Shown: positions 1-64,000 of the stretch, one piece after another | Numbering within the stretch: the stretch's first letter is position 1 | Layout of the letters: every line of letters begins with the position of its first letter | Assembly (NCBI RefSeq): GCF_000003815.2 | Contig: NC_049980.1 | Location: 12,220,591-12,284,590 of the forward strand | Source: Branchiostoma floridae | Taxonomy: Eukaryota; Chordata; Leptocardii; Amphioxiformes; Branchiostomatidae | Direction of reading: 5' to 3' | DNA length: 64,000 nt | Notes under the pieces: generated by a model | Databases searched by the model: none | Told to the model about the DNA's origin: nothing | What the model saw: the letters and a program-made list of their open reading frames with translations, nothing else | Made by a program: the position numbers and the translations under genes

Positions 1-3000
1 TATAAATCGAATTTCACAAGCAGCTACTGTAAACCACCAGGCGGCACCGCCCCGGGGGTATAGCATAAGTGAACTTGAAAGGCTGTCGGTGCAAACGATA
101 ATGGTTTTTTATTTATACAAGTGACTCTTCATGCGAACAGGTAGTAACATGGCCACTCAGTCATAATGTCCATTAGTCTGTAACATCATGCTCCAGGTTT
201 AGTACATCATAACCTTTATACACTGCCCTCGTCTTCGTGTTGTGTACGAAGGTTTTATTTTCGGTGTCTCTGGAATCTGGAAATTTGTGTTCTTCTATGT
301 ACGTACTTAGTCGAATACAGTACAGTGACACGATGAGTGTGTGTGTGTGGGGGGGGGGGGGGGGGCGTTAGTGTAACCGGAGACTGGTAGGGTGTAAAGT
401 CCGGGTCCTTTACATCCTGCCAGTCTCACAATGGCTTTCCAATGGTAAAGGCACCGGTAATAACGGAGAGTTAATGTCCTTGGTCTATCTGCTGCCTCTT
501 AGTGTTTTGGTAGTTTCGTATTTTACATATGCTAGTCACATTCACCATACAGTAACAGGAAGCGATCAACGGAAGCATATAGTGTTATACTTATTTGTGT
601 AATTTATGATATACAGTTAAACAAGACACGTGAGAAACCTGATATTTCACGGCAACGTGAGAGCTTCAAACTCGTGTTTGTTTTCTCCCCGGTACCGGTA
701 GCTAATTATGAGAGAAAACGTATCAGCCAAGGATTGCCGGAAAGGATATACATGCAGCCTCCATTGATGTGTGTATAAGGTATTCTACATAGCCATTGGC
801 CGTCGAAAAGGAAATAACAAGACGATAAGCCTTTGATACACGGCTCTAGCTGGAAGTATATGAACTTTATCCTCACCGCACGATAGATTCTCCATCAGTG
901 ACTCTTTGGCTTTAGGCAAAACCATTTATGTTACAGATTCCCAGCGTGATTATGAGTGCTCACATAGCTAGATTTTGTTGCTGTCAGAAAATAATGGATC
1001 TCTTAAGGGTACCAGATTGTTATGTTGTACAATGATCTTACGGTTGGTGGGACGAGGAACATTATATCAACCACATCACTGTGTACACATCTAAGTTATA
1101 CTTGATAGATATAGTAAAATACCTTGACCAATAGTCAGACATTTGTCGTAGCATATCCAAAAAAATTCCAATCTTACCTTCAGTAATTCATTGATCAACA
1201 CGTAGTAAGAAATGATCTCATGGTTTTAAATGTAATTATATAAAATCCCTGCCCCAGTTAATCGTGATTATGACGGCAAGTGTTTCACGCTTATGTAAAT
1301 TACTGACATTTCACATACCTCCGGGTATTTTCCTGCTATGACTTTCATCAAATTAATGGCTGAAACAAAATTGTAACGGAAATGAAGATTCATTAATGTA
1401 ACATTAAGGACAGTGACTTGTTGCTTGGAACTTCCTCTGTAACTATATACAGGCAATGGAGAATCACTGGTGGAAGATTGTTGTTCATCAGACTTCTTTC
1501 AGTCCACATGACGACCGGGTGAGTCAACATGACGGTCGGGCATTCCACAATTTGTCGCTAGGTGGCGCATCTGTATTGCTGTTGACGCTAACCTGACCGC
1601 CAACGACTATGTTGAAAAAGGTAATACGAGGACGCAAACGAGTTTTGTTGCAACGCGATGAAAGTTTTTATTCGCCAGTGGTGGGTTCTTATCACAACTA
1701 CTTTACGATGGATCGACACGCAAATCGCAGGCTTTCTTTGCCGTAATTCGCCCCTGGAGTACTGTATTTTCCTTGTTACTGGTGATCACGCAGTTGCCGC
1801 AAACGCCTTCCTGAAGTACAAGTGCGCGGGTCTATGTGGAGATGACAGTGCATTAGGCGGTTGACATGCAACGCTAATGGATCTTCACGGCTGAAAAAGA
1901 CACATTTTAACTTGAAAATTAGGACAATTAGGTCCTCGGGGAGTTATAAACGACCTTAATGTGAACTCAGACAATGCGACAAAGTGGATGAAAGCACAAT
2001 TAGGCTCTATCGCGTGAGATGTTCAATTTGCTGCAAGCGTGAAGCGATGTTTGGAACCAAAAACACAGGAAACACATCTAGCCGTTACGGCATCTAATGC
2101 CCTGGCGTCCATTGAAAAGACTGTTTTGTTATTGCCGTACAAAGCGAAACATGTCAGCGACATCAAGCTAAAATTAGTCTCCTTACGTACACATAACAAG
2201 TCGATAGCACGTCTGCAATACTGTAAAGTGAAAACTGTTCGCTGTGGTTTAAACGTTGACGTTTTCACCGAGAATATAAACACCGTGAATATTTCCCTCT
2301 TTACAGCATAACCCTGCGGATTCAATCAAACTAAAACATGTCATTTTCCCCTACCGTGAAATTAAATCCCAACGAACATCTTCCATTTTACAGTGTTCGG
2401 TAAACCAGGGATTGGCATGACAAATGAACAATTGGTGGAATATTTGCACAACCTATTCTGTACATAGCTCCAACTATGTTGCAAAGGACATTTTACGTCT
2501 CATAAAAAGTGAAGGATAGCCATGTTCATATGCTCTAACACTGAATCAAACATTCATATAACTGATCCTAATACTTGAGCTTGCTAGAAAATAGACAACC
2601 CAGTTTCAAGTACATAAATGAATCACGGCAGCTTCATTCTAGATCTGTTGCATCATGCATGTGCTGTATTGTATGTAAATCTGTACAATATTAGTACACG
2701 GCCGATAGGTACACAAGTCCTGCTTACATGTATGCTTGTATCACAAAATACATCAAGTCAATCTGGATAAGACACCCTTATTGCAAGCCACGTTTATATT
2801 CTATCTCACGGACGTTAGTTCGGGAGCGAATATTTGATATGGGATATAATGTTATCATTAATATGTATAACCTGCTTCATGCATTAGTCTTAAATCTACC
2901 TACCTATGTAGACTCGGATAAAGCATTAAGTTATAAGACACTTGTGGTTTCCATTGACATTGTCACGAAATGAAGCTACCTATCCTTTTCAGTGTCTGCT

Positions 3001-3320
3001 TTTCTAGAGCTGGATAGTCATGCTTGTGAGTATGTCTTTGCCGCCCGAGGATCCTATTGTACGTTGTCATGTTGTATTGAGTGTTGCAATGCTCCTCGGT
3101 ATGTCAGTTTGTACATCTGTACACATCCTTCGTACATATCAAACTCTGGAAAGTATTGTCATTCCTTGTTTACACTTGAAAACGCTTTATCTTGCATGAA
3201 TAGACCATGAGTGAATTCTTCAGGTAAAATGTGATCAGTGTTACGAGATTCTGATTCGTTTTGCTGTTGTTGTTTTGTTGTCAATGTTCTTTAAATCCAA
3301 TACATCGTGGTCTTGTCAGT
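1..3320. other. non-coding; probable 3' flank/UTR of K2P gene 1
   Basis: No open frame here looks like a protein; the frames at 2023-2325 and 2039-2311 overlap on opposite strands and neither has recognisable domains. The stretch holds a 17-base G run at 349-365, a hairpin at 382-425 (own entry) and ordinary AT-rich sequence. The part nearest 3320 should include the 3' UTR of the minus-strand channel gene, but several minus-strand AATAAA hexamers occur and I cannot choose one. Confidence 0.6.
382..425. repeat. imperfect inverted repeat / hairpin
   Basis: Arms 382-399 and 408-425 are 18 bases each and pair at 16 of 18 positions around an 8-base loop (tccgggtc). The arm is gactggtagggtgtaaag. 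It looks like a small foldback or the relic of a MITE end pair; no target duplication was identified. Confidence 0.6.
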
Positions 3321-6103
3321 CTACCGCGACGTTCCGTTGTTTGCTTCCTGAGGAACCTTCAGGTGTTTTTCCGAGCTTGCAGACGACAGAAGGCTGAGGA
3401 TCGGCTGTTGGTCAGATTCAGACAGGTCAGAGGACGATCTGTGAGGGGAGGGGTCCCGGCTCTTCCCGCGGTCTATGGCCATGGTAGTCAGCCGCTTCAC
3501 CGTGTTCAGATTAGCCATGGTCGCGTCCTCAACTTTATTCTTCAACTCCTTCAGCCCCTCAGAAATCAGATTGAACATGCCGGCAAGGAAGGTCAGTCCG
3601 ACAATGATCCAACAGAAGACCGCGGTTTTGTACACTGCGTCGGTGTACGGGTCGTGAGCCTGGTGATCGTGATGGTGTTGTGCGGGGATGTAGTCCCCAA
3701 AGCCAACCGTCGTCAGAGTGATGAAGACGAAATACAGCGCGGTGTGATATTCCCAGCCCTCAACTATAGTGAAGAGGTACGCGGGGAGGAAACAAAATAA
3801 TCCCAGACCAAAGACGAGACTCATCAGCAAATTGATGATGCGGATGAGTTTCTGATTGGACACCCTTTTCCGGACTTTTTTCTCGACGAAGCGACTGACG
3901 TTACTGAGCTTCTCTCCTATCCCAGTCAGCATGAACAACGTTACCGGGATGCCGAACAGAGCGTACACAGCACAGAAGATCTGACCTCCCACTGTCTTGG
4001 GAGTGATGTGTCCGTATCTGTAGAAATGTGAGGAAAAAAATTGTAAAGAAATTTTGTTTGCCAATTTTCATGTGCGAAATTTCGCAACCCCCTTCTCCTA
4101 GGGGTTTGCATAGTAGAACACATCGTTCTTGAACTTTGTCTTTCTAAAGAGGATAACTTACTGAAGATGCGGTACGTTGGTGTTGTCGCATCGGCCAAAA
4201 AATCTGACAGAGCGCTCCATAGATTTCATCGATATAAAACGAATATTTTAGCTCTTTAAGTGTTTTATTGTCTTTCAAGTCATTTGCATGATATCCCCAT
4301 TACAAAGTCAAGTGTAACACAATTTGAATCTAGAACGCAGCGACAACTCCGAAGTCCAATGCGATATCCATCCCACACAAACATAGTATTTCATAGAGGT
4401 GATTACACTAGACCACAGGAAGAACATTTACCCTATTGTTGTGACCATAGTCCCGCACACGAACAGAGCCTCGTAGAACGGCCACGGCTTGGCTGTGAAG
4501 TTGGCGGGAGGTATGGCTGAAGAGACGGAAAATGTTAACAAATATTGCAGTTATGCTGACGACAGTTGAGTTGTGTATGTAGTACATTATGGAAAGCAGT
4601 CAGTCAGATGATAGAAAGATTTCAAACGCAAAAACAAACGGACAAGCATGGAATTGCTATACTATTACTAATTTCTGAGGGTTGCATCTTGAAAACGTTT
4701 GTGATGACTATCTGTGGTGATCTTTCAATAACATATTACTTGTTCCGCATTGGGTTCTTTTACTGGTCACACCGTTATGAAAGAATGTACATTGTATAGA
4801 TAACTGAACAAATGGCTTTTATTGTACGTTTATTCTCTTTCAAGCTACGTACAGGTCAAGGTGATAAAACAAAAGTACAATTACAGTGAAATAAGAACGT
4901 GGTATTGTGCTGAATCTACATCTACATCAACTACTAGTGTATACTAGTATGTAAAGGTTCAACTTAAAATGATAATGCATGCATTTCTCTTTCGCAGATG
5001 TCAATAAATCGCATCCCACTGTGTGTTAAGAATAAGAAATTTAAAAAAATGTTAATGATAGAGTGTTCAAGTTCCTTTCCTTGCGATCGTAAGACTTATC
5101 GATAGCACTGCTGAAAACCTACAAGAGGCCTCGTGCGTGACAACGTCTCATCAGTACACTTTAGTAGCGCTTGTAATGGGTGACCCGAGCAGAGTAAAGT
5201 ATTTACCTTTGAATTTGAGATAATTGTACATCTCAAGGCCCCTGACAATTGCTCATCTTCTTACTACCAGATGTACCCTTTGGTACGATTATCAAGAAAG
5301 CCCGGGTTTAGGCAATTTTAGTGTTCATCACTTTTTGTTGCAAAATACAGGTTTAAAGTTGGTTTCTATAGCTAAATAAACTATTTTGTCAACCGGGGTT
5401 ACTTAATTAAAGAGCAGTTAACTTTGCGTATTCAACCTGTCAGATGCAAAGTAAAAAGATTAAATGCAGAGCTTAAATTTCAAATGTAATGCAATGTGTT
5501 ATGTTGTTAGACCATTATAGAAGGAGTATATTTGTCTATTTGTCAGTTTGGATAACCAGACATGGGCGCCTTAGAGCTTCGTTGTCTGTCGCTATTCTTC
5601 CCATTTTCATGAGTACTGGTATATTCTCCACTGTCCGCAAGAACATGTCAGAGGAAAGGAAGAAAGTCCACTATTTACAAAAATCAGCATTCAGGTGCGG
5701 TCTACAGAAAAAGTAAGAAATGAAGTCTTAAAGCGCACATGCATATGTTTCTGAGCAGTTGTTTTAAAGATAAGAAGATGTAACTTGATTATGTAAGCAG
5801 TCAGTTCTTGTTAAAATATGTTCAGGTGCATCTTAAAACAACAACCGATCTTGAGCGAGTGACATGCATACATCAGAATGTGTCTTTACCGGTTTTCACT
5901 CCCACAGATTGAAGGACTTCCTCGACGAAAGCGTCCAGATCTTCCATGTCGATAGAGCCACTTTTGTTCCGAAGAAAGTTCATCTTCACCTCAGTTAGAT
6001 TGCCTACGTACGGCTGCTTCTCGACACCCATAAAGACAAAAGCTCCGATCATCAAATACAGGAAAAATGTCACGATTAGTCCTGCAAGACTCTTCCACTT
6101 CAT
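3321..6103 (-). CDS. KCNK: two-pore-domain potassium channel (TREK/TALK-like), gene 1
   Basis: Complete 331-residue K2P leak K+ channel of the plasma membrane. Coding exons: 5890-6103, 4432-4516 and 3321-4017, each bounded by GT/AG, with phases 1 and 2 closing exactly. Order: M1 at about 8-28 after an MKWKS start like vertebrate TREK-1; an extracellular cap without cysteine; pore 1 filter TTIGYGH (residues 97-103); M2 about 112-132; M3 about 160-182; pore 2 filter TTVGFGD (202-208); M4 about 231-252; then a basic, serine-rich tail. The second intron splits the first glycine codon of GYG, an intron site known from other K2P genes. The His after GYG matches the proton sensor of TASK channels. 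A histidine cluster (HHHDHQAH, 214-221) sits in the pore 2-M4 outer loop. NFT at 77 is a possible N-glycan site. TREK versus TALK assignment is unresolved. Confidence 0.93.
4518..5889 (-). other. intron 1 of K2P gene 1
   Basis: 1.37 kb AT-rich intron (minus-strand GT at 5888-5889, AG at 4517-4518) between the M1/cap exon and the pore 1 exon. I see no coding potential. A short palindromic patch around actagtgtatactagt lies near 4934. Confidence 0.7.
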
Positions 6104-8441
6104 GTTGACTATGAATAAACATCAACAATTGATCATTGGATCAAACCATAACCAGGCTTTAGAGTTACGACATCTAGAGTTAACAGCGTGAAAATAGTGG
6201 CCTTTCCGTAGGCGGCTGACTTGTGGTTTGACTCCAACAAGAGAAGTCGTTGAAGAAGCTGATGGAGACGATCGCGTGATCTGTAGTGGTTGGTCAATCG
6301 TCTATCTAAATGCACAATAGCGAAGTCCCCCCCATGGGATGGGAACAGCGACGCCTGGGCAGTTCTTATGGTCGTTGAAGACACATTCGGGGGGCATTTC
6401 AAATGGAAGTCTGCTACCTTTTTGTTATGATTGTGCTTCCTTTTGTTATGGAAGTTTGAACATACCCCGAATAGTTTTAATAGACGCGAGTACAAAACCA
6501 CATCTCTGAAAGTAAAGCTTGAGTAAAACGCAATCAATTGTAATCAATCTACTGAATCGAAAAATCGTAGGGCAATAACCACAATGAACAGGCTGATGAT
6601 TACTCGTCTTGTAAAATTGTTAGCCTACTTAGTTATTGATAAATGAATAAAACAGCCAAGATGCTAGTTTTGGCTGTGATGATAGGTGTATATTATATAA
6701 TGTTACAACATAATTATCTTTTTAAACACCAACGCACGCATATAAACGGACCATAAGATTAATGAAGAGATTTAACCGAAATGAAATTCATCACTGTCTT
6801 TGATGATATTTGTTATTATTTTTAAACAGTTTAGCAACTTAGCCGACGAGAAAATGAAATGTCATTGTAAATTTTTGCTTATTGTAGTTCAAAATTTACT
6901 TTAACATACGATTGCGAATTTGAAGTAGGTGTAATTGTTTTAACTATCGTGCCCGACCAAAGATAAAAAGAGGTTTAAATCTCAGAAAAAAGTGACGTCA
7001 ACATAGTGCCGTGCCAGCGACTGCGGTCGGTACATGTCTGCAATCCATTCTAGACAGTAAATTTCGTTTGTAAGAACGACCCAGTATTCTAAACGGTCCC
7101 TTAATTGAAATAGAATGCATGTTACTTTGAAGACGCGGCCTTGAAGTCAATATTGTAGAATGTTTTGCACGTTTCTTGGTTACCTCATAATTCCATTAAG
7201 ACTAAATATACGACCAAATGTCTCAGATGGCAGATTGAAAGCATAGGCCTCTCATCTTGAATTTATGTTTCTTTCTACCTCTACCATGTTATAGTTTACA
7301 GCTAGAGTGCAATGATAGAACATCTCAACCTTTTCCGAGTAGATCAGACGATAGATACATATTCTAATCAGATTAATCACGAAGTTTATTGACACAAGGG
7401 TGTCTACAAATACAAATACAAATACAAGTACAAAGATATCACAATGCCATACAAAATGCACCTGTCATTTGAATATCTCAGGTTTACAAACAGTTAGTTG
7501 CAACAGTAATATCGTAGGTGGTGATACGAACAGCTTTCACCAATCGACAACAACAACAACAACTACTACTAATACTACTGCTGGCCATCACTTCATAAAT
7601 ACAATAGTTTTATCTACACCCACCAAGGCGCAAGCATTGAGACAGTGAAACATCTAAAGTGGAAGCGTCATTACAATTAGATAACATCGGCTTATATTTG
7701 AAGCAACAGTACGTAGTTTCGTACGCGCGATTGGGAGGCAGTTGCCGTATGGTCTGCAGTTCAGGACGTCATCAACAGAGGTCTCCTTTGAGATGTGGGT
7801 TACAAAACTGTTGGTACTGACTTCTGTGATGACATGTTCTGATCCCAATGAATACGACAATAGCAGACACTAGTAATACGCGGCAACCATAACATTCACC
7901 CTCGGTACATTCCATGGAACTCTGTAAAATCTTGTGCAATTTGCCACAAGATTATCTACCAAAAGTCGCAAGGACTAAATTTGTCATTCTTCTGACATGG
8001 TTGTGTGAGATACCATCACTACTATGTTATTCATTGCCGCTACAACTGGCGGCTAGCGCAAGATTCTTTTATTCTTGGTCGGGCTGCCACTTTTTATGAC
8101 TGTCATTCAATCAAATGCATGTTGCAGCGCATCCAATCTATTTGGCTTCACCAGAAATTCAAGAAGACCCTGTTTTCACTGGGTTTGATTGTACTTTCAA
8201 ACAGTTAGGAATTGTTGTAATGTAGTCATCAAGAGTCACCATAATACAAACATACGAAAACCTTCACGTAAAAATTCCGTCTTAACATAAAAGTCCAGTT
8301 TAACTATGTTATACACACCAGCCGATTAGTTGATGGAAATTTCATGATGGTACCATTCCGGGATACATTTTGTGACGGGTCTAAACTCTGTTGATTCTTG
8401 GGTTTCGTAATTGTGTATGCTCATTTCGAAACGTTGTGATT
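6104..8441. other. intergenic region between the two K2P genes
   Basis: No supportable gene. It should contain the 5' UTR/promoter of K2P gene 1 (right of 6103) and the 3' UTR of K2P gene 2 (left of 8442). A minus-strand AATAAA at 7385-7390 is one possible poly(A) signal for gene 2. Simple repeats: an (AAATAC)-type run near 7409-7436 and (CAA)n/(ACT)n near 7546-7580. Confidence 0.5.
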
Positions 8442-11400
8442 TTAGATTAACCTGTCCAAGTCTTCCTGTTTTTTAGCGGTAGAATCTTGGGTTTCTGTTG
8501 CCTCAGCAGCTGCTGCCGTGTCGTCTTTTCCAGCGGGAGACTCCTTCTCTGAACCAGCTGTTTTCTCTTGGGATCCTGAAGTTTCGTCGACGTGCTCGAC
8601 CTTTGCTGGTTCCGCCTCTTGTGGTTTTGCCGCGTTTTCATTCGACTGAATTGCCGCTTCTGGTACCGCTGGAATCACTTCCGGTTCACCTGACGTCCCC
8701 TCCGGTACCTCTGGGGTCACTTCCTTTACTTCTGGCTTTCCTATCGGTACCTCAGGCTTCACCTTCGGTACCTCTGGCTTGCCCTTTGGTACCTCTGGCT
8801 TACCCTTTGGTACCTCTGGCTTCATATCCGGTACCTCCTGCTTCACCGGTTCCTTCGTTTCCAATTCCTTCACATCAGGAGAGGCTGTATCGTCAGAAGC
8901 CTGATTGGTCGAATCAGTCGGCTGGTCTTCTGGACTTTTCTTGGCAGTTTCTCCTTCTTCTTTAACGGGAATGTCCTCCATTTGTATCCCCTCTTGTGGA
9001 ATCTTTTGATCGTCTGTCGCCACTTCCTGGCTCTGAGCCGGTATTTCCGGTCCATTGGGTACGTCTAGTTCGGGTAGGTTCTCATGGCTTCCAGTTTTCT
9101 TGTAGCTCCCCTCAGTTCCAACGATGGCGTCTTCTTCGCTTGGTGTTGTCGCCTTCTTCTTCTTGTCATCCTTGCCCTTCTTCTTGTCATCCTTCCCAGT
9201 CTCCTTGCCATCCTTTATCTTCTCCTTCGAGCCCTCACCCTGCGCCATCTTCTTGATGCCCTTGACCGGCATGCTGGCAACATGAGCGACCTCTGACCCC
9301 ACCTTCCCGACTTTCCCAGCCAGATCCTTGGCCTCGTGCCCAAACTTCCCCGCGAAGTCCGTCACCTGTCGAAGATGTTGATTAGACCGCATCTCTTCCT
9401 CCAGCCTCTCTTTCAGCCCTCGCATGGCCTCAGCAATGAGATCAAAGACGGTGGCCAAAAAGCTCAGACCGACTACGATCCAGCACAGGCCCGCCCCCCT
9501 TGTGCCAAAAGGTCGTAGGGCCAGTGTTCCTTGACAGGGTTTTGCGCCACAAACATGTCCCCCAAACCGACGGTGCTGAGCGTGATGAAGACGTAATACA
9601 GAGCGTCCAGGTTGCTCCACTTCTCCCACGGTACATGGATGATGGTAGGCCGGGACAAAGCAGAACAGGCCCAGACCGAATATGATGATGAACAGCACCA
9701 TAAAGACCCGGATCAGATAGGGACGACGGATAACTCTTTTGACCTGAGATGAAAAAGAAACGTAAGGTAAATTCTGTGCTATGCATAAAGAGCTCAAGCT
9801 TAAATTTTCGAAACCTCCGCTGTGGCAGTTTTCTTGCATTTGACGCAAGCTCGGTTGCCCATTCATCTTCTAACAATTGTGTACATAAAATGATACTGTC
9901 CTTGGTGCTGAAACGTATGTTCGGTATTGCACTGGCTCTTTCTGCACTTCTTACTTGTAACGGGTTTCTGTTTTTGTGTCTATCTATCATAAGAAAAGGA
10001 ATACAACTGACCGATGATATAGTGGGTATAGGTGATGTGTGGCTGGGACAATACTTACCCTATTCTCCACCCATCTGTTGGCATTTCCCAGCTTCCCACC
10101 AATGCCAGCCAGCATGAATAGGGTAAGCGGAATGCTTACAAGGGCGTAGGCGATGCAGAACACCTAGAAGTACAAATCGCAGAAATTCAGTGGGTCTCCT
10201 GGGTTTGTATAGGACAAGTTTTTGACACATTTTCTAGTGTCTGATTTTTGTTGTTATTTTCTAACCCCATATTTTGATTCTAACATAGAAACATTTGTAC
10301 AAGAAAAGTTTTGTTGGAGGCATTCTTTGTGCGTTTTTTTTCGTCTTGCAATAATTACAAAAACCGCTAGGTGTTACCGTAACAGTGAGAGTTATAACTA
10401 GAGACACTGTTGTAGAATGACCTACCTTGCCGGCGTCTGTGAATGGATAGATGTGCCCATACCCTATGGTGGTGGCGATCGTACCGCAGAAGAAGAAGGA
10501 GTCGAAGAACCCGATCTTGTACGGCGTTCTTCTCGTGCCATTCTTGACATTCTCGGTGACGTTGACAAAATCTGAAAATTGTAAAATATTAAGGTTTTCA
10601 CAGGTAGGACGTAGGATCCAAAACTAAAATTCTAAAACTTATGATGCTGAAATTAAGGACCTTTGTTAGCTTCTCGGTGGTTGAGAGATGTACTTTTTCG
10701 TATGAAGAGAACAGATGATTCTTGGTTTTGGCTCAGATCAATATTCTAGCTCAGAAGCATATACGTTTATGTGTGTTGGGGGGGGGGGGGGCTGAAGAAT
10801 AAAGGACGTTAAGCATAGGAAAGTTTTTCCGGTTTTTAAAGCTGCCTACCCTAGCCTTTTTGTTTTGACTGATGGCAATTTTCTATCTGGCATCATAGTG
10901 ATTCAAAGCAGACTTCCTGTACTTCACACTCTGCTAACAGAATTTTAAGTGTTGATGTAAGAATTTGCAATTAACACTTGAGCTTGTGCAATGCACATCT
11001 AAGTGTATATAACGTTAATCATAATATAATGTTGAAATACAAGTGTCTAGATGAAAACGTTTCATATTATTAAATTATATTTCTTGGATCACTTCGGCCG
11101 AAATGTTTTAAAAAGTAGAGAAAAAACACATTCTCTACCTACCGACCCTAATTTTTTCAGCACTGTAACCAGAAACACAAGGTTAATGTTCCTAGGCCTT
11201 AGAGAGAGAAGCATACATATACAGGAGACACAGCTGCACATAACGTCAATGTGCAGGCAGTTGGTGTGTAATGGTCACACAAACAGACGATCGGGAAAGA
11301 GAAAATGATAATCATCTACTGATGATTTCACACCGGAGCATTGAATGAACGTTTAGATTTCCCCATTACGGTTTCGGTAACCTATATTCTATTCCCCGGC

Positions 11401-14400
11401 CCATCGTTTCAGCCGCTGTTATGGCTGAACATTTCAGTAGCATTTATGACCCAAAACGCTCGCCTGTGATCACGGTGCTTCAGGGTAATACTTGCGTCAT
11501 TCGGCTATGAGTCACTTTGAGATAAGGATATTAACTGGGAGAATCGATGGCAAACTAAGATGTTTTTCAGTGCTATATCAACGTAAAAGTGCCGTTTTAT
11601 CATTTGTAAAATTACCTGTCCATGATATTGCAAGCATAACACGGGGTATAATGACAGAGAGATAAGGTAATGGATACCAATAATTGCTTCGTGTGCAGCA
11701 ATGCTAAAATGCCTAACAGCGTGGAAAGTTAACCCACACGTAGTCTACCATAATAGCAGTGGATGAAACTTTTCGCTGGTCCTTGATGACACTAGCACTC
11801 AGCAAAACCATTTCCGAAGGTTTCAAGGAGCTCTGTGTTTAGTTTGATATAGTAGCAGGTGCTGTGTCTTGTTCATTCATTATCCTACGAAAAGACACGT
11901 TATTTGATACCTCGATATAGTGCCTGATTTCGAGACTATAGACACTGACACACGACAGCGCTGTAGACTGAGCTGATAAAACACGGCATGCTGCAGCTTG
12001 TGTGGATTCCGAGGCTATAACCCGATTCACGCTCTGTGGCACGGCAGCCTTCACCCTATTCTGTTCCCGAGTCTATGACCCAAACTACTGTGGAACGACA
12101 ACCTTCACCCTATGCTGTTGCCGAGACTATGACCATGACCGGAGCCATTGTGGCACGACATCCTTCACCCTATGCTGTTGCCAAGGCTATGGTCCGAGCC
12201 ACAGCTATGCCATGACAGCCTTCACCCTGTGCTGTTCCCGAGACTAGTCATACCTGACGCCCAAACGTCAGCGCGCTCCGTTGTTGATGGATGGGAAGTA
12301 ATTTCGGCCTGCTTAGGTTACAGAGCCTCGTCCATCACCATGACAACCCACACGACCCTATCACAGCAGGAGATAGATGGACGTTTCAGGACGACATACC
12401 TTCACGCATTGCGATCGATTTTTGAGCAAGTTTCACCTTTTGTTGACTAGATTAACCAATCAGCATCCCGGTATGAGGTGGGAGAAGCAAAGACGAAGCA
12501 TGGCATAAATAGATGTATATACTAGAAACATAACAGGTCCAAGAGACAAGTTTCTTTTTCGGAGACAAAAAAGGTAATGAACAGGGACTATACTTCATTT
12601 GCTGGAAACAAATGTGTGATGTAAATTGCATGACGACGTATTTATTTGATTAAAGATCACGATTACTATTGCTACATCATGCGCTTTAATTTCTTCCCAT
12701 TGAAGAACGTACAAGTGTCATGGAACCCGTTATAAAAAAACTGGTATAGGGCATTTGTAATCTATATGAAAGCACAACTGTGTCCAAAAACACAATTGCC
12801 GATTTTTGACGGCAAAAATTCTCTGATATTATCACCCGCAAATCTCCGGTGAGTTAGGATGAATGAGTTGTTTTGGCGCACTATAACACCATTTGTGTAG
12901 TACTTTCCGAGAAAGCACTCGCCTTTCTTGAGTCGCGTGTTTGGACATCCAATCTGGTGAGATTGGTTTCGATCGGTGATCCAATGTAAGCATCTTAGCT
13001 CCAAGAAAAGTCGACTGGGCTTTTAGTCTTATTAGTATACTTCAGAATTTACCTAACAGGTCTGTCAGTGGGCAACGATATTTAGTAAAGTGCTACTCTT
13101 AACGTATTGCTTGACAAATAAGAGATGGGATCTTCGTACCAAAGAGAACCATTGCTGATCGCTGTTATGGATTTTTATTTCAACTGTGAATCTTCTTAAC
13201 AAAAAGACACTCAACTTGTATTGCTCATATCCGTAATGGTTTGGATATTTCTTGTATGCGCGTACTAAACCAGGCTGTACTAAACTGCTATAAGCATCTA
13301 GGTACAATTTACTGTGGACAAACTGTGTATATGGAGCAAGCAGTTTTGGTCTAAATGTACTTAATTAACAACACCAAAGAAGGAAGGCGGAGTGCACATA
13401 GAAAAACTATCACGATGAAAGAAGTTGGAGAGATGTGACCATTTTAGATTCAGACACCATTACTAGGATCGCTATAAATATTCAAGGGACCCTGTCCTCG
13501 TCGTAAATTTGGCTGATGTATTGGTCCTTGATCGGCAATCTTAATGTGGTTTAGTCTGCAAGAACTAGAGGGTCTATTTAGCCACAATTGCAATATGGTC
13601 CACAAAATAGTACATACATGTATGTGTACACTCGGAGGTATTTTCTGTTTGTGGTGTTCTATTCACATCATCGGATTGTTATCTTAAATATGACTATTAT
13701 AGTTACAAGCTTAACGCACATTCCAGAGCTATCAGTCAAGATTATGGCATATCAGTCAGCTGTTTAAAGACATTATCGACGACCAACATTTAACGATCAC
13801 AGCAGTACACGTAGAGTTTAGTGGGATACGATTTTAATCCGAGGTAATCCATAACATCGCTTGTGACGTCTTGCTTTGGGAGTTTTGGTAACTTTTTGAT
13901 TCTCCCTAAACTATGGTATTGATTCTTGAAATAGACATTTTACCCTGAAAGATTCATTTCGGAGAAAAGGAAAAAAGTCACGATTTTTTTTAACGTGGAA
14001 CGGTACGAGGGGCGTGCAATAAGTAATGGTCCTGACCCACTTTCAGTTGTCTGATCTAAATGAAATTTTGTCTGTGTAATAATTCATATCTCTATGGGTT
14101 ATGTTGCAAAAGACAGCTCTGAACTAATTGTGGTTTCTGATTTACTGGTGTTTGAACTTAGTCAGGTGCGAAATGGACCAGGTGTGAAATGGAACCAGTT
14201 GAGTGTCGCGCAGTGATCCGGTTTTTGTATTTGAAAGGACGCACACCAAAGAAGACTTTTGATGAAATAAATGAAACTTATGGTGATGATGCCCCATCAT
14301 ATGACCTTGTAAAACGCTGGCATCCTGAATTCAACGTGGCTGGGAGTCTGTGGAAACAGCTCCCAGACCTGGTCGTCCCTCTTGTGCCATTGATGAGGCA

Positions 14401-17400
14401 TCAGTTGGAGGACCAACCTGGGGTGTCCTACAAAACCGGTGTCCAGAGCTGCATCAAACGATGGGAGAAATGCATAACTCTGGGTGATTCCTATGAAGAG
14501 AAAGACTAATAACTGTGCCAAGTTTCATTAATCTCCTGCTATGGGAAATGGGTCAGGACCATTACTAATTGCACGCCCCTCGTATGGTGTATGTTTGCGT
14601 TCGCCATTGCAAATTTCTGTATTTTTGTTTTAAACCAGAAATATACACATTACAATTTGGCCTGAAATGGTAAAAATTCTATAAAGTTGACTCCTGGCAG
14701 AATTTTGAGATGTCTCCTTATCTGTACTCGTTTAGAATACATTCTAGAACTAACTACACGTGTGCGAAATTTGGCATTTTTAGACATATTTGCACAATTT
14801 TTCAGATGCATGCATGTCTGTGGACTAGAATTAAATTGTTAACTTAAGTAGCTATACTGTAATACCTATAACAGCTTCACGACCGTGGCCTTTATGTAAC
14901 CTATGCCGTGGGCCAACAGATCTTTCTTCCACGTTTAGAAATTTAATCTCGACGCCATAAAAATTTTACGACACGTCTCTCTGTAGGGCAATTATGGGGT
15001 AGCTTTAATAAGACTGGATGGACAACATGGCATGCGGAGGCCTTGTTAAATGGAAGCCGTGTAATTTAAGCTCGTGCTCGGGACATCCTCTAGGGACAGG
15101 TGTTCAATCATGCTGAGACACCAGGTACGCGTGTAGGTCAAACAAAACATTTCTCATTTCTACCTGGGCTTGAAGCGGGAAACAGTTTGCCATTTGTGAC
15201 AAGATCATACGACTTACGGATAAGCTGTTATTTCTATCTTTACCTGAGTTCTGTTTTGGTTGTCCAAATGACCATCAAACATTTATTACCCTTGCCAAGA
15301 AGGTTAGGCTTTTGTAATTGGTTAGTTGGATGTTGTTTTGGACAGTTTAATATGGGAATCTGTGGATGGATCTTTATGATAGTTGGAATGAGGGTAGGTA
15401 TGGTCAAAACAAGTGATTGTAAACCACCTGGTAGCTCTATGTGGTACTGCAGCAGAACTTCCTGCTTTAATATCTCGTGTTCTGGATATGCTATGGTCAT
15501 AATCGTGTAACGGTAGATACCTCTTGGTCTCGTAAGGAGTAGTATAGGCTTGAGCCCCCTTGCAGCTTTTATTTTGAACTGTCGATGAGACCTTGCTTTC
15601 TTCTGCAGACGTTCCTTTCGACAGTGTTTCTACTACATGTAGTAGGGAAACTCAGAAGTGAGGCACGTGCCTCTCAATGGAAACACCGGTCAGGCGCTGT
15701 GTGAAATATTGTATGGGACGGGTTTATATTGGCGATAATGGCACCAGTATTACTCCACTTTGTCACGATATCACAGTAACAATTTCAGCCTTTAATGGCC
15801 AGTAATGTGCGGCTGTGCTATCAAAATGTTTCTTTCGGGAGCCCAGAATGACAGGATTTCCGGTCATCTAAGGCTTGGCTCTGGCCAGGATTTAGAGATT
15901 AGAGTGCTGACCATACATAGTCACGGGTAGGAAAGGCTTCATAATGCAATACATGACATAATCTCTTATCACAGGGGAATTCTCTAAGGATTATGAAAAC
16001 CTACGTAGTTGGCACACACACACCACAGTTATGCGTGGTAAAGATCGTAAGGATTAGGGGCTCCATGTTCCACCACATTCCGAATGTTAGTGCCTGTACA
16101 ATGTACATGTATTTGATTGAGTCAGTAACACACTCCTTCTACTGGAGGCCGCAACCGATAATCGACCTTTTTCTTTTTTTCTATTTGTCAGATGACTCAA
16201 AGAATTTCGAAGACAAAGAACGGGTTTCTTTAAGTTTTTTTGTGTTCTGTCATTTTTTTTAAATCATATCTTACATTGTGCAGGATATTCTGATTATAAA
16301 ACCAATGGTTGCAAATCAAATATTTGTCACTCAAATGTCGCACAGGGATTGTCTCTTTGAACGTACATTGAATCGAGTTGTTTGCGGTAACAATTTGGAA
16401 TATTTAGGTGTATATGGCATCGATTTTCAATGCTGCATATACTCACGAGTATTGTTCGTGCATTGAAATGTTGCTGTCGTACTAGCATCTGATTTGAATT
16501 CGTTATTCATTTGTAGGCATACGACGTGAAAGGAGTAAGTAGGCACCATGTATTCCTTGTCACGGTATTGCATATATCTTATTTTGCATTTGCGACCTTT
16601 GCTTAACAGTTAGCGGCCGTATATGCATTCAAGTCTATGCACGGATTATTACTTCCATAAAAAAACGAAGATTTTGCTTTCGTCCTGTTTGCTAATTGAA
16701 TATTGTAGAGTAACAGGATGTGAAGCTCGAGATTGGCAGGATGGGAAGGTTGGCTTGGCCCGGGTCCAAATTTGGTCTCGCGGGCAGGAAAATTCATAGC
16801 CATTTCATGGAGGTGTGAGGTGTTTGTTGTTCTGTCAGCAGCTTATGATCATGATGAGCTGCTTACCAGCACTACAAAGGGGTACAATCTTCTTTGCAGG
16901 TCAGGTCAACGCTTTAAAAGTCCATCTATTTATAGATAGAGATGTTACTATTGGATATTTCAGACGGAACATTTGATTTCATATTCTTAGCAGAAAAAGG
17001 CGGGGAAATTGCGGCCCGTAGACAGCCAAAGTTCCTTGGCTCCTCTAATTTCTCTTGCTGATGAAACGGTTTCGTGTCAAAGGGCAGGGACGCAATCACC
17101 CGGCTTTAATTCCTCAAGCCGACTTTCTACAAGTTCGATTCCGCTAGACAAGAATACGCTTCTGTCGACGTGATTTTGGACTATTCCGGCCATTTTATCA
17201 CTTACCGAAGGTCAATTACAGCTATTGCGGGCGCGCCAAAGAGATAACAAAATCTTCCATTTTGTTTAGGCTGACCCGAATGGCTAAAAGGTCACGGTGC
17301 CGAGGACAGGTACAAAGGCTCGATGATTAGATTTGGAATGAGATATGGTGAGCAGAGGGCTGAGGAGACCTCCATGGAGGCATTATTTGATAACGGCAGT

Positions 17401-20400
17401 AAATCTGGAGCAGGGCTAAAGATTGGTAAGTGACCAGTAACCTTACATTGCAAATCTTACACGGTGCAAACGATGTAGGGGGATTGGACGGGCAGTTTTC
17501 GACTGAAACAGTATTTTCCTTACAGGTACTTGACAGAAAGAAGGTGATTTTGCCCAAAATATAATCTCTACAATCTATCTGTCATGTGCCCTACAAATGT
17601 AGGACAATAGTTAATGTAATAGGCAGGTTCCTTTACAAATGGCATTTGGTTCAAAGACGCGTGAAATATGACATTCGTGGTAAGAACGTTATATCTATAA
17701 TCATAATTCTTATTTCAACAATGTTCCATTACGATGCTTTTTAGCACTATCTGGTCATCTTTCGAGAACCCCATATTCCCCATTAGGAAGCATTGGCATC
17801 CGTCAAACAGTTGTGAGCGTACCAGGCGTTGCGTAGTGTTACGGCAGGGTGTTTGGCTCAAAGCCCAGGGGTCCTAGTTTCAAGTCCCTTGATATGCACC
17901 GACGTTGTGCCCTAGGTAAAGGCACTATAAACGAATTTCCTGACATCACACAAGGGAAAATGAAAAAAAAAAACGCTTTGGTGAGGGGCGTCCCTCGGAT
18001 AGGAGGTGCTGCGTTTGTTAATTGAGGGCCATACCTCATCAAGAAACCACCACACCTATCGAAAGGAGTTGGGGTACTTTCCCGGCCCGTGTGATTGTGA
18101 GTTTATCAATTAAACCTGTCCGAAGGCTAACATAGACAATGCATAGGCAGAACATCCGGTGGTTAGAGTAAGAGCTGTTTCTTCTGATACTTTATGTATC
18201 CTTTATGTACAAAGGTAGGCAATACACATGATAAATCCGAATTGAAGCGAACATTTACAGGAAAACATCTGTCACTACAGGAAAATCATGTCTGGGTGGT
18301 TTCCAAAGATAAGAACTCAACATCAATATAATAACTCTTCTGATGGAAGCCATCAACGGAAGGCTTTAACGACTGTAACGTTGATTTAAGGACCAAATAT
18401 AGCCATAGAAACCGTACCGAGCCACCATTACGTGACGAGTGCTGTAGACTGGCTCTTTCAGGAGGAGGAAGTTCCGTTGACATAACATTCAAGATAGTGC
18501 AGACTTCCTTTTGATTTGGCCACACTAAGGACACAGACCCACTTTGTCTGGGGCACCCTGCTGTACACCATAACAAATACGTTATATCATTTTCACATAC
18601 CGACCAACTCGTTATCTCTTCCCCTTTGAGTCCTCGTGAGCGGTCAGAAATAGTTGCTATTACATAATGTATGATTCTATGATTGAAGTAAGACAAGACA
18701 AACATGAGTTGAACATCTCACACCCCATGAAATATTCAGTTATTCAAATGCATTGTTTGATAATAGCTCAATCATTATGCAAATAAGGATATGATTAACA
18801 TCACGTGTGCCCATTGATTACTTCCGCTTTTAAACGTCAGATAGACAGACCAAAAGCATTACCTCCCTGTGAATTAATAGCTTCTTTCATTGCCCCATGA
18901 CATGAAATGTCTGTCATGTCTGATAAAAGACTATTTCTACCGCCTCTGTACTCTACTTCCTGTCACTCCCTCAAGTCTGACCTTTGCGGTGACATCGACT
19001 TCCTACTAACTTATCTAACTAGCCTTTTACTTCCATGCGCATGCCTAACTCTCTTTAGCCCTTTAAGATTTGTCTGCAATAACTGGCAATAGATCACAGA
19101 CATTCTCGCGATATTTCGTATCGACCGTGAGATTTATAAGTGACAGCTACTATAGATATTGATAGTCTTCGAGTTGGTGCTAGATTCCTTTAACGGACGG
19201 TAATGAGGACAGGGAGGGATATATAGCACAAGGGACTATCAGTTAATGCCTTGTGAATTCCGAAGACCATGATGGCATGATGTTCTCCATACCATTATGT
19301 TTGTTCGGTAAGGCAGACGTTATTGTCAATTGGCTTTTCTTTGAAGCTCGTTGCGGTCGAGTTTATTACTCGAAAAAACACTCCAGTATTGTTGTGCTTT
19401 TAGATTACAACGTTCTAAGGATGGTCTTGTGTTAACCGTCTTACTTGTCAACCGATATGTTCCAACTTCTGTTTGTCCTCGTAGTTGTCAAAAGGTCGAC
19501 ATTTTATTAATTACAGTGTTAATTTGGACGTGATTCTTCAGAACAGCACAGAACCACCCTAATCGCGAGCAGACATCTAAATGTCCTTTCTATGATGACA
19601 CAGTGTAATATGATTACGGAATGTCCATCAGTCAGGTCAGTGCCTTGGATGCAAGCCCGATCGTTACAATGGTCAGCTTTTCTCAACAATGTTCGACAAT
19701 CAATCTGTATCAGTGTAAGGGTAGTTTCCATATCCATCAACGCAGGTCAAATGGTAGAAATCGAAAGCGTGAAACACCTTCTCGTTGCAGTCTTTGCCAG
19801 ATTCTTCTTCTGAATGACACCTGTATCTGTTCATGCTGACAGGACATTTTACTGTTCTGGACTAACGATGGGGGTTGCCATGGCAACTCGCTCCCGTTGC
19901 CTTACTCGGCGAGCCGGAGATTGATTTTCGTTTTCCTGCGCTTGACGGGTCAGGGATGGGGTAAAGCAGCCTTCAATCGGTCAGAAATAAATGGAGGGGG
20001 TCAGAATACAATAAAGGGGGTATCTGGATGAAGCAAAATGAGGGCAACATCCATCTTCAACAGATATAGAATGTCCACACTTATTTGTTCATTTCTCAAC
20101 ATTGACAGCGCTAGTTGCATTTCAGAAATAAGGGGTCGCCATTGATATTAAGATCAACTTTAACCATAAGTCATAGGCTTTGGAATACCCTATTACTGTA
20201 TTCTTTTGTAGAACCGGGCTAACTTGGATAGACCGGTCCTGGCTGTCCATTACAGTTATCAGTTCAACCAATGCTAGTATGGCATTTATCGGTTCGAACA
20301 ATAAGAGAACGGCCACATGTCCGTCTAATCTGTGCACCTTTATGATTTAATTTTTAATTTTTACGTTTTGATGGAGGTGGGTGGGACTATGGAATAGGCT

Positions 20401-23400
20401 TATTGTTTTACGTGTTGAGATAATGATTATCGTCAGACTGATCATAACAATCGGTATAATCTGCATTTAGAATCGCTGGCTACTTTTGACAGAGGCATTC
20501 AGATTGTCAGCGCCCTAGCGTTTGATTGACATCTGTGTGGCACAATCTTTGTCAGATCCACGCCAGCCGGGACGCTTTAAGTCTGTTTGAATAGGGAGTT
20601 ACAGATACGTGAAGCGATGGCGACTATGTTAGGCCATCTCTGTTGGCTTAAGACGGCCCATGGCCTGGAATAAAGTAGTATTCTATACATCGATCGTAAC
20701 TTTTGATTGCTCGGTCGCACTACGATGAAACTTCACACAGTTTTAGTACTACTTTAAACACATTGAATACTTGTGATTTTTTTTGTACATGCCGGATTTT
20801 GGGTTAGAAATAAACATTTTGGTTAAAAAAAATGTTGTTTATTTCATGAGTCTAGTCCCAGCTGGAAACAAGACTTTAAATTATGATATTCCAAAGGATG
20901 AAAGCCAACCTTAAACTTATCATTTTTATCCGCGGCTATTTTGTTTTAAATTAGGATTATATTGTTTTTTGGGGCCGAAAACATCAGAAACGACCATTTT
21001 TTTCAATTTTTCGTTAAAAATGCACCATAGTCAAAAATATAAAATGATTAAACAAAATAGCCGCGGACAATTTTGATAAGAAAGGGATAATAGGTAAATC
21101 TTGAGTACAAAAAAGATCAGTACTCTTATTTTGAGCTGGGACTTAAGCCGTAAATGTCATAACTTGACCGCACAGACACCGACCAAGGATAAAGGGTCCT
21201 TACGGTGCCTGTTTACGTTGAAAAGTCGCAAATAACTACAGGTTCGAACGCGCGTTCGGTTCGAATTACGTAATGGAACATCATAGAACACGCGTTCGAA
21301 TTCGGCTGGACAAGGGAACACGCGCCCGAACTCGGACACAAATCGAGCGTAGCTCAACAGAGATGTAGCGCAGTATACTTGGGTGGCGTATGATGGCGAC
21401 AACAGGTCAAAGATGGGAGACAAACTGGGCTCGGAGTTTGCTCTTCACAATTTGACTTCATATTTGATGCTTTACCATATCAAATTAGCTTCAGGATTTT
21501 GTATAAGGACAGGAGTATGATATCTCACAATAAAAACCTCTAATCTCTAACCTGAACACCGGATACCTTTTACCGTTTTCTAAGAAAGACCCAGGGATCC
21601 TACCGAAATTCTACCGAACTAGAGTATGCTTTGATGCGTACATATCAGACGTTGCCATATGTTAGCACAGAATAATGTAGAAATCGCCTTGGAACAAGAA
21701 ATCACTGGAAAATATTTATTTTCTATTTCAATATTGACATTAAAATAATTTTTGATGAGTTAACCCCAAACTCATCAAATCATATTTTATCCATTTCGGT
21801 AGATTTCACCCTTAGTCATGTGTATTCTGGTATATTCTGATGAATGTTAATAGTCAGACCACATGAAACGGATTTCGTTTACATTTCAAAGTGATGGCCT
21901 TATACACAGTAGTCGTCTTATTACCCACGTTTATTACAGGCAGGCAGGACATCATAGAAAGGTGTAGATAGAGTTTAAGCTCATTTTCCACTAGAACTGA
22001 TTTGAAGGTCTAGGTTATGGTATGCAATCTCTTTACATTACTGTTGAGAGGATATGAAGATCACCTGACTAACCTTTAAAATAGGAGAGCCTCGAAGAAA
22101 TGATAGCGTTGGTTCAGGTCCGCCTCATGTTTATAGCCAATAGTACCATTACCTTACACGCGTATATACTCTGTGCATGTCAGAGAAAATCATGCATCGG
22201 GGGAAAACTGGAGCAGAAAATAGTGCAAACACATTTGACAGTTCTTGAGTATTCCGTGTTTTGTATAACAAATAGAAGATCACAATGTCCTTGTAAGCGC
22301 CACGAGCAATTGTCAGTCTAATACATCACGCCAGTACACCTGCCACAATTGTTCACATATGTGGGTCATTAGTCAATGACTTGTGACATGGAGTATCCAT
22401 CCTGACAACGTGAATAGAAGCACGGGTCGAATCTACAGTGCTTTAAAGAAAGCCTAGGTTGTGAGAAAGGTGTGAAAGGTGTGAAAAATGGACTATTAAA
22501 ACGCTGTCATTCTAAATATGAGGAATGGGTGCACCCAGGAGGTGTAATAAACTGTGCTATGATCCACTTTGATTATCCTCAAGAGGTTGGAAAGTATGGA
22601 ATAAGATTTTTCTCGACATCCAATAATACTTGACCTTCTAGGGAACGAACAATCTGACATTCAGTGGAAATTACTACTCTACGCAGAAAGACGCATAAAA
22701 TATACGAATGGGCATGATAGGTCAAGGTTGTGGATTTATCGTTCGTTACATTAAGATGTGAAGTGAAGAAGTGTAGAAAACAAAATGCGTTCCAAGGTAC
22801 ATAAATGTTGAGGTTGAAGGAGGGAGAAGCATGGCGACAACAAACTACTACTAGTTATACTGTGCGTGCGGTTACATAATTTACGGTTACGTTGCAAAAA
22901 TACAAGCTTAATTGTATTTTTTAGTATGGCATAAAGAATGCATGTACGTGAAATAAAATGGCATTTGTGACTGACGAATTTGTGTTTTTCTGAATGAACA
23001 TCTTGTCTTTGAGCTTTTGTATTGTTTATAAACAAGTAGCAAATATTTTGATAGGAAGTTGATCATCTATTTACGGAAACACAAATACAACATTGCATAC
23101 GTCAGTGGCAGGTAGAATTTTGCCAGATTTTTAAGCAAATGTACAGGAATAGAATCGCCGTGCGAGGTAGTGAAGTGCTAACATCCAGTAAGGTGCCAAG
23201 ATATTGGACATATATATGAAGTCCTGGAATCTGTATATCGCGTATGGCTGGACATATTGAATTTCGACCGGAGGAGTGGGTGGGCGTTTTGCCACGATTA
23301 GTCTAGAAAATTCGGAAACATTTAATCAGAACGCTTGGCTCGGGTCAACAGCAATTCTGCACGCCTACCTTGATTAATTGATGCGCTCCGCACCTGCTGC

Positions 23401-23627
23401 ACCGCATCGATGAGCTCGAAGAGTTCCTCCGAGGTGACGCAGAGGTTCTTCCGGGAGACGAAGTCCTCCACCACCGCCAGCTCGTCCCCCTCAGGTCGGG
23501 GAGTAGTAGTTTCGGGCGCGGGAACACCAGGGTGGTAGGTCTCCTCCAAATATTTGAAGACCACGGCGCCGATTAGCAGGGCGGCTACGAATGTGATGAA
23601 GAGCGCCAGCAGCCGGTACCACTTCAT
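8442..23627 (-). CDS. KCNK: two-pore-domain potassium channel, gene 2, long repetitive C-tail
   Basis: Second K2P leak K+ channel. Coding exons: 23369-23627, 10426-10571, 10059-10163 and 8442-9743 (phases 1, 0, 0), about 603 residues, twice a typical K2P because of the tail. M1 about 6-28 (MKWYRL start, as in gene 1); one cap cysteine (NLCVT); NVT and NGT glycan sites; pore 1 TTIGYGHIYP (120-129) with the TASK-type sensor His; M2 in exon 3; M3 at the start of exon 4; pore 2 STVGLGDMF; M4 (WIVVGLSFLA). Pore 2 lies in a different frame from M3 and M4: an apparent extra base at about 9644-9645 and a missing base in the C6 run at 9494-9499 compensate. The tail is Lys/Glu-rich with KDDKKK runs and tandem KPEVPKG-like units. 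The exon 1 join rests on matching phase and on no other M1 exon lying between; the first intron is 12.8 kb. Sequencing error is the simplest reading of the indels; a broken allele is possible. Confidence 0.87.
8690..8862 (-). repeat. in-frame Pro-Glu-Val-Pro repeat in the K2P gene 2 tail
   Basis: About seven units of roughly 21-24 bases encode variants of KPEVPKG (KPEVPKG, KPEVPKV, KPEVPIG, TPEVPEG). Each carries the conserved string ggtacct on the plus strand. The units are in the cytoplasmic C-terminal tail after M4 and should be extended and disordered. Nucleotide similarity among units points to recent local expansion. Confidence 0.85.
12008..12247. repeat. minisatellite, four to five units of 54-60 bp
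   Basis: Units start at about 12010, 12068, 12122, 12182 and 12239 with the core cgag(a/t)ctatgacc and end with ccttcaccctatgctgtt. Three of four spacings are multiples of 3, so the plus strand stays open and would read FTLCCCRDYD-like units, but there is no ATG at its head and no splice context. I treat it as a non-coding tandem repeat. Confidence 0.75.
14006..14582 (+). mobile_element. internally deleted Tc1/mariner element (mariner branch)
   Basis: 577 bp element flanked by TA at 14004-14005 and 14583-14584. Terminal inverted repeats of about 33 bp begin cgaggggcgtgcaat and end with its complement, differing at few positions. Inside, a plus-strand frame from 14189 encodes the mariner transposase N-terminal helix-turn-helix (FLYLKGRTPKKTFDEI, then SYDLVKRWHPEF), then soon the C-terminal end of such transposases (RWEKCITLGDSYEEKD). 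The catalytic DDD core between them is absent, so it is non-autonomous, mobile only if a relative supplies transposase. The near-intact ends suggest it is fairly young. Confidence 0.92.
15288..15602 (+). repeat. interspersed repeat family R1, partial copy
   Basis: Matches two other places in the window (59590-60310 plus; 45440-46350 minus). Shared landmarks in order: ccttgccaagaaggtta; ctgtggatgga with atgat; tactgcagcagaactt; tctggatatgctatggtc; ccccttgcagctttt. The overlapping frames at 15100-15510 (plus) and 15240-15500 (minus) fall in this repeat and are not genes. No coding domain or terminal repeats were recognised. Confidence 0.75.
17820..18096 (+). mobile_element. tRNA-derived SINE copy
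   Basis: The head resembles a tRNA gene: an A-box-like tagtgttacggcagg and, about 35 bases on, a B-box-like agtttcaagtccc. The body carries cctaggtaaaggcactat and tttcctgacatcacac, then accaccacacctatcgaaag, a module order shared with the copy at 25370-25548. Degenerate; no clear target duplication. Confidence 0.65.
20855..21142. mobile_element. foldback/MITE-like element
   Basis: About 288 bp with imperfect terminal inverted repeats: gtcccagct at the left end and agctgggac at the right, and inner arms ccgcggctattttgttt / aaacaaaatagccgcgg. The whole could fold on itself. It is AT-rich and has no coding capacity. Flanks are ta on the left and ttaa on the right, so the target duplication is uncertain. 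Confidence 0.6.
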
Positions 23628-25369
23628 GCTTCGGACTCAGTGTCGGGGGCCAGAATTGACCGATGCAATAGAGAGATCCCCACGGTTGGAAGTCCGGATG
23701 GTAATATCACCTCGCCCCCGTACGAAGAAAAGTTGGTCCAACACAGATTATGTCTTTTAAGCGGATATATGGCCAGACACAGCTTTCGCATTTAAGCCGG
23801 CTTTACAGCAGCACAGCAGGTTTGATGTGGCTTTGCTACAGACTCGTGCACGCTCACAGAAATACCAGGCGCATATATATGCATCGGGGAGAGCCGCCCT
23901 TCGCTGGCATGGACCCAGATGATTAGACTGCAATGAAGCGCTACAATTATGCAATAAATTAAGCCACAAATATTCTAACCAAGGCGTAGCGAATTCAAAG
24001 TGCTCCGTCTGCAGCGGGAGCCGAATTAAACTGCGTGAAGGTGACAGCACTGTTAGGGAGGGTACAGGACCGGTCCACTCGTGATGGGATAATCATGGGT
24101 AGAAGAGACGCATCTCTCACTAGGGACGGGTTGATTTGATATCGCAGCGAGGGGCAGTTCGTTATTTTCCATATCACCGGTGTGGAATAAATCAGTGTGG
24201 CTGCTGGAGGATTTGTTTTGCACGGGGAATCTGAATTGGATTACTATACGGTAGTTTTTCTGCACAAAAACATTCTGGCATATATCCGAATACAAAATGA
24301 AACCCTGACTGTATCATGTTGTAGATGATAAGCTAATGCGTTAGCCTGCAGTGCAGTTATATTGGTAAAACAGTACAGACATAGAATAAAATGATTTTAT
24401 AACATGTTATTATGACATGTTTTCAAGCGGTCGATGGCAAAACATAAGCGAAGATAATAAAAATTTACAAGAAATTTAGAAAACAAGAGAAACATAAAAA
24501 CAAAAAAGAGTTTACACCAATATCTCTAAATTATGTAATTGGTGTCCGGTTATAACCCCCTCTTTCAGAAACTGGTCCCAGCATATAATCTTTCTGATCG
24601 GTCCCAAGCGATCGTGTATTTGATTTATGTCACAAAAGCACAATTTACCATGTCACATCTGCCTATTATGTGTTGAACAATTGTTGTACTGTCAAATATT
24701 TGTGACCGCAGAGGCACCTTAGAGAATTTTATTATTTTTTTCTTTGGGTGATTTTTTCGGGGAACAGCTTGTCGTTGAAGTAGTATATCAGTATTGTGAA
24801 AATAAAGCGGGGAGGGGAGTATGATTTAAGTCATCCAAGTGTACTAATTGTTTCTTTTGCATACCCAGCAAACGTCATCATGGAGCAACACAACAGGTTT
24901 GTACTGAAGAACACAAGCCGCACATCCGGACGGATTTACTAGTATGTTACACACTCACACCGGGATGTCCGCCTCCTCTTTTCGATAAGTGTCGTGTACC
25001 CTAAGCAATATTAGCCCGAGTAAGGATTGTAGTACTTCACTTATCAAATTATTTTCTGCGTAAAAATCAACTCTATTCCATTCCATACCAACGATCAACA
25101 TTCGATACCGCAGTGGCGCGAGGACGCTGTGAAGTCTAACTTATATTTGTGCGTTACAACATTTAGAGAATCCTATCGCGGCTTGTTCGCGCGCTATTTT
25201 TATTCAACCAATCAAAGTATGAATTAATGATGTAAATGTGGGAATATAGTGCAGTAGATATCAACTTCACACAGTTTGCCTCATTAAGAATATTTCCTCT
25301 TTTAACGCTCTAATATTGCTTAGGTTGCCATTAACATACTCGAGGTATGGTTCTCAAATTTCCATTTAT

Positions 25370-25548
25370 CGGCTCACCCGACAGGAAGACCCTACCGACG
25401 CTAGTTACTCATTTACACCTAACTCGGGCAAGGAAATCAGTATTATGTGGCTTTTCCAAGGAGACATTCACCAGGACCTGGCAGGGATTCGAACTCAGTA
25501 CCTCCAGGTTCTGAGTCAACCACCCTAACCACTAGTCCACCTGTGAAA
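25370..25548 (-). mobile_element. tRNA-derived SINE copy
   Basis: Read on the minus strand it starts ggtggactagtggttagggtg (A box tagtggttagggtgg) followed by gagttcgaatccctgcc (B box), a good tRNA-like head. The body continues with a ccttggaaaagccac module and aggtgtaaatgagtaac. The intact B box makes this the clearest Pol III promoter in the window, but the body shows it is a SINE and not a tRNA gene. Confidence 0.8.
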
Positions 25549-26414
25549 CGGTAGGTCCCTGTCATATCGTGACTTCCCGGAACTGGAGTCCCGTGCCAGA
25601 TGGGATGAGATAAATCACTAATTTTAACATCAGCCGCACAGGGGCACTATCTTCCGGATACAGCCTTGTCACACGTATACTGTGGGGAGATACAAGGATC
25701 ATAATCTTAGTGTTAGAGCTTACATAGTGATCCATCGCCAAGGGAGAATGAACTAGATTTTTAATCGCTTGTACAGGTATGTGAAGTGATACTACTTATG
25801 TAAACTTATCGATGCTGTGGTAGAAACTGTTATCAATATTAATGTGCCACAGGCGATTAAGTTTGATATCGTGAAGTTATCTAAGACTTCGAGTAGGACG
25901 GTATTGATAGTTAGGACTGATTTAAAGATATTTTCAGCAAACAAAAGCAAATAGTAACAAGCCAATTTTGACAAACAATGTGTGTAACTAGTATTTTGTG
26001 ACTTTCAAAACGAGATAATGATGATAATGTGACCCATAATGGTAAAGATTTGGCAGAAAAGCATACTTGTTGTTTGTTATCAAATGGTCACCTTCAACAT
26101 TTTCCATTTTTCAGGATATGTCCCCATCATACAGTATTGTATCGACCGTGCTGTGAATACCATGTCGACCATACAATCTGCAGAACTATAGAGCCAGAGG
26201 GACGTAAATTTGCCGCTGATTGCGGACTCTAATTTCATTCAATAATTCACGACAGATGAACAGCTCCCGAGGCACGGTATCAACTGTTGAGAAAACAATC
26301 ATTATTCAATATGTGGGTACGATTCACGCGCACGTACTTCAACTCTAGTTCTAGAGAGAAAGACAAAACCTTTATGGGTAACATTAGTATCTTCCTCAAC
26401 AGCAGCACTATCTA

Positions 26415-26663
26415 GCCTCCATTGCAGTCTTCGAACGGGGCTGGTTTTTAGTTTAGGGGGTGGGGGCGGGTGATGGCTGGTTCGCTATTTTCAACGTTGG
26501 CTAGGTTATCGGGGCGAAATTACCTTCCACGACAAACTCCCTTCCTCAGCAAACTCCCTTTCCCGGCGAAAGAGAACCTAGCCAACGTTGAAAATCGCGA
26601 ACCACCACCCACTAAAATAAAATGAAATACAAAAAAAAAACGTTCAAAGACTGCAACGGAGGC
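26415..26663. mobile_element. MITE with long terminal inverted repeats
   Basis: 249 bp, flanked by TA at 26413-26414 and 26664-26665. Outer arms: gcctccattgcagtcttcgaac on the left and the complement of gcctccgttgcagtctttgaac on the right. Inner arms: about 36 bases around ttttcaacgttggctaggtt, again inverted. Nearly the whole element can form one long stem with a central loop of about 60 bases. No coding capacity. Confidence 0.85.
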
Positions 26664-27752
26664 TAAGCACAATCGTTTAACGTATATTGTAATGTTACCA
26701 GGGCTAGCCCTTGATAATCATTGTCAACGTGTATGCCACCAATGCAGGAAGGCGAAGTGAGCTTTTCCTAATCTAACGTCGTATGAGGAGATTTAATGAT
26801 ATGGGTCATTTTCCGGCTTTCCGGACCGCTTAGTCCCTAACATGACCACCTGCTCACGTAACTAACGTTCAGCAGCACATCATATCCTCTCAAATATAAC
26901 TGTGGCCCAGTATTCATCGTCTCTTGTCATAAACCACTAGAGTAATGCCCCATATCATCCCGCGCATCGCGAGCAGAAGGTATTATTACATGATGATAGA
27001 ACGCGTTGTCAGGTACAAAGTGGAACCAATTCTTCCTGCTCCCAACATCGTGCATAATGGCACAGGCGATACCCGTAACCACGGATATTACGCGAAATCG
27101 GTCATACTCAAAATGATATTACCACACTACTGTGATTGCTTTCAAGGTGATGTTATAGTATAATCTTGAAATGATCAAGAAAAGAAACAAGAAAGGCAAG
27201 AATAATATCAGACAGACGCATTTTTCTAAAATACTATTGTTACCATGTGGGCATTGCCGCATTGATCATTCTTGTAATCGGTACAAATATAATTCCATAC
27301 GTTCAGTCCCTCTCACCTTTAGATTTTGTGTAAAGAAATCTGGAACATTGATATTAATCTACGTATACTGGCGTGATTTGTCTTAGTTTCCACATGACTT
27401 GAGAGTTAGAAATATTACAATATAACGCAGTCTGATAGTAATCAAGTTTCTGTTGCATCAGCATTATCATATCATATCAGAACTGAACTCGTATATAACA
27501 ATAAACTTAATTTTCCAAGTGAACAAGCCAAGTGCGGCTTTGCGATATGATAGCGCAATGAAAAATTAACAACACTACTTATTACAGTCGACAAATTGCT
27601 TCCTAATACATGTAGTATGTATATGTTTTATCGTGTTTCTGTTTGTTGTTTGTTTTGTGTTGTAATCAAGGCTTTATCTAGTAGCATAGGAACTTAGACT
27701 GGCAGCAAATGCAGTATAGGAAGGATATGTCAAATGTGTTTAATGTACAATC

Positions 27753-28394
27753 TCATTCCTTCCTTTCTTGATACTGGATTTGTGTTTCTGTTGTAGAGTA
27801 AACCGGAGATGGCATCCCGATTTGGACACCAGCCTCCTCGTTCACAACTAACATCTCGTTATCCACGAGACTTTGCGTGGTTTCCCGGTTAGTCCGGGAC
27901 ATTTCGAACCGCTGCACGCTCCCATAATCCCTGGACGTCCCCGAACCGTTTGCTCCTGTTGTCGCGTTGTACAACTGGTTCAGTTCTCCCATGCAGATTG
28001 CATAGAGGAGCACCAGTGACAGTGAAATTCCTCCCATCGTCAAGAAAATAATCCCGGCCATGACACAGTTGTCAAGATGCTGACGTAAGATGACGTATTC
28101 TGTCTCGATTTTTTCAATTTCCCTGGCCGGCTGGGTGTCAGGGTCGACCGTCGGCTCCCGCGGGATTGTCCAGGCAACAGCCACCAGAACGATCCCCAGA
28201 ATGAGAAAGCAGAGGGAGAGGATAAACCCGGAATCCACTGGGTCCCGTTTGGCGCCTGTTCTTCCCAAGCATGTCCTCTCCCCCAGCATCTGGCGCTGCA
28301 CTAGCGTATTGTCACCGTCAGAGGGCGCTCCACAATGCGATGTTCTACGCGAGTCGCCATCATCGTTATTGACGGTGACGTCAACGGGTGCCAT
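27753..28394 (-). CDS. TMEM74: TMEM74/TMEM74B-like two-pass membrane protein
   Basis: Uninterrupted 213-residue reading frame. A polar N-terminus leads to two hydrophobic segments at about 56-78 (GFILSLCFLILGIVLVAVAW) and 111-134 (VMAGIIFLTMGGISLSLVLL), separated by an acidic loop of about 30 residues with the IPRE-VDPDT-ARE-E pattern, then CMGEL and a polar tail. That arrangement and those short motifs match the TMEM74 family as I know it. Human TMEM74 is a lysosome/autophagosome protein that promotes autophagy; the same role here is inference. The coding region lies in one exon. A plausible acceptor on the minus strand (CCCTTTCAG, ending at about 28473) suggests a spliced 5' UTR. NAT and NGS in the tail are possible glycan sites only if lumenal. 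Confidence 0.82.
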   Translation of the reverse strand: MAPVDVTVNNDDGDSRRTSHCGAPSDGDNTLVQRQMLGERTCLGRTGAKRDPVDSGFILSLCFLILGIVLVAVAWTIPREPTVDPDTQPAREIEKIETEYVILRQHLDNCVMAGIIFLTMGGISLSLVLLYAICMGELNQLYNATTGANGSGTSRDYGSVQRFEMSRTNRETTQSLVDNEMLVVNEEAGVQIGMPSPVYSTTETQIQYQERKE

Positions 28395-31300
28395 TTCTGT
28401 TTTGTTTTCAGATGTCTTCCCCCTGTCTGTGAACTGATAGTATCTATTTTGTTGATTCTCCTCACGTGCTCACTGAAAGGGCAAATAAGATGTCTCTGTC
28501 AATATACAACACAGATTAAAACCACGACCATTTGCAGGGGTAAAATAGCAGTCTTCTTTTTAGATCTTTTTACACACTACTCAAACAACATCCATACTGT
28601 ATAAAAATCTATCTTCGTCTCGAAAATCACAAAAACATACAATTTCTGCATAGTCAGTGAATAGCTTGCAACACGTGTTCACCAACATATGCATGGCATG
28701 TTGCCACATGCTACCATCCTTTGCTGAAATTCAATAATTTTGACACGGTTTATAATTTGTAAATAATTTTGAGGTAAGAGTGCCCTATTTTTGACTAGCA
28801 ATATTTCACATCAAAAGAATAGATCATGTATTTTGAAGCAGTTTGCGAACAGAATACTCACGACATGGGTGAAATATCTAATCTTTAAAGAAGACATATG
28901 TCCATGCCAGCATGCTCTGCTCTAAGTCCAACTCATAACAACTATGTGCTATCGAAGTGGGGAGTCACCTGCGAGAAAGGTGGAACTATACTACGGTAGA
29001 ATATCCAGACGGAGATGCATGAATAACTCTAAAACAGTGAGCCACCGAGTCAAGCAGCGATCAATACCATGTAAAAACACACAAACCTGTCTCATCAATA
29101 AACAATTGGTACTGACCTTACAATAGGACGCGTCCGGTCCTGATACTTCACAGTAAGGAGTGGTGAGAGTTTTAACAGGAGTAGAACATGGTACCATGCA
29201 ATCTATAACGTATTAACCGATGCACATTAGGGGTCAGTTACGTAAAGCCAGAAACTTTGAAAGATTTCAATTACAATGGGTAGTCCCACTTAAAACGACT
29301 TGAGCAACTAGCTACTTCTGTATGTAAATGATATACGTACTGCTACACAAGTGTTAGGCCCCTTTGTAACATACTATCACCATTATCTATCTGGAAACAG
29401 ATGCAGATGAACAGATATTGATAGTATTGTACCTACACTTCACATGGTCATTATGCACGTCATGTCTTGTAGTGGCGTGTGGCGGGGCTGTGTTTTTGAA
29501 TAGAATTCTAGTGCAAAAAAATCTATAAAAGGGCCAGAGTGATTTGATTTATGGGTTTACTATTACAGGCTTAGAGTTTTATAGTTATAGACGCTGAGTT
29601 TTATAGTTTTTTCTATGTGAAAGAAAATGTATTCCCATTATACACTAATGACTTGACTTAACTGCAATACCTCCATACAAGCATACGCACACCTTCAAAT
29701 ATGATACAACCTTAATTAGACTGAAATTGATACAGATACAAATTCTTAATTATATAACCTACATTTTTTCTTCAAGTCCGAATTACTCACTCGCCATTAC
29801 CATACGAAACAGATAAATTTTACGATACATATACATATACATATACATGTACATACAATGTAGCGGGCCGCAATTTGTAAAACACGGACACCTTACTGCT
29901 AGAATTGCCTTTACTACACATGACTGTACCCCACAGTTTTCATATCTGGAATGACGTGAAACAATGACCTGGCCTCAGGCGGCTTGATCCGTGAGTGAGC
30001 AGGCTGAAACGGCAGCTGGCACAGAAAAATCGATATCAACGCGGATGTGTCAGTCACGTGACTCACATTACACACGCGATGGTCCGTTAAAACTGGACGA
30101 TGGCTCGTTATGACTGGTGTTAGAAACGGGGATGTATTTGACTGATGAAAACCGTCACATATTTGTGAAGTACAAGGATGAAACATGTCTGACTAGTAGA
30201 ACTTCCAGCTATTTTTCAAGTAGATACGTATTTGTTTGACACACTATTAGCATAATATTTATCTACCAGTATTCTTCTAATCCTCAGTTTAATACAAGGA
30301 ACGGTTTCCGTTTGCATAAGGTTTCCGTTTGCATATTCAATATTTATTCATGTGGCATCACTATCTACAAACCAAAAACCATGACGATCCGTCGACCCTT
30401 TCAAAGTCTGACACTAACCCGACTCCTGCAGTTCCAAAACAAGCCGATGTGTCAAGTGCTGTCCAGCACAGTGGAAACATTATCGTTATAGGCCGCACCA
30501 TGGCTCATCCGATTCCTTAGCATTCTTGGCGAAGGCAAAAAGGGTTGATTAAAAGCGACGTTTATTAATTTTCGCGTGAACTGCAGCATATCTGTATCGC
30601 AAACCATTTTGCAGAATATTTCCAATTTGGTGCATTTGTTTCAACGCTCCGATTTTTCATATTCTCCTGTAGTCCAATTTTATCATTAAACTAGGCTAAA
30701 AATATTCAACGCACATTTACAAACTGCTTTAATAGCCGATATTTTTTAACTATATGGTCCAGACCGCACTTGTTGAATTGTTCTAGAAAATATTTGCTCA
30801 AGAGGTCACTGAGTGATCGGGTCACATGATACTGATTCAGTGGACTTACGACCTGTGGCGTCATTGCCACAGTACGTCAGTTCACGGCAGTCGAGACACC
30901 GAAAACCAACTTCACATTCTGCTGGCCTTCAACGGGTGACAGGTATTTTCTATGTGAGAAAGAGCGAATGAATGTTCCACACATGTAGATTTTAACGCTG
31001 TTATGATGTGGATAAATTGGTGCCCCCCCCCCCATTGTGTGACCATTGAATGACACATAGTTTTATATTTTGCTAACAACATAACACTGCTGCACATACA
31101 TAATAGAACTTTCTAATGTCCGAACAAGCGTTGGACTTTGTTAACTCAACCGTTTTTGATTGAGAAAAGACATAGATATTTCTGTTCAATAATTTGTGTG
31201 ATTCTTTTGATTTGTCGTTGTTTTGGTAGACAAACGTACGATAGGAATTCTTAACAATCAGTCATTTTGTGTAGAATATTTTTCAATGTTTTTAAAAAGC

Positions 31301-31486
31301 GACAACTTCGTTCTCAAAATTGAATGTATTTTTCTGAGACGCTTGAACAGTTCCAAGAATTTCCATCCGCTACAATAGTTTTGTCTATTACAAAAAAGAC
31401 AGCTTTTTACAGTCTTTCAACTGGACAGGTGTGATAACATTAATGTTTTGTCCATTGGGCAGGTTCTACTTGACGTTCTGAGCAAG
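28395..31486. other. intergenic region between TMEM74-like and LITAF-like A
   Basis: The two genes point away from each other, so both promoters should lie here. No open frame is convincing. Simple repeats: (ATACAT)n at about 29829-29855 and an 11-base C run at 31023-31033. A possible first, non-coding exon of LITAF-like A is listed at 30942. Confidence 0.5.
30840..30942 (+). promoter_or_regulatory. candidate promoter and non-coding first exon of LITAF-like A
   Basis: A less AT-rich patch contains CRE-like cores (tggcgtcattg, tacgtcag) and ends in a donor GACAG/GTATTT at 30942-30943. A matching acceptor (CCATTGGGCAG) lies at 31462, 25 bases before the start codon. Distance and order fit a spliced 5' UTR; transcription is not shown. 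Confidence 0.3.
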
Positions 31487-32695
31487 ATGGCCCAGACTGC
31501 CTCTACACCGTATCCTGTGGCAGCTTCTAGCGTCACCCAGGTCACGGTCTTCTCACAAGGTACGGAATACAATCAAAACGTTACATTTGATGTTCTCCGG
31601 TCATATACGGATGTATACATGTTTACTGCTTATGTATATATGTATTTAGATGTATAATTTGTGTATGTATGTCTATATGTGTCTCTATTGTGTGTGTCTG
31701 CATGTGGGCGTAGGTGTGTGTGTGAGTGACAGTGTATGTATGTGTGTTTGTTTGTTTGTGTGAATGTGTATAAACTTACGTTCTGCCATACGCTACTTAA
31801 ACGCTATATTTCATCGGACGCACATGCTACATAATGTATTTATAAACAAGGTTGCTATAGTTTTCTGTGAGTGTTCCTTTAAAGTACTATTTGCTATTTC
31901 TTTTCATTCCTTCCTACTGAAGACACCCCAGCAAACATACCTCCCGCCCCCCCGAACCTCCCCGTGTCAGGTCCTCAGGATCAGCAGGAGTTCGGTGATG
32001 CGCCAGTGGTGATGATGTGTCCACACTGCCAGATCAGGATCGTCACGTCAATCAGATACGTCAAGGGCAACTTGGTCTATGCGACCTCATTGTTTTTATT
32101 TATGTCCCTGTAAGTAATCTTCATATCTTTGTTGTAATAGATACTACATTGTATTTTATATCGTCGCTAAGCTACTATTCTGCATCTTCCAGCAGTGTCT
32201 CATAAATATTCATTTCATTTTTTTATTTATGGTACGTCAGGTTCTGTCTCAAGGTCCTGTCACACGAAACCTACCATGGTCCATGGCCTCCCGATCTTCT
32301 CCAAACGAAGGTCGTGAACATGGCCATTTGTACTTGGGAGTTTGTCGACAGGGTCGTTTATCGGAAGTCTTTAAAAGTTTGACAAATCACATTTGGGAAA
32401 GTCACAGTCTTCTTGATCTAGAGTAGAAGAAACGGGTTCCAGGCTACTCCCTACCCAGCGCCAATTCTAGCTGAGTAGTGTTGCAAAGTTGTGGGAAGGT
32501 CCTGAATACTAGTATGTGGCAGGGGCTTTACACATACGTGAAATCTTAGTTATGTTGTTATGTTTCATTGTTTCCAGAATCCCCTGGGTCGTGTGTGGTT
32601 GTTTCATCCCTCTCGGTCTCCGCTCCATGAAGGACGTGGAACACTGCTGTCCCAACTGCGGCAGTCAGCTGGGTACCTACAAACGGCTCACATAG
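31487..32695 (+). CDS. LITAF: LITAF-domain protein A
   Basis: 125-residue LITAF-like protein from exons 31487-31559, 31923-32109 and 32578-32695 (phases 1 and 2, all GT-AG). The LITAF domain has CPHC at 57-60 and the HCCPNC knuckle at 109-114, which together bind one zinc in this family, separated by a hydrophobic stretch (about 76-101) that inserts into the cytosolic leaflet of endosome/lysosome membranes. It ends in the family signature LGTYKRL. The proline-rich N-terminus has neither PPxY nor PSAP, unlike B and C, so recruitment of NEDD4-type ligases or ESCRT-I by this copy is not supported. Start: AGCAAGATGG, a good context. AATAAA hexamers at 32859 and 33227 are candidate poly(A) signals. 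First of three tandem paralogues. Confidence 0.94.
31640..31770 (+). repeat. TG/TATG-rich simple repeat in LITAF-like A intron 1
   Basis: Degenerate (TG)n, (TATG)n and (TTTG)n runs, for example gtgtgtgtgtgagtg and tgtttgtttgtttg. Confidence 0.85.
32438..32512 (+). repeat. short interspersed repeat R2 in LITAF-like A intron 2
   Basis: Begins ttccaggctactccc and continues with cgccaat and gttgtgggaaggtcctgaa. The same order of blocks occurs at 37738-37815 (plus) and on the minus strand at 55325-55430. Function unknown; probably a small transposon end or solo fragment. Confidence 0.65.
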
Positions 32696-34245
32696 GGGGT
32701 TATCGTCTCAATGCTGTCCCTACACATCCATGTACCGTGTACATGATCATCTACATTCAGTTCATCCTGGAAGAGTTGACACCAGGATTTCCACAAATTC
32801 CTGTCCAGCATGACAGAGCGAAGCTACAACCACCTGTATCTTACAAACAATCTTATGGAATAAAATGTGGCGCTTATGTTTAATGTACGAGGTCGTAAAA
32901 TTATAGATATTAAAACAACAGTGTATGAATTTATAAGTAATATATCCAAACGACCATGCTGTGAATTTTCCTCACGTATACAAGAGTTAAGTTAAGCGTT
33001 GCATGACGATTAGAAGTAATAGATGAATGTGGTCTAGTAATGAGTGTGAATATATCAAAGTTTATGAGTATTTCCGCACAATCCTTATCCAAAGAATATC
33101 TTTGTAACTCCAGTTTGTTTGACCAGTGATACATTTCACAATGTTAATTTTCCACGTCGTTTGTGAAAGTTGGACTGTACTGTATTTCTGTACCAATTGA
33201 ACACCAAGACTTGTAAATATTCAATGAATAAAGAACTGTGTATCAAACATTATTTCACATTTCATTTCATCTAACTATTAGACCGTCAGTGCACGACAAG
33301 TGACCTGAAAACTAGTTTTCTCGATTTTCCATTTTTAAATGTTTTACTTAGTAACATGCTAGTCCATTCTCTGATATTATTTTCCCATCTTTTCCCATGC
33401 CTATTCCCCCTTCTCCCTCCCTGAACTGTTCCTTGCATGATAGTTTTGGCTAGGTCCGATGACCGTGACACGTATCACACTTTATGGGCGTTCACATCTG
33501 AACGTATAAGGCCACTTGATAATGATTCACTCTCTCAGGTAAAGCCACACGTATATGAAGAAAGGTATGTTCCTAGCTATATACGAGCTCCAACCTTTCA
33601 CCACTATGGCAACTTTACAATGTTTACTTTGTCGCACCCACAGTGTTTTCTTAACCCGTTCACGACTGGAAATTATTAACAAAAAGACCAGAAAGCCCTC
33701 CACTCTGCGAAGTCTGCGGAAATTTCCTACGCTATATCTATAAATTAAGACAAATCTAGGCTTGAATGCAAGACTGTCTGCCCTGGAAAGTCCAACGATA
33801 TCTGTGATGATCCTCTACAAGAGACGCGTTTTTCTAAATTGCCAATGCGTGTAACATGTGTATTTTACAAAAAATACAAATAATTGGATTTCGTTGACCT
33901 CACGATGTTGTTGTTTGTTCACGGTCCCGCGGATGGCTTGTCACGGGTCCCTTAGTCAGAGGGTCACACTCAAAGTGACGTAGTATTTTCAGCTTTGGGA
34001 GCCACAGACGGACATTTTGGCCGTGACACATCTTATTTTAGTTTCTCGAAGGTAAGTCAGTCTCCTTTCGAGGACTTTTATGATTCGGAAGTCTGCAAAA
34101 GGTGCAAGTGCTTCGATTTTTCATATTTCAGCTCTCTCTGTATGCGACCGTTCACGAATCAGATTCCTGTCTGACTCCTGTTAATAGTTCTGACTGTGTA
34201 CTTAATGTTAAAACATTGTTTGTAGCCACCTGTTTACCACAAACC
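32696..34245. other. LITAF-like A 3' UTR and intergenic spacer
   Basis: Contains the poly(A) candidates of LITAF-like A and, near 33900-34051, a candidate first exon of LITAF-like B ending in the donor CTCGAAG/GTAAGTC at 34051-34052, with a CRE-like gtgacgtag at about 33976. The acceptor TTTGTAG at 34225 lies 20 bases before the B start codon. No protein-coding gene is seen in the spacer. Confidence 0.5.
33227..33232 (+). terminator. poly(A) signal, LITAF-like A (candidate)
   Basis: AATAAA about 530 bases past the stop codon, followed by T/GT-rich sequence (gtgtatc, ttatttc). An earlier AATAAA at 32859 could be used instead. Confidence 0.5.
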
Positions 34246-35320
<1,075 letters not shown>

Positions 35321-36939
35321 ACAAACAAACAAACAAACAACATATAAATAGCACATGCTACCTTGCATGTATCGGGCATGTTGGTTGTGTGTAGAATTAT
35401 AGAAGCACAGAAACTGTGTTTCTTGAATATTCAATTTGTAATTTATTATCATAGTTTGAAATAGGAACGTCACGGAATGTATCTCATTGCTCAAAGCACA
35501 ACATTCAACAGCAAGCTACACTTTTTCTTTTTTTTGGCGAATGAGTTAAAAGACATTTGAGTGATATTGTGTGCATATGAATGTTAGTGAAATAATGCAC
35601 TGTAAATACAATTGATAGGACATATGACGAACAATCCTCTGTGATGAATAGGAATAAAGACAGTTCAACGATCTTTTGAACGATGTACTTGTGTCATCTC
35701 TTTTCACCGTGACTTTGATAAAGCTGCATTTACTCACAATCAATCCACACACATTCATAAACACACGAATGCGACATTGTACCAAACGAGAATAAATGAC
35801 ACAGGTCCAAGTCGACCACGGAACTGCAATTCTGTGACGTGTCGTTAGGTGTCGTATGTTCAACACCAGAAGACGATACTAGTATATTGGTTAGACAACA
35901 CCTTGCTGAACCGGTCTGGTAAGTCTATTGTTTATGTGATGCACAAAAAGATTGCGACACATTTGCTAGCTTTTACACACTACCGGACCCTTCCTGACCA
36001 AACAGACCAAAATAGCAACTCGAGGAAGCTGCCAGTCAAACATAACATTTTTGTGAAGCAGGTGAGTAAAGTTTACTTCTTTTCAGCATGTAGTTGCTAT
36101 AAACTGCCTCGCCGATATCTGTTATTGTGATACACATGGGAATACCTTTAGTGACTCATATTTTTTTGCAAGAGCGGAATATGCAGTAAGTTTGACACTG
36201 TCCCCATTTGTTTTGTTCTACTTGTCTGTTCACTACTCAGTGCTACTGTAACAGTGAATGGCAGAAAAATATGAAAATTTTAAATTATTTTCCTGTTGAA
36301 AAAAAGGAATGCAAGACTGAAGGAAGCCACTATAGCATATTCCCTTATGAAACCTGCGTGACGTCATCAGTTACAATGTGAGGGTCACATCTTAATGAGT
36401 CATTATAAGCATGAATCATTTATACAGTTACAGCGGAGTGCGATGTGTACTATGTACAGTTACAGAAATCAAGCCGAAGGAAACACATCGAATCAGTCGG
36501 TTTACAGGGGAACTTCCGGTTTTTGATACATTGTATCTCGTGTTGTGGACAAACTGTGGTCAGAATTTTTCGTTGTTAGATAGCTTTTGTAGATGAGAAG
36601 AAGTAACATAAGTTTGGGCCAACTTTCTTTGGAATTGCAGGGGTGTTTCAGTTGCAAACTTTGTCACGTCACCCGATAAGCCAATAAAGGATGAATTCAG
36701 AATGGGTACGTTCTCATGATTTCTGACCTTGAAGCGGTGTTGATAAAGACGAATGTAATGGTTATTTTAAATATGTACTTTAGGACTTGATTTTTAGGAC
36801 TCATAGTTTGTATTTCGATTGCACTAAATGACAGGAACTTTGTAATAAGTACATACGCAACTTGTTCTTTTTCCTGAGTTTTGTTGCTGACGACAGCATT
36901 TGCAGTTTCTTCCTTAGACAGCAAGGGAATTCTTTTAGG
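35321..36939. other. LITAF-like B 3' UTR and spacer to LITAF-like C
   Basis: Starts with a short (CAAA)n run right after the B stop codon. Poly(A) candidates are at 35653-35658 and 35791-35796. No convincing coding frame; the promoter or 5' exon of LITAF-like C presumably lies near the right end but is not distinct. Confidence 0.5.
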
Positions 36940-39054
36940 ATGCGGCGACATCTGAGTACACCATTCACCATGGGTCTTTATAATAGACGTCCTGATCGTG
37001 AAAGACTACTAGCCACCTCTCGAAGTGATGATGCACCGCCAGCATACAGTGAGGTGGTTCCGAGCGCTCCACCACTGCAGTATCACAGTCCGACGCAAGG
37101 AGGCGTACCGCCCTACACAGGACTACCACAACGAGCAGGTTATAATGCAGGTACGTAGATGGCCTACTCTCTCATTTATTCCTCATCCCCACAACATACG
37201 CCTTGCCACAGCTACACAGTTATACACAGAATTCTACTGGTTTATAAATTAATGCAATTATTCCTATTGGTTGACCTTAATGTGTCTGAATTGTCTGAGT
37301 GTAGTGACCAAGGCATATTTCTTGTGCAATATTGAGACCTTTCTTTTACGTGATATTTTGGTTGTTCTATTGGGAGCACACATTGTATTGCAACATACAT
37401 TGTAGCTGCATGCGTTATATTTTGCGATATTTCCATATTACGCAAATCCCCTGTCATAGATAACAAATTTATTTATCTATTTATATATTTCATGAGATTT
37501 TCCACAACAGTGGATTGTCTGATGAGACAGGTGTTGATTTTCAAGGCCACCATACCGACCAAGGCTCTCTGGACTAACCCCAGACCTTGGTTGGGAGTTA
37601 ATTGGTCTGCGAGGTTGCTTAGTAGTCTTTAAAATCGTTTGCGCCAGCTGACTACAAATAATCGAACTAGTGAAACTCATATTCTTATTTGATGCGATCA
37701 CAGGATTTAATTGCAACATAATAGAGTATGGTATGTATTCCAGGCTACTCCCAATCAACACCAATCTTGGTTGGCAAGTGGTTGGAAAGTTGAGTCGTGG
37801 GAAGATGCTGAATGTGCGTTTGAAAGAAACTCTTACCCCAGAATGTTTAGCTACCTTTTCCTATTTGCTTGTACAACAAAGTTATCAATGTTTGTTCATT
37901 CATGTGCTTGAAACATTTTTCTGTCATATTTCTATCACAAGGGACCGCCCCATACCCGGCCGGAAACCCCAAAGTTATCGTGCTGAGAGATGACGACCGC
38001 GGTGAGAGGCCCATGGCCACGTGCTGCCCCATCTGCCGCAGGAACGTCATCACCCGCGTGTCGCACCAGGAGGGAGGGGTGAACGAAGGGCTGATCTGTA
38101 TGACATCTGTGCTGGGATGCTTGTAGGTTTCCAGTCATTTCATTTCTTTCTACATGCTGTAAAAGTGTAACTGATTAACTTAAATGTAAAAAAGGGACGA
38201 TTGGTGGTGGATTAGAACGTTAAATTAAGCATTTGGTTGTGTGAAAATCAAATAATTGTGCATCAGCGAAAAAAATTGAATAGTGGACAAACAGAATACA
38301 AAGCAGGCTTTAGCAGGTGGTGGTTTATTGGTGGCATGGATTCATGATTGTTTAATGACTTTAGTTGGAATGTAAGATTGTAGTTATTAGTTATTTTGCT
38401 GTCTTTATGAATCTGAAATGAACTTCAAGCCAAACTGATTTGATTATATTGATGGCATCCTCTGGGTACCCAAAACTGATGATGTGAGCGAGCCAAAGAA
38501 AGTTGGACTTAAAGATGCCATAGTTGGTGAATTTAAGTGGCAAATGACTGACGTCAATGACCACACGGAATATGGTATACCAAACAATATATTCTTTAAC
38601 TTTTGTTCTTTGACATATTTGACATGTACTTCTTTTATTTTGGAAGACGTCCCTCATCAGTGTCCATTTTTAGATATTTGTTTTGGCAAGTTGATGCTTG
38701 AAATAACTACTAATTTTTTCTACTAAATTTTGCACATATCTACGAATTACAGTATAGTCATTTTTTTTAAATGGACGAAAATTAATGCACCTAAAGATGT
38801 CATCCATACGATCAAATCAGTTTTGCCATGAAATAAAGTTGAAGTACTAATCTTCAGGACGGTTGATTAACCGTTGGTGACTTTAACTCTTATGTTATTG
38901 GGTAGAATTTGAAGCATGATTGTCTTCTAATTTATTTTTCAGTTTCTGGCCAATCTGCTTGCTGTTGCCCTTCTGCTTGTTGTGTGACAGAGAAAGTACC
39001 GCTGTACACTATTGCCCGATGTGTCACTCAAAGATAGCTGAGTATGAACTGTGA
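36940..39054 (+). CDS. LITAF: LITAF-domain protein C, with PPxY and PSAP motifs
   Basis: 167-residue LITAF-like protein from exons 36940-37150, 37942-38122 and 38943-39054, phases 1 and 2 as in A and B. The N-terminus carries PPAY (33-36) and PSAPP (41-45) a few residues apart, the two adaptor motifs of vertebrate LITAF (NEDD4-type ligases and TSG101 of ESCRT-I). LITAF domain: CPIC (99-102), a Cys-rich hydrophobic segment (about 121-145) and HYCPMC (153-158). It is divergent: the second knuckle is CPMC instead of CPNC, the usual LGTYKRL end is AEYEL, and the membrane segment reads FWPICLLLPFCLLC. The in-frame ATG at 36970 (ACCATGGG) has the better context and would give 157 residues; the upstream ATG is used here because it comes first. 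AATAAA at 39749 is a poly(A) candidate. Confidence 0.92.
37738..37815 (+). repeat. short interspersed repeat R2 in LITAF-like C intron 1
   Basis: Begins ttccaggctactccc, then caccaatcttggttggcaag and gtcgtgggaagatgctgaa, parallel to the copy at 32438. A related block (aaccccagaccttggttggg) lies at 37575-37595. Confidence 0.65.
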
Positions 39055-42000
39055 CCATGTTGTGTACCTTGAAACCTTCAGCTGAAACGCACAGTTGTCT
39101 CTGTGACAGTTAGGATCTTTTCATCGATGGTCGATGGTCAGTCCTCAGGGATGTATTCCACTAGCACACTATGATGGTTATGGTCCTACAACGCAAACTG
39201 GATCATGGAGAAGTTGTATGGATGCCTAGCTGATTTTAATGTGTGTACAACGAACTTTCACTTATATTGCTAGAAAGGCAACATTTACAAGCAAATACAT
39301 AATGTTTACCTTGCGATGGTCAAGTATGAAAAAAAAAACTAAATGCTTTGTTTTATTTTATTTTACTCTCCCTCTCTCTCACTCTCTCTCTCTCTCTCAC
39401 AAACACACACATGTAACTTTCTACTTAATGGAATCATGGTATATGGGCAGGCTACACCTACCTATGGTGGTCAAATGCGCACGTGCAATTAGCTCTCTGG
39501 ACTCTCATGAATAAGCAGTGAAGGTTATGAATATGATTATGATTATCGGACTTATCGTAAATTATGAGATCTATGTAACAACTACCATACCGTACAAATA
39601 CGGCACTACATGTAGGTGTGTGCGAATTAATGCTCACATAGTGGAGACATAAAAAAAACTTCCTTTGAGCTGTGTATACTCCATGTAGTTTTATTGAGCT
39701 GGACATCTAAGCTATTTGATGGCGGATAAGTGCATACTGGACCATTTCAATAAACCTGGCATCTTTCGACTAACGTATCGGGATTTATCTCTTCACCTAT
39801 ATTACGTACACAGTAAGCGGTAAGCAATGTGATTTCCCATGCAAGCATCGATGTTCTGGTTTGGGTATTGAGGAGCATACATTCAAGCAGCAAATTCAAA
39901 GATGGTTGGAGAAACGCATCTTCCCTCGCTTTTGACGCTTTATACAAACTTATCGGTTGGAATGTTGATGCAAATATATCCATTCCAGCTAGGGCTGTCT
40001 TTTTGTCACAATAGACATACTATCCATTTTGTTTTTAAAGTTCAACCAATGATAGCATGGCAATAAGCGGCTCGACCAATGTGAGAGTGGCTGAATGTCC
40101 AGCATGAAATATTTGCATTTCTATGGTTCATTTTTGTATTTCTTGTATTTTTGTGTTTGAAGGACGTGGGTGGGTCAGCGTATATGGCCGATTTACCCAC
40201 CTCAATAGATGTATGCTGAATTTCGGAAGAGTATTGATTCTCATCTAAAAACAAGCTTTTTTAAATATATAAATGATGCAGTTGGTTCGAACATTGCTTT
40301 GGAATCACAAGACACGCAATCAATTTACTCCAATCTTGTACTCTTGACCGGAAGGCTCTTTTAAGATGTCGTTCTTGAAGATCTTGGAACATATCTGCAA
40401 GCAGAAATAGGCTTGTAATCAGAAAGTACGCCCACGAATTATGAGAAGATATGGATAAACGTCTAGATACTTTTCCATCCTTAGTGACACACATGTGTGA
40501 GTAGTGTTCAATACATTTGCGGCCTCACCCAAAAATAAGGGGCACAATTCGAATTTCCGGAAATGACATTAAAAGAGGACCTTTTATAATCATCCATAAA
40601 CACATTTCTTTGTCGGGTGCATCCTTTTGAAGATCTACAGGTAAGTCATTAGAAAAACAGGGCGAAGAAAATGTTAGACCTGTGATAAGAACTGTGGGTC
40701 GATTCCAGTGTTCCCCATGCTATATAAATTTATATGGAATCCGTGAAGAAGATTTTTGATGGGAAACCGAAATTTAACCGGTAAAAAAAATGGATTGATC
40801 GAGAGCAACAAAGTGTATCCGCACACCTCAGGTCGCAGCTCAATTGGTCATGCTCTCTCAACTGACGTTACTGATTTTCAAAAGGGCGTCGCTTGCATAG
40901 TAATGATCACAATGAGTGGTGTTTTGGTGAACCATAAAAGGCTTCATCCCTCATAACTATGCCACAAATTTGAGTTGTGTCAGAGCTTACTGGGTGAGGC
41001 CTCTCGTATGGTTACGTTACTTGATAGACATTTGATGAAACAATAGCGAGGAAACTGGATCATTGATCGATAGATCGAAGGTTACTGTGTGTCAGACTTT
41101 TTCACCATGCAGCAAAAAATTGATACAAGATGTAATACCTCGGTTAACATAGGTGGTGTCAGAGATGAATGGTGACCGCCTAATTGGAGTCCCACTCCAC
41201 TGACTTCTTGGAGCGATCCTCGTCAGCTGCTATTGAAAGGGATATAAGGAGAGTTATTCAATCGATATCGTGAGCCCAACCTCAAAGTTCTGGCCCAACA
41301 CCATTCTTACGATTAAGCTTGCTGCATGACGTGCCGAGTCATGGAAGCACACACATCACGGATTTGCCTGGCTATGATTTTTGCCCCTGTCTCTCTCTAG
41401 CTATCGAACAAGATATTCCATATTCACGTTCTTTCACACCTTCCTCTTTGACTTTGGGGCAGCCGTTTCCAACAAGCAAGTTTTTCGACATTACGGTAAA
41501 TCGTACAATGCAGCTGCAAAATGAGCAAATACAAGCCGTAAATTGCAACAAAAAGCACGATAAACGGCTCCTAATGTCGTAGAATTCCAAAGTCTGCCCC
41601 AAAGTCAAATAGGAAGGTGTGAATTAATTCATTTATCCGTGAATGTTTAAGGGGCAGTCTCTCCAGTTAATGATTTCCAATGGAACGCTTGGAGGTGCAT
41701 TCAGTCATCGTTTTGCTGTGGTATAGTTTTCATATGATTAAAAAATAAATATGAACCAACCCAACAATACTCAAAACAAAAAGCCATCTGTTTGCATATG
41801 TCAACACAAACCATCACTTAAAAAAAAGGGTCCCATTTGCCTATTTGCTTCTCAAGATCCCCCTTTCATATGATGTTCACTCCTGCTGAACTGTTCCTTA
41901 CCTTTCCTGTACATTTGCGTAGACCACCGAACTAATATCATGGAAACAAAGGTAGAATAAACCAAAGTTAACAATATAACAACAACTAAGCTATGTATAA

Positions 42001-44034
42001 CGTATGTAAAGAAGCATCGAAGAAGACAGCAATAAATCATATCATCGTGCAATAAATCAAAATTACATTACAGAAAATCTCACAAATCAAACAGATAATG
42101 GTGTCGAAACATGGTGTATAGGAGGCATCAGGTTTGGTAAGTATGACCGAGATTCGCTGTATCTTTCCTTACCTTACATGACGTTGTATTATACTTTGTG
42201 CGTTTCACATTGCATTAGCAAATCTAACTTCTACAAAAATGTAAACCCAAAATGTGGCATCTATACAGATGTACTTTATCTCTCTTTGTATATTTGCATC
42301 TATATACATTTCGTCAACGGCAACACCCCGGAACAGGAAAAGATCAAGGGAAACTGAATGACAGTGCTTAAATCCTCTTCGTTGGTCTATTATTGATCAT
42401 GAAGTTTTAAATGGAGAGTGATCCTATCAAGTGATCGTGACTTGCTCTCGGGTTGTCTGCATCATCAAACTGCTGGATCTGGCAATTACCGGGATCCTCG
42501 AGGCTTCATCAATTCCGTAACGCCTGGCGTATCTTCGCCGCTGCTTTGCGCTATTGATTCCGTGGATGTGTATATTCATGAGACATCAGAAGTCTTGACA
42601 GTCATGTTTCCCTGAGCGCGCATCCGTTATCGTGGCCATGCGGCGCGGGTCCAATGATAGGTACCACGGCGATCGTCAATTAGTTTCTGAGCAGCCGTGA
42701 TTGAGAACCGAAATTAGCCAATCAACAGAGATCAACTCTGCTGAGATCCTGAACTTTACAAACACACACTACTGTCACGGTATATTCTGTTCAGCAGCAG
42801 CTCAAGGGTAATCTTTTGCGGTAAAATGACGACACAAAATTCTTCCATACGCGGACCAAGCACTGTATTTGCTGGTTGCAAATTATATTCGTTCATCATC
42901 ATCATATTCGCTGATCCGATTATAGTAAGCCAGTTATATTACCAGTTAGAAATAGAACCTACAAAAGAAAGACAGCTAACCCTGAAGGCATGTGGGTAAT
43001 CGTATTCAATATCAGCATTGTCGCAACTCTTAACACCGATTATCATCAAGATTTACTGAGAGAACCAACAACAGAGCAGCACCTAACCCCACAGGCATCT
43101 ATGATCTAGGTCACAGGATATGAAGTCAGCAGGACGGTCGACCATATGGAGTGCTGATACAGCAAGGATTGCGATCTTGTAATCGAGGAGAGGGTCTCCG
43201 GGGATGGACGGAGGCCGATGATGATGTATAAGGAGAAAGGTTAACCAGAGCGGAATGGTTATGCTTCGTTCAACATGTATCAGAATTTGATTGATGTACA
43301 ATGCGAACATATTAAAAGATTTTCTGAGCAAGCAAACAAGCGCGCGAGAGAGAGAGAGAGAGAAAAAAAAGAGAGAAAGAGGGAGGGAGAGAAAGAGGGA
43401 GAGAACGAGCGTCGGTTTTGCAAATTTCCAAAGTACTGAATGGACGAGCAATGCTATTTTGGTGTAAGAAAAAATGTTTTGTTAGTTACCTAACTGACCC
43501 TAACAGAAAAATTCCGACCCTAGCCTCCTTTTTGGTAGACCACAAGCACAGCTAAGGGACAAAACACTGTCGATCTGACATCCGAGTGATGAAAATGTTT
43601 TAGAATCGTCGAAATAGAACATTGTGTTTGTCCAATGCATAGCAGTATCTGTCTAATTAGAATTCTTTAAAATATTAGACGCCTCCTGATGTATGTTAGT
43701 TTGACATTGTCATTTGTTGGATCACATTGGTGGAAAACGAAAAAAAAGAGAATCCCTACCAACCGACACTAAATCTTTCGGGGCCACAATAATCATATTT
43801 TTCCCTAGGTCGTAGGACACTTGGCAAATTAAACGTAACGTTTTCGAATATGAGTTGATAACTCAACGTTAACAGCGCAGCTGGTTACAGGTTTTAATAA
43901 CACGAGGCTGGCAGAGGGTTCCGCCATGACTGACAGGATCAGTTTTTTTCTTTTACTAATGAGTCCGTGGAGTTAACTGCACCTGAGTACCACCACGAGA
44001 ACGGGAATTTTGTGTGCGAAGTTCCTAGTTCTTC

Positions 44035-44290
44035 TTCTTCTTCCGTTAGTGTCGTTAAGACACATGTAGTGCACAGTGGCCAACAGGTTTACTTCTATTT
44101 CAATACCGGGGATTGCTAGCCTTGACAGAAGCAACTCCTTGAATACGGGACCACAATTTCACTTCCCTTCTGAAATACGTGCAGGCCGAACCTGCTCATG
44201 ATTGAACTGGGCCCCCCCAAGTAACAAGTATGATTGGAACAAGGAGCTTAACTGTGAGGCTGCTAGCGTCTGAGATACCGGGACGTCCCG
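44035..44290 (-). mobile_element. SINE copy (same family as 50885 and 57005)
   Basis: On the minus strand it has gcctcacagttaagctccttgttccaat, sharing the block order of the copies at 50885-51060 and 57005-57230 (tcacag-t-gagctcctggttccaatta), then a GC-rich body and aagtgaaattgtggtcccg. It ends in an (AAG)n-like run, plausibly the SINE tail. The tRNA-like head is degraded. Confidence 0.65.
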
Positions 44291-44337
44291 AAGTTATTAG
44301 TAGCACAAAAATGGTGTATTAGTACATCCCCTTACCA

Positions 44338-45400
44338 TTTTTGGTGCTAGAAGGGTATTGATTCAGTTGTGGGCAATGATATTACCTGTTGAATCTTTGA
44401 TTGCTCATTTTGGACAACCTGGGCCAGTGTTGGGATCATCACCTCTTGTGGAATCACAGGTTACGGAAATCTTATTCGGATCACTGTACGGTCGCTCAAT
44501 GATATACATGTACCGATCCCCGTCTAGTGGGGGCACGGGCACGGGCACAAGGTGACGCACTCGAGAAGATCAGCATATAATCTATTGGGAATGTTAACTA
44601 CATGTACATGTATCTTCATTCACAAACATACTAACTAGGTTATGTGTATCTCTGAAAATCTTTGACCGGAAAGAAACTTACTTCAACACCAGGACAGACA
44701 AACGTTTTACTTACTCACTGTTATTCAATTGGGGATGATTCAATGATTCGCTCTAAACCTCGCGAGAGATGAATATTTTGTTTACCTTGTGCGTCAAAAT
44801 GCCGAAGACAGGGAGGAACATGTATTAGGTATAGCTGAGGAGGAAATGAAGTTTAGTATTTTATTAGGGTTGTAAACAATACTCCGGAAATTACCCGATG
44901 ACCTCATTGATGCAGTTTGCATAATCCTGCCGGCTGCACAATGTAGATAACGAGCACTTTGACCGACTTACCGAAATGTCATGAGGTCATCATGGCTAAA
45001 ATGCAAGTTTGTGCATTAAGTCTCGTGTCCTAATTAACTAAGTCAGAGGACTGGGCGGTTCATTTTCTTGGGTTATGAACAGTTTAGTTTGTGGCACAAC
45101 TTGACGATTAACCAGGAATTCATCGTTCCGAACTGGGTATACGAGGTATTTGATAAGAACGAAAAGCGACCACATCATTTATTATTTGGGGCTAGAATTG
45201 TTGATTTGATTGTGGGCAATAATCTGCGACCTGTTAAATATTTGATTACTAATGTTATCATTTTAATATGGCCTGGACCAAAGTCGCTTCCACACGGTGA
45301 CTACTTTGGTTCTAGAAGGGTATTGATTCGGTCGTGGGCAATAAGTTGTTGAATCTTTGATTGCTCATTTTGGCACGGCCTGGGTCAAAGTGGGATCACC
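44338..45400. repeat. three dispersed copies of a ~100-130 bp unit
   Basis: Units at 44338-44455, 45186-45292 and 45300-45400 share tctagaagggtattgattc, gtgggcaat, ttgaatctttgattgctcat and tggcctgg. The second and third are adjacent in tandem; the first lies 850 bases away. The middle copy is the most diverged. Confidence 0.65.
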
Positions 45401-45439
45401 AATGTTTTCTGAAATGAAAGTGCGTGCCCTGAATTAACT

Positions 45440-46350
45440 TTATACAGTCTCAGCAAATTAAAAAAAAACTTTGTGAGCAGACTTGGCTAGAGTTCCACGA
45501 CCACGTACCTTGCCCCAGTGAAATTGTCTCTTCATAATGCAAATGATATGCAAAGTCTTTTTTCCCAAATCACATAAGTTGCAAATATCCGTATTCAGAA
45601 AAGTATGGTAACATTTCTCCTTTAATTGTGCAAATGATTTAAAAATGATATCATATGATTATTTTTAAATATCATATGATTATTTTTAAATATATGCCTG
45701 GTGGCATTCACCTATATCTAACCTACATGTGGCGCCACTGTAAACATGTCACAACTTACCACTAAAGAATTATACAATGCTCTCATTGATTATGCAAATG
45801 AAGTCCTTATTTGAATAATTCATATCTTTTTCTCAAACTAAGTTACATATATAACGAGTATGGCGCACATTTAGCACAATCTAAATATAAATTTTCCTCA
45901 TTAATCCTGCAAATCTAATCCTAATTTGCATGACTAATAATACCATTAACTTGGTCGTCATCAAAGATATGTACAGTTCAAAATCATGAAAATTTATTCT
46001 TCTCCTCTTAATTTATTTCAACTCAATTTCTCACCTATTTAAGTCTGCCACTGAAATGTCCCCTGCCTTTCCAGATGAAGGGGCTAGATGACCCAAACTT
46101 ATGCCACTTCTTACCGAGCGCAATAGCTATCTACCACATAAACATCATGACCAAAGCTCGCACAGAGCACGAGACATAAAATTGGAAGTTATGATCCACT
46201 ACTAAGGAAAGCCGTCGGTGGGCCTCAAATCGAATCATGTCTTCGACAGAACATTACCAAACAACAACCAAGTTTCATGACAATCCATCTGTAGCCACAT
46301 ACATACATACATAAGAACATCCAAGCCCTACCGAAGCATAATCTTTATGG
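45440..46350 (-). repeat. interspersed repeat family R1, long copy
   Basis: Reads on the minus strand like the copy at 59590-60310: ccttcgccataaagattatg, gatggattgtcatgaaa, tttggtcatgatg with ggtagatagct, gtaagaagtggcataagtttggg, then a long tail rich in TTTGCAT/ATGCAAA. A 22-base unit (atcatatgattatttttaaat) is duplicated in tandem at about 45648-45692. A run of catacatacatac occurs at the 5' side of the minus-strand copy. Confidence 0.65.
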
Positions 46351-47060
46351 CGAAGGTAATTGATATAGATTTTCTATCACTGTTTACTGGAGCGTGCATT
46401 GGTTTCCTTCCATTTTGTTAGAATCACGACTGGAGGATAAGGATCCAATCCGAGCAAATCGATCACTGGGCGGGGTGTGCGTGATTTTTACAGAAATTGG
46501 ATAAGGTGTTTGAAATGTAAAAAGGCAGATATATGTCATGTACATGTAGTAGATATCCCGTCTACTCGACCAACTGAGTGTAATCGTTAAAAAAAACATT
46601 TCAATGTGCCAAGCCCCCCCCCCCCCCTCAAAAAGATCTTCGACCTTGAAGAAGGGAAGAACTCATTCGGCTTTGTACTAGAGCCGGGGCCGCAGATGGT
46701 TCATTGACGTAAATCATTAGGACACAGGCTGTCCGTGCCCGTCCACTGAAAGGAACAGAAGCAGGTGGGAAAACTTGATGAAGTCCTTATCCTTCTAATC
46801 CCTCTGTAACGAGCCATTCGCTGTATCCGCACATCCCCTTTCCAATAGAGGCTGTGACCATAGACTTGACAGGTTATTCAGCATAATTCATAGAGAAAGA
46901 ACGATTTTGAACGATTTGTGTGTTTTATCTATCTTGCACTGGATTCAGCGGTTACACAAGTCCAAGTTTGACCGCTCAAAGGTCGCTAGGCGATCGCCGT
47001 CTAGTAACAAGACTGCCCAGAAAATGTTTACAAGAGTAAAACCAAAGGCATTTTTCAATA

Positions 47061-47276
47061 CCCCTGTCACATTATCCACGATCTTCGGGCGTATCGATGG
47101 CAGATCGGCCATATTTAAATCGACAGAGGGTTCCGCGTATTTTCCACCCGAAAACCGTCCCTGTCACACTTTGTACCTTGTACAATTGTTGTGCAATAAA
47201 GTTATTATTATATGCGAGCCTCGGGCGATTGCCGCAGAATCGTCGTCCGATCGGTTTTCGCCAAATGTGACAGGGG
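47061..47276. mobile_element. MITE with cccctgtcacatt ends
   Basis: 216 bp, flanked by TA at 47059-47060 and 47277-47278. The terminal inverted repeat is cccctgtcacatt at both ends, with weaker inverted similarity further in (cttcgggcg / cgcccgag). An internal copy of the end motif (ccctgtcacacttt) lies at 47159-47172, suggesting a nested or rearranged element. No coding capacity. Confidence 0.8.
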
Positions 47277-47475
47277 TATAAGAAATAGCGACATGAGAAT
47301 ATGTCAACCACTGACAACCACAGTTGCTGTTTGTGACATCATAAACATCATCCCGGTAGCGAGTGCCAATAGTTTCTACAAGTACAACAGCGATGTCTGG
47401 CTTTACCGCGAAGCAGATATCCAGTGACTGTTTCACACAACGGAACATCTCATCACCAGCAGAGCTTATCATTAA

Positions 47476-48511
47476 CTACACCAACTTTGAATTCCTGAAA
47501 AATATTAGAATACGTATTACTCGGACGGATGACCTATAAAGTAGTTTGTAAAACTCACATCTTATGTTGAGAAGGGGTGAGTCACAGACCCGAGGTCCAT
47601 ACTTTAGTAGGCACAGCGCCTTGAGTTCCTTGGCATCCATCCCCCTCTTGGCAAATGGAATAGATCGGTAATCTCTTCCCCACTCCCACCTGCAGAGGGA
47701 GAGACAAGACAATGTTGGGGTTTTCCATCTCCTTTACATCCTTGCTGCCAACACCAAGAAGAACTATACTTGGTTTAGAATCAAATCAAGCATATCAATT
47801 TGCATGTATTTGACGACACTGTAGATTAGATGAATGAAGAATTTCATTCCACATTTGTGACACAATGGGCTAAGTGCACGTCACAACAAAATGTTCAAAG
47901 TTGATAAATGGAAGGAAACTCGGCATGCTAGGTAACATTACATGAATTCAACTTCATTCTTTATTAGCTATAGAACAAAAAAATTAACAGTCATGATCCT
48001 GTTTAATAATACTTTAGAATGAATGTCAACATTGCGTCTTAACATTATGTCTTAAATACTGATAATTCAAAAAGTGAAAAAATGACCATAATCTGCAACT
48101 GCGTCGGAGTGATAACGATGATCGATGTAGAAATATTGGCTTGATTTTGCAGTTATCATTAATGAATGGCACTGGTACGCATACGATGCGTCAGGGGAAA
48201 AGCTACATGTGGGAATTCAAATAAGTGAGCAGCCATTATGCAGTGAAGACATTAAAAATGTGCAGTGTTATGTCGTCTTATTTTTAGTGGATTATCTTCC
48301 CGAATTCAAGTGTAAGACATTCTGTAACAAGCTGAATGATTTGATGGAGTATAAACAGTAGAAAAGTCTCTTACGAGTAACATGAGCCCTGGCTTATTTT
48401 CTTCTGTGCACATAGCATAGCTCGCAGGAAGTCTCCAGGCGGTAAGGCGTCCCCGTCCTCAGGCAGCATGAGGGTTGCCGTGAGTAGCAGGAGTACCGTC
48501 ATCGCAAACAT
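47476..48511 (-). CDS. predicted secreted peptide precursor, unrecognised
   Basis: Two exons join in frame on the minus strand: 48375-48511 (phase 2 end, CTC/GTAAGAG) and an exon from 47689 (acceptor CCCTCTGCAG). The product starts with a clear signal peptide (MFAMTVLLLLTATLM, cleavage plausible after GDA at 22) and continues LPPGDFLRAMLC. Over the first 89 residues it has four cysteines in two pairs (34/44 and 72/81) with dibasic sites KK (37-38) and KR (60-61, followed by Gly), the look of a small secreted or hormone-like precursor. The 3' end is unsure. The frame runs open to a stop at 47476. A donor (AGAT/GTGAGT) at 47559 with the acceptor ATTTTTCAG at 47495 would create TGA across the junction. 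Splicing to 47427 instead would add a Cys-rich end (CCTC) with a stop at 47348. A 5' UTR acceptor (GTGTTGCAG) lies at about 48541. I cannot name the family. Confidence 0.5.
47690..48374 (-). other. intron of the predicted secreted peptide gene
   Basis: 685 bp AT-rich intron with GT at 48373-48374 and AG at 47690-47691 and a good pyrimidine tract (GTCTTGTCTCTCCCTCT) before the acceptor. Nothing else was seen in it. Confidence 0.5.
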
Positions 48512-49204
48512 CGTCGTCTTCTCTGGTGCTGGGTCTACTACTGCAACACACAGACGGGGGAATCAAACATTTTTGAGTGACTTAAGACCAAGACATTGTT
48601 GTTTCAATTGTTACCCCATTGGGCTAAATACACGGTCACAGGTAAACATGTCAGTGAAGACATTGCAGTCTTGTAGATAGCCGATTCTACTGGTAGAGAT
48701 CACCGCTTAAAAGACGATGGTAATGTTTCAACTTCGATTCATTTCACATAATAAGAGTACTAAATAAATATTTAACAGTTGAGGTACAGGGACATCCCTA
48801 GTGCCTGTATTGAAGGAAGAATAATTTCATCAAATGTGACTAGTAATTGACGACCCTGTATTCAACACTGGGTGGGCTTTCCACCATGATGATTAACCTG
48901 CTTGTCAAAGGAAATTATTATCGATCCGATAGGAGCGATCGATAAGTCATGTTTAATAGCATTTGACCTAGATTAATGACTAATCAGGTCCGAAGCATAT
49001 TGACGACTCTATAACGGACTGTACTATATATTGTTCTCATAACGAGACGTCAAAATAACAAAAGAGTACACATACACATTGAAATACTTACTACACATTA
49101 CTACTCAGTGTACGCACTTGCAAGATCATCCCATTTTTTTTAAATAGAGACTGGATAAATTGTTTGTTTTCGTGCAATGATATCTTCTATAGACTTGAAA
49201 TTAT

Positions 49205-50165
49205 TATTTCTTTATTCTGGTACCTTTGGTATTAAAACCATCTAAACCCAGTGACAATACGTACGAGATAAATCTATCCACCACGCACGTAAGTGGACTC
49301 CAGCCTCTTACAAAGTTTCCACTCGCCTCTCGATCAGGGAAAAGACAAACTGGGAATCGATGATTGCTGATACTGTCTCTGAACTGTTTCTCTTTACAAT
49401 CATTAGTGCTACCATTAACGACTCCTTTCACATCTAAGACTCAAGAGATACAAGGGCTTTAGAAAGCGCTGATTCATCTGGGAGGAGAAGTCAATCTTAA
49501 GACAATTTAGGACAATTTACCTATCATCATATCTACCTTCATTCTGATCCCCCTGGTACTCAAATCATCAGATTTACAGTCTAGTTAAGTTACCTATAGA
49601 TACAGGAGACAAATCTAGCTACCATGTCAGCGGATTCCTGCCTCTGATACAGCTGCCAGTCACCCCCTTATCATAGCAAAGATCTGTCAGGAATTGATGA
49701 TTGCTTGTACTATACCTTTGGACATTTTGTTGCCATTCATCACTACCACCATTACTTACTTAATCATCTAAGTCTCAAGCTTCACAAGAGCTGTGGAAAG
49801 TGACGGTTCTTTTGGGATGAGAAGTCAATTCACACTGTTTTCACACTGGTCGCACTGTTTTCACAATGGTCCCCTTGCCTTGGTGCGGAAATCACCAGAA
49901 GCTAGTAACGATTTTGATACTATAGGAGACAAATTTATCCACCACGTAAGTGGATTCTTGCCTCTTACAAAGCTGCCACTCACCCCTATATCAGAGGAAA
50001 GACCTTGTGGGAATTGATGATTGCTTTTTCCACCGGAGGGCTCGTTCTCTTGTCATTCATTAGTACCCCCAAAGCTTAACGGCTACTTTCCAACCTAAAC
50101 CTCAATCGCTACAAGAGCTTTAAAGCTTTATAAAGAAGGGCCAGGATCCATTGGGACGTATCGCT
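49205..50165. repeat. tandem triplication, unit about 320-340 bp
   Basis: Three diverged units share the landmark ga(c/t)aaat(c/t)tatccaccacg at about 49266, 49607 and 49927 (spacings of 341 and 320), then gtggattc-gcctcttacaaagctgccactc, gggaattgatgattgct, and ctaagactcaag-tacaagagcttt. No frame stays open across the units. Confidence 0.8.
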
Positions 50166-50884
50166 AAATTGTTTCAGTGGTGTTAGTAAAATTGGCTCAT
50201 CTTATCTCATCTCATCCAATACAATCCTTTTCAAAGGCTACGTTGGTGAGCCCTGTTGCGCGTGATTTCCCCAAAGTGACTGACTTCCCTTGGAGAAGAA
50301 GAAAAAGAAGCTGCCCGATCGTAATTGAGCAAACTGTTACACAGGAATTTTTTCTTGATACACTAGGCTCAGATAGTGAGTTGTTGGCCTGGAGTATATT
50401 CATATGTACAAGAATCGAAATTAGATTTAAAAGGGCCTAGTATAATGAAGGATTTGTGTTTGATCTTTGTCATATATATTTGCAACATCGTGAGTAGATG
50501 AAAGTTACATATTCCACCCTGCATAAAACCCAATCTCCACAAGGTACCACTGCGATTCACTGGCCTTATTCCCACCTCTAGTCTGCAGCAATTTGCCTCA
50601 AAAGTATCTTCAATGCCTTTGGGAGGACAGCAGGTGCCATGGAGCAATTAGCGGCGAAAAAACATGCAGCTGAAAGTCTTGCCTGGTGTGCATGTTTCAA
50701 TACAGTTTAAAAGTGCTTCTCTAATTGTCTTACTTTGTCATAACAGGCCAGTTGTTCGTGTGTATCGTCGTTCGTCCGTTTAGACACTTGAAGTGACAAG
50801 TGAAACATAAAGCAGCACGTTTTGTGCAGCAGGATGTGTTTGATAAAGAGAAGTTACTAGCCATTCCCGTCAATGTGCTCGAGA

Positions 50885-51060
50885 CAACTCCTGGATTACT
50901 GGACCCCCATTTTAATCCTCATCAAGGACGGGTGCAGCACCAACCAAGATGCCCTGCCCAGGATTGCGCTGGGATCTCTTAGTTACTGTCTAATTGGTAC
51001 CAGGAACTCACCTGTGAGGCCACTACCAGTTGAGCTACCAGTTGAGCTACCAGTACATCA
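50885..51060 (-). mobile_element. SINE copy with duplicated head motif
   Basis: On the minus strand: gtagctcaactg repeated (gtagctcaactggtagctcaactg by overlap), then gcctcacaggtgagttcctgg and accaattagacagtaac, in the same order as the copy at 57005. The A-box-like stretch is gtagctcaactggtag. The body includes gctgcacccgtccttga, matching gctgcacccgtctttcgg at 57110. Confidence 0.75.
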
Positions 51061-53333
51061 CAAGTTGTATGAATTTGAGGGCCGCAGCAGGACCATCCTT
51101 CTTAAACGCATAACTCGTCACCCATACTGCTCCATAAACCCTATACACATTTTTCTTGAAACTTCCAATGAAAATGCCATCTGTGATAATCTAGGGCACC
51201 ATTACTAAAAAAACTGACACATCTTTATTTTTTTCTAGTTTATTCTACGGACAAATAATAGCGACATTGGCAAAACAAAGGTGCATGTAGTCCCATGGTC
51301 ATTTTCAGTACGTAGGGACAGTGGGTTGTTATACACTTTTTACTTTTACAGGATATTGGAAGGCAAGGCTTATCTCTTTCTATCCACCAACCTTTACCTC
51401 CCAACAGAAGTCCGTGTTGCCACCTTGGTGGAATAAGAATACATTTGAAGTCGAAGAAAGTGTCCAGAGGACACAGCGTCAAGGCAGGTATACCAAAATA
51501 CCGTTCGATCGCATAGTCAACCGGCCATTCTACGATGATTAGGCCCAATAGCCAAATAGGAAAACGCTTTTAAACGTATTTAACCAGACTCAAACCTTGT
51601 GCGAACCTCATACGATGTACGGTGTGGAATTGGAATCTTCGACAACGTCTAGAAACGTCCAAAGTTAACCAGTTCGGACCTTCAGTAGCCAGCCAAAGTG
51701 CATTTTGAAACATGATGTCTTATTCAGTCTATTTTGCAAATCTAAACTATTTTCCAGCAACCTCATTTCATTTCATGTATTCAATGGAGTCTGGTAGAGA
51801 CTAAAATGACTGGCTGTTGGCAGAACCTACATTTGAATTGAACAAAATGAGCAAGGAATTTATACCGCATTGCATTTTGCGTCATATTGGTAACGCTGTT
51901 GGGCACAGATATAACTCTTTTAGATATCTGTAAACATAACTGTACAGTGTCGCATGTAGCTTTATGACGTGTTGCATTTAGCTCAAAGTTTATAAAATGA
52001 TTTGAATTGACCTAAATGTCGATTTTCGTATGGTCTTGATTGAATTTATAACGGTGCCAAAAAACTAAACTATATCATGCTGTGTCCAGCTCCAACTGTG
52101 TCCAACAATACTCATTTCTAGGCTATAGGCTAATCAAGTTGTTACTTTGTATCGGTCTGTTTGAAGCACCAATCAACGTAAAATTAAGGAAGCCTACTGA
52201 GACCATAATTATCGCGCTTTATGAGTCTAACAATCGTTATCAATCTGTTAGATGTTAGAGAGGCCAATTAGCGGGATCGAATAATGGGTGGGAGCGGGTC
52301 ATCGTGTAATAAAAATGTGTGTCTTGAGACAAAGATCCCGTGATGGTAGATCCACTTCTATTAGAACAACAACTTTGGATTGGCGGGAAGGCGCGATGGG
52401 AGCAAGTAGGACGAAGTAGCTTCTGCCATTCATTTCTTACCACCACAGGAGAGAGAATAGTACGATGTAAAATTTGACACAAAGCTTGGACATAGCGCCG
52501 TATCAAGCATTCACGGTATCTTTTTATCTTGATATGATTCATATGCTAGCTCTACACAAAAGCAGACTATTTTGCATACGAAACAACGGGACAAGTAATG
52601 TAGCCACTGATAAATCATAAGTTTGTAACGATGAACTGGCAACGATTCTGCTCCAAAACACACCGATAAAACAGACAAGGAAGGTTTTATGCATTTTATG
52701 ATAGTATGAAGGTATGAATGTTCGCGTATAAAGAACATCCTGTACATGTAGACCACAGCCCTCATCATTTGCGCATTAACATGGGGAATCCGGAGAAACA
52801 CCATGTTACGAGTACAAGGAAATAGTCTCTGTCTAGGCAGAGTGTCGGCAGATGTGATGATCAAAGGGCACGCATGATCCGACGAGAAAAAAATGAGACT
52901 CAGCCAACATTCACGAGTTGTCTACCTACCTGACAATCTACATGACATCTACTTTGTTTTCAACGTACGATATCAGATTAATACTGGAAAACGCGCTCTA
53001 CATTTACAATTCGACGTAAAATAGATGATCAGACCCATCGCAAAAATACAATTTTCTTTGACAAGAATGTATATCGATGGCAATACGTGTTAAGGAGCTC
53101 CTTACAAAGATTTCCTTTACAAATAGTTCCAGTTGGAAATCAAAAGCAACGTACAAAAATCTCGCCACAAAAGGCACGGCTTGCAATTTTCAATCAGAAA
53201 AGAGCTGGTAAAGCGCTGACAAGCTATAAACATCACATAAATTTGTTTTCAAAAGGCAACAAACCGTCGGAGGATCACAAAATCTACTTTGATTGAAGTA
53301 TTTCAAGATAAAGTGCGGGGAATGACTCTTACC

Positions 53334-53520
53334 TGGGTAGAATAAACGACTACAAGCCCACTAGATTTCGTCCTGACCTAGCGTGCCGCAGAGTTGATTG
53401 TGTTCTCTCCTCTGTGAGGTGCCACGGTCATATGGGTCTGGACTGGTGCGGAGTTGGTGTCTTATCAGTTCCTGGGAGCCCTGCGCTCCAATGGCTATCG
53501 CGGGATCATCCAGAAATAAG
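53334..53520 (-). promoter_or_regulatory. candidate non-coding first exon on the minus strand
   Basis: A less AT-rich patch ends on the minus strand in a strong donor, CTACCCAG/GTAAGAG, at 53333/53332. The nearest minus-strand acceptor leading to a start codon that I can defend is the one at about 48541 before the secreted peptide gene, so this could be its 5' UTR exon across a 4.8 kb intron. No transcript evidence. Confidence 0.25.
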
Positions 53521-55324
53521 GATGTTCTCGTAGCAATCATCTGTTCATTGCTACTCTAATTTGACGAATAAATGATGCAAATTGTAACAATATAATAAAG
53601 TCTATTGCAAGAAATTCTTATATGTGCCCCGTATGAACTTGGAGCCAGTGTTGGTAGTTACGAAACTAACTTCGTTTTGACAAAATGTTGCCAAAATTTT
53701 TATTCAGCAATTTCACAGTATGCCCATTCTGTTGCCATCTCAACCTTTGATGCCAACGCAATCTTGAACATAAGGGCACCGCATTGAGTTTCGTAGTCTT
53801 ATCATGCACAAGTATGCTAGACGCATTGGAGGTTTGTCCAATGTTGGCGGTAGTACTGAAACAAAGATTTGTCAAACCTCACCGGTACCGACGTCAAACA
53901 CGCACATGTATTATGCAAACACACTTAGAAATACATTGCTACAATCGCTGCACTAATCGATGGTTCTCCTAATTTACATGTACATAAATTAGCATATATC
54001 AGAGTAAGCTGCGTGCTCATCAACCCGCTGTCAGGGCCCACCAGCATTGACATGTTCCAGACCGGAGATCAATCGCTTCGTGACAAGCTAGCCCGCAAGG
54101 CAACACGTTTTGAGAAAGATAAGGAAAGTTTGTGACGGAATACCTGACGTCCGGGGTGTCAGTCAGTACACAGATATGTTCAGAGATAAGAAAGAGAACG
54201 CGGAAAAGATAACGAATTTTGCCGCAAACTTGATTGAGGCAGGGGCAGCCTAAGACACTGTCTGCTCATAAAAAAATGTAGGATATGCTGTAAAGAGAGT
54301 TGGGTGGAGACTATAGGGTTGGTAAGTCGATGCCCTGTCTTTGTCGGAAAAGATACAAACAAAGAAACCTTTCTTGCTTATGGACCTGCCGAGGAGCTCA
54401 TGTCGTATTTGAGGAAGCCCAGGTTGTCGAATTTAAAAAAAATCACCAGAGATCTTCCACCGGAAAATTTACCTGATCGCACTGTTTGGGTCCGATCTCT
54501 AAACATCAAGAGATAATCAAGAGAACACCGGTCGAATTACTGCTGGAAATGTCATTCGAGCTTGCTCGCCTGCTCGTTTGCCAATCGACTGTTCTGCTGT
54601 GTGACAAGAGCACAATAAAACCTGGGATAAAGTGCACATGGGTAGAATTATGTCTTACACGAGAGGACAGCTTTATACGGAACTCTGCTCTTGTTAGTCT
54701 CTTTATCGTGGATGGCAGCCGGTAAAATTGTGTTACTCTAATGTTTCTGCTTGGGTTGGAAGCATTGGATGCCTATGGATGACTGTTCACAAGGGACCTC
54801 ATTTTGAAAACATTTGACTCCACGTATCAGTTGACCGTCAAATGTCATCACTATTTCTATAGACAAGAAATTGCCGAGAAAGAGTTTGATTTGAGTTGGA
54901 AGGATTTCAGGAGGATTGCGTTTAGTTTGAAGGGCTTTGAAGTATCGACGTCCCATGTGAGATGTTGGTGGTATACAAAGGTCGTGCTCTGCTGGCAGTC
55001 AGCTTTTTATATCGACGCTCGTGAGTCCAGGATGAAAGAAGACGATCTTTATTTTGATCTTCAGCTGCGGTAATGAATACATTTGGGCCAAAGCATCACT
55101 GTCATGGGGATTTGAGGGCTTGCCTCGGCTCCTGACGGAAAGCCATGAATGTAAAGCACGATTATATCATACCTACGATTATTCCGCGTAAAAAACACTC
55201 ACACGACTTACGCCGTGGTCTACAAAATACTTTAGAGTTTTGGGTGTAGATCGATATTTAAGATGAACGTTTAAAATTTCATTTTGTGCAATTTAGCCGA
55301 AACCTCAGTAGAGTCACACATTCA

Positions 55325-55430
55325 GTAATCTTCCCACGACTTTGGTCCCGACCAGTTCGGCACCCAAGGTCGGCGCTGGGTTGGGTGCGGTCTGGAACTA
55401 TTCTTCCTACGGTTCTCTCCCACGATCGTA
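55325..55430 (-). repeat. short interspersed repeat R2
   Basis: On the minus strand: gttccagaccgcacccaaccc, cagcgccgaccttggg and aaagtcgtgggaag, the same block order as at 32438 and 37738. GC-richer and longer than the intron copies. Confidence 0.6.
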
Positions 55431-57004
55431 TTCAAGTAGAATGTGATTTTGGCTTTTAAAAATTTCTGGTCGACTGTCGCAAATGGCATCTTAAGTCTTA
55501 ACCTTACTCAAGAATAACTTTGTCTGAAGGATTAAGAGACATTGTCGGCTGTGTCTGAGAGGGGTGTTGCTAAAATTCACATCTCTAACATGGCATGGAA
55601 TCTTCAACTTTATCTTTTACACTCTGCCCCTGGTATATTTGAAGATCTTAAAAATCATGAAAGATGTCATAAACAACACATTCCCAGTTTCTTTCAAATT
55701 TTAAGATTCTTTGGGATTAATGATTGGCAACTTAGATATACCCAGCTGAACATCTTATTGGATTTCGTTATGGCAACCATACATTTCCCTTTTCAAAATC
55801 TAAAAATCTTCTGCAATGGTCCAGTACGTCAGATATACTCAGTCTGCTCTTCTCAGTCTGCCCTTAAATGTAATTTGAGTTGCCAATAATAATCCTTCCC
55901 AGTTGAAAACGTTTGCCTTGGAGACAAAGAATGAAAATGAGCGGCGGTAGAATCGATATCATGTTATTCAAAAGTTTCAAACAAGATAAACCAAGTGAAT
56001 ACATGCCGAAAGTGAATCCCTGGACAATATATCGATGTTTTGCGATTAAATGCAGATATATTTAACGTCAAAACTGGCAGGTCGAAAATCCCTACCTCTA
56101 TTTAACAACTAATCTACTAAAACAACAACAACAAGCGTCACTTATGCTATCTAAATAACAAAATTCAACTACAAGAAAGTCAGATAATAAGTCTACATGT
56201 AGCAGGTATGGCGGCCAGGGTATGATAAACACAATCAAACATGTTACGTAAAGCCTTCAGTAAATCTTCCTTCTCCTAGACACATGGGTTAACAAGATTT
56301 CTAAATGAAGAGCTGAGCAATCCCTTTTGCAATACAGGCTTAGGATTATTCGATGCATGCCAAAGTGGACGGCGAAGATTGATATAGCCGTTCTTAAGGT
56401 GCCTTCAGAGGGAAAGCGATCTATATCTTCAGCGTGGATTTCGTGTTCTCTCTGACACAGGGTGAAGATTCCACCGTATAATGCACTTTGTAACAAGCGA
56501 CACAACTCCAAGCCATGTCTGTATACCTCTTGCCTTTTGATCTTTGAAGTGGGCATTTTTTCGAAGGCTCTTTTGGATTAAAGCAAAGGCTACTTAAGTG
56601 GGAGCAAAACTGTTAGATTCTGTCCCACCTTTTAATTAGGTGTTTGCTTTCATACCCCGCCATGTTGATATTCCTCTGATATCACTAGTGATCTAGTCAC
56701 TCAATTAATCGATCGATTGTTCGTCTGTTTTAATTAAACAGTTATTCTCACGTCATATTTACCAAGTGATATTTCAAAAAAGATAGATTGCGCCTTAAGA
56801 GAGGAAACTATTATTAGTCTGAATCCATCTAATATAGTATATTAAGAGTGGATATAATGTAATGTACACAGTAGCAATACGGTTGCGGTACGGTTGTGGT
56901 GTTCAATTTACATGGTGTTTGTATCATTGACAGCTCTGCGCTCTTAGCGTCTAAAATTGCCTAGGCACTGTGTCCATTATGTACGACTAAAAACCGTCAG
57001 TTGT

Positions 57005-57230
57005 ATGGCGAGGGATATCCCTGTAGCTCAACTGGTAGTAGAATCACAGTTGAGCTCCTGGTTCCAATTAGTTGGTAACTGGGAGACCCTGACTTAGTTG
57101 TGGCTGCACCCGTCTTTCGGAAGGGACGTAACTGGGGTCCCTTGTTAAAGGTGGTGCCTCGAATATGCACTGAAAGGTCTACCATGCCACAGAACCAGCA
57201 GGAAAACTTGCTGCCTTATGTGCCACTGGC
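57005..57230 (+). mobile_element. tRNA-derived SINE copy
   Basis: tRNA-like head: ccctgtagctcaactggtag (A box) and ctggttccaattag (weak B box). The body gctgcacccgtctttcgg, agggacgtaactggggtccc and ggtggtgcctcgaatatgcac is shared with the copy at 50885. This is the best-preserved member of its family in the window. Confidence 0.8.
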
Positions 57231-59589
57231 CACTCCAAGGTATACGAGTTATATATGATGTGTTAGATCACATGCCAAGCTAGATAATCCCCACGTATGC
57301 ACGTGGCACGTAACGCAGTATGGATACAATTCAATACACACTACCGAAAGTTACCATGAAATATGGTTGGGTCCTGGAAGATTATTTAGTTTGTCAGTCG
57401 TGGTTTGAGTTTCTCTGTTGTATGTTTGTAAACGACAGCAAGCATTTATGGAATATCATAATTTGTCTGTGCTGATACTATGCTTTTCTTGTTGACAGAG
57501 CAATTCTAGTTCATGGCTCTAGATAGAGTCAACACTATACATTCACACTAACTACAACAAAGAGCAATGCCAAAATTGCGTATTTGCCCTAAGCCCTGAG
57601 GTCGCGTTTTTTATGAAAGAACGCCCGTTACAACTTGCTAAGTCATATCAATGAAAGTTACGTGCTCAGTTCGCAACCAAGAATATTAGTCACCATAGAG
57701 GCAGGTGGGCCCGCGAGGAATAGCCCCTTCTTTTGAAGCGTCCCTCAGGACGACACCCCGGGCTATGGTTCACTACTCCTCATCAATCAGCTATTGCAAG
57801 AGAGATTCCCCTCCGGTCGGAACACAGGCAAAGGCCATCATTTCCGTGTCCGTTGATCCATTTACCAGAAATTTAGTTCATGAAACCGGACAGTTCGCCA
57901 CGGAGACGGCCACGGTGATCAGAAAGTCATAGACGCGTCCGGAATGACGGTTCGCTCATCACAAATGATGGAGGGGCGGTATTCAGGGGTCGATGTCGTT
58001 ATCCTGCTGCCACGGGAAGAAGCGTGTGGAGCCATTTCATTTCAGCTTCTTTTGGTAACTCCGCCTTACACGGAACGCAAATACGTTTTCCATGGGTCTA
58101 AGTCATTATAGGTTTGTCCGCTTGGCATAACGGACGAGGTAATTTCTATTTCAGTGCCAAGGGCAGGTCTGCAGGCAATGCACAGATCTTGGATAGGATC
58201 AAATGTCAAGGCATATGAGTCTTTTGCAAAAGTGGAATCCACTGATGCTATTAAAACAGGTCCTGTGGACACGATGGTTTATTAGAAGAGAGAAAGTACA
58301 GACATATACTCGATAACTTGCCCGACGTTCGGTTTTATTGGAAAACGCGAGATTTAGAACGAAGAACTCGATCATATTAAGCCACAGGAAACACGTTTCA
58401 AACCAGAAATTGATTTCGAACCTCCATGAGGCATTTGAGAAAAAGCTTTGGTACATTTCTTGTTTCATTCATTTTTGTGAGTTTTTGTGTTTAAGCTATT
58501 TCCATCATGTCTAGTGATATCAGGTTTCTTTTACATGGCATTTTCGCCCTTTTTCAAGGGACGAAGTCCAAAAATATAAAACAAAAATAAAATAAAACCC
58601 ACATTTTGCCCTAGGTAAAACACAAACCTATTGTCATCAAACACCAAACGCAAAACATGACTAAATAAAAATGTTCACCCAGCTAAAACTACCTAATCCT
58701 CAAACCGGAAACAACATGGCAAACGGGCAATGTCAAGATGGCTCCGCCGATAGAAAGAAGCGATTATGGAATATGTCTCTCTATACGGTCCACATTTTAT
58801 TACCTGTGGTTGACTATTGAACGACCACTCCAGAAGCGTCAATTTGAGCCAGATCTCAAGGATGATTTGCATCGCACAATTGACCGGATGATTTCGCTTG
58901 CAATTTTGCTTGCGGTGTGTGATATGAAGTACTATATGTTTTGTGCATAAAGTATGCTTTTCCAGATACCCAGATAGACCAACCTACTTGGAGACACTTG
59001 GTATCGTTGGAAAGTTCTCATGGTGGAGAGTTGGAATCTGAAAAACGATTTCTATTTCCGTGCTTTGTTCTCGAGATGTGCGTGTATAAAAGTTAACCCT
59101 AACCCTAGCTGTTAAGGTTAGAGTATAGAGCGTCTCCAAGTAGGCCAAGCTTGGTATTCGTATCGTTGGAAAGGTCTCTTGCCGCAAGTGGCACCGTCCT
59201 GTGGCTTCCATACGACCGCAGCACTTCAAACGCAGGACTGTGTAGCTCCGCCCGTTTGCAGCTACCGAAATTTATGTGCTGAGCTGTTTAGATACAAACA
59301 GGCTTCAACCAGTTTAAGACTTGATATCAGTTGGGCTAGCTTAAAAGGAACGTTTACCGCTGTATACACACACACGCTTATGCTACCGTTTTCTTATTGG
59401 CTTTGTAGTGCCCACTCGGAGTAATACATTAATGTGAACCGAAAAGTGGGACAGGACGTTCCATGAGTGCATTACCATCATGGATTACTAGTCGGCGCTT
59501 CTGTACCACTTGCACAATCTTGGAATTCTGCAGATCGCTGCAAGAGATTTCTTCAATCCAACTTTAACACCAATGCCGTATTACATTTA

Positions 59590-60310
59590 CCACCATGAAA
59601 ACTAAAGGTATAGTTTTTGGTGTGCCTATATGTGTGTGTGTCTGTCTGTGTTTCCGGATATTTGTGGTCAGCATAATTTTGGAACCTCTGGATGGATTGT
59701 AATGATATTTGATACATGTATATGGGTAGGTGTTGGAAAGACGAAGGTCAAGGTCGATTTTGGCCCCCCTGGTGTGTGACCTTTGTACTGCAGCAGAACT
59801 TAGATTTTTTGTATCTTTCTATCTGGACATGCTATGGTCTTGGGTGGCAGATAGCTTGTGTTGTAAGGAAAAAGTGATGTATGTTTGGACCCCCTAGCAG
59901 CTTGCTCTGAAACTGAAGAGGCTTTTTGTCAAAATCTTCCAAGGAGTGTAATGGAACATAGGAACAATGGATTTCCATATTCAGCATGCAGGTACCTTTG
60001 GCAGAGATGTTCATAATGAATTGCAAATGTGGACTTTATTTGCATACTTGATGAGGAAAATCTATACTTAGTGTTTTCTATTATAGGGCTCAAATACATG
60101 TAACAAGTAGTTTGTGGCAGGTAGAAGACTAGCAGATGCCAATTATGCAAATAAGTGCCCAATTTACATTAGTAATGTCAAAGTGTCCTAATTCATCTAA
60201 GTACATGTAGTAAATGATTGGATTGTCAACACTGTGACCTGTGTAATATACCAAGCATAAATTAAGCAGATGTTATTTGCATAATCAGAATATTTCATGG
60301 AGGTATGAGG
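59590..60310 (+). repeat. interspersed repeat family R1, long copy
   Basis: Head gtttccggatatttgtggtcagcat; then ctctggatggattgtaatgat, caaggtcgattttggcccccct, tactgcagcagaactt, atctggacatgctatggtct, ggcagatagcttgtg and accccctagcagcttgc, followed by a tail with several TTTGCAT/ATGCAAAT motifs. Matches 15288-15602 (plus) and 45440-46350 (minus). No open frame spans it. Confidence 0.75.
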
Positions 60311-60403
60311 TCTCCACACTCTTGTTGACCTTAGTATTCATATGTATTTCCTTTTCATAATTTCCCTTGACATGAGTTATACATATAGTTCTAGCGTTCA
60401 GAG

Positions 60404-60476
60404 GATTTAAATCTAGCCTGGGTACCATCCTATTTCTACCGGGGCTATAGGATGGTACCCAGGCTAATTTAAATCC
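60404..60476. repeat. near-perfect hairpin (minimal foldback element)
   Basis: Arms 60414-60433 and 60447-60466 are 20 bases and pair perfectly (tagcctgggtaccatcctat). The pairing extends outward through ggatttaaat / atttaaatcc with a single offset, around a loop of 13 bases. Confidence 0.85.
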
Positions 60477-60994
60477 ACAAAACATAACACCATACTGGAA
60501 AATATGCACACAAGAGGTCAGTCTGAAACTTGGAACATTTATTGGTGACTCTACCATGATTGTCACATGGACAGAACAATGGTCTTATACTGATGTTGTT
60601 AACAGCCACATGCAGAATACAATGATACATTGTAAACTCTTCTGTCCCACAACCCCACGCACACACACACACAAACAGGGAAGGCCTAACATGAAATCTT
60701 TACTGCTGTTCCCAAGCAACACCTCTGATGATGTGTGCTACTGCAATCATTGGGAGGGAATATGTACTCCATTGATGATAAGAAATGATGGAAAGTTTGG
60801 AGGAACTTGGGTGAAGCCACTGAAGTCCTGCTGTTAAGTATATAAAGCACTATCATAGTGTAAGTTGCAAACTCAGGCTATGCCAGAGAATAAGCCAGTC
60901 GCCAGTTTACACTGCGTATGGGTAGCAAGAAACATTGTCAGCAAAAGGGAAGGCCCCTAACTATAACAGTTATTGTCTAGACCATGCCTGATAC

Positions 60995-61030
60995 CAAGGA
61001 GCTTTTATATTCTGATATAAAAGCTCCTTG
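60995..61030. repeat. perfect 16-bp hairpin
   Basis: caaggagcttttatat at 60995-61010 pairs perfectly with 61015-61030 around the loop tctg. The sequence ctgatac occurs on both flanks (60989-60994 region and 61031-61037), consistent with a short insertion or duplication. Confidence 0.8.
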
Positions 61031-62102
61031 CTGATACATGCCTTGAACATTTTGCGCACATCTCTCAGTTTAAGCTGAGAACAAGTTTATGGATCAAAAC
61101 TAAGGGGAACAAAGCTTCTAATAAGGCATTACGATGTACACATACCCTGTACAACCACAAGCAGATCATTGTACGTGTGCACAGACTAAAACTCACTCAC
61201 TATGTCAAGAAATCAAACTGTTTCTTTCAACAGAAAAATGTAAGGCAAGTATTACTGAACCTATAGCCTCTTCTATGTGTAACATCATCAGAAATGTCAG
61301 AGATTACAAGATTTTGTTCACAAATGCTAGGTACTAGTACATTGCTGCAAGTACCTAGTCAGTATTTCTCAAGCTCAAGACCTAGGAGCTCTGGACAGTA
61401 TGTGCAAAATGGTAGCTGCTTTTGTTCCCGTTAGGATAGAACCTATGGTTGCACAATCCCCAGTCATTGAAAGCAGATCAGGTAGAAGATAAGTAGATGC
61501 ATGATTACATGAAGCAATAACAAATTCTAAAACTCTACTTTTATCTCATTGACAATACCCAAATCCCCAGTCCTACCGGTATCCTTGATTACATATGTAT
61601 CATATGTACTTATTTCTACTGCGTTGCCACAAGTGCTACAATATGGTTGCACTATGTAGAGAGCACTATACTGAATTGCTACCGATAATTTTGTTGAGGT
61701 ACATTAGAGCTCCTTACACAACAGTCTTTGCTTACATTTTACCTACCCACAAACTATTGAAACATCAACTGATGAAGGTGTTGAGCTAAGACAAAATGGT
61801 TATCTATAGAAACATCTATAAGAAAAGGCACAAAGTCTTATTCTAATATGCTACACATACTTTTTCAGTCATTTTTGCAGAGTTGAACATCTTTCAAATG
61901 ATCTAAAACAGGCCACAATTCCATGGTCGTTAGACTAAAATGTGAATATAATCTGTGGCAGTGAGCTAGTATGTAATGTAGAAAAAAAATACAGAAATCT
62001 CTACACAAAGATACATCAAACAAAGTCCTGTACTTCACTCACAGCTGTATTTTGAAGGATGCTTAAAATAAACGGAATCAAAAAGGAGACTTTTTGTATA
62101 TG

Positions 62103-62148
62103 TGGGCTCATCTTCTTTGATTCTGTGGGCTCATCTTCTTTGATTCTC
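62103..62148. repeat. tandem direct duplication, 23 bp unit
   Basis: gtgggctcatcttctttgat followed by tct occurs twice back to back with no visible difference, indicating a recent duplication. Confidence 0.85.
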
Positions 62149-62849
62149 TATATTTGTTAAGAATGTTTATGTAAATATCTAATTAAGCACAAAGAGACTT
62201 TAAAGTCAGCAGACAAGTTAGGTCCACAGGTATTCACATCAACAATATGTTATACCTGTGGACAATGTACAGTGTACCTGTAGTGAGCTGGATTCACCTG
62301 AATAATATAAAGCATACCTGGTGTCATAGATTAGCTGCAGGTTGCAAAGAAAATCAATGCACAGCTCTACTCTTATCGTAGGGGGGGGGGGGGGGGGGGG
62401 ATCTAAAGTAGCAGAGCAATATGACACAAGAGCAGTAACTAAGTTTCTGCATGCAAGCTTGCAACTTTATAAAGGTTAACATTTTTAGGGAGGAGATTTC
62501 TTCAGAAAACTAAAATTCAACCTCTGAGAACATTTTGCTGTCCTCCTTCCTATGTTGCATGTGAAATACCAAGATTGCTATCTGAATATTATTGTCTTGT
62601 TATCTTCATAAGGTATGCAGCCAGAAGAGGACATGTTGAAGGGATGGACATTTGCATTTGTTAGGATAATGCTGGTATCTTCTATAACATCACTGTATAA
62701 AATGCTGGCTATGAGGTTTCCAAACAGGGTTCTTTGTTTCTAGATTTAACAAAAGAGGAAGGGGAAAAAATGAACCAGGCACACATCAACCCACTAGTGT
62801 GGAGGGGAAAAAGCGTGGTTCATCTGGTATCCATGGCAACAGCAGACTC

Positions 62850-63211
62850 TCATAGAATCTTGAGAAGCTCCACATCGAAGATCAGGGTTGCGTTGGGTGG
62901 AATAGTGAGACAGGTCAAGGTCAAATTGCAATAAAACATCAGGCTTAAAAAGGTACAGATTCAATACATAGAAAGTCTGTTAAGGAATTAAACTATGCAT
63001 GCATACTGAGATGTATCGTGGTTAATATATCACAAAGTTAAAGGCCCAGAGAGAAACAAAACACACTAAGTCTCCCACCACCCCGTCAAGAGACCGGTAA
63101 GCGGTAAGATAAGGTAAGTCATTGTGAGAAAGGATATACGCCAGGGTATCCCTTTGGGCCATATGCGTAGTCAGATGTGCAGGTCAGCTTGGCTCTCTGT
63201 CCCACGCTCAT
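62850..63211 (-). CDS. FKBP1A: FKBP12 peptidyl-prolyl isomerase, last two coding exons (partial)
   Basis: C-terminal part of the 12-kDa FK506-binding protein, a cytosolic prolyl cis-trans isomerase that in other animals binds ryanodine receptors and type I TGF-beta receptors. Exon 63138-63211 begins after TTTCAG and encodes [18 protein letters not shown] then PKGYPG; exon 62850-62904 encodes [17 protein letters not shown] and the stop. Alignment with human FKBP12 is straightforward: Tyr82, Ile91 and Phe99 of the ligand pocket are kept, while His87 and Ile90 are Tyr and Val. The 233-base intron between them (62905-63137) starts ATATCCTTT and ends CAC, so it looks like a minor-class AT-AC intron, and only that splice gives the expected GVIPP. 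About 60% of the protein (N-terminal exons) is upstream of the right window edge, assuming the usual 108 residues. Confidence 0.95.
62905..63137 (-). other. U12-type AT-AC intron in FKBP12
   Basis: The minus-strand 5' site is ATATCCTTT, a full match to the U12 AT-AC donor consensus. The 3' end is TCTCAC with no usable AG nearby. A branch-site-like CCTTGAC (consensus TTCCTTRAC) lies so that its A is 10 bases before the end of the intron, within the usual short spacing. Phase 2. The flanking exons join as Gly-Val-Ile-Pro-Pro, as expected for FKBP12. Confidence 0.9.
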
Positions 63212-64000
63212 CTGAAACAGAAGTCCATTAGGTTACATGGAACACTAAGGTGCAGACAAGAACAATATAACTACAACTGATTTCAATGTATCGACTATAC
63301 ATACTGTGTGGCAGTGCTGATAGCAAACAGGCTCCGAAATGAGATAACTGTAACAGATGACTTGCAGTACCATTTCAAAACTAAACTTCAGCATTCTAAC
63401 TAAATAAAAACATCGAATGAAGTCTCCTCTCATGGTTGTTGATTCCACAACCTTGGATCTACATTAATGGGAGAACCCTCTTCCTGTGCTGCTTTGAATC
63501 TGTTGACTCAGACTTGGGACTACATTCTTGTCTTTGCAGCATATGTTGGCACAATACACTCTGGCATGTGTTTTGTAAGTTGTGAAGGACTTGGAAGTGA
63601 CGGTGTACCTTTTGGCTACTTTTAACCCTGTCAATGTTTTGCACACATATGTACATTGTATACTTATGTAAGAAAGGTTACATCATAATTCATTTGGACT
63701 GAGCTAAAATTAATGGTGTTTCACACAGCATAAGACAAAGCCAAGCATTTGCATGTACATTATGTAGTATATGTTTGTGGTTAAAGTTAAACCACTACCA
63801 GTTTGGAGGGCTAACATACCAAGGCTGTCTATGAGGTTAACAATTTGTAAAATGCCTTTCTTTCAGGCACGGGTACCAAACAAACAGTTTTAGCAACCAA
63901 ACTGTCTGGTATAATGGTTAATCCAAAATCATTTCCAATTAATATGAAATTTATATGAATGTTTCACCTCCACATATTAGGGGTGCAAGTGTTTCAAGTA
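63212..64000 (-). other. FKBP12 intron, upstream part
   Basis: Upstream of the exon at 63138-63211 on the minus strand I find no sequence matching the earlier FKBP12 exons, so the intron continues past the window edge. Content is AT-rich and otherwise plain. Confidence 0.6.

Follow-up and report, generated by a model that had tools for sequence, protein, structure and literature searches.

A probable U12-type AT-AC intron in the FKBP12 gene of Branchiostoma floridae

The 3′ end of an FKBP12-type gene

The window, a stretch of 64,000 nt analysed over its whole length, includes on its minus strand part of an FKBP12-type gene. The features of the gene are itemized in Table 1. Moving down in coordinates, and so in the direction of transcription, the strand passes from the end of an intron into the penultimate coding exon, then through a second intron with AT and AC termini, and finally into the last coding exon. 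The join to the penultimate exon is preceded by ACTTCTGTTTCAG, which has the appearance of an ordinary major-class 3′ splice site, so that this upstream intron of the FKBP12 gene ends in CAG. It is located just before the sequence MSVGQ, which we take to be the same position as in vertebrate FKBP1A and FKBP1B. The gene is seen in part, with its last 42 codons within the window and its first part beyond it; inspection by eye of the 789 bases from 63212 to 64000, translated in three frames, revealed no earlier FKBP12 exon.

Table 1. Coordinates of the coding exons, the intron and its candidate splicing signals (all positions are those of the window)
Feature	Position	Strand	Details
FKBP12-type gene, penultimate coding exon	63138..63211	-	74 nt, ends GGCGT (24 codons + GT)
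FKBP12-type gene, last coding exon	62850..62904	-	55 nt including TGA; starts TATTCC and completes Val
AT-AC intron, phase 2, probable U12 type	62905..63137	-	233 nt; GGCGT / ATATCCTTTC ... TTTGACCTTGACCTGTCTCAC / TATTCC
Putative U12-type 5′ splice site ATATCCTTT	63129..63137	-	9/9 to consensus; C at +5
AC 3′ splice site	62905..62906	-	intron ends CTCAC; protein join
Proximal branch-site candidate GACCTTGAC	62914..62922	-	7/9 to TTCCTTRAC, core CCTTGAC exact (62920-62914)
Distal perfect branch consensus TTCCTTAAC	62979..62987	-	9/9; A at 62980, 75 nt before intron end

When joined, the two exons encode an FKBP12-type C-terminus that is intact and finishes with a normal stop codon. The identification as FKBP12 is based upon the match to the Pfam family FKBP_C and the PDB matches of these 42 codons, from a full protein of ~108 residues. 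The spliced product aligns with positions 55-94 of the 94 of the FKBP_C profile (E = 1.2e-12), and thus extends up to its final position. Its best matches in the PDB are FKBP-type isomerases, including FKBP12.6 and FKBP12 (60 listed of 73 distinct sequences, with E up to 1e-8), and the gene belongs to the same protein family as FKBP1A and FKBP1B (FKBP12/12.6). Two aligned PDB FKBP stretches, each 78% identical to the spliced product, contain PGVIPPN unbroken.

A similar protein is encoded by a bacterium. A scan of prokaryote genome contigs returned eight loci, all of them in bacterial records, and the detail given here comes from one alone (L001:2776-3129, in a Polyangia bacterium MAG). This is an intronless FKBP with 85% identity over the stretch that matches residues 1-41 of the amphioxus product, and it reads through the conserved 18-residue stretch without a break. 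The likeness possibly goes back to an ancient transfer of the gene between bacteria and eukaryotes. A scan of viral contigs gave 3 matching stretches, none of which was confirmed.

The protein join and the splice signals

The intron interrupts an FKBP12 loop at the point where Gly is followed by Val-Ile-Pro-Pro. Enumeration of joins with donors from 63145 to 63122 and acceptors from 62964 to 62891 gave 502 pairs that preserve the reading frame. Among these the conserved protein is restored by AT-AC 63137/62905 alone, if we include with it the TA-CT pair 63136/62904 that is shifted by one base; these two joins are the only ones of the 502 that yield GYPGVIPPN. AT-AC ends occur in eight of the pairs, and the seven other than 63137/62905 all insert residues. 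With the same AT donor, the other in-frame AC acceptors are at 62914, 62920 and 62953, leading to 3, 5 or 16 extra residues respectively.

Conventional boundaries fare poorly. From 148 GT-AG and GC-AG pairs that were tried (donors 63211-62964), a single one is in frame. This is GC-AG 63188/62944, which exchanges the conserved 18-residue stretch for 14 unrelated residues. GT-AG splicing fails because this sole in-frame pair drops the loop, and because the intron has its final AG 39 nt short of its end and none at the join; both GT-AG and GC-AG joins were rejected. The sequence-only reading of this DNA had stated that a GT-AG model does not work for want of an AG in the right place, and this is borne out. 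Its coordinates, its AT-AC ends, the CCTTGAC motif and the restored protein join were likewise all reproduced by the join enumeration and by reading the sequence.

The consensus for a U12 5′ splice site is (A/G)TATCCTTT. The intron starts with ATATCCTTT, and its first nine bases agree with that consensus at every position, precisely where the protein requires the intron to begin. Such 9/9 matches are found at 2 of 127,982 positions in the window on both strands, the FKBP12 donor included. The shorter sequence ATATCCTT is unremarkable, with 5 found in the 64 kb against 2.70 expected. The donor has its weight because of its exact placement at the exon end that the conserved protein dictates; the short motif itself is not rare. 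In dinucleotide shuffles of the intron, which preserve its first and last base, a donor of at least 8/9 arose in 31 of 20,000, and such a donor together with a proximal branch site of at least 7/9 arose in 4. The window contains seven RTATCCTT sites, of which the FKBP12 donor alone has within 4 kb a branch-like motif followed at 8-20 nt by AC or AG. There are 13 such donor and branch pairs within 4 kb of the FKBP12 donor, and GYPGVIPPN is obtained solely from that ending at 62905.

The U12 branch-site consensus is TTCCTTRAC. Near the 3′ end of the intron there is a branch-like element, the 7/9 sequence GACCTTGAC. Its candidate branch A is 62915, located 10 nt before the last base of the intron; the published optimum for the distance from the branch A to the 3′ splice site is given as 11-13 nt (PMC3584512). 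The main weight of the U12 case is carried by the donor. The branch site alone is weak evidence, because 1,672 of 20,000 intron shuffles (8%) contained a proximal match as good (≥7/9). In the 64 kb the motif CCTTRAC-N6-16-AC is unremarkable by itself, with 13 occurrences compared with 8.57 expected. Its position at a boundary determined by the protein is less ordinary, as 15 of 7,926 AC dinucleotides are preceded by a CCTTRAC whose A is 8-20 nt away. Elsewhere on the minus strand, at 59730-59755, a second GACCTTGACC is followed by AC ends (GACCTTGACCTTCGTCTTTCCAACAC), and the region resembles the branch region of the intron.

A better match to the branch consensus lies further from the 3′ end. 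The element TTCCTTAAC is perfect, and is one of two 9/9 branch sites in the window on both strands; any 9/9 branch site was present in 202 of 20,000 intron shuffles (about 1%). AG follows TTCCTTAAC directly, generating TTCCTTAACAG, and there is no AC or AG 8-20 nt past its A. Base 62953, with which an in-frame AC ends, comes 27 nt after that A, and a join there would add the 16 residues mentioned above. The distal element is too far from the intron end for normal branch use. Chance, at about 1%, is one explanation for it; it may also be an alternative site, or an older branch site that has been displaced. The assignment to the AT-AC U12 class made by the sequence-only reading is supported, and this better-matching, badly placed branch sequence is what it overlooked.

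Intron class and proposed splicing

U12-type introns have either AT-AC or GT-AG ends, and lack a clear polypyrimidine tract next to the 3′ splice site. The AT-AC termini are thus permitted for this class, and the 3′ end, TTTGACCTTGACCTGTCTCAC, is of mixed appearance as regards a polypyrimidine tract (judged by look). U12-type introns are described as biased away from phase 0 (PMC7367187), and the phase 2 position of this intron fits. With known U12-type AT-AC introns it shares the ATATCCTTT donor, the AC end, a CCTTRAC-type branch sequence near the 3′ end and phase 2; it differs in that the proximal branch sequence is 7/9 rather than perfect, and in having the second, perfect consensus 75 nt from the end. 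From its sequence the feature is very probably a U12-type (minor-spliceosome) AT-AC intron of phase 2 in an animal FKBP12 gene, to which we assign a probability of about 0.93. Of the readings tested, it alone leaves the conserved protein undamaged while accounting for the 9/9 donor, the AC end and a branch-like sequence 10 nt upstream, and for this reason it is supported.

That AT-AC ends by themselves leave the class of an intron undecided is stated in two published accounts (PMC3584512, PMC2831892), which would allow removal of the intron by the major (U2) spliceosome, as for some sodium-channel genes. The two kinds of intron share their AT-AC ends. The U2-type introns of the sodium-channel genes are reported to have G at +5 (PMC2831892), whereas position +5 of the FKBP12 donor is C rather than G, and lies inside a 9/9 U12 donor. 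U2-type AT-AC splicing was rejected on this base, and we consider it very unlikely. Another explanation is that the true join lies elsewhere, either at GC-AG 63188/62944 or from the AT donor to the AC at 62914, 62920 or 62953, with the 62905 join an artefact of forcing the protein. All of these pairs are in frame, and 62953 has the perfect branch consensus upstream. However, the GC-AG pair replaces the conserved 18-residue stretch, the alternative AC acceptors insert residues in a loop which the aligned PDB relatives have without interruption, and a spacing of 27 nt is far past the 11-13 nt optimum (PMC3584512). Misplacement of the join is more improbable still than U2-type splicing. The same low probability attaches to a pseudogene or an error of assembly, in which the intron is unspliced or its ends have been misread. 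The gene is seen in a single assembly, with its first exons beyond the window, and this leaves some room for such an origin; against it, the exons show no damage, they are conserved and the reading frame closes with a normal stop, and a 9/9 U12 donor would have to have arisen from a misread by chance.

Assuming that the intron is of the U12 type, a course for its removal may be proposed. The donor of such introns is recognised by U11 together with U11-48K, and the branch site by U12 (PMC3584512). By analogy, the U11/U12 di-snRNP would recognise ATATCCTTT, through U11 pairing and U11-48K, and also the branch site GACCTTGAC. The U4atac/U6atac.U5 tri-snRNP would join next, after which A62915 would attack the 5′ splice site and the exons would be joined following the AC. 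The action of the minor spliceosome, the A used as the branch point and the expression of the gene are all predictions. If the intron were kept, translation would meet an in-frame TGA inside it, giving FKBP12 without its last strand. Rfam gave no hits at gathering scores in the 64-kb window, and no U11, U12, U4atac or U6atac gene was seen there.

The competing branch sequences, with splicing that might be slow or variable, raise the idea that the intron acts as a regulated gate on FKBP12; alternatively it could be a recent lineage-specific gain of a minor-class intron. We regard either as unlikely, if less so than the explanations dismissed above. Were regulation to occur, retention of the intron or use of the AC at 62953 would produce FKBP12 with a broken or a lengthened C-terminus.

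Two other proposals for the nature of the intron were rejected. Folding of the intron RNA is not above that of shuffled sequences (z = 0.37, with 129 of 200 shuffles folding at least as well), and it is therefore not considered to be structured. A repeat or mobile element was rejected on the result of blastn, which found no second copy in the window.

Evolutionary setting and the rest of the window

Vertebrate FKBP1B, which has the whole stretch within a single exon, is not known to carry an intron at this codon. If it indeed lacks one, then either an old intron has been lost there, or a rare gain has occurred in amphioxus. Should vertebrate FKBP12 genes lack the intron, the site would offer a simple test between an old intron and a rare gain.

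Minor introns are stated to comprise <0.5% of the introns in any given genome (PMC3584512), with recent exceptions to this low share (PMC10639083). In one survey that tabulates 17 animals with U12-type introns, the AT-AC share of these introns is 47% in Drosophila and lies at 8-26% in the other 16 (PMC7367187). A preference of minor introns for ancient genes has been reported (PMC10639083). Gains are described as rare (PMC2831892), and significant gain as extremely rare (PMC10639083). The sequence-only reading had considered an AT-AC intron in this gene worth noting for its rarity; minor introns are indeed uncommon, but AT-AC is a regular U12 subtype and old genes are favoured. A minor AT-AC intron in a conserved gene is not a common find, yet it is what this class of intron would lead one to expect. 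AT-AC minor introns are already a known class, of which the FKBP12 intron is a further member of modest interest.

Among the papers listed by literature searches on U12-type or AT-AC introns of FKBP genes and on FKBP1A/FKBP1B gene structure, none has a title that deals with minor introns of this family. The word FKBP is absent from the main texts of five papers on minor introns. The intron may already be present in U12DB, MIDB, IAOD or the database of PMC10639083. It is a well-signalled intron, probably of the minor class, in a gene that is small, deeply conserved and of relevance to drugs, and provides a clear case where gene finding limited to GT-AG would lose the end of the FKBP12 protein.

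The GC content of the window is about 41%. On the minus strand ion-channel exons extend over 3324-10623, with Ion_trans_2 matches at 3324-4067 and 10264-10623; by eye these resemble two-pore potassium channels. Two further frames, 8445-9869 and 23325-23636, have a similar look by eye but no Pfam match. A further open frame on the minus strand (27756-28469) has a Neurensin/TMEM74 match that is barely past the cut-off, at 28.4 compared with 27.7 bits. The frame 14162-14506, on the plus strand, matches the Mos1-transposase HTH family HTH_48 (E = 1.4e-9) and is likely to be a mariner-type remnant. Such neighbours, together with the GC content, suggest an animal genome, probably that of an invertebrate. 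Inspection by eye also revealed two short repeated sequences in the window. Bases 60996-61029 form a 14-base inverted repeat without mismatches around a loop of 6 bases (AAGGAGCTTTTATA TTCTGA TATAAAAGCTCCTT), and GTGGGCTCATCTTCTTTGATTCT is present as two adjacent copies at 62102-62147.
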